Assembly (NCBI GenBank): GCA_016874935.1
Contig: VGSS01000008.1
Coordinates: 1 to 46,595 of the forward strand
Reading direction: 5' to 3'
From: Deltaproteobacteria bacterium
GTDB lineage: Bacteria; Desulfobacterota; BSN033; UBA1163
DNA length: 46,595 bases
In this document: positions 1 through 46,595 of the stretch, in pieces
How the letters are laid out: each line of letters begins with the position of its first letter
Numbering within the stretch: the first letter of the stretch is position 1
The notes under the pieces: generated by a model
Database searches by the model: none
What the model was told of the DNA's origin: nothing
Seen by the model: the letters and a program-made list of their open reading frames with translations, nothing else
Made by a program: the position numbers and the translations under genes

Positions 1-410
1 TCGGACTGGTCCTGAGGGGAATCAAGGATGATGACCGGGTCGTCATGGCCGGAGGAATCAATATCCACTGGTATAAGGCCCAGGCCATCTTTATCGCCGG
101 CGCAGTGGGTTGTTTTGCGGGAGCCTTGATGACGCACTATTACCAGTTTGTAGGTCGCTCTGTTTTTGCTCTCGATTTTACGGTTCTGCCTTTAGCAGGC
201 GCTGTTTTAGGCGGACCAGGAAGCTTTGCAGGAGCCACCATCGGCACATTTATCCTGGTTCCACTTTCAGAAGCCCTTCGCGCATTAGGCGGTTTAAGGA
301 TGGCCCTTTACGGCGTCATCCTGATCGCCGCCCTGGTCGTTCTTCCGGAAGGTCTTTTCCACTATATCGAAAGAAGGTATCATCAGTTTGAGAGGGACGC
401 GAGGGTATAG
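1..410 (+). CDS. livM: Liv-type ABC transporter permease, LivM-like (3' part only)
   Basis: C-terminal about 135 residues of a branched-chain-amino-acid-type inner-membrane permease; the 5' end lies outside the window and the frame is open from base 3. Several hydrophobic segments are visible, and the region after the first one carries LPLAGAVLGGPGSFAGATIG, the conserved cytoplasmic loop of LivH/LivM permeases (usually GGxGxxxGPxxGA). The upstream segment GLVLRGIKDDDRVVMAGGIN matches the usual AIRDNExxAxxxGIN loop of LivM. It ends one base before the livG start, so the two are translationally coupled. The substrate cannot be read from sequence; neighbouring acyl-CoA ligases point to an organic acid rather than an amino acid (inference). 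Confidence 0.85.
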   Translation, partial: GLVLRGIKDDDRVVMAGGINIHWYKAQAIFIAGAVGCFAGALMTHYYQFVGRSVFALDFTVLPLAGAVLGGPGSFAGATIGTFILVPLSEALRALGGLRMALYGVILIAALVVLPEGLFHYIERRYHQFERDARV

Positions 411-1169
411 ATGCAGGAAGAAGAGATCTTAAAGGTTGAACACCTGACCAAGCGCTTCGGCGGCGTTGTCGCTGTGGACAATGTGAGTTTTTCCCTGCAA
501 AAGGGTGAGTTTTTGGGAATCATCGGCCCCAATGGGTCGGGCAAGACAACCCTGATTAATCTGATTACCGGGTTTGTCAAACCTACGTCAGGCAAGGTCA
601 CCTTCAATCATAAGGACATCACCGGCAAACCACCCTATCGGATCGCCTGCCTCGGCGTTTCCCGCAGTTTCCAGATGGCGAGGGCCTTTCATAAGCTTCC
701 CGCATTTAAGAACCTCATCGTCCCGCTTTACTCCCCGAGGGTGAAGAGGCTCGGAGGAGGAAAATACGGAGAGAGGGATGATGTCGCCATCGACCTTCTG
801 GACGACCTGGGGTTTGAGCGTGACTCCGCAGTCCCGTATAAGGCGGCAGGAAGCCTTCCCCACGGATATTTAAAACGGCTAGACCTGGCCCGTTGCATGG
901 CGCTCCGTCCGGACCTCTTGATCCTTGATGAACTCTTCTCAGGAATGGCGATGTCTGAGGTGGCGGCCACCCTTCCGATGGTTGAGAAATTTAACAGGGA
1001 AGGGCTGACCATTGTGATGGCAGAACACCGCCTCAAGGAACTCTTCCGTGTGGCCAATCGTGTGATTGTTCTCAATTTCGGACAGAAGATTGCGGATGGC
1101 ACACCCAAAGAGGTGATGGGCCGCGAGGAAGTTCAGAAAGCGTATTTAGGGACGGAAGTGGAAGGGTGA
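411..1169 (+). CDS. livG: Liv-type ABC transporter ATP-binding protein LivG
   Basis: 252-residue ATPase of a Liv-type importer. Walker A is GPNGSGKTT near residue 38. The typical LivG segment GVSRSFQMARAF follows the Q-loop. Walker B is LLILDE. Two positions are unusual: the signature helix reads SLPHGYLKR instead of LSYGxQRR or LSGGQ, and the residue after the Walker B glutamate is Leu, not Pro. The catalytic Glu and the H-loop His (MAEHRLK) are present, so it is probably active. The ATG start follows the livM stop without a gap. It works with livM upstream and livF downstream; a livH and a binding protein for this cluster must lie before the window. Confidence 0.9.
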   Translation: MQEEEILKVEHLTKRFGGVVAVDNVSFSLQKGEFLGIIGPNGSGKTTLINLITGFVKPTSGKVTFNHKDITGKPPYRIACLGVSRSFQMARAFHKLPAFKNLIVPLYSPRVKRLGGGKYGERDDVAIDLLDDLGFERDSAVPYKAAGSLPHGYLKRLDLARCMALRPDLLILDELFSGMAMSEVAATLPMVEKFNREGLTIVMAEHRLKELFRVANRVIVLNFGQKIADGTPKEVMGREEVQKAYLGTEVEG

Positions 1170-1174
1170 TAAGA

Positions 1175-1279
1175 ACGATGGACGAGGGACGATAGACGAT
1201 GAACAATGGACAATAAACAATGAACAATAAACAATGAACAATAAACAATGAACAATAAACAATGAACAATAAACAATAA
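1175..1279 (+). repeat. Array of 15 degenerate heptamers (ACRANRR)
   Basis: Starting 6 bases after the livG stop, the sequence is an unbroken series of 7-base units: acgatgg, acgaggg, acgatag, acgatga, acaatgg, acaataa, then acaatga and acaataa alternating to the end. Positions 1217-1272 are four exact copies of the 14-mer acaatgaacaataa. Related shorter arrays follow two other genes (5249-5290, 21533-21574). No reading frame across it looks like a protein; the translated low-complexity string on the other strand is an artefact of the period. Confidence 0.9.
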
Positions 1280-1307
1280 ACCTTAGACAGAAGACGGATA
1301 GATCGTT

Positions 1308-2063
1308 GTGGCTGAGAAGATGCTTGAAGTGAAAAATCTGATGGTCTTTTTTGAGAATGCTTTGGCATTAAATGACCTGAGTCTCGATGTCTATCAAGGA
1401 GAGATTGTAAGCGCGCTGGGATCGAATAGTGCCGGAAAGACGACCCTGATGAATACGATCTCGGGTCTGATTATCGATATGAAGGTGAAGGAAGAGCGAA
1501 AGGGAGGGGAAAGGATCACGATCATGGGAGAAATCCGGTTTGAAGGAGAAGAGATCCTGTCCACCAAACCGAGCCTCCGCATTCGCAAAGGAATTGCGTT
1601 GAGCCGGGAGAGGCATCCCATCTTTCCCGATAGCGATATTGAGGAAAATCTGAGGATCAGCACCTATTTGAGGAGGGACAGAGAGATCGGGAAGACCTAC
1701 GACTTTGTCTATGATATCTTTCCTCCCCTGAAAGAGCTCAAGAAGAGGAGGGCCGGGTTCTGTAGCGGAGGGGAGCAGCAGATGCTGTCCATCGGGATGG
1801 CTTTGATGACGAAACCGAAATTGCTACTTCTGGATGAGCCCCTGTTGGGGCTCAGCCCCGCGATGCAGAACAGTCTGATCCAGGCGATCAAACAGATCCA
1901 TAAGGAAGGGATTACGGTTCTGGTAGCGGAACAATTTGCCAGGCCTCTGCTGCCAATTGTGGATCGAGGATATATCATTGAGAATGGAATGCTCACCCTG
2001 CAGGGAACCGGTCAGGAGCTGAGGGAGAACCCTGAGGTGAGATCCTCCTTCATGGGAGTGTAA
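1308..2063 (+). CDS. livF: Liv-type ABC transporter ATP-binding protein LivF
   Basis: 251-residue ATPase, second nucleotide-binding subunit of the Liv importer. Walker A is GSNSAGKTT, signature CSGGEQQML, Walker B LLLLDEPLLGLSP, all typical of LivF. About 15 extra residues, rich in charge (KVKEERKGGERI), sit between Walker A and the beta-strand before the Q-loop. The start is either GTG at 1308 or ATG at 1320 (MLEVKNL); the latter begins exactly at the first conserved strand, and GAG at 1314 is the only weak ribosome site. The gene is separated from livG by the heptamer array, so coupling to livG is transcriptional only. Confidence 0.88.
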   Translation: MAEKMLEVKNLMVFFENALALNDLSLDVYQGEIVSALGSNSAGKTTLMNTISGLIIDMKVKEERKGGERITIMGEIRFEGEEILSTKPSLRIRKGIALSRERHPIFPDSDIEENLRISTYLRRDREIGKTYDFVYDIFPPLKELKKRRAGFCSGGEQQMLSIGMALMTKPKLLLLDEPLLGLSPAMQNSLIQAIKQIHKEGITVLVAEQFARPLLPIVDRGYIIENGMLTLQGTGQELRENPEVRSSFMGV

Positions 2064-2076
2064 GCGGAGGCGATGG

Positions 2077-3720
2077 ATGCCCGGTTTGTTAGCAGATACG
2101 ACCTACAAATCATTTGAAGAAGTAGTGAAGCGGTTTCCGGATAAGACAGCCTTGATCTTCCTTGGCGAGAAATATACTTTTTCCGAGCTTCACTCAATGG
2201 TGGTGCGATTGGCGGCCGGCCTTTATGAATCAGGAGTGGGGAAGGGAGAAAGGGTCATTGTCTATCTTTATAATCTCCCTCAGACGCTCATCGTCTGGCT
2301 TGCCCTCCAGCGCCTCGAAGCCGTTCCTGTGATGGTTGCTCCCGTGTATACATCCTATGACATCCGGTATATGGCCAATGATGTGGGAGCGGAGGTCATC
2401 TTCTGCATGGACACCAACCTCAGTTATGTCGTTGATGTCGTCAACGAATCTCCCATTAGGAAGATCGTTTTTACGAATATGGTCGACCTTCTTCCAAAAT
2501 GGAAGAGGTATTTCGGCAAAGGCTTTGGCAGAATCCCGATGGGGAAAATTCCAAAAGGCAAGGATTTTATCTCTTTTCGCGATTTATTGAAAACAGGGAC
2601 GCCTTCCTCTCTTCCCCCTTTTCAGGGTCAACCTGAAGATTCAGCGGTTATGCTCTATACCGGCGGGACCACAGGGTTCCCCAAAGGAGTGCCTTTATCC
2701 GCGGGTCTTTTTCTCTACAGAATTGATGAATGGGCAAAGGCGGCGGAGGCGGTTGTGCCGCTGGGTAAAGGGATATCCCTGTTATCCGCTCCTCTTTATC
2801 ATGTCATCGGCCAGATGGATGGGCTGACGCCTCTCCTGATCACGGGCGAACCTTTAATCGTCATGCCACGGGTTGTCCTTGATGCGATGTTTGACCATAT
2901 TCAGCGATACAAAGCAACACGCATGTTTGCCGTTCCAGCGATGTATCGAATGATTCTGGAACATGACCGGTTAGACTACTACGACCTGAGCTCTCTTAAA
3001 TATTGCGGGACGGGTGGCGATGTCCTCCCCGCCGAAGTGGCGAATCGCTGGCATAAGAAGTTTGGAATTCCGCTTTATCAGGGTTATGGAGCCACCGAGC
3101 TTTGTGCCGCCATCTCTCTCAGTTATGCGAGAGATGGAATCCCCCCGGAAGGGGCGGCGGGGAAAATATCACCGGGCAGTAAGTTTCGCTTAGTTGATCC
3201 TGATACGTTGGAGCCAGTCCCTCCAGGCGAACCGGGCGAATTGCTGGCGACCTCTCCCTATCCCGTGAAGTCTTACTGGAATAAACCCGAAGAGTCGGAC
3301 AAATGCTTTTTCCTGATCGATGGAGAGGTCTGGTATCGAACAAAAGATATGGTGGAGGTTGACAAGGATCAATGGCTTTACTTCAGAGACCGATCCGTCG
3401 ATCTCATCAAACATAAAGGCTATCGGATTGCGGCGGCTGAGGTCGAAAGGGTGTTGCAGGAGCATCCCGCGGTCATTGCGGCCAGTGTTGTCGGCATCCC
3501 GGATGAGAAGGTGGGAGAACGAATCAAGGCCTTTGTTGTCCTCAAAGAGGATATTAAAGGAATCAGTGGGTTCGAACTTACCAAATGGTGCAAAGAGAAA
3601 TTGGCCCCTTACAAGGTCCCTCAATACATCGAATTTCGGGATATGCTTCCGAAGTCGAAGGTGGGGAAATTCTTGCGAAGGGAGCTGAGGGAAGAAGAGC
3701 GCAGAAAAATATCCGAATGA
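2077..3720 (+). CDS. AMP-forming acyl-CoA ligase (class I adenylate-forming enzyme)
   Basis: 547 residues; activates a carboxylic acid with ATP to the acyl-adenylate and then to the CoA thioester. Core motifs are intact: A3 P-loop LYTGGTTGFPKG, A5 YQGYGATEL, A7/A8 region YRTKDMVEV then RDRSVDLIKHKGYRI, and the A10 lysine in PKSKVGKFLRREL. Length fits medium/long-chain or aromatic acyl-CoA ligases. The ATG at 2077 is preceded by GCGGAGG at 2064-2070, 13 bases after the livF stop, so it is co-transcribed with the transporter. The likely role is trapping of the imported acid as a CoA ester. The substrate is not predictable here. Confidence 0.88.
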   Translation: MPGLLADTTYKSFEEVVKRFPDKTALIFLGEKYTFSELHSMVVRLAAGLYESGVGKGERVIVYLYNLPQTLIVWLALQRLEAVPVMVAPVYTSYDIRYMANDVGAEVIFCMDTNLSYVVDVVNESPIRKIVFTNMVDLLPKWKRYFGKGFGRIPMGKIPKGKDFISFRDLLKTGTPSSLPPFQGQPEDSAVMLYTGGTTGFPKGVPLSAGLFLYRIDEWAKAAEAVVPLGKGISLLSAPLYHVIGQMDGLTPLLITGEPLIVMPRVVLDAMFDHIQRYKATRMFAVPAMYRMILEHDRLDYYDLSSLKYCGTGGDVLPAEVANRWHKKFGIPLYQGYGATELCAAISLSYARDGIPPEGAAGKISPGSKFRLVDPDTLEPVPPGEPGELLATSPYPVKSYWNKPEESDKCFFLIDGEVWYRTKDMVEVDKDQWLYFRDRSVDLIKHKGYRIAAAEVERVLQEHPAVIAASVVGIPDEKVGERIKAFVVLKEDIKGISGFELTKWCKEKLAPYKVPQYIEFRDMLPKSKVGKFLRRELREEERRKISE

Positions 3721-3733
3721 GGGGGGAGAAAAA

Positions 3734-5242
3734 ATGAAAATTCGAAGTTTTACCATTTACGACATTTTCAAAAGGAATGCGAAGATATTTAAGACACAGA
3801 CAGCCGTTTTGACTGACGGCGAAAAAATGACTTACGGAGAGCTTTTTAACCAGGTCAATGCTGTCTCAGGGTGGCTGAAGGGCAGGGGGATTAAGAAAGG
3901 CGACCGGATTGGCGTTCTGGCGAAGAACCATACCTATTATTTCCCTTTGATGGGCGCCATTGCCTCTTCAGGAGCGATCATGGTGGCCATCAATTTCCGG
4001 CTGTCGGCTGATGAGATAAAATACAACCTGACCAATACGGAACCCGTGATGATTGTCGTGGACCCGGATTTTGAAAAAATGGTCGATGATCTTCGGCCTG
4101 ACTGTCCTTTTTTGAAAGAATTTGTGACTTTTGGAACAGGAGGAGGGAATTACACGCCTTTCACTTCGCTCCTGAAGAGCCAACCGGTTGAGGCGGCGGA
4201 GGTCGATGGAGACGATCCTTTTGTCATCATACACACGGCGGCGGTCCAGGGAAAGCCCCGCGGAGCCGTGATCAGCCACCACAATCTCATTGCCTGCACG
4301 CTACAGAATATTGCCATCATGGGGCTCACGCATGAAGAGTCCTATCTGAACATCCTTCCCCTCTTTCACATCGCAGGAATGTTTGCGGCTCTGGTGACGA
4401 TGCATGTGGGCGGAAGAAATGTGATGATTTCGAAATTTGACCCGAAATTGGCAGGAAAGATGATCGATCAGGAGAGGATTACTCTGATCGGTGACTTTCC
4501 GCCCATTCTTCTCAATCTGCTCGATGAGCAGGCAAAGGGAGAGTTCACCCTATCGCCCTTAAAGCATGTTTTGGGGATTGATTTGCAGGAGACGATTAAG
4601 AGATATGAAAACCTCGGCTACGGTCAGTTCTGGCTTGTTTATGGGCAGACGGAGACCATGGGATTGACCAGCGTCTGTTCGAATCTCGAAAAGGCCGGAT
4701 GCGCGGGGAAACCCGGTCCGCTGGTCGATATAAAGATTGTGGATGAATTTGACAAAGAGGTCGAGACAGGAAAGGTAGGGGAAATCCTTGTTCGAGGTCC
4801 CCTGGTCTTTTTGGGATACTGGGGCGAGGAGGAGTTGACCCGGCACACCTTCCGGGATGGATGGCACCATACGGGCGATGCAGGCCGGTTTGACGAAGAG
4901 GGTTATCTCTGGTTTGCCGGAAGAAAAGCTGAAAAGGAGCTGATCAAGCCCGGGGGTGAAAATGTCTATCCGGTTGAAGTGGAAAAAGCCGTTCTTGAAC
5001 ATCCGGGCGTTCTGGAAGTCTCGGTGATCGGCGTTCCCGACCCAAAATTCGGCGAGGGGATCAAAGCCATCTGTGTCTTAAAACCGAATGTGAAACTGAC
5101 GGAGAAGGAGTTGATCGATTTCGTCGGGGGAAGGATCGCACGGTATAAGAAACCGGGGTATGTTCAATTTGTCGACTCGCTTCCCAAGAAGGGGGATGGT
5201 TCGATAGACCGGCCAAAGGTGAAGGAGTTGTACGAGAAGTAA
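3734..5242 (+). CDS. Acyl-CoA ligase-like adenylate-forming protein with altered A3 motif
   Basis: 502 residues, second adenylate-forming enzyme of the cluster, starting 13 bases after the first behind GGGGGGAG. A5 (LVYGQTETMG), A7 (WHHTGDAGRFDEEGYLWFAG), A8 (PGGENVYPVEVE) and a C-terminal lysine region (PKKGDGSIDRPKV) are present. The A3 phosphate-binding loop, normally YTSGTTGxPKG, reads HTAAVQGKPRGA: the Ser/Thr residues are replaced by Ala-Ala-Val-Gln while the distal Pro and Gly are kept and the Lys is Arg. The Arg of A8, in the position before KPGGE, is Lys-Glu-Leu-Ile. The protein may use a modified catalytic cycle or a distinct acid; a non-catalytic role cannot be excluded. Confidence 0.8.
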   Translation: MKIRSFTIYDIFKRNAKIFKTQTAVLTDGEKMTYGELFNQVNAVSGWLKGRGIKKGDRIGVLAKNHTYYFPLMGAIASSGAIMVAINFRLSADEIKYNLTNTEPVMIVVDPDFEKMVDDLRPDCPFLKEFVTFGTGGGNYTPFTSLLKSQPVEAAEVDGDDPFVIIHTAAVQGKPRGAVISHHNLIACTLQNIAIMGLTHEESYLNILPLFHIAGMFAALVTMHVGGRNVMISKFDPKLAGKMIDQERITLIGDFPPILLNLLDEQAKGEFTLSPLKHVLGIDLQETIKRYENLGYGQFWLVYGQTETMGLTSVCSNLEKAGCAGKPGPLVDIKIVDEFDKEVETGKVGEILVRGPLVFLGYWGEEELTRHTFRDGWHHTGDAGRFDEEGYLWFAGRKAEKELIKPGGENVYPVEVEKAVLEHPGVLEVSVIGVPDPKFGEGIKAICVLKPNVKLTEKELIDFVGGRIARYKKPGYVQFVDSLPKKGDGSIDRPKVKELYEK

Positions 5243-5248
5243 GAAGAA

Positions 5249-5290
5249 ACGATAGACGATGGACGAAGGATGAGAGACGAGAGATGCTGA
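5249..5290 (+). repeat. Short ACGANRG heptamer array
   Basis: Six 7-base units (acgatag, acgatgg, acgaagg, atgagag, acgagag, atgctga) begin 7 bases after the stop of the preceding ligase gene, the same placement as the long array behind livG. Confidence 0.75.
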
Positions 5291-5304
5291 AATAAATTCA
5301 GCAT
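5284..5304. repeat. Perfect 8-bp hairpin ATGCTGAA/TTCAGCAT
   Basis: atgctgaa (5284-5291) and ttcagcat (5297-5304) form a perfect 8-bp stem with a 5-base loop and are followed by gacatttt. It resembles widespread ATGCTGAA-type intergenic palindromes. No long T run follows, so it is more likely a dispersed repeat than a strong terminator. Confidence 0.6.
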
Positions 5305-5325
5305 GACATTTTATAGGAGTAGAAA

Positions 5326-6483
5326 ATGAGAAAAGTAGCCATTGTTGGAATTGGACATGGGAAATTCGGGGTGAGGTCGGATGCCTCGCTCCGGGAATTA
5401 GTCTTTGAGGCGGTGAAAGGTTGTCTCGATGATTCGGGTCTTTCACTGAGGGAAGTGGACAGCATGGTAACCGGTGTGGCTGGGGATGAATTCTCGTTCG
5501 GGATACAGCCCTCTGCCCAGGTCCATGACTATATCGGTTTTCATCCCAAACCCAATTTCCGGGTTGAAGCCGCATGCGCCACCGGAAGCGCTGCCTTAAG
5601 AACAGGATGGATGACGATTACCTCTGGTCTGGCAGACATCGTCCTGGTCGTCGGAGTCGAGAAGATGACAGAGGTTCCCACGAGCACGGCCACGGAGATC
5701 ATGGGCCGTGCAGGGGATGCGACCTGGGAGTATCCCTTCGGAACGACCTTTCCGGGTTACTACGCCATGATCGCCAATGCCCATATGGCAGAGTATGGAA
5801 CGACAGAAGAGCAGTTAGCCAGAGTAGCGGTCAAGAATCACTATTATGGAAGCCTCAATCCCTATGCACAGATGCAGAAGGAGATCACGCTGGAGAAGGC
5901 GGTTACTTCCTTTACCGTGGCCTATCCGCTCAAGCTTTATGATTGCAGTCTGATCACTGATGGAGCAGCCGCCATCCTCCTTGCTTCGGAAGAAAAGGCA
6001 AAATCGATTTCAAAGAAACCGGTCTGGGTTGCCGGACTGGGTTGCGGAACAGATGCGATGAGGCTGGGAGACAGGAAGTCATTGACCTCCCTTGAGGCCA
6101 CCCGCGAAGCGGCGAAAATCGCTTACAAAATGGCTGGAGTGGGGCCCTCGGATATCGATGTCGCCACGGTCCATGACTGTTTTACGATTGCGGAAGTGGT
6201 GGCTTACGAAGACCTCGGATTTTGCGAGAAGGGAGAGGGAGGGAAATTGATCGAGGCCAAGGAGACTTATGTGGGGGGCAGGATCCCGGTCAATGTGGAT
6301 GGAGGATTAAAGTCAAAAGGCCATCCTCTTGGAGCCACGGGCGTTTCCATGGCCATTGAAATTACGAAGCAGTTAAGAGGGGAAGCGGACCAGAGGCAGG
6401 TGAAAAATGCGGAGATCGGCCTGACGCACAATGTGGGCGGATCCGGACAGGTGTCATTCATCCATATCTTCAGGAGGCAGTAA
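5326..6483 (+). CDS. Thiolase-family acyl-CoA acetyltransferase (SCP-x type)
   Basis: 385-residue thiolase. The nucleophilic cysteine is in EAACATGSAA (about Cys84), the catalytic histidine in KSKGHPLGATG, and the His-Asp-Cys-Phe segment TVHDCFTIAE is typical of the sterol-carrier-protein-x subgroup. The C terminus LTHNVGGSGQVSFIHIF is conserved. ATG at 5326 follows TAGGAG. The next gene encodes a DUF35 protein two bases downstream; thiolases of this subgroup need or bind such partners (BbsAB benzoylsuccinyl-CoA thiolase and archaeal thiolase/HMG-CoA-synthase complexes are known examples). The likely role is thiolytic cleavage of a beta-oxo acyl-CoA made from the imported acid. Confidence 0.9.
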   Translation: MRKVAIVGIGHGKFGVRSDASLRELVFEAVKGCLDDSGLSLREVDSMVTGVAGDEFSFGIQPSAQVHDYIGFHPKPNFRVEAACATGSAALRTGWMTITSGLADIVLVVGVEKMTEVPTSTATEIMGRAGDATWEYPFGTTFPGYYAMIANAHMAEYGTTEEQLARVAVKNHYYGSLNPYAQMQKEITLEKAVTSFTVAYPLKLYDCSLITDGAAAILLASEEKAKSISKKPVWVAGLGCGTDAMRLGDRKSLTSLEATREAAKIAYKMAGVGPSDIDVATVHDCFTIAEVVAYEDLGFCEKGEGGKLIEAKETYVGGRIPVNVDGGLKSKGHPLGATGVSMAIEITKQLRGEADQRQVKNAEIGLTHNVGGSGQVSFIHIFRRQ

Positions 6484-6484
6484 A

Positions 6485-6922
6485 ATGGAGTTTAAGAATT
6501 TTTCTCTTTTCATCAGCCAGACAAAGGTGAACCGGTTTGCGGATGATTTGGCAGGGGGAAAGATCATGTCCACCCTCTGCAAGAAGTGTGGAAAACAGTA
6601 CTATCCTCCTCAGGCAGACTGCCCATCCTGTATGGGAAGTGACATGGAGTGGAAAGAAATTAAGACCGAGGGAAAACTTCTCACCTTTACAAAGATCCAT
6701 GTCCCTCCCGAGCATTTTGCCGTTCGTCAGCCCCTGATGCCCTTTTCGAGCATACAATTTGAACCCTGTCCGATTGGGATCCTGGAGGTGGAGAAGGGGT
6801 TGCCGGTCATGGGCTGGATACCCAAAATGGATGTTAAGAGGATCAAGGTGGGGATGAAGATGAAGGCCTCACCCTTCACCCTCCCCGACGGCAAGATCAC
6901 GATTGTACTGGAAGTGGTTTAA
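6485..6922 (+). CDS. Zn-ribbon OB-fold protein (DUF35), thiolase partner
   Basis: 145 residues. An N-terminal rubredoxin-like zinc ribbon has Cys32-x2-Cys35 and Cys46-x2-Cys49 (LCKKCGKQYY, ADCPSCMG), followed by an OB-fold with the usual acyl-CoA-binding-like strand pattern. I chose the ATG at 6485 because AGGAGG ends 6 bases before it and it lies right after the thiolase stop; a longer frame from 6431 would overlap the thiolase. Family knowledge says such proteins form hetero-oligomers with SCP-x-type thiolases and carry the CoA substrate between active sites. Confidence 0.88.
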   Translation: MEFKNFSLFISQTKVNRFADDLAGGKIMSTLCKKCGKQYYPPQADCPSCMGSDMEWKEIKTEGKLLTFTKIHVPPEHFAVRQPLMPFSSIQFEPCPIGILEVEKGLPVMGWIPKMDVKRIKVGMKMKASPFTLPDGKITIVLEVV

Positions 6923-6923
6923 A

Positions 6924-7020
6924 CAAAGGGTTCAAGGGGCCAAGGGGTCAAGGATTCAAGTGGACTGTTTTTATTAAGGATAACTTGAACCCTAGACCCC
7001 TTGAATCCTGGAACCCTGTT
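6924..7020. repeat. Inverted GGTTCAAGGGGTCAAGG repeats between convergent operons
   Basis: The left arm (gggttcaaggggccaagggg with tcaaggattcaag) and the right arm (cttgaaccctagacccc with cttgaatcctggaaccc) are imperfect inverted copies built from GGTTCAAGG/GGATTCAAG words. They lie between the stops of the DUF35 gene (+) and livF (-), so they could fold in both transcripts and act as a bidirectional terminator. Confidence 0.55.
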
Positions 7021-7021
7021 T

Positions 7022-7816
7022 TTAAGACAGCCACCTCTTTCTTCTTCGGTAGTGTTTCACTTCACGGAAGCTTTTCCGTTTTCCGACTTGGCTGAGGCCG
7101 AGATAGAACTCTTTGATATCCTCGTTCTCCTTCAGTTTTGGAGAGGGTCCATCCAAAACAACCCGGCCGTTCTCCATGATGTAGCCAAAATCTGATGTAG
7201 AAAGGGCTATTTTCGCATTTTGTTCCACAAGCAGGATGGAAGTTCGCTCTTCATGGTTGATCTTTTTGATGATCTCGAAAATATCCTTCACGAGGAGCGG
7301 ACTGAGCCCGAGAGAGGGTTCATCGAGAAGCATCACCTTTGGATGGGACATCAGGGCGCGTCCCATGACGAGCATCTGCCTCTCTCCGCCGGAGAGATAG
7401 CCGCTCACCTGTTTCCGGAGGTCTTTAAGCCTCGGGAAGTAGTGGTAGACCAGATTGAGGTCTTTTAAAATTCCCTCTTTATCGCTTCGAGCATAGGCTC
7501 CCACCCAGAGATTCTCCTCCACGGTGAGATGTTCAAACAGGCGGCGGCCTTCCATCACCTGAACAATTCCCATCTGAACGATCTCTTCTGGCGCTTTTCC
7601 ATCGATCCTCACCCCATCAAACTCAATGCTTCCATCCGTGACCTCTCCCAATTCCGTATAAAGGACTCCTGAAATGGATTTCAGGGTAGTCGTCTTCCCC
7701 GCCCCATTGGCGCCCAATAATGAGATGATCTTTCCGTCAGGCACTTCGAGGGAGACCCCTTTCAGAACCAGGATCACATCACTGTAAATCACTTCGATAT
7801 TGTTGAGGCGAAGCAT
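7022..7816 (-). CDS. livF: Liv-type ABC transporter ATP-binding protein LivF (second cluster)
   Basis: 264 residues. Walker A is GANGAGKTTT, signature YLSGGERQML, Walker B VMLLDEPSLGLSP and the LivF-type ending LVEQNAKIALS are all canonical. The tail HYRRRKRWLS is a basic extension not typical of the family. It is the last gene of the second Liv cluster and is separated from the preceding lipoprotein gene by a 270-base palindromic element, so its expression may depend on read-through. Confidence 0.9.
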   Translation of the reverse strand: MLRLNNIEVIYSDVILVLKGVSLEVPDGKIISLLGANGAGKTTTLKSISGVLYTELGEVTDGSIEFDGVRIDGKAPEEIVQMGIVQVMEGRRLFEHLTVEENLWVGAYARSDKEGILKDLNLVYHYFPRLKDLRKQVSGYLSGGERQMLVMGRALMSHPKVMLLDEPSLGLSPLLVKDIFEIIKKINHEERTSILLVEQNAKIALSTSDFGYIMENGRVVLDGPSPKLKENEDIKEFYLGLSQVGKRKSFREVKHYRRRKRWLS

Positions 7817-7839
7817 TTCAGAACCTTGAAAATAGATTT

Positions 7840-8085
7840 ACTAGGTCATTAGTTATTGGGTCATTAAATTAGAGTCCGTTTATAAATGTACTTTTTCCGT
7901 CATGCCGGACTTGATCCGGCATCCAGACGTCGTCCCGACGAAAGTCGGGAACCATCTCCATGACTGGATCCCGGTTTTCACCGGGAACCCTGGATTCCGG
8001 CTTTCGCCGGAATGACGACCTTTTTAGGAACCATTAGTTTATGGACAGACTCTAATTGCCTAATGACTAAGTAACTCAATGACAC
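7840..8085. repeat. Nested palindromic element (about 245 bp)
   Basis: The outer arms (ggtcattagttattgggtca with ttaaattagagtccg on the left; the mirror image ending ctctaattgcctaatgacta on the right) pair over about 45 bases with some mismatches. Inside them, inverted CGTCATGCCGGACTTGATCC and CCGGCTTTCGCCGGAATGAC palindromes face each other, and the centre has two more hairpins (cccgacgaaagtcggg, tcccggttttcaccggga). The whole stretch can fold as one branched hairpin. Confidence 0.75.
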
Positions 8086-8088
8086 TCT

Positions 8089-8583
8089 TTACTTCTTGAT
8101 GGGTGCTACAAATTCCAATGTTGTTGTTGCAATTCCTCCGGAGTCAACACCGGAAGCTTTTATCTTATAGATCCCAGGAGGAATGGGGTTGAGCGTCTTT
8201 GGGTCCGGTGCAAAAATGGGTGTCCATCCCACTCGAAAGATCGTGTTTAATTTTGCCGTGGGAGGAACATCGGCTTTGAAATTGCCTGCCTCATCTGCCT
8301 GCCCAAAAGCGATTCCCACATCCTCTCCAGGTTTCACCCCTTTCATCTCGACCTCCGGAGGTAGAACCATATCGACTACCACCATCTCTTTGGGCGTCCA
8401 TCCGGCTCCCGTGAAGACGATGGGAACTCTCAAAATATCCGGAAATTTCAGCTCCACTTTTTCAGGTGTGACTGCCACCGTGACTTTTGGCTTCGGAGGT
8501 GGAAACAGAGTGCTGCAAGCCATGAAAGGCAAAAGGAACATTAAAAGGCTGAGAATCAGGATAATCTTCTTGAAAGAGTTCAT
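8089..8583 (-). CDS. Predicted lipoprotein of unknown function in Liv cluster
   Basis: 164 residues. A lipoprotein signal peptide (FKKIILILSLLMFLLPFMAC) places the lipidated Cys at about residue 23. The mature part is Pro-rich (STLFPPPKPKVTVAVTP) and looks like a single beta-sandwich with phrases such as GAGWTPKE, PPGIYKIKA and ATTTLEFVAP, similar in style to Ig-like or surface-binding modules. I do not recognise a family. Lying between the binding-protein gene and livF, it may be an accessory envelope component of this transporter (inference from position only). Confidence 0.75.
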   Translation of the reverse strand: MNSFKKIILILSLLMFLLPFMACSTLFPPPKPKVTVAVTPEKVELKFPDILRVPIVFTGAGWTPKEMVVVDMVLPPEVEMKGVKPGEDVGIAFGQADEAGNFKADVPPTAKLNTIFRVGWTPIFAPDPKTLNPIPPGIYKIKASGVDSGGIATTTLEFVAPIKK

Positions 8584-8727
8584 CTATTTTTCCCCCTTTC
8601 TTGAGATTTTTAAAAAAGTTTAAAAATCTCTGATTACATTGATGACGATACGATTATACAGACATGAAATACTTTGCTAATTGAAAATCTGTGTAATCTA
8701 ATTTTTTAATCTGTGTGATCATCTTCA

Positions 8728-9939
8728 TTAAAATTTGTGAAGGGATACGGCATCAGGGGCCTTTATCCAATCGGATATGGAGACAACCTTTCCTGCCTTC
8801 ACCTGATAAAATCTGACCTCCAGACTTCCTCTCCGTGAAGTCGGACTATAGGCGCAGGGCCCTTGAAGTCCAGCCCTCTCCGTACCGGTGAGGGTTTGGT
8901 AGGCCTGAAAGATAGCTTCACCATCCAACTTCTTGTAGCCCACCTGTTTTAAGGCATTCTTCAGCGCCGCCTCAAAAGTTATTGCCCAGGACATCCCAAT
9001 GGTATAGACCTCGTTCATATCTTCCAGTTTCCCCCGCCCATACTTCATCCAGAGGTTCGCAAGCGGATGGTTTCTGGCGTCATCTCCACGGAGATAGTAA
9101 GAGACGATCACTACCCCTTCCAAGGCTTCCGGATGGAGCCGGACACCGAGAGAGGTGGGTCCCCAATAATCACAGAAGAACTGGATGGTTTTGGTCAAGC
9201 CCAATTTGTGGGCATCGCGAATGACATTGGTGGGCGTGGGGTCAACTCCCCCAACGAAGATATAATTGACCTCTGCCTTCGCCAATCGGGTGAGATAAAC
9301 AGTATGATCCAGTGAGCCAGCCGGGAAAAACTCAGGCGGGGCTAAACTCACCCCCATCTTCTCTGCATATTCTTTCCCGCCACGGAGATATTCCTTGCCA
9401 TAAGCATTGTCCCAGGAGATGTAACCGAGTTTCGGCATTCCTGTTTTTCCCTTCTTCTTCCAGTCTGCGACGAGCCAGTCAATAGTGGCCGCAAAAGAGT
9501 CCTGGTAAGTGGGACCCCATACAAAGATCCTGCCAAGATTAGCCTGGAATTCCCCATCTCCGGGGACCAGTGTGACTATTTTATCTTTTGTCGCCAGGGG
9601 TGCCACCGCTTTGCCGATGGGAGTGCCAATGGCATTGGCCACCAAAAGTTTGGGTTCCGTACGATACCTTTTGTAAGCAGAAACCCCTCTGGCGACATCG
9701 TACCGGGTGTCCACCCCGATAAACTTCACTTTTACGCCGTCCACACCGCCTCTGGCATTCATATCTTTGATGTAGTCCTCACAGCCCATATCCGCCGGGA
9801 CGTTGAGACCCGCAATCGCAGCCGTGTAATCGGCCAGACTCAGATAGGTGACCTCCTTCTGGGCATGGCCTGGAATGACACCGATGACAAAAAGAAAAGT
9901 AACAATGATGACTCCCAAAAATATCTTTCTCATCTTCAT
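8728..9939 (-). CDS. Periplasmic substrate-binding protein, LivK/Peripla_BP_6 type
   Basis: 403 residues from the ATG at 9939, chosen because AGGAGG ends 6 bases upstream; the frame stays open to 9984. An N-terminal Sec signal ends in GVIPGHAQ, so the protein is periplasmic and not lipidated. The body has the ABC-type amino-acid-binding fold pattern (LSLADYTAAIAG, DMNARGGVDGVKVKF, LGYISWDNAYGKEYLRGG, YIFVGGVDPTPTNVIRD). It delivers ligand to the LivH/LivM permease encoded upstream. Related proteins bind aromatic or other carboxylic acids as well as amino acids, so substrate is open. Confidence 0.9.
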   Translation of the reverse strand: MKMRKIFLGVIIVTFLFVIGVIPGHAQKEVTYLSLADYTAAIAGLNVPADMGCEDYIKDMNARGGVDGVKVKFIGVDTRYDVARGVSAYKRYRTEPKLLVANAIGTPIGKAVAPLATKDKIVTLVPGDGEFQANLGRIFVWGPTYQDSFAATIDWLVADWKKKGKTGMPKLGYISWDNAYGKEYLRGGKEYAEKMGVSLAPPEFFPAGSLDHTVYLTRLAKAEVNYIFVGGVDPTPTNVIRDAHKLGLTKTIQFFCDYWGPTSLGVRLHPEALEGVVIVSYYLRGDDARNHPLANLWMKYGRGKLEDMNEVYTIGMSWAITFEAALKNALKQVGYKKLDGEAIFQAYQTLTGTERAGLQGPCAYSPTSRRGSLEVRFYQVKAGKVVSISDWIKAPDAVSLHKF

Positions 9940-10008
9940 CACGACCTCCTTTCGTTTATCAGAATAATCCTTCATATGCCTCATTGGTCTATCTCACCAC
10001 CTCCTCTT

Positions 10009-11055
10009 CTAATGTGAAAACGGGTAGAGACGATAAGAAGCTTTGAAGATTTCCCACCGATGAGCCAGTCCCCTCGGCTCAAAGATCAAAAAAAGGATGA
10101 GGACCACACCGAATACTGAAACGCTCATGGAAGCCGCCGGGTGAATTCCTATCCAGGGGAAGACAGAGGCCAGAAGCGGTGCGGCAAACATGACTCCCTC
10201 CTCCAGAAGGCGAAGGAAAATGACACCGAAAAAGACTCCCGGGATACTCCCTCCACCCCCAACGATGAGCATCCCGATGTAATTGAGGGCATGGAGCAGG
10301 GTGAATTGTTCAGGGTGAACCATCTGGATCCAGTGGGCCCATAAAGAGCCGGCAATGCCCGCATAAAAGCAGGAGATGAAGAAGGCAAGCAGTTTATAGC
10401 GATAGAGTTCGATTCCCATTACCTCAGCCGCCAAATCGTTATCACGGATGGCCACGAAGGCTCTGCCGACACGGGTTCGGACCATATTCCGGGCTCCAAA
10501 GGTCATGAGGAACATGACGGTGATGATGATGTAGTAAATCTTCTCATCGCTGTCAAAAACATAACTCCCGATTTGTGGGGGGGGGGGATGGAGCCCCTGA
10601 GTCTTTCCTGTGATATCGAGGTGAGGGATCAACCACATCACCACAAAATGGATAGCAATTGTCGCCATGGCGAGGTAAAAGCCCTTGATGCGAAGGGAAG
10701 GAGCACCCCCACCCAATCCAATCAAACCTGCTACAATCCCTGAAATGGGAAGTGCAATAAAGAAGGAAAGTCCAAACTTTCCAGTAAGAATGGCTGAAGT
10801 ATAAGCGCCGACAGCCATGAAGGCGGCCTGACCGAAAGAGATCTGGCCGCAGTAACCGCTGACCAGTTGAAGGCCAAGAACAATAATGACCGTAATGCTG
10901 AGGCTGTTGAGCAGACTGATAAAATAGTAGGACCCATAGAGAGGAAAGGTGTATAGAAAGATTAACGCTCCGATCAAGGCCACCCAATGCCTCTTGATCC
11001 TGAAAATCGCCATGTCCTGGCTGTAGCGTTCATCAAAAGTTCCGCAAGGTCGCAT
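10009..11055 (-). CDS. livM: Liv-type ABC transporter permease LivM
   Basis: 348 residues with about nine hydrophobic segments. Family motifs are clear: SGYCGQISFGQAAFMAVGAY, FVAIRDNDLAAEVMGIELYR and the cytoplasmic loop LNYIGMLIVGGGGSIPG. The ATG at 11055 follows AAGGGGTTAAGGG. The gene contains a run of 11 G (10577-10587 on the + strand) encoding His-Pro-Pro-Pro-Pro in a loop that in relatives also carries Pro residues. The frame is intact on both sides at this length, but such a run is prone to slippage and to sequencing error. Confidence 0.92.
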   Translation of the reverse strand: MRPCGTFDERYSQDMAIFRIKRHWVALIGALIFLYTFPLYGSYYFISLLNSLSITVIIVLGLQLVSGYCGQISFGQAAFMAVGAYTSAILTGKFGLSFFIALPISGIVAGLIGLGGGAPSLRIKGFYLAMATIAIHFVVMWLIPHLDITGKTQGLHPPPPQIGSYVFDSDEKIYYIIITVMFLMTFGARNMVRTRVGRAFVAIRDNDLAAEVMGIELYRYKLLAFFISCFYAGIAGSLWAHWIQMVHPEQFTLLHALNYIGMLIVGGGGSIPGVFFGVIFLRLLEEGVMFAAPLLASVFPWIGIHPAASMSVSVFGVVLILFLIFEPRGLAHRWEIFKASYRLYPFSH

Positions 11056-11102
11056 CCCTTAACCCCTTAAATCCGAAATCCGAACTTATTTAAAAAAGGT
11101 TG

Positions 11103-11172
11103 TCGTTCCGGCGAAAGCCGGAATCCAGTCCTCTCAAAACCATCTGGATGCCGGATCGCATCCGGCATGACG
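11103..11172. repeat. GTCGTTCCGGCGAAAGCCGG-type palindrome pair
   Basis: Two hairpins, tccggcgaaagccgga and gatgccggatcgcatccggc, in inverted orientation (…GGAATCCAG … CTGGATGCC…), lie between livH and livM. Same family as the elements at 7899-8017, 23501-23652 and 34252-34363. Confidence 0.75.
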
Positions 11173-11284
11173 TAAAATGGATATTTAAAAACAGTTTTGA
11201 ATTTTGTGTTTTGGTCATTTGATATTGTTTCGAAATGATCCCTTCGGGAAGCTTCGCCCGAATTTCGGATTTCGATATTTCCTC

Positions 11285-12169
11285 TTAAACTCTTTCTATT
11301 CTCTTCAACCCGAAGAGACCATAGGGTTTTACCAGCAAAATAATGAGAAGCAGCACATAGGCTGCAACATCCTTCAAGCCCCCCCCGACCAGGGGGTCGA
11401 GATAACCTGCGATCAAATTTTCGAGCACACCGAGTATGAGTCCTGCCAAAAGGGCGCCCGGAAGTGAATCCAATCCGCCGAAGAGGGCAACGATCAATCC
11501 TTTGATGCCGATATAGGGGAGTGGGAAATGAATATCCATCACATAGGCTGTCCCCATACCCGCAATTGAAGCGACGATGGCAGAAATGATCCAGATGATG
11601 GAGAAGATCGTCCTGACATTGACCCCCGTGCTCTGGGAGAGCTGATGGTCCTCAGCCGTGGCTCGCATCCCCAGACCTGTTTTTGTGAATCGAAAGAAGA
11701 GGGCCAAGGAGAGAAAAACTAACAGGACCAAACCAAAACTGATCAACTGCATCACCCGGATGGGCACCCCTACTATTTCGAACTCACCGAATGATAAAAG
11801 AGTGGCATAAGTTTTTGATTCTCCCTTGAGGAGGAGTTGAAAGACTCCATCCAGAGCCATGAAGACGGCGAAGGTCATCAGGAAGGCAGAAATCAATGGT
11901 TGCCCGATGAGGGGACGCAGGGTGATTCGTTCAACAAGCCAACCCATTAGAATTGAACAAACCAATGCCATCAGGATGCTCAGGGGAAGGGGCAGCTTTA
12001 AGGCGACGAGGCCGATCCAGAAGAAAAGCCCACCAAAAGCCAAGAGTTGGCCATGGGCTAAACTGACCACACGGGTCGATTTATAGACCAGGACGATTGC
12101 GGCAGCCACCAGGGCATAGAGGCTACCGACCATCAATCCAGGAATGGCAAGTTGAAGAAATTCTTTCAC
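11285..12169 (-). CDS. livH: Liv-type ABC transporter permease LivH
   Basis: 294 residues, about eight transmembrane segments. Family features are LMVGSLYALVAAAIVLVYKS at the N terminus, VVSLAHGQLLAFGG, the loop MRATAEDHQLSQSTGVNVR and the conserved ALFGGLDSLPGALLAG before the last helices. The start codon is GTG at 12169, after a weak GAGATGAC. It forms the transmembrane channel with LivM encoded next; the two genes are separated by a palindromic repeat. Confidence 0.92.
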   Translation of the reverse strand: MKEFLQLAIPGLMVGSLYALVAAAIVLVYKSTRVVSLAHGQLLAFGGLFFWIGLVALKLPLPLSILMALVCSILMGWLVERITLRPLIGQPLISAFLMTFAVFMALDGVFQLLLKGESKTYATLLSFGEFEIVGVPIRVMQLISFGLVLLVFLSLALFFRFTKTGLGMRATAEDHQLSQSTGVNVRTIFSIIWIISAIVASIAGMGTAYVMDIHFPLPYIGIKGLIVALFGGLDSLPGALLAGLILGVLENLIAGYLDPLVGGGLKDVAAYVLLLIILLVKPYGLFGLKRIERV

Positions 12170-12190
12170 GTCATCTCTTACTTATGTCTT

Positions 12191-12280
12191 TTATCCCCCT
12201 TTGGCAAAGGGGGATAAAGGGGGATTTTAAAAATATGTTCGGAAAATCTCCCCATACCCCTCTTTGCCAAAGAGGGGGGG
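12191..12280. repeat. Paired CCCCCTTTGGCAAAGGGGG hairpins
   Basis: ttatcccccttt/aaagggggataa (12191-12217) is a perfect 12-bp stem with loop ggc. About 40 bases on, cccctcttt/aaagagggg is a second stem with loop gcc. The flanks gggggatttt and aaaatctcccc make the two hairpins inverted copies. The element lies between the acyl-CoA synthetase and livH in the - strand operon. Confidence 0.75.
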
Positions 12281-12293
12281 AGTGGTTATTCCT

Positions 12294-14198
12294 TTATTGA
12301 GTCTCCACTATCTCATTGATGTAGATCGATGTTTTGACCACTCCTTTTCGGCCATCCCGATAAGTCACGGAGGCTTCCACATGATACTCCCGATCTTTTC
12401 CATAGAGGGCTGTGATTAAATCGCTATAACGGCTTTCAACGAACGTTCTCCGCAATTTTCTGGTTCGCGTCAGTTCGGCCTCATCAGCATCAAATTCTCT
12501 GTACAGATTAACAAATTTACGGATCCTGGACCACTCCGGAAGAAATTTATTAATCCGCTGAATATCCTTTTTGATCAATTCGATCACTTCGGGTTTCTGT
12601 GAGAGATCGGTGAAGGTGGTGTAGGGGATACGCCTCGCTTCGGCCCACCGGCTGACATTATCAAGATCGATATTGATGATGGCTGTAACCAAATCTTTAT
12701 CTTCGCCTCCGATCACCAAGGCGTCCTTGATATAAGGACAGAATCTCAACCGGATTTCAGCAAACTGAGGTGAAAATTTTCGCCCCCCCTTTAATTCCTT
12801 TAGATCCTCCATCCGGTCAAGGACGACGAGATGGCGGTCTTCGTCGATGTAACCAAAATCGCCCGTGTAATACCAGCCATCGCGAATCTTCTCCTGAGTG
12901 GCTTCAAGGTTTTTATAATATCCTGAGAAGATGTTTTCGCCTTTTACCATGATCTCTCCTTCAGGGGAGAGACGGACTTCCACTCCTGGCATAGGGGGAC
13001 CACAGGTCTCATATTTGATTTGGCCGTCAAGATGGATGGTGACCAACCCCTGTTCCGATCCGCCATAGAGCTGTTTGATGTTGACTCCGATCGCCTGAAA
13101 ATAGTTGAGGATGTCAGGACTGACTGCGCTGCCTGCGGTATAGGCACATCGAATTTGAGAGAGCCCCACCCGGTCCTTAAGGGAACGGAAAAGGGCCCAA
13201 TGGGCAATACGATAAGGGATATTTAAAAATAGCCCCAGTCCTTTTTGGGAGGAACGATATTCGGCCGCTCTATATCCTACGGGCAAAAAGAGTCTATAAA
13301 TCCATCTTCTCAGAGCCGAAGTATCGGTAATCTTGGCCTGGATCATCCTGTTAATATTCTCCCATAGGCGTGGAGCAAAGAAGAGGATGGAGGGGCCGAT
13401 CTCACGGATATTTTCATGGACGGTCTCAGGTTCTTCAGGAAAATTGACCTCCATGCCTGAGACCAGTTGTCCCGCGACACCGACGGCCTGCTCGGCAATC
13501 CAGCCCGGAGGAATAAAGGAGACATACCTATCGTCATCAGACCAATGATCGACCTCCTTCCATGCCTGAGCAATGGCCACCAGCCCCCCATGGCTGATCA
13601 TGGCTCCTTTGGGCAAGCCTGTGGTCCCGGAGGTATAGCAGATCAGGGCAATCTCCTCACCCTTTCCCTGTTCGATATTTTCCTCAACGAGACCGGGATG
13701 ATCCTTCTCATACTTCTTGCCCAGATCGATCATCTCCGTGAAACTGGTCAGGATCGGATCGTCATAATTCCATAATCCTTTCGGATCCCAGTAGATCACT
13801 TTTTTTACCAGGGGGAGGTCATCCTTAATCTGCAGGAGTTTATCCACCTGTTCCTGATCATGGGCGACGACAAAGGTTGAATCTGAATCCGTCACGTAGA
13901 ATTTGACTTCCGGGGGCGTGCAATCCGTAAAGATCCCCACCATTGTTCCCCCCACAGCTTGAATCCCTAATTCAGCCCAGAAGATTTCAGGTTTATTCTC
14001 TCCAAGGATGGAAATCTTATCTCCCCTTTGCATCCCGAGAGAGACGAGGCCGAGCGAGAAATATTTGACGTTCTCGTAATAATCCTTCCAGGTAAAGGAT
14101 TGCCAGATGCCGCGGTCCTTCACCCTCATGGCAATCTTTCGGTCGCCATACTTATCGGCATTCTTTTTTAAAAGCTTCGGGAGGGTGTTTTCAGTCAT
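12294..14198 (-). CDS. Long-chain acyl-CoA synthetase (AMP-forming), FadD15-like
   Basis: 634 residues, of the long-chain synthetase size class. A3 is ICYTSGTTGLPKGAMISH, A5 LYGGSEQGLVT, A7 WYYTGDFGYIDEDRHLVVLD, then the lid region MEDLKELKGGRKFSPQFAE; the last is the FAA1/FadD15 version of A8, where KGG replaces the usual KxxGG. The C terminus has ELTRTRKLRRTFV, as in that subgroup. The ATG overlaps the end of livG by 8 bases (ATGACTGA), so the synthetase is translationally coupled to the transporter ATPase, an arrangement that points to vectorial uptake and activation of a fatty or aryl-alkanoic acid. Confidence 0.92.
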   Translation of the reverse strand: MTENTLPKLLKKNADKYGDRKIAMRVKDRGIWQSFTWKDYYENVKYFSLGLVSLGMQRGDKISILGENKPEIFWAELGIQAVGGTMVGIFTDCTPPEVKFYVTDSDSTFVVAHDQEQVDKLLQIKDDLPLVKKVIYWDPKGLWNYDDPILTSFTEMIDLGKKYEKDHPGLVEENIEQGKGEEIALICYTSGTTGLPKGAMISHGGLVAIAQAWKEVDHWSDDDRYVSFIPPGWIAEQAVGVAGQLVSGMEVNFPEEPETVHENIREIGPSILFFAPRLWENINRMIQAKITDTSALRRWIYRLFLPVGYRAAEYRSSQKGLGLFLNIPYRIAHWALFRSLKDRVGLSQIRCAYTAGSAVSPDILNYFQAIGVNIKQLYGGSEQGLVTIHLDGQIKYETCGPPMPGVEVRLSPEGEIMVKGENIFSGYYKNLEATQEKIRDGWYYTGDFGYIDEDRHLVVLDRMEDLKELKGGRKFSPQFAEIRLRFCPYIKDALVIGGEDKDLVTAIINIDLDNVSRWAEARRIPYTTFTDLSQKPEVIELIKKDIQRINKFLPEWSRIRKFVNLYREFDADEAELTRTRKLRRTFVESRYSDLITALYGKDREYHVEASVTYRDGRKGVVKTSIYINEIVETQ

Positions 14199-14940
14199 GG
14201 CTCTCAGGAGCCTCCTCTCCGAGATAGGCCCGGATCACCAGGGCGTTTTGTCTGATCTCCTCCGGGCTTCCTTCGGCAATCTTCTTTCCAAAGTCGAGGA
14301 CGACCAGCCTTTCCGCAATATCCATCACCACTTCCATATCATGTTCCACCAAAACAATGGGGATATTTTTGAGTTCATGGATGTCAATGATGAACCGGGC
14401 CATATCCTCTTTCTCCTCGAGGTTCATTCCAGCCATGGGTTCATCGAGCAGGAGAAGTCTGGGTTCAAGAGCAAGAGCCCTTCCTAATTCCACTCGCTTT
14501 CGAACACCGTAAGGAAGGAGCCCCACCACTTTCTTTCGGTATGGCTCCATTTCAAGAAGATCAATGATGTCCTCGACGACTTCTCGGTGTCGGATCTCTT
14601 CTCTGCGGGCAGGGCCAAAATATATAGCACCGGCGAAAGCGCCTCGTTTCAAATGGAGATGTCTGGCTGCCATCAGATTGTCCAAGACCGAAAGTCCGGT
14701 GAAGAGCTCAATGTTCTGGAAGGTTCGGCCAATGCCCAGGCGTGCAATCCGGTGGGGAGGAAGGTGATAGATGTTCTGCCCTTCGAAGACCAACTCTCCT
14801 TTTTGAGGCCGATAAAATCCGTTGATGCAGTTGAGGATGCTGGTTTTCCCAGCGCCGTTGGGTCCGATAACGGCAAGCATCTCAGCCTCGTTCACATTGA
14901 AGCTGACGCCCGAGAGGGCAGAGACGCCGCCAAAACTCAA
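14191..14940 (-). CDS. livG: Liv-type ABC transporter ATP-binding protein LivG (start disturbed)
   Basis: 249 residues if translated from TTG at 14940. Walker A GPNGAGKTS, the LivG segment GIGRTFQNIELF, signature PYGVRKRVELGRAL and Walker B LLLLDEPMAGM are present. The first conserved beta-strand lies upstream of that TTG: in frame up to a stop at 15001-15003 one reads KLRVNDIWLSFGGVSAL, which is family-like, but no ATG or GTG is available. Removing one base from the C7 run (G7 at 14993-14999 on the + strand) joins this frame to ATGATG at 15011-15016, giving a normal N terminus. So the true gene probably extends to 15013 or 15016 with a one-base frameshift. First gene of the - strand cluster. 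Confidence 0.88.
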   Translation of the reverse strand: MSFGGVSALSGVSFNVNEAEMLAVIGPNGAGKTSILNCINGFYRPQKGELVFEGQNIYHLPPHRIARLGIGRTFQNIELFTGLSVLDNLMAARHLHLKRGAFAGAIYFGPARREEIRHREVVEDIIDLLEMEPYRKKVVGLLPYGVRKRVELGRALALEPRLLLLDEPMAGMNLEEKEDMARFIIDIHELKNIPIVLVEHDMEVVMDIAERLVVLDFGKKIAEGSPEEIRQNALVIRAYLGEEAPESHD

Positions 14941-15170
14941 CCAGATGTCATTGACTCTTAATTTGGAAGAAATATTTCCGTCCTTATGAAGAGGGGGGGA
15001 TTAAATTGTCCATCATCCTATAAAATTAAATCCCTTGATGTCAATAGATAAATTGAACCCAAAAAAGAGATAGAAATTCCCCATTTTGTGGAGATATCTA
15101 AACTCTTCGTCTAACTCTTCCGAGCAATCTAGGCAATGAATTTTCAGGTTAGCCGTCTCAGGAAATCAAC

Positions 15171-15434
15171 TTAATTGGCAGCAAGGAAGAAAGGCTTATC
15201 GGCACAGGTCATTTGTGTCTTTCTTTTCTTCAGGTCTTCAGGGATCATAATATATCGGGAACCGTCGGGTGCCACATAGACATGAACAAGCTTGACATCT
15301 TTCATGTGAGGAGCCAATTTAACGAGTCTCTTTTCATCGAAATATTCCGAGGTGTCGTGAGTTTCCCAAAATTCACGTTCTTCCTTCCTTGAACGGAATT
15401 TAGGAATTGGTTTTAGTCTTTTTGATTTTCTCAT
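15171..15434 (-). CDS. BrnA/CopG-type antitoxin
   Basis: 87 residues. The N-terminal part KPIPKFRSRKEEREFWETHD followed by TSEYFD is the hallmark of the CopG-antitoxin family (PF12441) found with BrnT toxins. The C-terminal part would bind DNA and repress the operon. Its ATG overlaps the toxin stop by four bases (ATGA). The tail after residue 75 (MTCADKPFFLAAN) departs from family style, so the C terminus may have been altered. Confidence 0.7.
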   Translation of the reverse strand: MRKSKRLKPIPKFRSRKEEREFWETHDTSEYFDEKRLVKLAPHMKDVKLVHVYVAPDGSRYIMIPEDLKKRKTQMTCADKPFFLAAN

Positions 15435-15703
15435 TTAAGTCTCCTTTTATACCGCTGTCTTTCTGAGTCGGTCATATCCCATGCAGTAATAAGCCACGCT
15501 TCCTTCTTGCCCGTAGGTTCAACAATGACTGTCAGGTATCTTCCCCCTTCTGTTTTTCCATAGACCACTTGGCGGCGATATCTACCCGTGTGCATGAGAG
15601 CATCCGGGTCATGAAAAGCCTCATCGACCTCTTCAATCCTGAGGCGATGTCTCCAAATGTGTTCTATCGTATCATCATCCCATAAAAGTTCAATTTCTAT
15701 CAA
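15431..15703 (-). CDS. BrnT-like RNase toxin
   Basis: 90 residues, first gene of a two-gene toxin-antitoxin operon. The family pattern is visible: IEEVDEAFHDPDAL, then RRQVVYGKTEGGRYLTVIVE and the closing ITAWDMTDSERQRYKRR, close to the BrnT ending ITARxMxxxERRxY. BrnT proteins are ribosome-independent RNases held inactive by BrnA. The start is TTG at 15703, supported by AAAGGAG five bases upstream; no ATG is available nearby. Confidence 0.7.
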   Translation of the reverse strand: MIEIELLWDDDTIEHIWRHRLRIEEVDEAFHDPDALMHTGRYRRQVVYGKTEGGRYLTVIVEPTGKKEAWLITAWDMTDSERQRYKRRLK

Positions 15704-15723
15704 ATATTCTCCTTTATAATTTT

Positions 15724-15755
15724 ACTGTACCAGACTTTTTACATGACTTCAAGTC
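15724..15755 (-). promoter_or_regulatory. Putative toxin-antitoxin promoter with operator palindrome
   Basis: On the - strand, TTGAAG (15752-15747) and TACAGT (15729-15724) are separated by 17 bases, 20 bases before the toxin start codon. An 11-bp perfect palindrome gacttcaagtc (15745-15755) covers the -35 element, and a further agactt at 15732-15737 repeats one half-site. Autoregulation by the antitoxin is the usual mode in this family. Confidence 0.4.
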
Positions 15756-15994
15756 TATTAAATTCACCCCCCTTCAATTCCACCAGATAATCGATGACAA
15801 TCTTCCGAAGTAAAAACCTTGACAAAAGAGGAGTAATGCTAATCAAAGATGAAAAGGGTAAAACCCATAACCTTAACCTGACGATTGGACCCAATAGGTG
15901 AGTTTAATGGTGGTCTATCTTAGGGAAAAGCTGGTATATTGATTTCTAATACGAGGGAAAACGTTACACAGAAGGCATTGGTTTGAAACAAAAA
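15756..15994. other. Gene-free stretch, nothing recognised
   Basis: Between the toxin-antitoxin promoter and the tRNA promoter I see no convincing open frame, hairpin or repeat. A 21-codon ATG frame near 15838 has no ribosome site and no family look. Confidence 0.5.
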
Positions 15995-16023
15995 TTGACA
16001 TACTTTTTTGAAAGTGGTAAATA
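15995..16023 (+). promoter_or_regulatory. Putative sigma-70-type promoter of tRNA-Arg
   Basis: TTGACA (15995-16000), 17-base spacer, TAAATA (16018-16023), 46 bases before the mature tRNA. The -35 is perfect, the -10 is weak. Confidence 0.45.
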
Positions 16024-16069
16024 GGTATTCAAAAGTGAGAAAAATTTCAGTATTGAAAATTATTGAGAA

Positions 16070-16146
16070 GGGCGATTAGCTCAGTTGGATAGAGCGTTGG
16101 TCTCCGGAACCAAAGGCCGTGGGTTCAACTCCCGCATCGCCCACCA
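16070..16146 (+). tRNA. tRNA-Arg (anticodon CCG)
   Basis: The cloverleaf folds cleanly: acceptor GGGCGAT/ATCGCCC with discriminator A and encoded CCA; D stem GCTC/GAGC; anticodon stem TTGGT/ACCAA with loop CTCCGGA, anticodon CCG at 16104-16106; T loop TTCAACT. It reads CGG codons. Confidence 0.95.
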
Positions 16147-16180
16147 TTAATTCTGATCCTTCAATTGAAAAGGAGTCATT

Positions 16181-16564
16181 ATGAGAAAGAGGACGAATTA
16201 TCTTTCACCGCTTCTTTTCATCGTTCTATTAGGATTATTCTTAAACCCCCTCTCTGTTGCTGAAAAAGGGGGGATTAAGGATCTTCACTTGGGGACAGCG
16301 TGGGCCCAGAATAAAGGAGGGGAGGGAAAGGGTGAACAGGATTCACATTATGTCCAGATGATGAGACAGTTGAAAACGAAAGTGAATGGCTGGCTGAAGG
16401 ACCTCAATCAACGGATCGAGCGTGAGGATGTTACACGATTTGAAGTTCGGTTTTTGGAAATTTTGAGAAGTTTTTTGGAATGGGTGGGAGAAAAGATTGA
16501 TGCCCAGATCGAATCTGGCGAGAAGATACCAAAGAAGAAGAAGACAAAAGGAGAAGAGGTTTAG
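16181..16564 (+). CDS. Small secreted protein of unknown function
   Basis: 127 residues behind AAAAGGAG. The N terminus is a Sec-type signal (LSPLLFIVLLGLFLNPLSVA) with a likely cleavage near GTAWAQ. The mature protein is charged, predicted helical (MMRQLKTKVNGWLKDLNQRI, RFLEILRSFLEWVGEKI) and ends in a Lys-rich tail (IPKKKKTKGEEV). No family recognised. It lies 35 bases after the tRNA and 9 bases before the hydrolase gene, so it probably shares a transcript with the latter. Confidence 0.65.
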   Translation: MRKRTNYLSPLLFIVLLGLFLNPLSVAEKGGIKDLHLGTAWAQNKGGEGKGEQDSHYVQMMRQLKTKVNGWLKDLNQRIEREDVTRFEVRFLEILRSFLEWVGEKIDAQIESGEKIPKKKKTKGEEV

Positions 16565-16573
16565 TTTATAAAG

Positions 16574-17209
16574 ATGAAAGAAGAAAAGGTTTTCTTCCCA
16601 ACCGGAGGGATTCAACTGGAGGGCCTCCTGAGCATGAACGAGGCTCTTTCTGTTAAAGGAGGGGTAGTCCTTTGCCATCCCCATCCCCAACATGGCGGAA
16701 ATATGCATAACCGTGTCATCACCACGGCTCTTGGGGCAGCCCAACAGGAAGGGTTCTCAACCCTACGTTTTAACTTCAGGGGAGTGGGGGATAGCGGAGG
16801 ATCCTATAGTGATGGTATCGGGGAGATGGACGATGTGGCGTCCGCCATTGAATTTTTACATTCAAAACAGAAAAACCCAGACCTTCCGCTTTTACTTCTG
16901 GGGTACTCCTTCGGAGCATGCACAGGCCTCCCTGTGGCTATCAAAGACAAGCGAGTCAAAGGAGTCGTAGCGATCTCTCCCCCGCTGGAGATGTTCGATT
17001 TTAATTTTTTAAAAGGGTATAAGAAGAGTAAACTCATTGTTGTTGGTGATAAGGACGAGTGGTGTCCCGTCCTTCGATTGGAAGACTGGTATCAACAGCT
17101 CGATGAACCAAAATCCTTGGCCCTCATTCAGGGAGCAGACCACTTATATTCTTATCAAGCCAACCTTCTTGTCCAGCCCCTGCGAGAATTCTTCAATTCG
17201 GACTTTTGA
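16574..17209 (+). CDS. Alpha/beta hydrolase (serine hydrolase, KANL3/Tex30-like or COG2945 type)
   Basis: 211 residues. The oxyanion/His motif VVLCHPHPQHGGNMHNRV near residue 37 and LRFNFRGVGDSGG are typical of the small hydrolases of COG2945. The nucleophile elbow is GYSFGA (Ser), the acid follows VVGDKDEWCP, and the His is in QGADHLY. There is no signal peptide, so it acts in the cytoplasm, presumably as an esterase or thioesterase of unknown substrate. The ribosome site before ATG 16574 is weak. Confidence 0.85.
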   Translation: MKEEKVFFPTGGIQLEGLLSMNEALSVKGGVVLCHPHPQHGGNMHNRVITTALGAAQQEGFSTLRFNFRGVGDSGGSYSDGIGEMDDVASAIEFLHSKQKNPDLPLLLLGYSFGACTGLPVAIKDKRVKGVVAISPPLEMFDFNFLKGYKKSKLIVVGDKDEWCPVLRLEDWYQQLDEPKSLALIQGADHLYSYQANLLVQPLREFFNSDF

Positions 17210-17233
17210 ATAATAAGTACCGACCTTATGTTT

Positions 17234-18103
17234 TTACTCCGAACTCCCAACTATGTTTTGAATTCTCCAGCCAATTCGATGGAAAAAGAGATGCACGGAG
17301 TATGTCCGGAGGGCTTTTCGTACTGCTCTTAGGATTTCCTGATCCCCCCCCGCATAAGCCATCAAAAAACGCCAGCGGTCTGTCCTTGTGATGGTCAGGC
17401 CAGAACGTTTCCATTTTTCAACGGAACGATTGAGACGGAGAAGGTTTTTCACTCTTTCCCTGACGGAAAGAACCTTTTTATGGTAGGATCGGTCAAAATC
17501 GATGATCAGAACCTGATCTCCGGCCACCAGGAGGTTTTTAAGCTGAAGATCTCTGTGATAAAAACCTTTCTGATGAAATTGTCGAAGGAGAAGACCTGCG
17601 GCCCGGATCGTCTTTCGCTTATGGAGGAGGCTTTCACGGGATAGTTTAGAGCCGTTTTCCTGAAAATACTGGATCAGATTTTTAGCGTGGGAAATCTCTA
17701 ATGATAGGAGATAAGCCCGGTAGAATGGCCCGAAAACGATTTGATGAATCGCCCCGATGGGTTGGATCGTTGGAATACCCAAGGATCGAATCTCTTCAGT
17801 CAAGGAAAGTTCTTTAAAGGACCTTGCTCCAAAGAGATAGAGGGATCGATTGAAAACCCTCAGGAGGCCTCCATGAGAATATTTCCTGAAAACGATTCTC
17901 ATTCCGCCCTGAATGGGTATGCAGGGGTGAGGAGTCCTGCCATTCAAATATATAGTTGTCGAGAGATGGGTTTTAAAAAAAGTGTTGAGGTCTTCGATCC
18001 CTTGACGAAGAAGGCTCTCCTTATAATCGTTGTGGAGGAGAAAATAGGTCTTTCCTTTTTCAGCGATGGAGAAGGAAGATGGGATCGGGATTTTTTTAAA
18101 CAT
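17234..18103 (-). CDS. KdkA/InaA-type lipopolysaccharide kinase
   Basis: 289 residues from ATG 18103; a TTG at 18139 would add 12, and neither has a good ribosome site. The kinase motifs are QFHQKGFYHRDLQLKNLLV (catalytic loop with HRDLQxxN) and VLIIDFDRS (metal-binding Asp). The upstream glycine-rich region GGMRIVFRKYSHGGLLR matches 3-deoxy-D-manno-octulosonic-acid kinases, which phosphorylate the inner core of LPS in the cytoplasm. The C-terminal part RVKNLLRLNRSVEKWKRSG is also typical. Its end is 24 bases from the convergent hydrolase gene, with no clear terminator between. It stands alone rather than in an LPS cluster. Confidence 0.8.
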   Translation of the reverse strand: MFKKIPIPSSFSIAEKGKTYFLLHNDYKESLLRQGIEDLNTFFKTHLSTTIYLNGRTPHPCIPIQGGMRIVFRKYSHGGLLRVFNRSLYLFGARSFKELSLTEEIRSLGIPTIQPIGAIHQIVFGPFYRAYLLSLEISHAKNLIQYFQENGSKLSRESLLHKRKTIRAAGLLLRQFHQKGFYHRDLQLKNLLVAGDQVLIIDFDRSYHKKVLSVRERVKNLLRLNRSVEKWKRSGLTITRTDRWRFLMAYAGGDQEILRAVRKALRTYSVHLFFHRIGWRIQNIVGSSE

Positions 18104-18205
18104 CGGGTTTAAAGTAAAGGAATCCCGCTGGTTTGTCAATTCTGAAATTTGACAAGGAGCGGTGTTTATTATAATTTTAGAGAAAATTTAAGAAAGGGGT
18201 ATCCT

Positions 18206-19645
18206 GTGGAATATGAACCTGTCATCGGGCTGGAGGTCCATGCCCAGCTTCTGACCCGATCAAAAATCTTTTGCGGATGCTCTACTTCATTTGGAGAAGA
18301 ACCCAACACCCAGGCCTGTCCGGTCTGCACAGGCCAGCCCGGATCACTTCCGGTCATCAACCGGAAGGCTGTCGAATTTGCCATCAGGTTAGGCTTGGCT
18401 ACAAGCTGCCGGATTGCAGCCTATAGCGTATTCGCCCGGAAAAACTATTTTTATCCGGATCTTCCAAAGGGTTATCAGATTTCCATGTATGAATATCCTC
18501 TGGCGGAACATGGTTTTATTGAGATCATTTTTCAGGGGGAGAAGAAACGGATTGGCATCATACGGATCCATATGGAGGAAGATGCCGGGAAGTTAAAGCA
18601 TGGTGAGACACCTGAAACAGCCCCATTCAGTTATGTCGATTTCAACCGAACCGGTGTTCCTCTCGTTGAGATTGTAAGCGGGCCGGATATCCGTTCGCCC
18701 CAGGAGGCAGGAGAGTACCTGAGAAGGCTTCGAACCATCCTCCAGTACCTGGAGGTCTGCACGGGAGACATGGAGAAGGGAACTTTCCGGTGCGATGCCA
18801 ATGTCTCGGTCCGGCCTAAAGGACAGGCCGAGTTAGGGACGAGGACCGAATTGAAAAATATGAATTCCTTCCGTCATGTGGAGAAGGCATTGGAGTATGA
18901 GATCAAGCGTCAAATTGGAGCTTTACAAGATGGGGAAAAGGTCGTTCAGGAGACGAGGCTCTGGGACACAGATCAGAACATTACCGTATCGATGAGAGGG
19001 AAGGAAGAGGCTCACGACTACCGGTATTTTCCCGATCCGGACCTGGTTCCCCTGAGGATCGATGGGAAATGGATTGAAGAGATTCAAAAGAACCTTCCCG
19101 AGCTGCCCGACCAGAAGAAAGAGAGGTTTGTCGAGGATTATAAGGTTCCCGAATACGACGCGGAGATTCTTACATCAACAAAGGCCATGGCCAACTATTT
19201 TGAGGACTGTGTACGCCTCTTTTCCGAACCCAAAACAGTGAGCAACTGGATGATGGGAGACCTCCTGAGGGAGTTAAAGCGGGACGAAAGGGAAATCGAT
19301 CAATGCCGTGTCACGCCAAAACATCTGGCGGAAATGCTTAATATGTTAAAAGACGGAACGATCAGCGGAAAGATTGCCAAGGATGTCTTCGAGGAAATGT
19401 ATCGAACTGGAGACCTGCCCGAGAAGATTGTCAAGGACAAGGGATGGGTTCAGATCCTCGACACAGGAGAGATCGAAGGGACGATCGAAAAAGTGATTCA
19501 GGCCAACCCGAAACTGGCGGAAGCCTATCAAAAGGGAAAGGAGAAGGTATTCGGATTCCTCGTGGGGGAAGTGATGAAGGAGACAAAAGGAAAAGCCAAC
19601 CCAAAACTGGTCAATGAATTGCTTAGGAAAAAACTGAAAGGTTGA
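18206..19645 (+). CDS. gatB: Asp/Glu-tRNA amidotransferase subunit B
   Basis: 479 residues, full family length. The GTG at 18206 is preceded by AAAGGGG and is followed at once by the conserved [13 protein letters not shown]. The zinc site (FCGCSTSFG with CPVCTGQPG), the catalytic-domain strand [13 protein letters not shown] and the C-terminal YqeY-like tail domain ([20 protein letters not shown]) are all there. GatB activates the side chain of misacylated Asp-tRNA-Asn or Glu-tRNA-Gln for amidation. gatA and gatC are not in this window, so the subunits are encoded apart. It may be co-transcribed with mtnA, 64 bases downstream. Confidence 0.95.
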
Positions 19646-19709
19646 GGTTTAGGCTGAGGTTGATCCAAAATCTGTGTCATCGCACTTGCGTAATCGGTGT
19701 AATCACGTC

Positions 19710-20750
19710 ATGAAATTTAAAACCATCGAGTGGAAGAAAGACCTGGTTAGGATCCTCGACCAGAGGAAGCTTCCTCAAGAAATCCGTTATTTGGAATGCA
19801 GGGGTGCTTCCGCTGTTGCAAAGGCAATACGGAACATGGCCATCCGGGGTGCTCCCGCGATCGGCGTTGGGGCGGCCATGGGGATCGCACTTGCTGCCAG
19901 AAAGATCCGCTCCAACCATCCGGAGATATTCTGGACCAAGATCGAAGAGGTCTGCCATCTGATGGGGGAGACCCGACCCACCGCCGTCAACCTTTTCTGG
20001 GCTATCGAGCGAATGAGGAGGGCGCTCAATCAACTCCATTCCGAAGATGTGGAGGGTTTAAAGTCAAGATTGGAAAGAGAAGCTCTCCAAATCTACAGGG
20101 AAGACGTGGAGATCAACCGAAAAATCGGAGAGAACGGAAAGAGCCTCATTCAGGATGGGGTGGGGGCGCTCACCCATTGCAATGCAGGCGGTCTGGCTAC
20201 GGCTGGTTACGGGACAGCCCTGGGAGTAATCCGGTCAGCCTGGGCTGAAGGCAAACGATTTCATGTCTATGTGGATGAGACCCGTCCCTTACTCCAGGGA
20301 GCCAGATTGACCGCCTGGGAATTGATTCAGGAAAAGATACCCTGCACCGTGATCACTGACAGCATGGCCGGATCGCTGATGGAGAAAGGGAAGATCAATC
20401 TCGTTTTAGTCGGAGCGGATCGGATTGCCAGAAATGGGGATACAGCCAATAAGATCGGGACTTACAGTCTTGCTGTGCTTGCGAACTGGCATCAGATTCC
20501 CTTCTATGTAGCGGCTCCGACCTCCACCTTTGACCTCAACCTCACCTCGGGAAAGGACATTCCAATTGAAGAGAGGGCAGCGGAAGAGGTCACTCATGTG
20601 GGTGGAAGGCGGGTTACTCCAGAAGGGGTTAAAGTATTCAATCCCGCCTTTGATGTCACCCCGCATTCGCTCATTGAAGCCATCATTACCGAAAAAGGGC
20701 TCCTGCGAAAGCCTTTTGAGAAGGCGATGAGATGGGTCGTAGACAAATGA
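19710..20750 (+). CDS. mtnA: S-methyl-5-thioribose-1-phosphate isomerase
   Basis: 346 residues. MtnA isomerises 5-methylthioribose-1-phosphate to the ribulose form in methionine salvage. The conserved AIRNMAIRGAPAIGVGAAMG is at the N terminus, the catalytic Cys lies in THCNAGGLATAGYG and the catalytic Asp in LVGADRIARNGDTANKIGTY. I used ATG 19710 (MKFKTIEW) because it begins the conserved domain. No other salvage gene except the overlapping SAM-cleaving enzyme is nearby; in many anaerobes MtnA serves alternative routes (for example the DHAP shunt). Confidence 0.95.
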   Translation: MKFKTIEWKKDLVRILDQRKLPQEIRYLECRGASAVAKAIRNMAIRGAPAIGVGAAMGIALAARKIRSNHPEIFWTKIEEVCHLMGETRPTAVNLFWAIERMRRALNQLHSEDVEGLKSRLEREALQIYREDVEINRKIGENGKSLIQDGVGALTHCNAGGLATAGYGTALGVIRSAWAEGKRFHVYVDETRPLLQGARLTAWELIQEKIPCTVITDSMAGSLMEKGKINLVLVGADRIARNGDTANKIGTYSLAVLANWHQIPFYVAAPTSTFDLNLTSGKDIPIEERAAEEVTHVGGRRVTPEGVKVFNPAFDVTPHSLIEAIITEKGLLRKPFEKAMRWVVDK

Positions 20751-21547
20751 AGAACCCCATCGTCACTCTGCTCACCGATTTTGGGACGAAGGATCATTAT
20801 GTGGCCTCCATGAAGGGCGTGATATTGAAGATCAATCCCCTCTGTAAGGTTATAGACATCACCCATCACATCCACCCGCAGGACATTATGGAGGGGGCCT
20901 TCGTCCTTGCCAATGCCTTCTCCTACTTTCCTGAAGGGACTGTTCATCTGGCTGTGGTGGACCCGGAGGTAGGGGGGCCAAGGGATTCCATTCTCATTGT
21001 AACAGATCATTTTTTCTTCGTAGGTCCTGACAACGGCCTCTTAACCTTGGTTCTCCATCAAGAGAAAGTTAAAGAAGCGTTTAAGCTAACCGAGAAACGT
21101 TTCTTTCTTCCGAATGTGAGCAATACCTTTCATGGCAGAGATCTCTTCGCACCGGTAGCAGCCCATTTAACATTAGGCATTTCACCCAAGGCTTTTGGAA
21201 GAAGAATTGATTCATGGAAGACCTTAGAGTTCCAAAGACCACTGGTAAAAGACGGGGGCATGATAGGCAAGGTGATCCATATCGATTCATTTGGAAATCT
21301 CGTTGCTAACATCGGCGAGAAAGATCTCGATCGTTTTGTCGGAAAGCTTCCTTTCCATATTCTGATAGGAAAAAGGAGAATCGAGGGAACTCAAAAAGGA
21401 TACTGGGAGGTTAAAAGAGGGGGCCTGTTAGCCCTGATCGGGAGCAGTGGGCTTCTGGAAATATCTGTTAATAAAGGGAATGCCCAAAAAGTATTGAAAG
21501 TGAAGAAGGGAGATAAGGTATTCGTTCAAAACACGAAGGACGATTGA
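20747..21547 (+). CDS. SAM hydroxide adenosyltransferase (DUF62)
   Basis: 266 residues from ATG 20747, which overlaps the mtnA stop by four bases (ATGA); an in-frame ATG at 20732 would add five residues. Members hydrolyse S-adenosylmethionine to adenosine and methionine. Conserved segments are LLTDFGTKDHYVASMKGVI, DITHHIHPQDIMEGAFVL, HLAVVDPEVGG, HGRDLFAPVAAHL and VIHIDSFGNLVANI, with the Asp-His pairs typical of the trimeric fold. The last codons run into a heptamer repeat array. Coupling with mtnA suggests a shared role in SAM/5'-deoxy-nucleoside salvage (inference). Confidence 0.9.
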   Translation: MKNPIVTLLTDFGTKDHYVASMKGVILKINPLCKVIDITHHIHPQDIMEGAFVLANAFSYFPEGTVHLAVVDPEVGGPRDSILIVTDHFFFVGPDNGLLTLVLHQEKVKEAFKLTEKRFFLPNVSNTFHGRDLFAPVAAHLTLGISPKAFGRRIDSWKTLEFQRPLVKDGGMIGKVIHIDSFGNLVANIGEKDLDRFVGKLPFHILIGKRRIEGTQKGYWEVKRGGLLALIGSSGLLEISVNKGNAQKVLKVKKGDKVFVQNTKDD

Positions 21548-21574
21548 CGAGAGACGAAGGACGAATGAAGGAAG
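21533..21574 (+). repeat. ACGANRG heptamer array overlapping a gene end
   Basis: Units acgaagg, acgattg, acgagag, acgaagg, acgaatg and aaggaag start inside the last five codons of the SAM hydroxide adenosyltransferase gene; the TGA stop belongs to the second unit. Third array of this type in the window. Confidence 0.75.
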
Positions 21575-21598
21575 AAAAATGAAAATATAAACACTCTG

Positions 21599-21680
21599 TA
21601 GCCGCAACCTTCCCGCTGCGCCGGAGCGCATGCGAGGCGAGTAGGTTGCGTGATTTTCGATGGCTAAAGCCTGCGTCTAT
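21599..21680. repeat. GCAACCT…AGGTTGC palindromic repeat
   Basis: gcaacct (21604-21610) pairs with aggttgc (21643-21649) around a GC-rich centre with cgctgcgccggagcgcatgc, and gtagcc before it is answered by ggctaaagcc after it. It resembles dispersed GGCTAAAGCC-type elements. It sits 23 bases upstream of the aminotransferase gene. Confidence 0.6.
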
Positions 21681-21702
21681 AAGTTAATCAGGGAGTGAGA
21701 CG

Positions 21703-22845
21703 ATGATTTCAAAGAAAGCTCAAGAGATTCCTCCGTTCATTGTGATGGATGTCTTGGAGAAAGCGCAGGAACTGGAAAGAAGAGGGGAGCATATCATCCA
21801 TCTCGAAGTGGGGGAACCGGATTTTGATACTCCGGAATGTATCAATGAGGCAGGTTATCGTGCAATCTGCGATGGAAAAACTCATTACACTCACAGCATG
21901 GGCCTCATCGAGTTGAGAGAGGCCATTGCAGAGGATTACTGGAATAAGTATCGAGTCAAGGTATCTCCCGAGCAGATCCTTGTGGCCTCGGGAACCTCTC
22001 CGGCCATGCTCCTCCTCTTTTCGACTTTGTTGAATTCCGGAGATGAGGTCATTCTCTCCAATCCGTATTATCCGTGCTATCCCAATATCATCCGCTTTGT
22101 GGACGGAGTCCCCGTCTTTGTTGAGGTATTAGAGGAGGAGGGATTCCAGTATCTTCCTGAGATGATTGAGGAGAAACTGCGTCCAAGGGTCAAAGGGATT
22201 ATGATCAATTCCCCTGCCAATCCAACCGGAAATATCATGTCAGAGGAGAGGATGGGAAAAATTGCCCAATTTTCTCCTTACATCATTTCTGACGAAATCT
22301 ACCATGGCCTGGTTTATAAAGGAGAGGCCCATTCGATTCTTGAGTTTACAGAGAGGGCCTTTGTCATCAATGGCTTTTCAAAGCTCTATGCGATGACCGG
22401 ATGGAGGTTGGGATATCTGATTGCCCCGAAAGAGTTTATCCGGCCCATGCAGAAGATTCAGCAGAACCTCTTCATCTCCGCCAGCTCCTTTTCCCAGTGG
22501 GCGGCCCTGGCCGCTCTTCAGAGGGCAGGCGAGAATGTTCAAAAGATGGTTGAAACTTATGATCAAAGGCGCTGCTTTCTGATCCCGAGGCTTAAAGAGT
22601 TGGGGTTTGGAATCACGGTGGAGCCTACAGGGGCATTCTATGTCCTAGCCAATGCCAAACGGTTTTCTAAGGATTCCTACCGTCTGGCTTTTGACATCCT
22701 GCAGGAAGCAAAGGTGGGAGTGGCGCCAGGCATTGATTTCGGAAGCAATGCAGAGGGCTACCTCCGACTTTGCTACGCCAATTCAATGGAGAACATTGTG
22801 GAGGGGATGAACCGATTGGAAAGGTATTTGAGATGTTATAAATAA
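21703..22845 (+). CDS. Class I/II pyridoxal-phosphate aminotransferase
   Basis: 380 residues, aspartate-aminotransferase fold type I. The PLP lysine is in VINGFSKLYAMTGWRLGYL, the phosphate-binding TSPAM is in VASGTSPAMLLLF, the Asn/Asp pair in INSPANPTGN and ISDEIYHGLVY, and the substrate-carboxylate Arg in YLRLCYANS. N-terminal HLEVGEPDFDTPE is typical of archaeal/bacterial AspC and alanine-type enzymes. The substrate is probably a small amino acid but cannot be fixed. ATG 21703 follows GGGAG. Confidence 0.9.
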   Translation: MISKKAQEIPPFIVMDVLEKAQELERRGEHIIHLEVGEPDFDTPECINEAGYRAICDGKTHYTHSMGLIELREAIAEDYWNKYRVKVSPEQILVASGTSPAMLLLFSTLLNSGDEVILSNPYYPCYPNIIRFVDGVPVFVEVLEEEGFQYLPEMIEEKLRPRVKGIMINSPANPTGNIMSEERMGKIAQFSPYIISDEIYHGLVYKGEAHSILEFTERAFVINGFSKLYAMTGWRLGYLIAPKEFIRPMQKIQQNLFISASSFSQWAALAALQRAGENVQKMVETYDQRRCFLIPRLKELGFGITVEPTGAFYVLANAKRFSKDSYRLAFDILQEAKVGVAPGIDFGSNAEGYLRLCYANSMENIVEGMNRLERYLRCYK

Positions 22846-22851
22846 AGCCAA

Positions 22852-22950
22852 GCGGTTAGTGCGTGGCGTACAGGGCCAACGTTTGAGGCCAAAAGAAATG
22901 CGGAGCATTTGGATGGTAATTTTTTGGCCGGTGTTATGCGCCGTTAGTCA
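22852..22950. repeat. attC-like hairpin element
   Basis: gcggttagtgcgtggcgtac on the left and ggtgttatgcgccgttagtc on the right frame an inverted repeat GGCCAAAA (22887-22894)/TTTTGGCC (22922-22929) and an inner stem aaatgc/gcattt (22896-22910). The words GCGTGGCG and GTGTTATGCGCCGTTAG recall integron attC (Vibrio VCR-like) sites. The outer core boxes do not match the RYYYAAC/GTTRRRY consensus well, so this may be a degenerate attC or a different palindrome. It lies at the 3' end of the frameshifted antitoxin gene, where a cassette attC would be. Confidence 0.35.
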
Positions 22951-22956
22951 CCGACA

Positions 22957-23186
22957 TTAAAAATTTTCTGCGAAATTAAAAACAGGCACTTCAAGTATTT
23001 TGACAGGCTTAAATTTGTCTTTTGCAAACTTCAATAACTCATCAGTAACATCGGGAGAATAAGTCTTTTCTCCACATCGATCACAGACCTCAACGGGGAC
23101 GTGTTCAACAAGAAAAACCTGTCTTCTTCATAACTGAAAGTGACTAACATTTTCTTTGTTTCACCGCCGCAAAAAACACATTTCAT
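22957..23186 (-). pseudogene. YgiT-type zinc-finger antitoxin, frameshifted
   Basis: Starting at ATG 23186 behind GGAGG, the frame reads MKCVFCGGETKKMLVTFSYE then EDRFF; the rest of the protein continues one base out of frame as VEHVPVEVCDRCGEKTYSPD and VTDELLKFAKDKFKPVKI up to a TAA at 22957. One extra A in the A5 run near 23111 (six instead of five) would restore a 76-residue protein with two CxxC pairs, the MqsA/YgiT zinc-finger fold. Such proteins are antitoxins paired with DUF4258/MqsR-type RNases. No partner toxin is visible here. Either a real decayed gene or a single-base sequence error. Confidence 0.7.
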
Positions 23187-23293
23187 TCCTTTTTCCTCCT
23201 CATTCTATAATTTATCCATCGGAGGAAGTGAAAGCTGAACATGAAGATGCCGACCAGATTTCGTCTTCCCATAGATAAGGCAGCTTGGAGATC

Positions 23294-23458
23294 ATGAGCG
23301 AAAGAAGACGGTACAGTTACAAACCATCGGTCAAAAAGATGTGGGATGAGGCAAAAAGCCGTCTGGATATTTCCTCTCCGGAAAGTGTGACCCTCGATCA
23401 GATCGCACAGGTTAGCCGTGAGCTCCTTCAGAAAATGGAAAAAATACCAGTGAAATGA
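23294..23458 (+). CDS. Possible 54-residue basic protein
   Basis: Short open frame starting MSERRRYSYKPSVKKMWDEA, helical and basic at the N terminus, with a second part SVTLDQIAQVSRELLQKM. GGAG precedes the ATG by 3-4 bases, which is tight. No family recognised. Codon use and GC content resemble neighbouring genes. It lies divergent from the frameshifted antitoxin, in a region of repeats, and may be a genuine small gene or a remnant. Confidence 0.35.
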   Translation: MSERRRYSYKPSVKKMWDEAKSRLDISSPESVTLDQIAQVSRELLQKMEKIPVK

Positions 23459-23500
23459 GCAAATTCGATTGACAATCATATGGATCTATGTATGATGGTC

Positions 23501-23652
23501 TTGTAAAAGTCTGAAAACGTGATTTTCTGTCATTCCTGCCCCGATTTTCATTGGGATAAACTCCAGCAGTCCCGCCAAAGGCGGGACAGTCTTTTCATGT
23601 AGTTGGAATTCTCTGGATTTCCGTTTGTACGGGAATGACGACTTTTTACGAG
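23501..23652. repeat. GTCATTCC-type palindromic element with AAAAGTC arms
   Basis: Arms cttgtaaaagtc (23501) and gactttttacgag (23640-23652) are inverted. Inside, gtcattcctgcc faces gggaatgacg, and tcccgccaaaggcggga forms a 7-bp central hairpin. Same family as 7899-8017, 11103-11172 and 34252-34363. It ends 57 bases before the hydrolase start. Confidence 0.7.
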
Positions 23653-23709
23653 TCCATCATGTATTATAAACTGAAAAGTGTGAATTTAGTCCTGAAAGGA
23701 GGCAATCCT

Positions 23710-24567
23710 ATGGATATCGGTCAGCAGAACCATCACACAAAGGGGAGTTTTTCAAGGCGGATGTTTCTGAAAATTTTGGGATGGTTAACCTTGGCAGGTG
23801 TTTTTAAAAAAATAACCGGAGTCGCTCATTCACAGGAAAAATCAGACGTCCTATCTGAGAGTGTTAGGTTTGAAGGCAAAGGGGGGACGCTGGGAGGATA
23901 CCTTGCCAGACCTTCTGGAAAAGGGCCCTATCCGGGGGTCATCGTGATACATGAGAACAGGGGGGTCACGGACTATATTAAAGAGGTGACCCAAAATATT
24001 GCAAAAGAAGGGTATGTGGGGCTTGCCGTTAATCTTGTATCCCGCAGCCTCGGGCCGGATTATCCCGGAGGTTCAGATGAGGCGCTTAATGCCCTAGGTA
24101 AATTATCGGATGCCGAGGCAATGGCTGATCTGGACGCCGGTGTCGAGTACCTTAAAAAACAACCCGTCGTATTTACCAACTCCATCGGCTGCATGGGGTT
24201 TTGTATGGGGGGAAGATATTCACTTCTTTTTGCCGCGCACAGAAAAGAGTTAAAAGCTGCTGTGGTCTTTTATGGTCGTCCAATAAACAGGATCACCCCT
24301 TTACAGCCAAAATCGCCGATCGATGTTGTACCGGAGATGAACGCACCGCTACTCGGAAATTTCGGAGAAGCGGATCCGGTTATTCCTGTTGCCGACGTCA
24401 AAAAACTTGAAGAAGAATTGACGAAAAACAATAAGATATATGACATCAAGATATACCCGGATGCGAAGCACGCCTTTCACAGGGAAGGGCCGAATTACCA
24501 TGCAGAGGCTGCAAAGGACTCATGGAAACGGGTTCTGATCTGGTTCTCAAAATACTTGAAGACATAA
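23710..24567 (+). CDS. Exported dienelactone-hydrolase-family protein (Tat signal)
   Basis: 285 residues from ATG 23710, chosen because AAAGGAGG lies 7 bases upstream. A twin-arginine signal (FSRRMFLKILGWLTLAGVF, Arg16-Arg17) directs the folded protein to the periplasm. The dienelactone hydrolase fold has the oxyanion strand YPGVIVIHENRG, the nucleophile elbow MGFCMGGRYS (Cys), acid in NFGEADPVIP and His in PDAKHAFHREGP. Homologues cleave lactones or small esters; the Cys nucleophile and exported location match YghX/carboxymethylenebutenolidase-like proteins. The last 46 bases overlap the radical SAM gene. Confidence 0.85.
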   Translation: MDIGQQNHHTKGSFSRRMFLKILGWLTLAGVFKKITGVAHSQEKSDVLSESVRFEGKGGTLGGYLARPSGKGPYPGVIVIHENRGVTDYIKEVTQNIAKEGYVGLAVNLVSRSLGPDYPGGSDEALNALGKLSDAEAMADLDAGVEYLKKQPVVFTNSIGCMGFCMGGRYSLLFAAHRKELKAAVVFYGRPINRITPLQPKSPIDVVPEMNAPLLGNFGEADPVIPVADVKKLEEELTKNNKIYDIKIYPDAKHAFHREGPNYHAEAAKDSWKRVLIWFSKYLKT

Positions 24568-25715
24568 GTTTTGAAAGGATAAATCCATCCATGGCCGGCG
24601 GGCTGAGCCTTTTGATAAAACCTGTATCCGCAGATTGCAATATGCGATGTCAATATTGCTTTTACATACGGCCGGGTGATCCGTATCGTTTTGAAGAGCA
24701 CCCTGCCATGGACGATGTGATCCTCCGAACCATGATATCCGGATATATGAAATCAGCCGGAAGGTGCGCCTCATTTGGTTGGCAGGGCGGGGAGCCCCTT
24801 CTGGCCGGCATTGATTTTTTTAAAAGGGTAGTGGACTATCAGCAACGATATGGTTTGTCGGCACAACTCGTCAGCAACAACCTGCAGACCAATGGCGCCT
24901 TGCTCAACGACGAATGGGCCAGGTTCTTCAAGCGTTACCACTTCTTCATCGGTTTGAGCCTGGATGGTCCTGAAGAATATCACAACACCTACCGTCACTC
25001 GCTAAACGGCAATAACAGCTTTCACCAGGCGATGAAAGGGATCCAGGCCCTTAGAGATCATGAGGTGGAATTCAGTATTCTCACCGTCCTCAATGATGTG
25101 ACGGTTAAAAGACCGGCAGAGCTCTATCAATTTTTTATAAGAAATGAACTCTATTTTTTACAGTTCATTCCCTGTGTTGAAATCGACAGGGATGCGCAGG
25201 AAGTGAAAGGCTACTCTGTCAGTGTCGAGAATTACAGGGATTTTCTCTGCACTCTTTTTGATGTCTGGTATAACAAAGGCAAACCTCTTGCCTCCATAAG
25301 ACTTTTCGAGAATATCCTGGCCATCTATATGAGGATGGATCCTGAGATATGTGCATTCCAAAATCAGTGCGGGAGTTATGTTGTGATCGAATATAACGGG
25401 GATGTGTATCCCTGTGATTTTTTTGTGGAAGAGCAATGGATGGCGGGGAACCTGCTTGCCACGCCGATAAATGAGATTGTTAAAAGCCAGAAGCTTCAGA
25501 CATTCAACAGCCGCAAAATGCAGCAATCCTCCGAGTGCCATAGCTGCGAATGGAATTTTATATGTCACTTCGGATGTCAGCATTATCGCTTGCCCGATGG
25601 GAGAAATTATCTTTGTGATGCCTACAAGGAATTTTTTAGCTATACACAAGAACGTTTTGATCTATTGAAGCAAAACCTAAATTTAACCCTTAGGAGCGAA
25701 TTCCAACTTCTTTAA
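24522..25715 (+). CDS. Radical SAM/SPASM protein, anaerobic sulfatase-maturase-like
   Basis: 397 residues. The [4Fe-4S]-SAM site is SADCNMRCQYCFY (Cys39, 43, 46; CX3CX2C), GWQGGEPLL follows as the GGE motif, and the C-terminal SPASM cysteines are in QNQCGSYVVIEYNGDVYPCD, SSECHSCEWNFICHFGCQH and YLCDAYKEFF. This is the anSME architecture: such enzymes oxidise an active-site Cys or Ser of a sulfatase to formylglycine, while relatives modify other peptides. The ATG at 24522 has AAAGGA 5 bases upstream and overlaps the preceding hydrolase by 46 bases; ATG 24591 is an alternative. No sulfatase is in the window, so the target is unknown. Confidence 0.85.
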   Translation: METGSDLVLKILEDISFERINPSMAGGLSLLIKPVSADCNMRCQYCFYIRPGDPYRFEEHPAMDDVILRTMISGYMKSAGRCASFGWQGGEPLLAGIDFFKRVVDYQQRYGLSAQLVSNNLQTNGALLNDEWARFFKRYHFFIGLSLDGPEEYHNTYRHSLNGNNSFHQAMKGIQALRDHEVEFSILTVLNDVTVKRPAELYQFFIRNELYFLQFIPCVEIDRDAQEVKGYSVSVENYRDFLCTLFDVWYNKGKPLASIRLFENILAIYMRMDPEICAFQNQCGSYVVIEYNGDVYPCDFFVEEQWMAGNLLATPINEIVKSQKLQTFNSRKMQQSSECHSCEWNFICHFGCQHYRLPDGRNYLCDAYKEFFSYTQERFDLLKQNLNLTLRSEFQLL

Positions 25716-25727
25716 AGGACAAAAGCG

Positions 25728-26078
25728 ATGAACCTGATTGAAGAAATAAAGGAATCTCTTAGCATGGAAATCAGACCGAACTCACAAGGGTCGGAATATC
25801 TGGAGGCTGTCATTAAGAAAAAGGATATTGAATTGCTTCTTTCCTTATTGAAAAGACATTTAGGCCCGGCAGCCAAGGAATCCGAGAAAGAAGCAAGCCT
25901 ACCCGAAGATATACAAAAAAAAGTTGATATTTTAGGGGGTTGGAGAAAGGGGCAAACTTTTTTCTACAGGCAAGATGGTCATAAAGTGATATATGCGGCT
26001 CTTTGGCCCTGGGAATCCAATCCTGACAAGATCACGTTAAAGTGTGGAGAATGGGGGGACATTTTCGATTGTCAATAA
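25728..26078 (+). CDS. Conserved-looking protein of unknown function
   Basis: 116 residues starting 12 bases after the radical SAM gene behind AAAGGAC. The N-terminal half is helical and charged (NLIEEIKESLSMEIRPNSQG, ELLLSLLKRHLGP), the C-terminal half looks like a small beta domain with many aromatics (RKGQTFFYRQDGHKVIYAAL, WPWESNPDKITLKCGEWGD). No family recognised and no signal peptide. Position suggests it is the third gene of the hydrolase/radical SAM operon; it ends 4 bases from the convergent molybdoenzyme gene. Confidence 0.65.
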   Translation: MNLIEEIKESLSMEIRPNSQGSEYLEAVIKKKDIELLLSLLKRHLGPAAKESEKEASLPEDIQKKVDILGGWRKGQTFFYRQDGHKVIYAALWPWESNPDKITLKCGEWGDIFDCQ

Positions 26079-26082
26079 ATGA

Positions 26083-28089
26083 TCAAGCATGCCTCACGTC
26101 CACGGTATTGTCATAGAAGGTGCTTCCCTGGGCCTGGTCTGTCAATCGCTGGGAGGTTAGTGCATTGACAGAACGGGGCCCCGGAGAGTATTCCAGCCAC
26201 CAGACCCCCTCTGCCACCACAACACCCTGCGGAACATCTGGAGTGATGCGTAATATAAAAGAGACCTCTCCCAACGGATTGAAAGCAATTACATAATCTC
26301 CATCTTTCAGGCCTTTTGACTCTGCATCAGCAGGGTTCATCTTAAGGAGCATGCCTCCCTCTTTTTTCCGGAGGTCGGTCCGTTCGCGAAAGGAGGAGTT
26401 TAAAGCATAGAAACTGGGGGCTGCCATCAAATAGAAGGGATCATTGCCGCCATAAGGGGGGATGTAGAGCGGAAGAGGATGGGCCTGTTTAGGGTTGAGG
26501 ATTTCAACTTTTCCGGAAGGAGTCCTGAACCTGATTCGTGCATCAGAGGGAAGAGGAATTTCGATTGCCTTCCCGGCTGAGAAGGCTTTCTGGTCAATGC
26601 CTTCCCTCATAGGAGTCGGGATGGAAAGCAGATGGTCAATGAGGTCATCGGCAGTTTGACGGAAAAAGGATTCATCAAAGCCCATTGCCTTTGCAAGAAG
26701 GCAGAAGACCTCCCAGTTTGACTTGCTCTCTCCAACAGGGGGGATAACCGGTTTTGCATGCTGGATACAGTATGTGCCGTAGGACCGATAGAGGTCACTC
26801 TGTTCCAGAGAGGAGGTGGCAGGAAGCACAATGTCCGCATAACGGGCCGTATCCGTGAGAAACCTCTCATGAACCACGGTGAAAAGATCGTCCTTTGTTA
26901 GACCTTTTAAGACCTGATTCTGATCCGGAGCAACTGCGGCAGGGTTGGAACTATAGACATAGAGGCTTTGAATGGGAGGGTCTTTGATTTCATTTAAAGC
27001 CGAGCCAATCTGGTTCATATTGATGATGCGGGTTTTCTTCGCCATAAAGTCTTCTCTCAGAATTTCTTTCATGGCAAAGGCATCTGCAGTGCTGGTTCCT
27101 GTAAAACATCCGGCCCCTCTCTTCCCATACGCTCCCACGAGGGCAGGCAGACACACAATCGTACGAATGGCCATGGCTCCGTTTCCATACCGGGAAAGGC
27201 CGCTCCCCAGACGAATCAAGGGTTTTTTTGCCCTGCCGTAGGTTTTCGCCATGGATTCGAGAGCCTCTGTAGAGAGACCTGTCAAAGCGCTTACTTTTTC
27301 GGGCGGGAAGTCCGGAAGGATTTTCTCATTCAATTCTTTGAAGCCCTTGACATGCGAGGCTAAGAAATCATTGTCGATGAGGCCGTGTCTGACCAGAAGA
27401 TACATCAAGCCCAGGGCGAGCGCGCCATCACTTCCCGGCCGGACGATATAGGTTTGATCCACCACAGAAGAGGTAAGGGTCTTATAAGTATCGATCAGCC
27501 AGACCGGCGCGCCTTTTTTTCGTGCACTTTTCACACCGTGAAGAAAGTGAATATTGGTTGCAACGGCATTGATCCCCCATAAGATGACCAGATCGCTCTC
27601 TGCCACCTCATCCGGATGAGGAGCAGGGGTCTCTCCCATGACCGCTCTCCAGCCTGCTTCCTTGGCAGGGGAGCAGATGGTGCGTTCGAGGCGGGAGGCC
27701 CCCAGACGATAGAAGAAGGAATGTCCTGCGTTTCTCTGAATTAACCCCATGGTTCCGGCATAGGAATAGGGCAGGATGGCTTCTGTTCCAAATTGTTTTG
27801 TGATAACATTCCATCGGTCAACAATCCGGCGGATGGCTTCTTCCCAGGAGATGGGTTGAAATTGTCCTGAACCTTTTTCTCCTGCACGGATGAGGGGCTG
27901 GGTAAGGCGGAGGGGGGAGTGGACGGTGTCCTGGTAGCGATTCATTTTGGGGCAGAGGGTGCCTCTTGCAAAAGGATGTTCCGGATCGCCAGTTACCTTG
28001 ACCGCTTTTCCATCCACCACTTCTATGAGAAGGCCGCAGGCATCCGGGCAATCATACGGGCAGACAGACCTTTTAATCTTTCTGGTCAA
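26083..28089 (-). CDS. Molybdopterin oxidoreductase, DMSO-reductase family
   Basis: 668 residues. An N-terminal [4Fe-4S] site has Cys10, 14, 18 and 46 (CPYDCPDACGLL, GTLCPK), then the usual four-domain order: VTGDPEHPFARG, ISWEEAIRRIVDRW, the active-site region RTICSPAKEAGWRAVMG, domain IV ending with MNPADAESKGLKDGDYV and VVVAEGVWW. No Tat signal precedes the Fe-S cluster, so it is cytoplasmic, like stand-alone formate-dehydrogenase-like or biotin-sulfoxide-reductase-like members. The start is TTG at 28089, with AGGAG 5 bases upstream. No electron-transfer partner is adjacent, so the substrate stays unknown. Confidence 0.88.
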   Translation of the reverse strand: MTRKIKRSVCPYDCPDACGLLIEVVDGKAVKVTGDPEHPFARGTLCPKMNRYQDTVHSPLRLTQPLIRAGEKGSGQFQPISWEEAIRRIVDRWNVITKQFGTEAILPYSYAGTMGLIQRNAGHSFFYRLGASRLERTICSPAKEAGWRAVMGETPAPHPDEVAESDLVILWGINAVATNIHFLHGVKSARKKGAPVWLIDTYKTLTSSVVDQTYIVRPGSDGALALGLMYLLVRHGLIDNDFLASHVKGFKELNEKILPDFPPEKVSALTGLSTEALESMAKTYGRAKKPLIRLGSGLSRYGNGAMAIRTIVCLPALVGAYGKRGAGCFTGTSTADAFAMKEILREDFMAKKTRIINMNQIGSALNEIKDPPIQSLYVYSSNPAAVAPDQNQVLKGLTKDDLFTVVHERFLTDTARYADIVLPATSSLEQSDLYRSYGTYCIQHAKPVIPPVGESKSNWEVFCLLAKAMGFDESFFRQTADDLIDHLLSIPTPMREGIDQKAFSAGKAIEIPLPSDARIRFRTPSGKVEILNPKQAHPLPLYIPPYGGNDPFYLMAAPSFYALNSSFRERTDLRKKEGGMLLKMNPADAESKGLKDGDYVIAFNPLGEVSFILRITPDVPQGVVVAEGVWWLEYSPGPRSVNALTSQRLTDQAQGSTFYDNTVDVRHA

Positions 28090-28327
28090 AATAGCTCCTG
28101 GGATAATCCAAAGGTAAAAATTACGAATTATACCTGATTGCTAAGATTGTTTTAGATTACGGAGATGAAACCATTCATCTCTTTGCTTGACAGCTTTGAT
28201 TCCCAAAGTTTATTAACAGCCCTACCTTTATCCTGAGGCTTTTAGGGACCCTCATCTTTAATCACTGTAATCTGCTTTTTAATCTATGTAATCAGACATC
28301 CTATTCTTTACTCTTTATCAGATGTCT

Positions 28328-29326
28328 TCATAACCGGACGAGGTTTGCGGCATAGGTCAGGCCCGCCCCGAAGCCTACAAAGATGACAAGGTCTCCTTCT
28401 TTGAGCGTTCCGGTACGGAGGGATAGATCCAGTGCAAGCGGGATGGAAGCGCAGGAGTTATTCCCGTACTGTTCAATCGTCATAATCATTTTATTTTTTG
28501 CCTCACCGTCAGGAAGCTCCAGCCGTGATTCGAGTTCCTCGGCTGCACCCATGATGATCCGCGCATTCGCCTGATGGGGGATGATTTTGGTCACCTGTTC
28601 GAACAGGGAGCGGAGGTCCTTTTTTTCAGCTTTCCTGGAAGGATCAAGGACACGGAAACAGCTTTCGACCATCGCTCTTTTTGCAAAGGTATAAACCTTT
28701 CTTCCCTCCATCTTGATATATCCATTGCCCATCCCATCCTTTTTCGAAAGGATGAGTAGATCACGGGATCTGGCATTTCCTCCGAGGTGGGAACGAATGA
28801 TTCCTTCGCTCGCGGATTGTTTCAAGATAAGGGCGCCGGCGCCATCTCCGAAGAGAACGCACGTGTTTCGGTCCTGATAATCTGTGATGGCTGAAAGTTT
28901 GTCCGTTCCGATGACCGCCACCGTCCTGTGTTGTCCGGACTTAATGGACATCTCTGCAACCGAAAGAGCATAATTGAATCCGGTGCATCCCGCCTGAACA
29001 TCAAGGAAAGGCAGATCTTTACGAAGACCCAGCAAATTTGCAATATAGCCTGATGCAGAAGGCCACACCGGTTCTGTTGTGTTTGTGCCCACCACCAGAA
29101 ATTCAATCTCCTCGGGTCGGATCCCTGAATTTTCAATGGCTCGTTCGAGCGCTATCCTACCCATGGTTACATTGGTCTCTTCTTCAGATGCAATCCTTCG
29201 TTCCCTGATGCCTGTTCTTTCTATGATCCATTTGTCACTGGTATCCACCATTTCTCTCAGGTGGTGGTTCGTGAGAATCCGCTCGGGGACATAGGAACCC
29301 GTACCAATAATGCCGGCATGATACAT
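28328..29326 (-). CDS. fabH: 3-oxoacyl-ACP synthase III (KAS III)
   Basis: 332 residues from ATG 29326, which has AGGAG 8 bases upstream; the frame stays open through the tRNA gene above but that part is not protein-like. FabH condenses acetyl-CoA with malonyl-ACP to start fatty-acid synthesis. The triad is Cys in FLDVQAGCTGFNYAL, His in IPHQANARII and Asn in YGNNSCASIPLAL, followed by GFGAGLTYAANLVRL. The 28-residue insertion around NKMIMTIEQYG and PDGEAK is a small extra loop. Isolated from other fab genes. Confidence 0.93.
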   Translation of the reverse strand: MYHAGIIGTGSYVPERILTNHHLREMVDTSDKWIIERTGIRERRIASEEETNVTMGRIALERAIENSGIRPEEIEFLVVGTNTTEPVWPSASGYIANLLGLRKDLPFLDVQAGCTGFNYALSVAEMSIKSGQHRTVAVIGTDKLSAITDYQDRNTCVLFGDGAGALILKQSASEGIIRSHLGGNARSRDLLILSKKDGMGNGYIKMEGRKVYTFAKRAMVESCFRVLDPSRKAEKKDLRSLFEQVTKIIPHQANARIIMGAAEELESRLELPDGEAKNKMIMTIEQYGNNSCASIPLALDLSLRTGTLKEGDLVIFVGFGAGLTYAANLVRL

Positions 29327-29389
29327 CAGAAGCTCCTGCAACAATGGAAAAAGGGGAAGTCCCAAAAGGGCCAGGTCTTGTAAAATGAA

Positions 29390-29466
29390 TGGTGGCGGTG
29401 CAGGGATTTGAACCCCGGACACTGCGGATATGAGCCGCATGCTCTGACCGACTGAGCTACACCGCC
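29390..29466 (-). tRNA. tRNA-Met (anticodon CAT)
   Basis: 77 bases: acceptor GGCGGTG/CACCGCC with A and encoded CCA, D stem GCTC/GAGC, anticodon stem TGCGG/CCGCA with loop CTCATAT, T arm CGGGG-TTCAAAT-CCCTG. The first pair is G-C, not the C-A mismatch of initiator tRNA, so it is elongator Met; a lysidine-modified tRNA-Ile cannot be excluded from the anticodon alone. Confidence 0.93.
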
Positions 29467-29478
29467 AGACAAGTTCAA

Positions 29479-29506
29479 ATTTTACTCAATCCCCGTCAAT
29501 TGTCAA
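29479..29506 (-). promoter_or_regulatory. Sigma-70-type promoter of tRNA-Met
   Basis: On the - strand, TTGACA (29506-29501), 16-base spacer, TAAAAT (29484-29479), ending 12 bases before the tRNA 5' end. Both hexamers are near consensus. Confidence 0.6.
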
Positions 29507-29586
29507 TACCCTGGATTAATTTGATTTGATTTTATCTCTATTCTTTTTAATAATAGGTCTAAATCTAAGAAGGTCGAGGGGGGACT

Positions 29587-30798
29587 ATGAGAATTGCCTA
29601 TTTTGACTGTTTTTCAGGGGCGAGCGGGGATATGATCCTTGGCTCGATGATCGATGCGGGACTGAGTCCGGGAGGGTTGAGAAAGGAGTTGGAAAAACTC
29701 CGGCTTCGAAATGTTTCTCTAAAGACTAAAAGAACCTTGAGGGGAGGGATCTCCGCTACTCAGGCGATCGTGGAGGGAAAGGATGAGAAGAGGCACTCCA
29801 GGAGCTTGAAAGATATCTTGCAGATCATTGACCGGAGCAGTCTGGGAAACGAAGTGAAAGAAAAGAGCAGGGAGGTCTTTCGAAGAATAGCCTCTGTCGA
29901 GGCAAAAATTCACCGGAGGCATACGGAGGAGATCCATTTTCATGAGATCGGGGGCCTGGATTCTGTTGTCGATATTGTCGGAGCGATCTGGGGTTTTGGT
30001 GAAATGGGAATCGAGAAACTTTATGTTTCGAGAGTCAATGTGGGCACAGGATTTGTCAGATGCGAACATGGCCTCCTTCCTGTTCCCGCGCCTGCCACCC
30101 TTGCTCTGATGAAAGGAAAGCCTATCTACTCTACAGGCGTGGAGAGGGAACTTCTTACCCCCACAGGTGCAGCACTGTTAACCTCATTGGGGTCCGAATT
30201 CGGCAAGATGCCCGGGATGGAGGTGGAGAGGATCGGTTACGGAGCCGGCAGGGATGACCTTCCCCATCCGAACCTTCTCAGGCTGATCATCGGGAGGAAA
30301 GAGCCGATTGCAGGAAAAGAGAAGGTGATGGTTGTTGAAACGAACATCGACGATATGAATCCCCAGATCTATGACTATGTGATGGAGAAGCTTCTCGGCA
30401 TGGAGGTACAGGAGGTCTTTCTTACACCCATTGTGATGAAGAAAAGCCGGCCGGCAACCCTGATCACTACCATCTGCTCTGCGGAGAAGCTTTCATCGGT
30501 CATCGATTTTCTGATCAGGGAGACGACCACGCTCGGTTTAAGATGGCGAGAGGAAGAGAGGAGTTGCGCCGACAGAGAAATTCTTCCACTACAGACAAGA
30601 TACGGAAAGATCCGTTTTAAAATGGCGAAATGGGGAGGCAGGGTTTCAAACCTCTCTCCGGAATATGATAATTGTAAAAGGCTGGCCTTAAGCCATGGGG
30701 TCTCCATCAAGGAGATCTTCGAGGAGGCAAAAAAGGCGGGAATGATTTTTCGGGAAGGTCAATACAAGAATCGATCGCGGAGTCGTAAACCCCGTTAG
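29587..30798 (+). CDS. larC: LarC, nickel-pincer cofactor nickel chelatase
   Basis: 403 residues, usual length. LarC inserts nickel into pyridinium-3,5-bisthiocarboxylate mononucleotide, the cofactor of lactate racemase and other LarA-type enzymes. Conserved parts are IAYFDCFSGASGDMILGSMI, RRHTEEIHFHEIGGLDSVVD (His-rich metal site), GHG-like segment VRCEHGLLPVPAPAT and VVETNIDDMNPQIYDYVMEK. larB, larE and larA are not in the window. The stop codon TAG at 30796-30798 lies inside the left end of a terminal-inverted-repeat element, so the last few residues (SRKPR) come from the repeat. Confidence 0.92.
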   Translation: MRIAYFDCFSGASGDMILGSMIDAGLSPGGLRKELEKLRLRNVSLKTKRTLRGGISATQAIVEGKDEKRHSRSLKDILQIIDRSSLGNEVKEKSREVFRRIASVEAKIHRRHTEEIHFHEIGGLDSVVDIVGAIWGFGEMGIEKLYVSRVNVGTGFVRCEHGLLPVPAPATLALMKGKPIYSTGVERELLTPTGAALLTSLGSEFGKMPGMEVERIGYGAGRDDLPHPNLLRLIIGRKEPIAGKEKVMVVETNIDDMNPQIYDYVMEKLLGMEVQEVFLTPIVMKKSRPATLITTICSAEKLSSVIDFLIRETTTLGLRWREEERSCADREILPLQTRYGKIRFKMAKWGGRVSNLSPEYDNCKRLALSHGVSIKEIFEEAKKAGMIFREGQYKNRSRSRKPR

Positions 30799-30980
30799 AA
30801 ATTCCAGTCGTTGTGACTTGAAACCGAGCAGGACACTCGCCGCGCCCGCCATGCTCGCGCACCGTCGCGGCAGGCAAGCGCTGGCGCAGCGGGTTAAACC
30901 CCAGCGGAATTGATCTGAAAGATAACCCCGCTGCAGCCACCAGCCCAGAGGGAACAACGGGGTTACCTTTCTAACGGGGT
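30789..30980. mobile_element. MITE-like element with ACCCCGTTAGAAA terminal repeats (copy 1)
   Basis: accccgttagaaa at 30789-30801 and its exact reverse complement tttctaacggggt at 30968-30980 bound a GC-rich 192-bp segment without a coding frame. A second element with the same ends is at 43006-43129. The left end overlaps the larC stop codon. No transposase is inside, so it would be non-autonomous. Confidence 0.65.
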
Positions 30981-31066
30981 AAATAGGCCTGCTTCCTCAT
31001 TCTTCACTTGACATTCGCAGAACCCATCCTTATCTTTTTATTAAAAGATATTAAAAGGAGGGTGAA

Positions 31067-31612
31067 ATGAAAAAACTGATTTATATGGTTGCTTTTTTGG
31101 CTTGTGTCGCGCTGCTCGTTCCGCAGATGGCGTGGCCGGAGAACAAACCTAAAGGAAATCCACCTGTGATTACAGCCTCTTTCGCTGTGGAGAAAGGGTA
31201 TTATGGGTATGTCTGGCGAATTTATCTCGAAGCAGAAGACCCGGAGGGGGACATGTCGAGGATTGCAGTTCAAGTCGACCAACTGGGTTATGGGTATTAC
31301 CCGGTTGATTGGGTCATCCTCAAATCGCCGTATCGAGGGAAATTTAGGGGATACCTCCAGTGGAATACATTCAGCTCGCGAGCACCTTATCTCAGGGAAT
31401 GGACGAATATCAAATTGAAGGTTTCTATTTTCGATAAGGCTGGAAACGAAAGTAACGAGGCTATCTTTCCGTTCGAATTCGTCTCGGGCGCCCCTGGAAA
31501 GATCAAACCTCCTGCTCCTTTTAATGAAGAAGGGTTGCCGAGACTGGGTTACATCCATATCGATCTCTTTGAACCCACCCAGATGGGGAAAGGTACGGAG
31601 CGGGATAATTAA
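31067..31612 (+). CDS. Secreted Ig-like/cadherin-like protein of unknown function
   Basis: 181 residues behind AAAAGGAGGGTGAA. A Sec signal (KKLIYMVAFLACVALLVPQM, cleavage near AWP-EN) is followed by one beta-sandwich-like domain with YVWRIYLEAEDPEGDMSRIA and IKLKVSIFDKAGNESNEAIF, the pattern of cadherin-like or bacterial Ig repeats (AxDxxGNxS). Pro-rich tail. The role is not predictable; it may bind an envelope partner. A strong terminator follows, so it is probably transcribed alone. Confidence 0.75.
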   Translation: MKKLIYMVAFLACVALLVPQMAWPENKPKGNPPVITASFAVEKGYYGYVWRIYLEAEDPEGDMSRIAVQVDQLGYGYYPVDWVILKSPYRGKFRGYLQWNTFSSRAPYLREWTNIKLKVSIFDKAGNESNEAIFPFEFVSGAPGKIKPPAPFNEEGLPRLGYIHIDLFEPTQMGKGTERDN

Positions 31613-31654
31613 GCGATTCCATCAAACAGAACATGTGGAAACAATTTACCTTTT

Positions 31655-31684
31655 AAAAGGCTCCGATTCCGGAGCCTTTTTGTT
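31655..31684 (+). terminator. Rho-independent terminator
   Basis: aaaaggctccg (31655-31665) pairs with cggagcctttt (31670-31680), an 11-bp stem with loop attc, followed by tgttt. It ends the secreted-protein gene 43 bases earlier. Confidence 0.88.
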
Positions 31685-31753
31685 TCTTCTTGCTTTTTTC
31701 CCCACAGGGTGGTAAACATTTTTCATATCCACACATAATTAAGGAGGGAAATT

Positions 31754-32221
31754 ATGAGACAGGCGATTTTTAAAAGAAAGGCAGTATATTTTTTGTTTGC
31801 CCTTCTTCTCCTCATTATTATGGTTTGTGCGGGGTGTCGATCAACCTTAAGTGAGAGAAAAGAGGAACCGGTGAAAAGAGAAGACGAGACTGTAGGTAAA
31901 TATTACCATTTCGAGGATGTCCGTGTTCCGAGAGAATTAAATTATAAGCAGAGCAAGTCTTTTGTCTATGAGACCCCCCGTTTTAAAACGGGTGTCCTGC
32001 TCTTCGCCAAATGGAGACTCGATGCGGAATCCCTCATCGATTTCTTCAACCACCATATGGAGAGGGACAACTGGAAACTGGTGAACAGCTTTAAGGGGAA
32101 GGAATCCATCCTCAATTTTTCAAAGCCTGACAAGACCTGTACGATCAAGATCACAGAGAAATGGCATGGCACCACAGAGGTTGAGATCCGTGTGGGTCCT
32201 CTGGGAGAAAAGAAGATGTGA
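31754..32221 (+). CDS. Predicted lipoprotein of unknown function
   Basis: 155 residues behind AAGGAGGG. Lipoprotein signal FLFALLLLIIMVCAGC, Cys at about residue 28. The mature domain has VRVPRELNYKQSKSFVYETP, FAKWRLDAESLIDFFNHHM and SFKGKESILNFSKPDKTC, a compact alpha/beta pattern seen in small deltaproteobacterial envelope lipoproteins that I cannot name. It ends 9 bases before tilS, so the two share a transcript. Confidence 0.75.
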   Translation: MRQAIFKRKAVYFLFALLLLIIMVCAGCRSTLSERKEEPVKREDETVGKYYHFEDVRVPRELNYKQSKSFVYETPRFKTGVLLFAKWRLDAESLIDFFNHHMERDNWKLVNSFKGKESILNFSKPDKTCTIKITEKWHGTTEVEIRVGPLGEKKM

Positions 32222-32230
32222 GAAATATTT

Positions 32231-33619
32231 ATGCTGTTTGGAACCGTAAGAAGGGCCATTGATCGCCATGGTCTGCTGGTAAAGGGCGATCGAGTAATTG
32301 TGGGTGTATCAGCCGGAGTCGATTCAATGGTCCTCCTGCATACCTTAAATGCTCTTCGTCAGGATTATTCACTTTCGCTCATCATCGCTCACCTAAATCA
32401 TGGCTTACGTCCGGTTGAATCGGAAAAAGAAGCCGAACTCGTTCGAAAAGAGTCAACTCGACTCGGTCTGCCCTTCGAATACGGACAGTTCAATGTGAAG
32501 GAGTTCCAGGAGTCAAAAGGCTTCTCCCTTCAGGATGCAGCCAGGAAGATTCGTTTTCAGTTTTTTCATCATCTCCTAAAAAAATATGGCGGGGGCAAGA
32601 TCGCCCTGGGCCACAATGCCGATGACCAGGTGGAGACCGTTCTTCTAAGATTGCTCAGGGGATCGGGATTGAAGGGCCTCAAGGGAATGCTTCCAATCAG
32701 GGAGAAGAGGGTGATCCGGCCCCTCCTCGAAGTCTGGAGAGAGGAGATCGAAGCTTATGCTCAAGAAAATAGCATTCCCTACCTCATCGATTCATCCAAT
32801 TTGAAAAAAGATTATCTACGAAACCGGCTACATCTCAATCTCATTCCCTTAATCGAACAGGAGTATCAACCTGGTTTCCAGCGGGCAATCCTCAAAACAT
32901 CGACCTTCCTCAGGGAAGAGAATGATTTCATTGAAAAGGAGGCAGGTAAGGCTTATCAGAAAATTGCCCATGAAGAGGAGGGACAAATTACTTTTAAATT
33001 CTCAGCGTATCAATCCCTCCATAAAGCCATCCGATGGAGGGTGATTCAAAAGGTATTGGAAAAGATGGAAGACGGTTCGAAGATGGACGAGGGTGAATGG
33101 TCGGACGTGGATTTGATCTACAGGAGACTCCAGCAATCTCCGGCAAGCCTTCTCTTAGAATTATCCCATGGTCTCTGTTTTGAGAAGCGATATGATAAGG
33201 TTTTGTTAAGGAGGGAGAGGCCGACAACGATCCCCCCCTTTGAAGTGGAACTCCGTGTTCCCGGCCGGACTTATATCAAAGAGATCGAAAGGGAGGTGGT
33301 GGTCGAAGAGAGAGAGTGGAGTGAATCGATGAGGCCTGATGATTTTCGAAATATTGCTCTCCTCGATTTTCAGAGCCTCCGGTTTCCATTAAGGATGAGA
33401 AATTTCAGGCCCGGCGACCGATTCCAACCCATGGGGACAGAAGGGACTCAGAAGCTGAAAGAATTTTTTATCGACCATAAGATCCCAAAGTTTGAAAGGC
33501 CAGGCATCCCTCTTCTCATCTCAGGCGAGATGATCGCCTGGATCGTTGGGTACAGAATCGATGAGCGGGCGAAGATTACTTCAGAAACGAAAAGAGTTTT
33601 AAGAGTAGAAGTCCATTAA
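32231..33619 (+). CDS. tilS: tRNA(Ile)-lysidine synthase
   Basis: 462 residues. TilS attaches lysine to C34 of tRNA-Ile(CAT) so that it reads AUA. The PP-loop is VIVGVSAGVDSMVLLHTL (SxGxDS type with Ala in place of the first Gly), followed by IAHLNHGLRPVESEKEAEL and GHNADDQVETVLLRLLRG. The middle helical domain and the C-terminal ferredoxin-like domain (MRNFRPGDRFQPMGTEGTQK, FFIDHKIPKFERPGIPLL) complete the long, E. coli-like form. ATG 32231 has no strong ribosome site, consistent with coupling to the lipoprotein gene. Confidence 0.93.
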   Translation: MLFGTVRRAIDRHGLLVKGDRVIVGVSAGVDSMVLLHTLNALRQDYSLSLIIAHLNHGLRPVESEKEAELVRKESTRLGLPFEYGQFNVKEFQESKGFSLQDAARKIRFQFFHHLLKKYGGGKIALGHNADDQVETVLLRLLRGSGLKGLKGMLPIREKRVIRPLLEVWREEIEAYAQENSIPYLIDSSNLKKDYLRNRLHLNLIPLIEQEYQPGFQRAILKTSTFLREENDFIEKEAGKAYQKIAHEEEGQITFKFSAYQSLHKAIRWRVIQKVLEKMEDGSKMDEGEWSDVDLIYRRLQQSPASLLLELSHGLCFEKRYDKVLLRRERPTTIPPFEVELRVPGRTYIKEIEREVVVEEREWSESMRPDDFRNIALLDFQSLRFPLRMRNFRPGDRFQPMGTEGTQKLKEFFIDHKIPKFERPGIPLLISGEMIAWIVGYRIDERAKITSETKRVLRVEVH

Positions 33620-33794
33620 GGAATGAACTTCTCATAACACCCCCACACCCACCTCTTATAATAACTATCCCTCTGTTTGGCAGATTTTAAAATGAATCGT
33701 TTTTCAAAGATCTCCGAATCATCCCCTTGACAACGAGAAGTTGTATAAGTTAATAGAAATAAATTCCTATCGATAAAGTATGAATTCGTAACCT

Positions 33795-34238
33795 ATGAGA
33801 ATTTCTACTAAAATTAGGTGTGGGGCGAGGACGATTCTTGAACTTGCCTCCCGTTATGGGGAGGGGCCCATCGATTTGAAAGAGATCTCCAAAAAAGAGA
33901 ATATCTCTTTGAAGTATCTCGAACAGGTCATCATTCCCCTTAGAACAGCCGGTCTTGTGAAATCCATCCGTGGTTCAAAAGGAGGATATTCTTTGGCAAA
34001 ACCGCCTTCCGAAATCTGTCTCAATGATGTAGTCGAAATCCTGGACGGAACAAACCAACTCATTGAATGCTTACAAGATCCAAAAGGCTGCAAGAAAGCT
34101 CCTTTTTGTGTGACCAGGGATATCTGGAAGGAAGCTTCCGAAGCGATGAATAAAATCTTCCGTTCCATTACTTTTGAAGAGATGGTGAATCGAAAAAAGG
34201 AGAAGGAGGGACAGTCCCCCCCAATGTATCAGATATGA
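33795..34238 (+). CDS. Rrf2-family regulator with Fe-S-type cysteines
   Basis: 147 residues. Winged-helix N terminus (RISTKIRCGARTILELASRY, SLKYLEQVIIPLRTAGLVKS, GSKGGYSLAKPP) is typical of Rrf2/IscR. Three cysteines in ECLQDPKGCKKAPFCVTRDI match the [2Fe-2S]-binding loop of IscR-like sensors, so it probably senses iron-sulfur or redox status. In related genomes this regulator precedes a cysteine desulfurase and mnmA; here it is followed by a repeat and an mnmA remnant. A TTGACA at 33727 may be part of its promoter. Confidence 0.88.
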   Translation: MRISTKIRCGARTILELASRYGEGPIDLKEISKKENISLKYLEQVIIPLRTAGLVKSIRGSKGGYSLAKPPSEICLNDVVEILDGTNQLIECLQDPKGCKKAPFCVTRDIWKEASEAMNKIFRSITFEEMVNRKKEKEGQSPPMYQI

Positions 34239-34251
34239 AAGGAAATTCTAA

Positions 34252-34363
34252 AGGGAACCTCTAATAATTCCAAATTCGTCACTCCTGCAAAAGCAGGAGT
34301 CCAGTGATTTCATGAAGTTCTGGATTCCGGCTTTCGCCGGAATGACATTTTTAGAGGAACCCT
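34252..34363. repeat. GTCACTCC/GGAATGAC palindromic element with AGGGAACCTCTAA arms
   Basis: Arms agggaacctctaa (34252-34264) and ttagaggaaccct (34351-34363) are inverted with two mismatches. Inside are cactcctgcaaaagcaggag and ccggctttcgccgg hairpins. A further 10-bp inverted repeat aaattctaag (34364-34373)/cttagaattt (34411-34420) follows. Confidence 0.7.
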
Positions 34364-34426
34364 AAATTCTAAGCGCGAGATTTTAGATATTAGATTCTTA
34401 CGCGTAAAGTCTTAGAATTTATCTCT

Positions 34427-34487
34427 AACGATAAAGGTTGTATCCGGAATTCCGTTTCACTTCACTCCGGATACAACCTTTATTGTT
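34427..34487. repeat. Long 22-bp hairpin at the breakpoint of mnmA
   Basis: Arms at 34427-34448 and 34466-34487 (core ataaaggttgtatccgga / tccggatacaacctttat) pair over 22 positions with one mismatch and a 17-base loop. There is no T run, so it is not a simple terminator. Homology to MnmA begins directly after it. Confidence 0.75.
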
Positions 34488-34488
34488 A

Positions 34489-35186
34489 TGTTTTATTCCC
34501 GAGGCCTCCTATCATTATTTTTTATCCGAGAGGCTAAAAGAGGAGATCACGTCCGGGCCTATCCTTGACAGGGAGGGAAATGTCCTTGGAAAGCATAAGG
34601 GGATCCCTTTCTATACGATCGGACAGAGAAGGGGGCTCCGTATTGCAAAGGGAAAGCCCCTCTACGTGATCGGAATAGACCGTGAGAAGAACGCTGTCAT
34701 TGTGGGAGAGGAGAGAGAGGTTTATGGGGATGCTTTCATAGTTCATTCCGTCAACTGGATTCGACCTCCCCAAATGGCTTTCCCCATTTCTTGCAAAGTA
34801 AACCTTAACGTTGCAATAAAAAGGGAGGTGGGCATGCTTCCAATCCTTTACAATTGCGGATCATTTATATGTTTTATGGGAAACAGTCGATGTCACCTGA
34901 GGTGGCCTTGGACGTATGCTTGAAACCTGAGCAGCAAAACGAGAAAAGGTGCCGCTGCAAAGGCTTGGGAAGTTTCGCTTCCCGTATCCGCCCAGCATAC
35001 CCACCTCCCTTTTTGTATGATATTTACGCAACTGCAAAGTAAAGATACGATACAACCACTCCGGTGCAGAGGCCATCCTCTTTCCCATGAGAGAGGATGT
35101 AGTGGAAGTGAATCTTAAGACTCCGCAGAAGGCCATCACTCCCGGCCAGGCCACTGTCTTCTATGACGGGGAAGTTGTTCTCGGAG
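34489..35186 (+). pseudogene. mnmA: tRNA 2-thiouridylase MnmA remnant (C-terminal part, interrupted)
   Basis: From 34489 the frame reads LCFIPEASYHYFLSERLKEE, TSGPILDREGNVLGKHKG, FYTIGQRRGLRIAKGKPLYV and ends …FPISCKV at about 34800, all MnmA-like. The next MnmA residues, KIRYNHSGAEAILFPMRE and KAITPGQATVFYDGEVVLG, continue only at 35041-35186 in another frame. A 241-bp insertion separates them (see the element at 34803). The N-terminal two-thirds, with the PP-loop and catalytic Cys, are missing upstream of the hairpin at 34427. It cannot make a functional enzyme. If a desulfurase once lay between the Rrf2 gene and this one, it has been deleted too (inference). Confidence 0.85.
34803..35032. 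mobile_element. MITE-like palindromic insertion with 11-bp target duplication
   Basis: tgcaaagtaaa occurs at 34792-34802 and again at 35033-35043, framing 230 bp. The insert has inverted ends: aaaaagggaggtgggcatgc near the left and gcatacccacctcccttttt near the right, with gttgc outside both. Taking out the insert and one duplicate rejoins the MnmA reading frame exactly (SCKV-KIRYNH). It encodes no protein, so it moved with a transposase supplied elsewhere. Confidence 0.85.
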
Positions 35187-35342
35187 AATCAGAAGATCGA
35201 AACCTTTTCACAGGCAGGAGATTTCCTATTGAAGACCGTCCGCTATCCCGGCCCTGTTTCTCTTCTGAGGGGAGAGGCCGATGGGACAGAGATGGAGAAG
35301 GCAGCCTCCATCACTGCCCGCTACAGCAAGGCGAAGGGGTAA
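35187..35342 (+). pseudogene. C-terminal fragment of a second tRNA-thiolation-like (NFACT-R-like) protein
   Basis: In a third frame, directly abutting the mnmA remnant, 51 codons read NQKIETFSQAGDFLLKTVRY, PGPVSLLRGEADGTEMEK, AASITARYSKAKG and stop at 35342. The pattern GDxLLKxxxxPGPxxLLxG…AAxITARYSKAK resembles the C-terminal domain of PP-loop/NFACT-R tRNA-modification proteins. The rest of the gene is absent. The family call is tentative; the codon pattern and clean end support a real former gene end. Confidence 0.45.
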
Positions 35343-35513
35343 CTGGTCGCTCTAACTTTTTTGGCGGGTGTAGATCGTTTTGTAGCGTTTGTTATCTACA
35401 GCGATACAACTGGCGCATTCTTCCGAAGAGAGATCATTGAAGGAAAGAAAATATCTTGTTTTTTTTTGATTTTTCACATATATTTGTCCAAAAATTTGAG
35501 GGGGGGTTCTTAT

Positions 35514-35846
35514 ATGGAGATAAACGTAAGGAAAGAAAAGAATATTTCCATTGTTTCAGTAACGGAAAGGATGGATGCGGTGACAACCCCTGAATTTGAA
35601 AAGAGTATGTCGGATTTAATATCAAAAGGAGAAAAGACTTTCCTGATTAACTTTTCCGCACTTGACTATATCAGCAGTGCCGGTCTCAGAAGCATCCTGA
35701 CTATCGCAAAGCGGTTAAAAGGAGAAAATGGTGAGATCCTCTTTTCAGGTCTGAAGGGAACTGTGGAAGAAGTGTTTAAAATCTCGGGTTTTTACTCTAT
35801 CCTTAAAATTTTTGAGTCCGAAGAGGCGGCTCTACTTAAACTTTAA
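35514..35846 (+). CDS. Anti-sigma-factor antagonist (STAS domain)
   Basis: 110 residues from ATG 35514, with GAGGGGGGG a few bases upstream. It is a single STAS domain like SpoIIAA/RsbV: NISIVSVTERMDAVTTPEFE at the N terminus and the phosphorylation loop LDYISSAGLRSILTI (Ser54/Ser55). In partner switching the unphosphorylated antagonist binds the kinase/anti-sigma protein, which is encoded 4 bases downstream. First gene of the exporter operon. The SpoIIE-type phosphatase that would dephosphorylate it could be the truncated gene at 45752, or another elsewhere. Confidence 0.9.
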   Translation: MEINVRKEKNISIVSVTERMDAVTTPEFEKSMSDLISKGEKTFLINFSALDYISSAGLRSILTIAKRLKGENGEILFSGLKGTVEEVFKISGFYSILKIFESEEAALLKL

Positions 35847-35850
35847 AGCG

Positions 35851-36267
35851 ATGAATGTCCTTTCGACGATAAAGGTTCCAGCTAAGCTTGAATATCTTCA
35901 CCGGATTATGGATGGTATATCTCAATGCGCCAGAGAACTGGGATTTGACCAGAAGAGGATCAGCGAAATAGAGTTGGCTGGCGAAGAGGCTTTAGTCAAT
36001 ATCTTCAATTATGCCTATCAGGGTAATGTGGGAGATGTGGAAGTTATTTGTAAACTTGATCGAAATGAAAGATTGATTATTGAGATCATAGATTCTGGCA
36101 CCCCCTTTAATCTCCTCTCCATTGAAGAACCGGACACTACAGTTGATATTTCCGAGCGCCGGATCGGCGGGCTTGGTGTATTTCTTGTTAAAAAACTCAC
36201 GGATGATGTTCAGTGCCGACGTGAAGGAGAAAAGAATATATTGACTTTAATCATTAATAAAAAATAG
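35851..36267 (+). CDS. RsbW-like anti-sigma factor/serine kinase (HATPase)
   Basis: 138 residues from ATG 35851. GHKL ATPase fold: N-box ELAGEEALVNIFNYAYQG, G1 box IEIIDSGTPFNL, G2 box RRIGGLGVFLVKKL. Proteins of this size and type phosphorylate the STAS antagonist on Ser and hold a target protein inactive. No sigma-B-type factor lies nearby, so the controlled partner may be something else, for instance the PAS-adaptor protein or a distant sigma factor. Close spacing (4 bases) to the STAS gene and 38 bases to the next one support one operon. Confidence 0.9.
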   Translation: MNVLSTIKVPAKLEYLHRIMDGISQCARELGFDQKRISEIELAGEEALVNIFNYAYQGNVGDVEVICKLDRNERLIIEIIDSGTPFNLLSIEEPDTTVDISERRIGGLGVFLVKKLTDDVQCRREGEKNILTLIINKK

Positions 36268-36305
36268 GATGGATTTATAAAACCGACGGAGGAGGGAGGA
36301 AGATT

Positions 36306-37835
36306 ATGAGTGATTTTTGGACTTTTCCAAGAAGATTCATAGCCATTCTCTTTGTTCTTTTGCTTACTTCTCCCGCCTTTGGTCAGGATCAAAAGAAAAA
36401 CGTCGGGAAGTTGACCCTTGCGGATTCCGTTGTCCTCGCCCTCCAGAATAACCTCGATGTAAAAAACGCCTTTCTGGATCGAATTGTTCAAAAATTCAAC
36501 CTCAAAGTGGAAGAAAATAAATTCTATCCTCAATCTTCCATTGCTCTATCGAGCAAACTTAATTCAAATTATAGCACTAATGGAAGAGACACCGGTGCCA
36601 ATCAGAGCAATAGCTATACGGCTTCGCTTTTGGTTCCCACGGGAGGGACATTCAGCTTTACCTGGGATTACAGTGCTGCGAAGACGGATTTTGGACAGGA
36701 CACTGTTTATAATCCATCTTGGAACTTAAGCTTTGTCCAGCCTCTCTTAAAAGGAGGAGGAATAGAGGGAGAAGGGATCAAGGTGGCGACTGCCTCTTTA
36801 AGGATTGCAAGGATCAACGAGGAAATGAATGTCCTTGGCCTAAAAAGCACGTTGACTAACATCGTCAATTCTACCATCCAGGCCTACAGAAGCTACATAC
36901 AGTCTCTACGACAACTTGAGATCAGCAAAAGATCGCTGGCAATGGCTAAAAAGCTCTATGAAATAAACAAGGCCTTGGTCGAGGCCGGTAGAATGGCCGA
37001 AGTAGAAATCGTTCAGACGGAGGCGGATATTGCCAACAGGGAATTAGGAATTCTTCAAGCTGAAAATAGCCTACAATCTGCACGATTGGCATTGATCCAA
37101 ATTCTAAACATGGAGCGAGAGACTCTCTTCGAGCCAATCGAGGAAACGGAGGCCAGAGTCATTCCTCCTTCCTTTGAAGGGGCGTTGAAAATCGCTTTGA
37201 ATAACAGACCTGATTATCTTCAAGTCTTAAAAGAAGTAGAAGTATCAAGGTTGAATTTCGTCGTTGCCAAAAGGAACCGTCTCTGGGATCTCTCTCTCGA
37301 AGGAGGTACAAAGCGGAATCTGAGCGGTTCCAGTTATGGTTCTACCCTTGAATCGGCTGGCAGACTTGGAAAGACCGACTGGAACGTTGGGGTAAGGCTT
37401 ACGATTCCCTTCCGGGACCTGACGATTGAACAGGCGTATGTGAGCGCAAAAGTAGCGATGGAAAAATCAGACTTGAATCTTAAGAAGCTTGGGATCAATA
37501 TCGGGATAGAGGTGCAGAATGCCATTAGAGATGTGGAGATAAAATTTAAGCAGATGCAGTTGGCTAAACAGGCGACCACGTTGGTTCAGAAGAAATTGGA
37601 GATTGAAGAGGAGAAATTAAAAGTAGGGCGAACCACAAACTTTCAATTGCTGAGCTTTCAGAGTGATCTGGTCAATGCTCAAGTGAGCGAACTTGGTGCA
37701 ATCATCGATTACCTTAATTCACTTACCAATCTTGACCAGATCCTTGGGACGACACTGATGACCTGGAAGATTGAGGTCAAGAGAGAGGATGAAGAGGTGA
37801 AACTGCCAAACTCCGAGAAGAAAGTTGCTCGATAA
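36306..37835 (+). CDS. TolC-family outer-membrane channel
   Basis: 509 residues behind GGAGGGAGGAAG. A Sec signal (AILFVLLLTSPAFGQ) precedes two OEP repeats with long heptad-rich helices (LRIARINEEMNVLGLKSTLT, LAMAKKLYEINKALVEAGRM, KLEIEEEKLKVGRTTNFQLL). The segment DSVVLALQNNLDVKNAFLD at the N terminus and LNSLTNLDQILGTT at the C terminus are typical. It forms the outer-membrane exit of a tripartite pump with the adaptor and ATPase/permease encoded next. Eleven bases separate it from the adaptor gene. Confidence 0.92.
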   Translation: MSDFWTFPRRFIAILFVLLLTSPAFGQDQKKNVGKLTLADSVVLALQNNLDVKNAFLDRIVQKFNLKVEENKFYPQSSIALSSKLNSNYSTNGRDTGANQSNSYTASLLVPTGGTFSFTWDYSAAKTDFGQDTVYNPSWNLSFVQPLLKGGGIEGEGIKVATASLRIARINEEMNVLGLKSTLTNIVNSTIQAYRSYIQSLRQLEISKRSLAMAKKLYEINKALVEAGRMAEVEIVQTEADIANRELGILQAENSLQSARLALIQILNMERETLFEPIEETEARVIPPSFEGALKIALNNRPDYLQVLKEVEVSRLNFVVAKRNRLWDLSLEGGTKRNLSGSSYGSTLESAGRLGKTDWNVGVRLTIPFRDLTIEQAYVSAKVAMEKSDLNLKKLGINIGIEVQNAIRDVEIKFKQMQLAKQATTLVQKKLEIEEEKLKVGRTTNFQLLSFQSDLVNAQVSELGAIIDYLNSLTNLDQILGTTLMTWKIEVKREDEEVKLPNSEKKVAR

Positions 37836-37846
37836 GGGGTAGAGAG

Positions 37847-39622
37847 ATGTCACCCACAGAGATGGTTTACAAAAATATTCTCGAAAATATGAGCGATGGG
37901 GTTATGACCATTGGGCTCGATGGTCGAATCATGACCTTTAACAGCGCTGCAGAAAAAATTCTTAATCTCAAGCGAGAGGACGCCCTGAATCGGTCTTTTG
38001 GAGAAGTCTTTTTAATGAGAGAGGGAAACGACGACTTTAACCAGATGATTCTCAATGCCGTCTATGAGTCGGAAAAAATCCACAATGCCGTCGTAAGCTA
38101 TAATACCGGGGAGAAAATTTTGACCCTTGTGGTCACCGCATCTTTTCTCCAGTCCTATGAGGTGGGGGAAAGGAAGAATGTGGCCGTCATCGTCGTCTTC
38201 AACGACATAACGGAAGTCGAACGACTACGCATTGCTGAGGTGCAGCTTACCGAAGAGCTGAGGGGAAAGCACAAGGAACTCCAGAATGCCTATCTCGAGC
38301 TTGAAGATACAAATAAAAACTTACATACAGCTCTCAAAAAGGTGCAGGTCGTCCGCATCTTTGCAACCGTTTTCGTCATCCTCTTTTTCCTCTCTCTTGG
38401 ATTTTTCGTATGGAAAAGGGCTTCTTCTCCTCTCCAATGGCTTGCAAGGGAGATACCCACAGCCGGAAGGGATGTGGCCATGGTGAAGAGCTTTGTAGTC
38501 ACACCAGGGCCTGTATCGAACAGTATTGCTCTAAAAGGGACTCTGAAACCAATAAAGATAGTCAATATCACGAGTCCCTTCAATGGAACAGTAAAGGAAA
38601 AGTTTTTTGAGTATGGACAGACGGTGAGGAAAGGGGATTTGCTTCTGAGGATGGATACATCTGAAACAGAGCTGAAGCTCAGAGAGGCGAAAATTGTATA
38701 TATCAAAGCCGACGATAGGCTAAAGGAATTGACGGACTGGGAGAGCGGTGATGAGGTATCAAAGGCAAAACGTTCTGTTACCAAAGCGAAACTGAGCTTG
38801 GATATACAGAAAAAGATTCTTGAGGAAACCGAGGCACTCTTTAAAAAAGGGATTGTTCCGGCCACAGAGTATGAGAACGCCAAACAGCAGTTTACGAGTA
38901 CAAAGATGGATTATGAGTCTGCCGAGCTTGAACTTAAAAGTACCATCGCCAAAGGTCAAGGAGATAATCTGAACATAGCTAATTTTGAGTTGGAAAATGC
39001 CAGGCAGAAATTAAAGGAACTCGAAATGCAACTCAAGCAATCCGATATCTATGCTCCTGTTTCTGGGACCATCATCCTTACCGAACTCGCTGACAAAGAG
39101 AAGAAAGGGAAAGCCATTGAAAAAGGGGCTTCCTTCTCTCAAGGGGAAATTCTCTTATCCATTGGAGATGCCGAAGGATTGTCGGTGACAACGAATGTGG
39201 ACGAAATAGAGGTCACAAGAATTAAAAAGGGCCAGGAGGTGAGGGTTACAGGAGATGCCTTTCCTGAGATACTTAAAGGAAAGGTTTTCCATATCTCATC
39301 ACAGGCCGGGAAGGGAGAAGGAGAAAGGAAGACCCCATCTTTTGAATTAAGTGTTGCGATAGATAAACTCTCACCAGAACAGAGGGAAAAGATCCGCTTG
39401 GGTATGTCAGCCAATATGGAGATATTAATCTATAACAACCCCAATGCTCTCCTTGTTCCGATTCATGCTGTGAAAATAGAAGGGAAAGATCGCTACGTTA
39501 TGGTGACAGATAAGAGCACGAAGGAATTGAAGAAAGTGAAAGTTGAAACAGGTGTAACAACCCTCGACTCAGTTGAGATTACGAAAGGACTGAGCAGTGG
39601 GGATGGGATCGCCCTCTATTAA
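37847..39622 (+). CDS. PAS-domain/membrane-fusion-protein hybrid (MacA/HlyD-type adaptor)
   Basis: 591 residues with an unusual order. Residues 1-125 are a PAS domain (YKNILENMSDGVMTIGLDGR, FNSAAEKILNLKREDALNRS, VVFNDITEVERLR); 126-165 form a coiled coil; 167-189 are a transmembrane helix (IFATVFVILFFLSLGFFVW); 210-591 are a periplasmic adaptor with lipoyl half ITSPFNGTVKEKFFEYGQTV, an alpha-hairpin (about 270-405), the second lipoyl half DIYAPVSGTIILTEL and the beta-barrel/membrane-proximal end. Ordinary MacA has only a short cytoplasmic N terminus. Here the sensor would sit in the cytoplasm and the adaptor in the periplasm, so ligand or redox state could gate the pump or be reported from it. 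The reading frame is continuous, with no sign of fusion by sequence error. Confidence 0.92.
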   Translation: MSPTEMVYKNILENMSDGVMTIGLDGRIMTFNSAAEKILNLKREDALNRSFGEVFLMREGNDDFNQMILNAVYESEKIHNAVVSYNTGEKILTLVVTASFLQSYEVGERKNVAVIVVFNDITEVERLRIAEVQLTEELRGKHKELQNAYLELEDTNKNLHTALKKVQVVRIFATVFVILFFLSLGFFVWKRASSPLQWLAREIPTAGRDVAMVKSFVVTPGPVSNSIALKGTLKPIKIVNITSPFNGTVKEKFFEYGQTVRKGDLLLRMDTSETELKLREAKIVYIKADDRLKELTDWESGDEVSKAKRSVTKAKLSLDIQKKILEETEALFKKGIVPATEYENAKQQFTSTKMDYESAELELKSTIAKGQGDNLNIANFELENARQKLKELEMQLKQSDIYAPVSGTIILTELADKEKKGKAIEKGASFSQGEILLSIGDAEGLSVTTNVDEIEVTRIKKGQEVRVTGDAFPEILKGKVFHISSQAGKGEGERKTPSFELSVAIDKLSPEQREKIRLGMSANMEILIYNNPNALLVPIHAVKIEGKDRYVMVTDKSTKELKKVKVETGVTTLDSVEITKGLSSGDGIALY

Positions 39623-39639
39623 TGTAAATTTCATGAGAA

Positions 39640-39737
39640 AATTCCAATCACCAAATAACCCAATTATACTTGGTTATTTGAATTTGGATATTGATTATTA
39701 TTTGGTTATTGGCGCTTGGTTATTGGATATTTACTCC
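39640..39737. repeat. AT-rich TTGGTTATT repeats
   Basis: caaataacc (39652-39660) pairs with ggttatttg (39672-39680), and ttggttattgg occurs twice more downstream. It separates the adaptor from the ATPase gene by 155 bases. No promoter can be named with confidence. Confidence 0.5.
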
Positions 39738-39777
39738 CTTTGTTTCATAAGCTTGCTATTTAATAGGAACACTTGCC

Positions 39778-40443
39778 ATGCTGAATATTGTAGAAATCCA
39801 TAAGACTTATCAAATTGGTCCTACCGAGATTAAGGTTTTGAGGGGGATCACCCTGACGGTGGAGAAGGGTGAGATGCTTGCCATCATTGGGCCTTCTGGA
39901 AGCGGTAAATCGACCCTGATGAACATGATTGGTCTTTTAGAACAGCCCACCTCAGGCTCTTATTTCATCGAAGGGAAAAAGATTAGTTACGATAATGACC
40001 GAGAACTTTCAAAGATCAGGAACCAGAAGATAGGCTTTGTATTCCAATCATACCATCTTCTCCCACGACTCACTGCCATGGACAATGTCGGTATTCCGCT
40101 TGTTTATCGAGATATGAAGGAAAAAGAGATCAAAGAGAGAGCAAAAGAGTATTTAAAGAAAGTTGAGGTGGAAGACAGGGCGCAACACAAACCTAATGAG
40201 CTCTCAGGAGGTCAGCAGCAGAGAGTTGCGATAGCCCGCGCCCTAATTGGGGACCCGGCCCTTGTCCTTGCTGATGAACCCACAGGGGCGCTCGATAGCC
40301 GCACCGGCCAGGAGATTATGAGTCTTTTTAAGAGATTAAATGAAGAGGAAGACATCACTATCATCATCATCACACACGACCCTAAAATTGCCCTTCAGTG
40401 CAAACGAAAGGTCGAATTAAAGGACGGAGTCATTGTGGGTTGA
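39778..40443 (+). CDS. MacB/LolD-type ABC transporter ATP-binding protein
   Basis: 221 residues. Walker A GPSGSGKSTLMNMI, Q-loop FVFQSYHLLPRLTAMDNV, signature NELSGGQQQRVAIARAL, Walker B LVLADEPTGALD, H-loop IIIITHDP. This is the mechanotransmission ABC class (MacB, LolD, FtsE). It energises the permease encoded 55 bases downstream. ATG 39778 has no strong ribosome site (cttgcc), so expression may rely on the upstream transcript. Confidence 0.93.
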   Translation: MLNIVEIHKTYQIGPTEIKVLRGITLTVEKGEMLAIIGPSGSGKSTLMNMIGLLEQPTSGSYFIEGKKISYDNDRELSKIRNQKIGFVFQSYHLLPRLTAMDNVGIPLVYRDMKEKEIKERAKEYLKKVEVEDRAQHKPNELSGGQQQRVAIARALIGDPALVLADEPTGALDSRTGQEIMSLFKRLNEEEDITIIIITHDPKIALQCKRKVELKDGVIVG

Positions 40444-40498
40444 TGTACTTTTTGACTCTCCCTTGACGGGGGTGTGTTCCAGGGCGGGGCGAAGCACA

Positions 40499-41674
40499 AT
40501 GATTATTAAAGCAAACATCAAAGAAGCTCTCCGAAGTTTATTGACTGGCAAGCAGCGAACCATCCTGGCCCTTATTGGCATTGTCATCGGGATTGCTTCT
40601 GTCATCGGAATGATATCCATCGGTACAATTGTGCAGCATGAGGCCCTCAGACAGTTTGAAGATATGGGAGTCGATATCCTAACGGTCAGAAAAGAATTTG
40701 ATGAAAAAAACAAGGCAGCAAAGTTCAAACTTTCCGACATCCTCGAGCTTAAAAACTACAGTCCTATTATTTTAGAAGTGGCTCCCTATATATCCTCAGG
40801 CACCACATTCTCCTATGGCGGGAAGACCATGTACATCGATATGATGGGGGTTACTGAATCCTTTTTCGATTTGAATAAGCTCAACTTGCAGGGCGGTCGT
40901 TTCATATCGGATCTTGATGAACACAGGTTTTTCTGTGTGATTGGTTCAGAAATAGCTCAGTTTTTAAGAAAGGCTGGTTTTGAGAATCCGTTAGGCCAGC
41001 AATTTGCGTCTGGTGAACGCATCTATACCATTGTGGGGATACTGAAGGCGATCTCCGAAGGTGGGGGGATAAGGCCAGGAAATATCAATATGTCAGTCAT
41101 CACCCATATTACCACTGCCGTAAGGGTTCAGGAAGGGGAGATCGAATCCTTCATGGCCCGGGTAGGTCCTCAAAGCCCATCGCAGATAAAAGCCGAGATC
41201 CAAAACTATTTCAGCAAGAAGGCAAAAGGGCTCAATTTGAAATTACGGACAGCAGAGGAGTTAATCGCACAGATGGAAAAACAGATGCAACTTTTCACCC
41301 TTCTTCTGGGAGCGATCGGCAGCATTTCACTCATTGTGGGGGGTATCGGCGTCATGAACGTGATGCTTATATCCGTAGCAGAAAGAAGAAAGGAGATAGG
41401 CATCCGTAGAGCCCTGGGAGCACAGAGGTTCGATATTCAGAGCCAGTTCATTATGGAATCGGTTGTCCTCTGTCTGGTTGGAGGGTTCATCGGAATAGGA
41501 CTGGGCATTGTGATTTCATATGTATTTTCGTACTTTGTTAAATGGGAATTCATGATGTCAAAATCTGCAATTATGTTAGGGGTTGGAGTAGCTACTGCGG
41601 TGGGTGTCTTTTTCGGTTTTTATCCTTCACGGTCTGCTGCGAGGCTTGATCCTATTGCCGCCCTGCGATCGTAA
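40499..41674 (+). CDS. MacB-type ABC transporter permease (FtsX domain)
   Basis: 391 residues from ATG 40499 (a longer frame from 40433 is not family-like). The N-terminal segment IIKANIKEALRSLLTGKQRT with TILALIGIVIGIASVIGMIS is the first helix of MacB, then a periplasmic domain of about 220 residues, then FtsX helices with ISLIVGGIGVMNVMLISVAE, RRKEIGIRRALGAQ and GVFFGFYPSRSAARLDPIAA. MacB-type pumps do not move substrate across the inner membrane; they push periplasmic cargo through TolC. Cargo could be the small secreted proteins encoded downstream (inference). Confidence 0.92.
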   Translation: MIIKANIKEALRSLLTGKQRTILALIGIVIGIASVIGMISIGTIVQHEALRQFEDMGVDILTVRKEFDEKNKAAKFKLSDILELKNYSPIILEVAPYISSGTTFSYGGKTMYIDMMGVTESFFDLNKLNLQGGRFISDLDEHRFFCVIGSEIAQFLRKAGFENPLGQQFASGERIYTIVGILKAISEGGGIRPGNINMSVITHITTAVRVQEGEIESFMARVGPQSPSQIKAEIQNYFSKKAKGLNLKLRTAEELIAQMEKQMQLFTLLLGAIGSISLIVGGIGVMNVMLISVAERRKEIGIRRALGAQRFDIQSQFIMESVVLCLVGGFIGIGLGIVISYVFSYFVKWEFMMSKSAIMLGVGVATAVGVFFGFYPSRSAARLDPIAALRS

Positions 41675-41681
41675 AAGGGAG

Positions 41682-42923
41682 ATGACTTTGAAAAATAAGT
41701 TAAATGAAGGGAATAATCTTCTAAAATATCTGATTAACCTTTGTGAAGATCTGTCAAAAGGACGGTACACAAAGGTTGAGGAGCTTTTTGAACACACCAA
41801 GGAAGCTAAGTATCCCCCTGTCGTCACGAGACTTGCAGAGGCCTTTGGCATGATGATGGTGAAGGTAGAAGCCCGCGAGTTTCGTTTAGAGCAAGTGATC
41901 GATGACCTAAAGAAGACAAAGATTGATCTTTCCATCGCAAAAGAGAGGCTCTCAAGCGAGAACATTCAACTCAAGCAGACTCTTAGGGGCAGATTCACAC
42001 CCACAAAAATTCTCGGAACAACCCCCCAGGTTGTTAAACTTCTGGAAGAGGTTGAAAAGGTTGCAGATACTCCTATCAACATCCTGATCACGGGCGAGAC
42101 CGGCACGGGAAAAGAACTGATCGCAAAAACCATCCACTACAATAGCAGTCGAAGTGAAAAACCCTTTATCCCTGTCAATTGTTCTGCCATCCCCGAGCCC
42201 ATTTTTGAGAGTGAGATGTTCGGCATTGAGAAAGGGGTAGCGACAGGGGTTGAGAAGCGCATCGGAAAGATAGAGCAGGCCAATGGAGGGACATTATTAC
42301 TTGACGAGATTGGGGATATGTCCCTATCAAGCCAGGCCAAACTTCTTCGGGTTATAGAGGATTATCAACTGGAACGAGTCGGAGGAAGAAAGGCTATTCC
42401 CGTTGATATAAGAATTATCGGCTCGACGAACAAAGATTTAAATAAGGAGGTAAAAAAAGGTGATTTTCGCAAAGACCTCTTCTATCGGCTCAATGTGGTC
42501 AACCTTCACCTCCCACCTCTTCGCGAAAGAAAAGATGACATTTCGTTGCTTGCTAATTATTTCTTAGAACAATGCATAAATAAGTTTGGTCGGAAAAAGA
42601 TGATATTTTCATCTGAAGTGGTAGAGAAATTCAAGGACTATCCCTGGCCGGGTAATGTGAGAGAATTGGAAAACGAGGTAGAGAGGGCTGTAGCCCTTTC
42701 TTATTCCGATACCATTATGGTTGATCATCTTTCTGAAAATGTAAGGGAATTTAGCATTGAGGAAAGACCGGAGGAAAAGCCTACTTCAATGAAGGAAGCA
42801 GAGATCCTTTTAGTCCGAAATACCCTTGAAGAATTTAAGGGAAATAAAACGAAGGCAGCTCGGATATTAGGACTCAGCCGCGAGGGTCTAAGAAAGAAGA
42901 TGAAACGGTACAGGATCAAATGA
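41682..42923 (+). CDS. Sigma-54-activator-type AAA+ regulator with Fis-type HTH
   Basis: 413 residues from ATG 41682 behind AAAAGGGAG, 7 bases after the permease stop. Residues 1-100 are a helical, HAMP-like/coiled-coil region with no receiver domain. AAA+ domain: Walker A GETGTGKELI (138), Walker B TLLLDEIGDMS (205), sensor regions DIRIIGSTNKDLNKEV and FYRLNVVNLHLPPLRERKDD. The L1 loop is GIEKGVATGVEKR (185-190) where the sigma-54-contacting GAFTGA should be. The C terminus KTKAARILGLSREGLRKKMK is a Fis HTH. It may act at the sigma-54 promoter at 43366 or as a repressor/noncanonical activator. Confidence 0.9.
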   Translation: MTLKNKLNEGNNLLKYLINLCEDLSKGRYTKVEELFEHTKEAKYPPVVTRLAEAFGMMMVKVEAREFRLEQVIDDLKKTKIDLSIAKERLSSENIQLKQTLRGRFTPTKILGTTPQVVKLLEEVEKVADTPINILITGETGTGKELIAKTIHYNSSRSEKPFIPVNCSAIPEPIFESEMFGIEKGVATGVEKRIGKIEQANGGTLLLDEIGDMSLSSQAKLLRVIEDYQLERVGGRKAIPVDIRIIGSTNKDLNKEVKKGDFRKDLFYRLNVVNLHLPPLRERKDDISLLANYFLEQCINKFGRKKMIFSSEVVEKFKDYPWPGNVRELENEVERAVALSYSDTIMVDHLSENVREFSIEERPEEKPTSMKEAEILLVRNTLEEFKGNKTKAARILGLSREGLRKKMKRYRIK

Positions 42924-43005
42924 TTATAGCGAATGGTTAATGGTTCATTGTACATAGTTCGAAGTTCAAAGCTCTATAAGACTCTCCATTATCGAAATAA
43001 ATTCT

Positions 43006-43129
43006 ACCCTGTTAGAAAGCTCCGCTGCCTGCAGCGGGGATGAAGATAAGCTTCCTTTCGGAGCGAACATGGGATTTAAAGCCCTGTGTGAGCCGTTCCG
43101 CTGGAAAGTCGAAGACTTTCTAACGGGGT
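43006..43129. mobile_element. MITE-like element with ACCCYGTTAGAAAG terminal repeats (copy 2)
   Basis: accctgttagaaag (43006-43019) and ctttctaacggggt (43116-43129) are inverted with one mismatch. 124 bp, no coding frame, with ctgcctgcagcgggg near the left end. Ends match the element at 30789-30980; the interiors differ in length. Confidence 0.6.
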
Positions 43130-43139
43130 TTGCATAACG

Positions 43140-43250
43140 CTTTCGTCACCCCTACCTGCTGGCATGCAGGCGCAAGGCATGAAAATAACAACAACTCCCC
43201 TCACCCTTGACGGGGGAGGGCGTGCCTGCCTGCCGGTAGGCAGGGGTGGG
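43140..43250. repeat. Palindrome-rich GC segment
   Basis: cctgcct (43225-43231) and aggcagg (43238-43244) form a perfect stem, preceded by acctgctggcatgcaggcg and by cccttgacgggggaggg. No gene; a dispersed repeat of the cccctcaccc…ggggtggggg kind. Confidence 0.5.
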
Positions 43251-43255
43251 GGTGA

Positions 43256-43297
43256 TGCCAACATTGTTGGCATTTGTTGCTAATGAAGTTGGCATTT
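43256..43297 (+). promoter_or_regulatory. Putative upstream activator sites (TGCCAAC/GTTGGCA)
   Basis: TGCCAAC-ATT-GTTGGCA (43256-43272) is a perfect 7-bp dyad. The half-site GTTGGCATTT recurs at 43266-43275 and 43288-43297, 22 bases apart, i.e. on the same DNA face. The dyad centre is about 103 bases upstream of the -24 element at 43366, the usual distance for an enhancer-binding activator. Confidence 0.55.
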
Positions 43298-43365
43298 AAG
43301 ATTTTGCCTATATGCAGGGTGCCTCAAACATTCTAATATTGGGGGCCTTTTTTGTGGGAATTTAA

Positions 43366-43381
43366 TGGCATGATATTTGCT
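43366..43381 (+). promoter_or_regulatory. Sigma-54 (RpoN) -24/-12 promoter
   Basis: TGGCATGATATTTGCT matches TGGCAYRNNNNTTGCW; the GG and GC dinucleotides are exactly 10 bases apart. The start codon of the first six-cysteine secreted protein is 50 bases downstream. Confidence 0.75.
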
Positions 43382-43430
43382 GTCATCAAAATTGTCATGC
43401 TTAAAAAATCAAGAAAGGAGGAAAAACACT

Positions 43431-43844
43431 ATGAGGAAAAAGGTTAATCTGGTTTTTGCGGCAATGCTCCTTGCAGTGGTGTCGGCATTTTTAGTGGTGG
43501 AGGGCGCAGATGCGTTCTGCGTTTATATTTACGCGGATCCCCCTCCCCAACCAAATTATGTTAATGATATCCTTATCGTTGATCAATCATCAGGAGGAGA
43601 TTTTTGGAAGGTAATGCATAAAGGGGATAAGGAGTGCTGCAACTGGCAGGAAAAATCATGTAACAAGGGAGGCAAAAGGGATAGTATTGTGAGGTTTTCT
43701 GTGAGTTATGAGTATAATGCTCAACCTGGGGGCTGGGATGTCAGGTCAAAGCTTATCTGCAAAGACTTTGAAATACAGGCAGGGGGATGGCTGACAGTTG
43801 AAGGGAGTTATGGTAATGATCGATGCGTGCGTCATGATTATTAA
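43431..43844 (+). CDS. Secreted six-cysteine protein, paralog A
   Basis: 137 residues from ATG 43431, with AAAGGAGG 8 bases upstream. Sec signal KKVNLVFAAMLLAVVSAFLV, cleavage likely at ADA-F before Cys30. Six cysteines: Cys30, CCNW pair, CNKGGKRDS, ICKDF and CVRHD. Shared blocks with paralog B: FCVY, CCNWQ, CNKxGxxDSxVxF, ICxDFxIxAGGWxTV, C-x-RH. The even, invariant cysteines suggest three disulfides in the periplasm or outside. No known family recognised. It is transcribed from the sigma-54 promoter at 43366, downstream of a MacB-type export operon. Confidence 0.8.
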   Translation: MRKKVNLVFAAMLLAVVSAFLVVEGADAFCVYIYADPPPQPNYVNDILIVDQSSGGDFWKVMHKGDKECCNWQEKSCNKGGKRDSIVRFSVSYEYNAQPGGWDVRSKLICKDFEIQAGGWLTVEGSYGNDRCVRHDY

Positions 43845-43906
43845 TGATGGGAGTTTTTTAAAGCAGGGGCAATGCAGCGCCGCTGCGTAATTCATGAAAG
43901 GAGAAA

Positions 43907-43981
43907 ATGGCTATGGGAAAGAAGCTTTATTTAAAAAATCAGGTTCTTCCGGCTTTCGTGTGGGTAGCATTCCCCTCTTAA
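43907..43981 (+). pseudogene. Possible truncated signal-peptide remnant
   Basis: GAAAGGAG precedes ATG 43907, and 24 codons (MAMGKKLYLKNQVLPAFVWV) end at a TAA that belongs to the palindromic flank of the DUF559 gene. Translation start quality suggests the beginning of a third secreted-protein gene cut off by the insertion. Weak evidence. Confidence 0.3.
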
Positions 43982-44005
43982 GGCTAAGAGGGGGAAGGGG
44001 GAGTT

Positions 44006-44383
44006 ATGGAATTCTTGCGGAATGATCGAGCACTAAAACAACGGCGACGGGAGTTGAGACGTAACCAGAGCGATGCCGAAAGGGCCTTGTGGTCAAAGTT
44101 ACGCAATAAACAATTCTTCGGGATGAAATTCTTCCGTCAGTACAGCATAGGCCCGTATATTTTAGACTTTTATTGTCCAACGGTGAAGCTCGCGGTGGAG
44201 TTGGACGGTGGACAGCACAACCAGAGCGATAACAGAGAACGTGACGCAGCTCGTTCAGAGTATCTGAAAACCCAGAGAATTGATGTGATGCGTTTTTGGA
44301 ACAATGAAGTGTTGCTTGATATAGAGAGCCTCTTGTCCAAAATGGCGCTGAAAGTAACCCCCCTTCATCCCCCCTTAACTTAA
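44006..44383 (+). CDS. DUF559 endonuclease-fold protein
   Basis: 125 residues. The core matches DUF559 (Vsr/restriction-endonuclease-like fold): RELRRNQSDAERALWSKLRN, KFFRQYSIGPYILDFYCP, KLAVELDGGQH (catalytic ExD-like) and RIDVMRFWNNEVL. The gene sits between palindromic repeats (cccctcttaaggctaagagg before; ccccttaacttaagagggg after) and its last residues (TPLHPPLT) are encoded by the right-hand repeat. It separates two closely related secreted-protein genes, so it was probably inserted there. Function unknown; possibly a solitary nuclease carried by the repeat. Confidence 0.85.
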   Translation: MEFLRNDRALKQRRRELRRNQSDAERALWSKLRNKQFFGMKFFRQYSIGPYILDFYCPTVKLAVELDGGQHNQSDNRERDAARSEYLKTQRIDVMRFWNNEVLLDIESLLSKMALKVTPLHPPLT

Positions 44384-44466
44384 GAGGGGAACAGAAGGGG
44401 AGTTAAGGGAAGGTAACCCACAAAAAACCCTGAAGAGCCAAAAATCAAGAAAGGAGGAAAAACACT

Positions 44467-44862
44467 ATGAAGAAAAAGCTTAATCTGGTTTTTGCGGCAA
44501 TGGTCCTTGCTCTTTTATCGGCATTTATGGCGGTAGAGGGCGCAGAAGCGTTCTGTGTTTATAATAGAACGGATAAGGTCGTTAGAGTAGAGCAGGTCAG
44601 CGGGCACAAAGCAGGGTATGGATTTTCAAACAAGATCAGCCCTGACGACAATAAGTGTTGCAACTGGCAAACCAGTGACTGCAACAAAGAAGGCAACAAG
44701 GACTCAAGGGTTTCCTTTGATGTTTTTACCGAGCAGCGCGAAGCTTACAAAGCCGATGAGCGTATCTGTGCAGATTTCTGGATAGAAGCCGGTGGATGGA
44801 TGACGGTGGTCAAAAAGCATGATGATCGAGGGGATTATTATACCTGTGAACGTCATAAATGA
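44467..44862 (+). CDS. Secreted six-cysteine protein, paralog B
   Basis: 131 residues. The leader and ribosome site (atcaagaaaggaggaaaaac) are identical to paralog A. Sec signal KKLNLVFAAMVLALLSAFMA, cleavage near AEA-F before Cys30. All six cysteines of paralog A are kept (Cys30, KCCNWQ, DCNKEG, ICADF, TCERH), while the loop between Cys30 and CC differs in length. The duplication therefore copied the 5' region but not the sigma-54 promoter: no -24/-12 element is visible upstream. It may be read from the upstream transcript or from a promoter I cannot see. Confidence 0.8.
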   Translation: MKKKLNLVFAAMVLALLSAFMAVEGAEAFCVYNRTDKVVRVEQVSGHKAGYGFSNKISPDDNKCCNWQTSDCNKEGNKDSRVSFDVFTEQREAYKADERICADFWIEAGGWMTVVKKHDDRGDYYTCERHK

Positions 44863-44940
44863 TGCATTCTTGGGTTAAATAGTACAGGCACGTGTAGAAG
44901 CAATTTAGGTACACAAGGAGGGATGGGCCTATGCGCACGG

Positions 44941-45707
44941 TTAGTCTTTTTTGATGACTAAAAGTATCTCATCTTGCTTGAGGCGATAGCCATCAGGCAT
45001 TTTATGATGTGACTCAAAATATTGACGGATCTTGTCTTCATATTCTTTGAACCGGCGGTCTATCAGAAGGAAAAGACCGATCGTCACCATACTGTCTATA
45101 TTTTCCGTCCATATCTCATTGATAAAGTATCGCGCCTCAATGGCGTGATCTCCATATTGTCGAATCAGATCGCGCCAAAGTTCGAGGATATTCACATCGT
45201 AGCGGGTAAATTGATTGAAAAAATTGGCTACTTCCCCTATGGGGGATTGGAGGACGATAACAATACGCCCCCCCGGTCGAGGTGTGCATACATTTTTTCA
45301 ATGGTCGTTAACCACTTTCCTTCCTCAATGTAATAGAGGACATGGGAACAAAGGATAAAATCATAATGCTTTGAAGTCAGATCAACCTTTTCCCAAAAGT
45401 CGTTGTAAATCCTGAAATGGGGAGATCTCCTGCTAAGAAATCTCGCCTGTTTCTCATTGGGTTCGACCACAATGGTCTCGTCAAAAGACTGCGAGATGGG
45501 AATAGTCAAGTCCCCTCCTCCAGCCCCGATGTCCAGAAAGCTCCTCCTACGTGGAAGTCCGGCTACAATCTCTCCTATTTTGAATAGCTCGATACCCTTT
45601 TCGGTTGAAGACTGTACAAAAAGATTAAGTTGCCGCCGGTACTCAGCATCCTCCTCCATCTCCACAGAAGAAGGCTTTGTCAATCTTTCTTCATCATTGA
45701 CATCCAT
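44941..45707 (-). pseudogene. SAM-dependent methyltransferase, frameshifted
   Basis: From ATG 45707 (GGAGGAGG upstream) the frame gives a class I methyltransferase: FLDIGAGGGDLTIPISQSF (motif I), ETIVVEPNEKQARFLSRR, YDFILCSHVLYYIEEGKW, then hits a stop at 45237. The rest continues one frame over as IVIVLQSPIGEVANFFNQF, RYDVNILELWRDLIRQYG and on to a stop at 44941. The shift falls on a C7 run (45268-45274 on the + strand); eight or five bases would restore about 255 residues. Methyl acceptor unknown. Either a slippage site, a decayed gene or a sequence error. Confidence 0.8.
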
Positions 45708-45751
45708 CAATGCTTCCTCCTCCGTAGAATGACCGATTGTTTAAGGGGATT

Positions 45752-46213
45752 CTACACTCCTCTTCTTCCCTTAAGATGAACGGTCAGGAGGGTGACATCA
45801 TCTGAATATGGGTCATCCCCTGTGAATTCCTTTATAGATTGAATAACCTCCCTGATGATTGCTTCTCCAGAATCACTTTTACTCTCCTCCACAATGCTCA
45901 TCAACCTTTTGTTAGAATAGGCGATTTTATCTCTATTCATGGCCTCCGTCACACCGTCAGTGTACAGAAGGATTTTATCACCGGGATTTAAGAGAACCCT
46001 CTCTGTCCTGTAAATAGCATCCGCCATTACTCCCAGGAGAAATCCGTCGGGCAACTGAAGCCATTCAGGTTTTTGACCAGAACGGATGATTAAGGGAGGA
46101 TGATGACCTGCATTGGAGAAAAGGAATTCTCCGGTTTTGAAGTTGAGTACACCGAGAAAGGCCGTGACGAACATCATGGGTTCGTTATCCCGGCAAAGTT
46201 CCCGGTTGACTAG
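45752..46213 (-). pseudogene. SpoIIE-type PP2C phosphatase, N-terminally truncated
   Basis: The C-terminal half of a SpoIIE/RsbU phosphatase domain: NRELCRDNEPMMFVTAFLGV, FSNAGHHPPLIIRSG, LLNPGDKILLYTDGVTEAMN and DDPYSDDVTLLTVHL. The first half with the metal-binding GDVSGKG segment is absent, because the homology stops where the tandem repeat starts at 46213. Such enzymes dephosphorylate STAS antagonists like the one at 35514. As it stands it should be inactive, unless the assembly is collapsed or rearranged here. Confidence 0.8.
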
Positions 46214-46571
46214 GGACGGAGATAGGGACGTTGGTTCAAATACAACTTGATATTGGGAAAGGGGTGAAGTAGCCTAAAGGCAAATGCCCAGACAAGCGAG
46301 ACTCGATGCCCCGGGGACATTACATCATGTGATGGTTCGGGGGATAGAAGGAACCAACATCTTCAGGACGGATAAGGACCGGAGCGACCTTCGGACGGAG
46401 ATAGGGACGTTGGTTCAAATACAACTTGACATTGGGAAAGGGGTGAAGTAGCCTAAAGGCAAATGCCTAGACAAGCGAGACTCGATGCCCCGGGGACATT
46501 ACATCATGTGATGGTTCGGGGGATAGAAGGAACCAACATCTTCAGGACGGATAAGGACCGGAGCGACCTTC
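46214..46571 (+). repeat. Tandem direct duplication, 2 x 179 bp
   Basis: 46214-46392 and 46393-46571 are near-identical (a few differences such as cttgatatt/cttgacatt and cccagac/cctagac). Each unit starts with ggacggagatagggacg, contains the leader and the first about 37 codons of a REP-associated transposase, and ends gaccggagcgaccttc. Confidence 0.9.
46284..46451 (+). pseudogene. Truncated REP-associated tyrosine transposase copy
   Basis: ATG 46284 starts MPRQARLDAPGTLHHVMVRG then IEGTNIFRTDKDRSDL, the N terminus of Y1/IS200-like RAYT transposases. After DL it runs into the second repeat unit (RTEIGTLVQIQLDIGKGV) and stops at 46451. It lacks the HUH and Tyr motifs. Confidence 0.85.
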
Positions 46572-46595
46572 TGGAACGTCTGGCAGCGCAATGCG
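46463..46595 (+). CDS. REP-associated tyrosine transposase (partial, runs off window)
   Basis: Second start, ATG 46463, with the same N terminus, continuing past the duplication as LLERLAAQC to the window end. RAYTs are single-strand HUH transposases (PF01797) related to IS200/IS605 TnpA that act on REP palindromes. The catalytic histidines and tyrosine would lie beyond the window. The many small palindromes in this region could be its substrates (inference). Confidence 0.85.
   Translation, partial: MPRQARLDAPGTLHHVMVRGIEGTNIFRTDKDRSDLLERLAAQC

Follow-up and report, generated by a model that had tools for sequence, protein, structure and literature searches.

The window analysed here is a stretch of 46,595 nucleotides from a deltaproteobacterial genome assembly of 206 contigs, 90.9% complete (contig VGSS01000008.1). 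Between 35514 and 42923 it contains seven open reading frames, all on the forward strand and separated by gaps of 4, 38, 11, 155, 55 and 7 bases, and in each of the seven proteins a domain is backed by Pfam:

35514..35846, + strand: STAS antagonist (RsbV-like) with the phosphoserine motif YISSAGLR (Pfam STAS, E 1.2e-19; TIGR00377, 70.3 bits, cut-off 53.45; motif alignment)
35851..36267, + strand: RsbW-like serine kinase with N, G1 and G2 boxes (Pfam HATPase_c_2, E 3.1e-26; box alignment)
36306..37835, + strand: TolC-family outer membrane factor (Pfam OEP, E 1.5e-44)
37847..39622, + strand: PAS domain, coiled coil, membrane helix and HlyD/MacA-like adaptor in a single protein (Pfam PAS, E 1.1e-9; HlyD_3, E 5e-12)
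39778..40443, + strand: MacB-type ABC ATPase (Pfam ABC_tran, E 9.7e-38; best NCBIfam match MacB, 262.9 bits, below the cut-off of 966)
40499..41674, + strand: MacB-type permease with periplasmic core domain (Pfam MacB_PCD, E 1.9e-31; FtsX, E 4.4e-20)
41682..42923, + strand: sigma-54 enhancer-binding protein with an N-terminal domain read as HAMP-like, an AAA+ domain with a GVATGV loop and a Fis HTH (Pfam Sigma54_activat, E 6.1e-64; HTH_8, E 2.2e-11; loop alignment; N-domain alignment and model)

The ORF calls and the sequence agree with a preliminary description of seven genes in one direction with these six gaps, and the domains of its PAS-adaptor are present, with the correction that PAS and adaptor form one protein of 591 residues. 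Due to a short imperfect repeat inside the 155-base gap, co-transcription across this gap is only putative. A sigma-54 promoter for the seven genes as one operon was considered and rejected, the best site in the interval scoring 9.8 bits against 18.2 bits for a site at 43366; a scan for sigma-70-type promoters was uninformative (18 found, 16.2 expected) and terminator-like sites numbered 21 against 12.0 expected. On the 5' side of the locus lies an mnmA-like gene that is broken, with an inverted-repeat element of 21 bp, and repeats are present at the contig end.

The pump genes have the features of the MacAB-TolC class, namely a MacB-type ATPase and permease, an MFP-class (HlyD) adaptor and a TolC-family channel, export itself being putative. 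The adaptor scores above the TIGR01730 cut-off (130.2 against 94.9 bits) and its AlphaFold2 model (mean pLDDT 81.4), which together with the sequence indicates the membrane helix, matches MacA in Foldseek (e.g. 4dk0, E 2.1e-18) as well as chains of the MacAB-TolC entries 9qgy and 5nik. Nevertheless, the system departs from MacAB-TolC in that ATPase and permease are separate proteins, the adaptor carries an N-terminal PAS domain and neither the MacA nor the MacB cut-off of NCBIfam is reached (MacB scores of 262.9 and 184.7 against 966). A search of titles, abstract openings and term counts found no paper on a PAS-adaptor fusion, and none of 15 adaptor-related records in the plasmid collection (E<=1e-20) covers the PAS region, the matches starting at residue 163 or later. 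Comparison was made of 14 pump loci, the window included, after L022 (on the contig of L030) and L023-L025 (24-26% matches) had been left out. The order TolC, adaptor, ATPase, permease occurs in 13 of these and the PAS region in 12, while STAS and kinase adjoin the pump in five, in two arrangements: 5' in the window, L027, L028 and L029, and 3' in L020. The preliminary description had treated the seven genes as one operon and had named a lack of conserved order in related genomes as refuting its reading, and such a lack was found: among the 14 loci the complete order occurs only in the window, since only there does the AAA+ gene lie directly beside the pump (in L029 it is ~5.5 kb away).

The SSAGLR motif is kept in 19 of 20 STAS proteins, that of the window included (L098 has NSIGLR). 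Of 21 kinases aligned, 20 retain the N, G1 and G2 boxes when judged by eye, the second copy of L102 being degenerate in G2. Among the four HATPase_c_2 matches listed for the same genome, this kinase alone lies above the curated cut-off. A phosphatase gene adjoins the locus:

45752..46273, - strand: fragment of a SpoIIE phosphatase that lacks its 5' part and adjoins a contig-end repeat of 179 bp (Pfam SpoIIE, E 1.9e-34)

One further SpoIIE is encoded in the genome, on contig C29. With its phosphoserine motif, HATPase_c_2 kinase and nearby SpoIIE fragment, the module resembles RsbU-RsbV-RsbW and BtrU-BtrV-BtrW, the Btr switch likewise being connected with type III secretion (PMC8256260); unlike these, it has no evident sigma-70-type target, and its candidate output is the sigma-54 activator. 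The earlier remark that no sigma factor is present is supported in that no target of the SigB/SigF type is evident: Pfam identified none in the interval, and the three Sigma70_r3 proteins of the genome, at its 90.9% completeness, are read by eye as long primary-type factors (frames of 586, 581 and 471 residues).

The activator lacks the sigma-54 contact motif GAFTGA, the loop being GVATGV in all 10 orthologs aligned, and this departure counts against a route from switch to activator to sigma-54 promoter. That the protein is an AAA+ protein which does not use sigma-54 was considered and dropped, given the palindrome-promoter pairs described below, a sigma-54 factor gene in the same genome (PF04552, 214.5 bits) and the report on DVUA0100 of Desulfovibrio (Nitratidesulfovibrio) vulgaris Hildenborough, in which a GVATGV activator of type III secretion is predicted to act on sigma-54 promoters (PMC4641369). 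The GVATGV activator is, in this respect, already known from Desulfovibrio. DVUA0100 and the window protein share the loop and a conserved N-terminal region; they differ in that DVUA0100 controls a type III secretion cluster, whereas the window gene sits with a MacAB-type pump and a STAS-kinase pair, and the main text of that report mentions neither STAS, anti-sigma, RsbW, SpoIIE nor phosphatase (PMC4641369). In strain DP4 a protein with the same loop, taken as the DVUA0100 counterpart, lies in a type III secretion operon, and one ORF on is a Cache-HAMP-SpoIIE phosphatase. No type III secretion domain was identified by Pfam among 10 window proteins scanned.

Just downstream of the seven genes are the following features:

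43256..43272, no strand assigned: palindrome TGCCAACATTGTTGGCA, proposed enhancer 1
43278..43294, no strand assigned: TGCTAATGAAGTTGGCA, proposed as the second enhancer, 22 bp on from the first
43366..43381, + strand: predicted -24/-12 sigma-54 promoter TGGCATGATATTTGCT, the best site of the window (18.2 of a maximum of 19.6 bits)
43431..43844, + strand: small Cys-rich protein, Sec-type signal read by eye, proposed to belong to the regulon and to be a substrate of the pump (ORF translation)
44467..44862, + strand: second small Cys-rich secreted protein, similar and with the same leader sequence (ORF translation)

The promoter weights represent a general sigma-54 consensus, and 20 random first-order Markov sequences reached at most 15.8 bits against the 18.2 of this site; counting against it, the window has no excess of the plain consensus at up to two mismatches (26 occurrences, 28.7 expected). 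The first small protein has no Pfam or NCBIfam match, and none of the window's 15 top-scoring sigma-54 sites belongs to the second. Within the activator loci, 6 of 13 sigma-54-like sites have a palindrome with up to two mismatches starting 60-130 bp ahead of them, compared with a background of 1.1% of positions; sites lying less than 140 bases into either strand were excluded. Given that the palindrome was first chosen by eye in the window, the fair figure is that obtained once the window's site is removed, 5 of 12 (binomial 1.3e-7). The same layout precedes one of seven sites in pump loci without the activator and none of six in kinase-only loci. Against this, none of the sigma-54-like sites in four of the 10 activator loci (L084, L085, L086 and L087) has a palindrome of this kind. 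The layout also occurs in genomes G346 and G398 (the latter that of L020), where no GVATGV activator was found (of 33 activator matches in seven genomes 30 were readable, all GAFTGA, GSFTGA or GAYTGA), so the palindromes may serve a different activator. A strict promoter-enhancer pattern, run over 395 genomes, gave eight matches in six genomes against four in four for the reversed control, and with four of the eight looking like chance it was not used as support; it missed the window's own site because the gap there, 93, exceeds the limit of 88. Since the proposed sigma-54 targets lie outside the interval and the adjoining phosphatase is a fragment, the earlier term "self-contained" was too strong.

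Over 395 genomes, activator orthologs (E<=1e-110) were identified in 10, and an RsbW-like kinase (E<=1e-15) is present in all 10 of these compared with 74 of the 395 overall (hypergeometric 3.2e-8); by genus the figures are 9 of 9 and 57 of 245 (1.2e-6), both p-values being optimistic because the genomes are related. The converse counts against the link, as 64 of the 74 kinase genomes have no activator. Activator and kinase share a contig within ~11 kb in five of the 10 (G000, G119, G167, G242 and G212). The activator of G119 points away from the kinase, and after the activator come SctW, a chaperone, STAS and SctV. In three of the 10 activator genomes, activator, STAS and kinase occur together with type III secretion genes, where L085 and L087 were classed as such loci through gene clustering with L088, on which Pfam was run. 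Of the two targets offered by the preliminary description, the pump or the AAA+ protein, the latter fits these observations, and the pump is linked as well by the five adjoining loci. Titles, abstract openings and term counts yielded no paper on partner switching of a sigma-54 activator.

It is tentatively suggested, at a little short of even probability, that the output of the STAS-kinase switch is the neighbouring sigma-54 activator, rather than a sigma-70-type factor, and that this drives small proteins which the pump may export. While STAS is phosphorylated, the free kinase would bind to the activator's HAMP-like N-terminal domain, blocking it, although the partner touching it may be either kinase or STAS. 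Upon a signal, a SpoIIE phosphatase would dephosphorylate STAS, which would then draw the kinase away; that the phosphatase here is a fragment counts against this cycle. The freed activator would form a ring on the tandem enhancers of TGCCAAC-N3-GTTGGCA type and fire the promoter at 43366, yielding small Sec-exported Cys-rich proteins that the MacAB-TolC-like pump would carry from the periplasm to the outside, and the PAS domain may signal a cytoplasmic condition to the adaptor. For MacAB-TolC, export from the periplasm is described for a small, disulfide-bonded protein that is itself Sec-exported (PMC5985334). Small signal-bearing ORFs lie within ~750 nt 3' of the permease in seven of the 13 other pump loci; the window stands outside this count, as its frame opens at an upstream TTG and is missed by the rule. 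In the PrsK/PrsR regulation of PEP-CTERM proteins, genes for secreted products are likewise described as preceded by a sigma-54 promoter and, further upstream, a motif; there, unlike here, the activator is a two-component response regulator, motif 1 ends TTTACA and the proposal has no partner switch (PMC1569441).

It is possible, albeit unlikely, that the pump itself is the target of the switch, for instance via the adaptor PAS or through binding of STAS to the ABC ATPase, and that the activator is a separate neighbour. Four of the five pump loci adjoined by STAS-kinase have no GVATGV activator directly alongside, and the kinase occurs in 7 of 11 pump-positive genomes (hypergeometric 0.0011). 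However, nine of the 14 pump loci have no adjacent STAS-kinase, seven of these nine still having the PAS region; the link of kinase to activator (10/10) is tighter than that to the pump (7/11), and it extends to type III secretion loci in which no pump was seen. Less probable again is that the genes adjoin without joint function through horizontal transfer and rearrangement. None of the 16 further genomes searched within the family has the pump adaptor (E<=1e-60), and the order unique to the window, the broken mnmA-like gene with its element and the contig-end repeats also favour this; nevertheless, STAS-kinase is repeatedly linked both with the pump and with the activator, and the phyletic co-occurrence points the same way. 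Finally, control, as in Bacillus, of a conventional sigma-70-family factor whose gene lies elsewhere would suit the resemblance to RsbV/RsbW and the sigma-70-family factor that, with the same palindrome and promoter, adjoins the activator in G293 (L083), but is very unlikely given the primary-type reading of the three factors in the available 90.9% of the genome, beyond which a further factor may lie, and the absence of any from the interval.

For several Gram-negative STAS/RsbW-type modules the target is described as not known (PMC8256260), and the window locus and its relatives supply a concrete candidate whose N-terminal domain is defined, together with a putative promoter and its proposed enhancers. 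If correct, output through the activator would explain how a GVATGV sigma-54 activator with no known sensor domain is controlled, and would give MacAB-type pumps a built-in cytoplasmic sensor; the surprising part is the link between switch and activator, which recurs in distant relatives. The N-terminal domain is read as HAMP-like from its sequence and helix pattern, the fold search giving no match at E<=0.001 and Aer2 poly-HAMP only at rank 49. A broader reading, which we regard as doubtful, is that this domain might be a general docking receptor of RsbW/RsbV switches for diverse outputs (sigma-54 activators, HD-GYP-type enzymes and class III cyclases), and that here the switched activator might make the cargo of a PAS-gated MacAB-type exporter in one circuit of sensing, expression and export. 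Besides sigma-54 activators, the domain occurs on HD_5 proteins (the label HD-GYP being our own reading), on class III cyclases and as standalone proteins of 90 and 100 residues. This spread also favours the activator as output of the switch, as does the presence of the kinase in 14 of the 16 genomes with the domain, although the two without it at E 1e-15 count against that output; in L029 and L096, likewise in its favour, HD_5 genes bearing the domain lie directly 5' of STAS.

The seven genes at 35514-42923 (+) of the window encode a STAS protein and an RsbW-like kinase (the partner switch), a MacAB-TolC-like pump (TolC, PAS-HlyD adaptor, ABC ATPase, permease) and an AAA+ sigma-54 activator (41682-42923, +) with a GVATGV loop in place of GAFTGA. 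The positions and gaps given for all seven in the preliminary description were confirmed by ORF calls and the sequence, and Pfam upheld every domain assignment. Conservation of the full seven-gene order was not borne out, the gene-neighbourhood comparison of 14 pump loci (the window's, L020, L021 and L026-L036) finding it in the window alone. The order TolC, adaptor, ATPase, permease is nevertheless kept in 13 of the 14, the exception being L036 with TolC last, and STAS and kinase adjoin the pump in five, on the 5' side in the window, L027, L028 and L029 and on the 3' side in L020. Just 5' of the window locus, an mnmA-like gene (34438-35440, by eye) is broken and has lost its N-terminal part, and 21-bp inverted repeats (34818-34838 and 34994-35014) bound a stretch inside it.

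PAS and adaptor form a single protein of 591 aa, modelled by AlphaFold2 (mean pLDDT 81.4, pTM 0.41) as a PAS domain (~1-120), a long helix at 122-191 encompassing the hydrophobic stretch, and a HlyD fold with its helical hairpin at 272-397. The nearest solved folds by Foldseek are periplasmic adaptors, including MacA (4dk0, E 2.1e-18), and chains of the MacAB-TolC entries 9qgy and 5nik are also matched. No published account of a PAS-adaptor fusion was found in the literature searched. The adaptor is present in 11 of 395 genomes of the phylum, own genome counted (E<=1e-40), and on named deltaproteobacterial or proteobacterial contigs (L020-L022); it was not found at E<=1e-60 in 16 other genomes searched of its own family, and none of the 15 plasmid records that match it do so across the PAS region. 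The N-terminal PAS region can be aligned in 12 of the 14 pump loci, a count that relies on alignment outside the window and L030, the two loci scanned with Pfam; the adaptors of L030 and L031 align from residues 119 and 141 onward only. These two (10218-11696 and 12056-13537) are pump variants whose adaptor is without a PAS domain, and their genomes, G293 and G233, carry the kinase on a different contig.

Activator orthologs occur in 10 of 395 genomes (E<=1e-110); all ten have GVATG-V, and eight other activators aligned have GAFTGA, GAYTGA or GSFTGA. An RsbW-like kinase (E<=1e-15) is present in all ten of these genomes compared with 74 of 395 overall (hypergeometric 3.2e-8; by genus 1.2e-6; relatedness makes both figures optimistic), and in five of the ten the two genes lie on one contig within ~11 kb. 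Type III secretion genes accompany activator and kinase in three genomes (G119, G167, G242): L088 has FHIPEP, SycN/CesT and HrpJ/TyeA (Pfam), and genes belonging to the same clusters occur in L085 and L087. The GVATGV activator is already known as a type III secretion regulator (PMC4641369), that of Desulfovibrio vulgaris Hildenborough being DVUA0100, for which the paper gives a binding motif in a figure and an N-terminal region that may include an unknown sensing domain; its main text has no match for STAS, anti-sigma, RsbW, SpoIIE or phosphatase. The literature searched held no published account of an association between this activator and partner switching. In N. vulgaris DP4 the activator lies in a type III secretion operon; next come a 124-aa ORF that has no Pfam match and a Cache-HAMP-SpoIIE phosphatase gene, and neither STAS nor kinase appears in the annotation of the 33 kb inspected. 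Two GVATGV activators (L089 9221-10948, L090 9472-11270) have a diverged N-terminus and are divergent from a similar sigma-54-like site preceding a 173-aa protein. L090 also has an adjoining gene for an ABC exporter (ABC_membrane and ABC_tran), and a third type of export system linked to this activator may be represented here. Elsewhere, an NMT1-like binding-protein gene and a SpoIIE gene are paired near STAS-kinase in six loci (L088, by Pfam, and L093, L094, L096, L100, L101), and in L027 and L028 SpoIIE is inverted and lies beyond the pump.

The HAMP-like N-terminal domain of the activator (~85 residues, consensus LAE[AS]FGMMxVKVEARE) is modelled as a helix, a short linker and a long helix (mean pLDDT 85.2). 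A profile search gave 27 matches in 16 of 228 genomes, and the frames read, a part of these, comprise sigma-54 activators, HD_5 proteins, class III cyclases and standalone proteins of 90 and 100 aa. The kinase is present in 14 of the 16 genomes, G126 and G183 being without it, and HD_5 genes with this domain lie directly 5' of STAS in L029 (Pfam) and L096. Given this range of carriers, the co-occurrence with the kinase and the HD_5 genes beside STAS, the evidence points to a common module by which partner switches may dock or give their input; no published account of the domain as common to other outputs was found in the literature searched. The standalone proteins (L122 1486-1755, L123 1486-1785) belong to genomes, G118 and G147, that carry the kinase. 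In L029, a Tll0287-HAMP-PAS sensor with no output domain recognised (4529-5728) is encoded 5' of the HD_5, STAS, kinase and pump genes.

The own genome has sigma-54, one HATPase_c_2 match over the cut-off, two SpoIIE matches, one of them the window fragment, and three Sigma70_r3 proteins (frames of 586, 581 and 471 aa). Since these three are read by eye as long primary-type factors, no target sigma factor of the Bacillus type is apparent in this assembly, which is 90.9% complete. Beside the SpoIIE fragment, at the contig end, a 179-bp unit is tandemly repeated at 99% identity (46214-46571); it holds a frame read as transposase-like and may be an assembly effect.

The top sigma-54 promoter of the 46.6-kb window, at 43366, scores 18.2 bits (maximum 19.6; best of 20 random first-order Markov sequences, 15.8) and lies 442 nt 3' of the activator gene and 49 nt 5' of an ORF for a small Cys-rich secreted protein. 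Two palindromes, TGCCAACATTGTTGGCA and TGCTAATGAAGTTGGCA, spaced by 22 bp, begin 110 and 88 bp before it. Allowing <=2 mismatches and a start at -130 to -60, a palindrome accompanies 6 of 13 sigma-54-like sites of ten activator loci against 1.1% of positions, 1 of 7 sites in pump loci without the activator and 0 of 6 in kinase-only loci. L029 accounts for three of the six, and the window, L083 and L088 for the others, L084-L087, L089 and L090 having none. The genes preceded by such a pair include, in L029, those of a 129-aa secreted protein directly 3' of the permease and a 145-aa secreted protein; in L083, a sigma-70-family factor adjoining the activator; and in L088, a 149-aa protein 3' of SctV. 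The same layout is found in L020 (130-aa secreted protein) and G346 (173-aa secreted protein, L108), and GVATGV is in none of 30 activators read, of 33 matches in seven genomes including these two. Given the layout without GVATGV found, the palindrome is, as read from sequence, not exclusive to this activator. Across the phylum the strict promoter-palindrome pattern was not clearly above control.

MacAB-TolC exports a small Sec-exported, disulfide-bonded protein out of the periplasm (PMC5985334), and small ORFs with signal-like N-termini, called by a simple hydrophobicity rule, lie within ~750 nt 3' of the permease in 7 of the 13 other pump loci. From place and precedent, we infer that the Cys-rich proteins of the window may be exported by the pump. 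Between the two genes for them lies a small ORF (44006-44383) that by eye resembles a DUF559/Vsr-like endonuclease.
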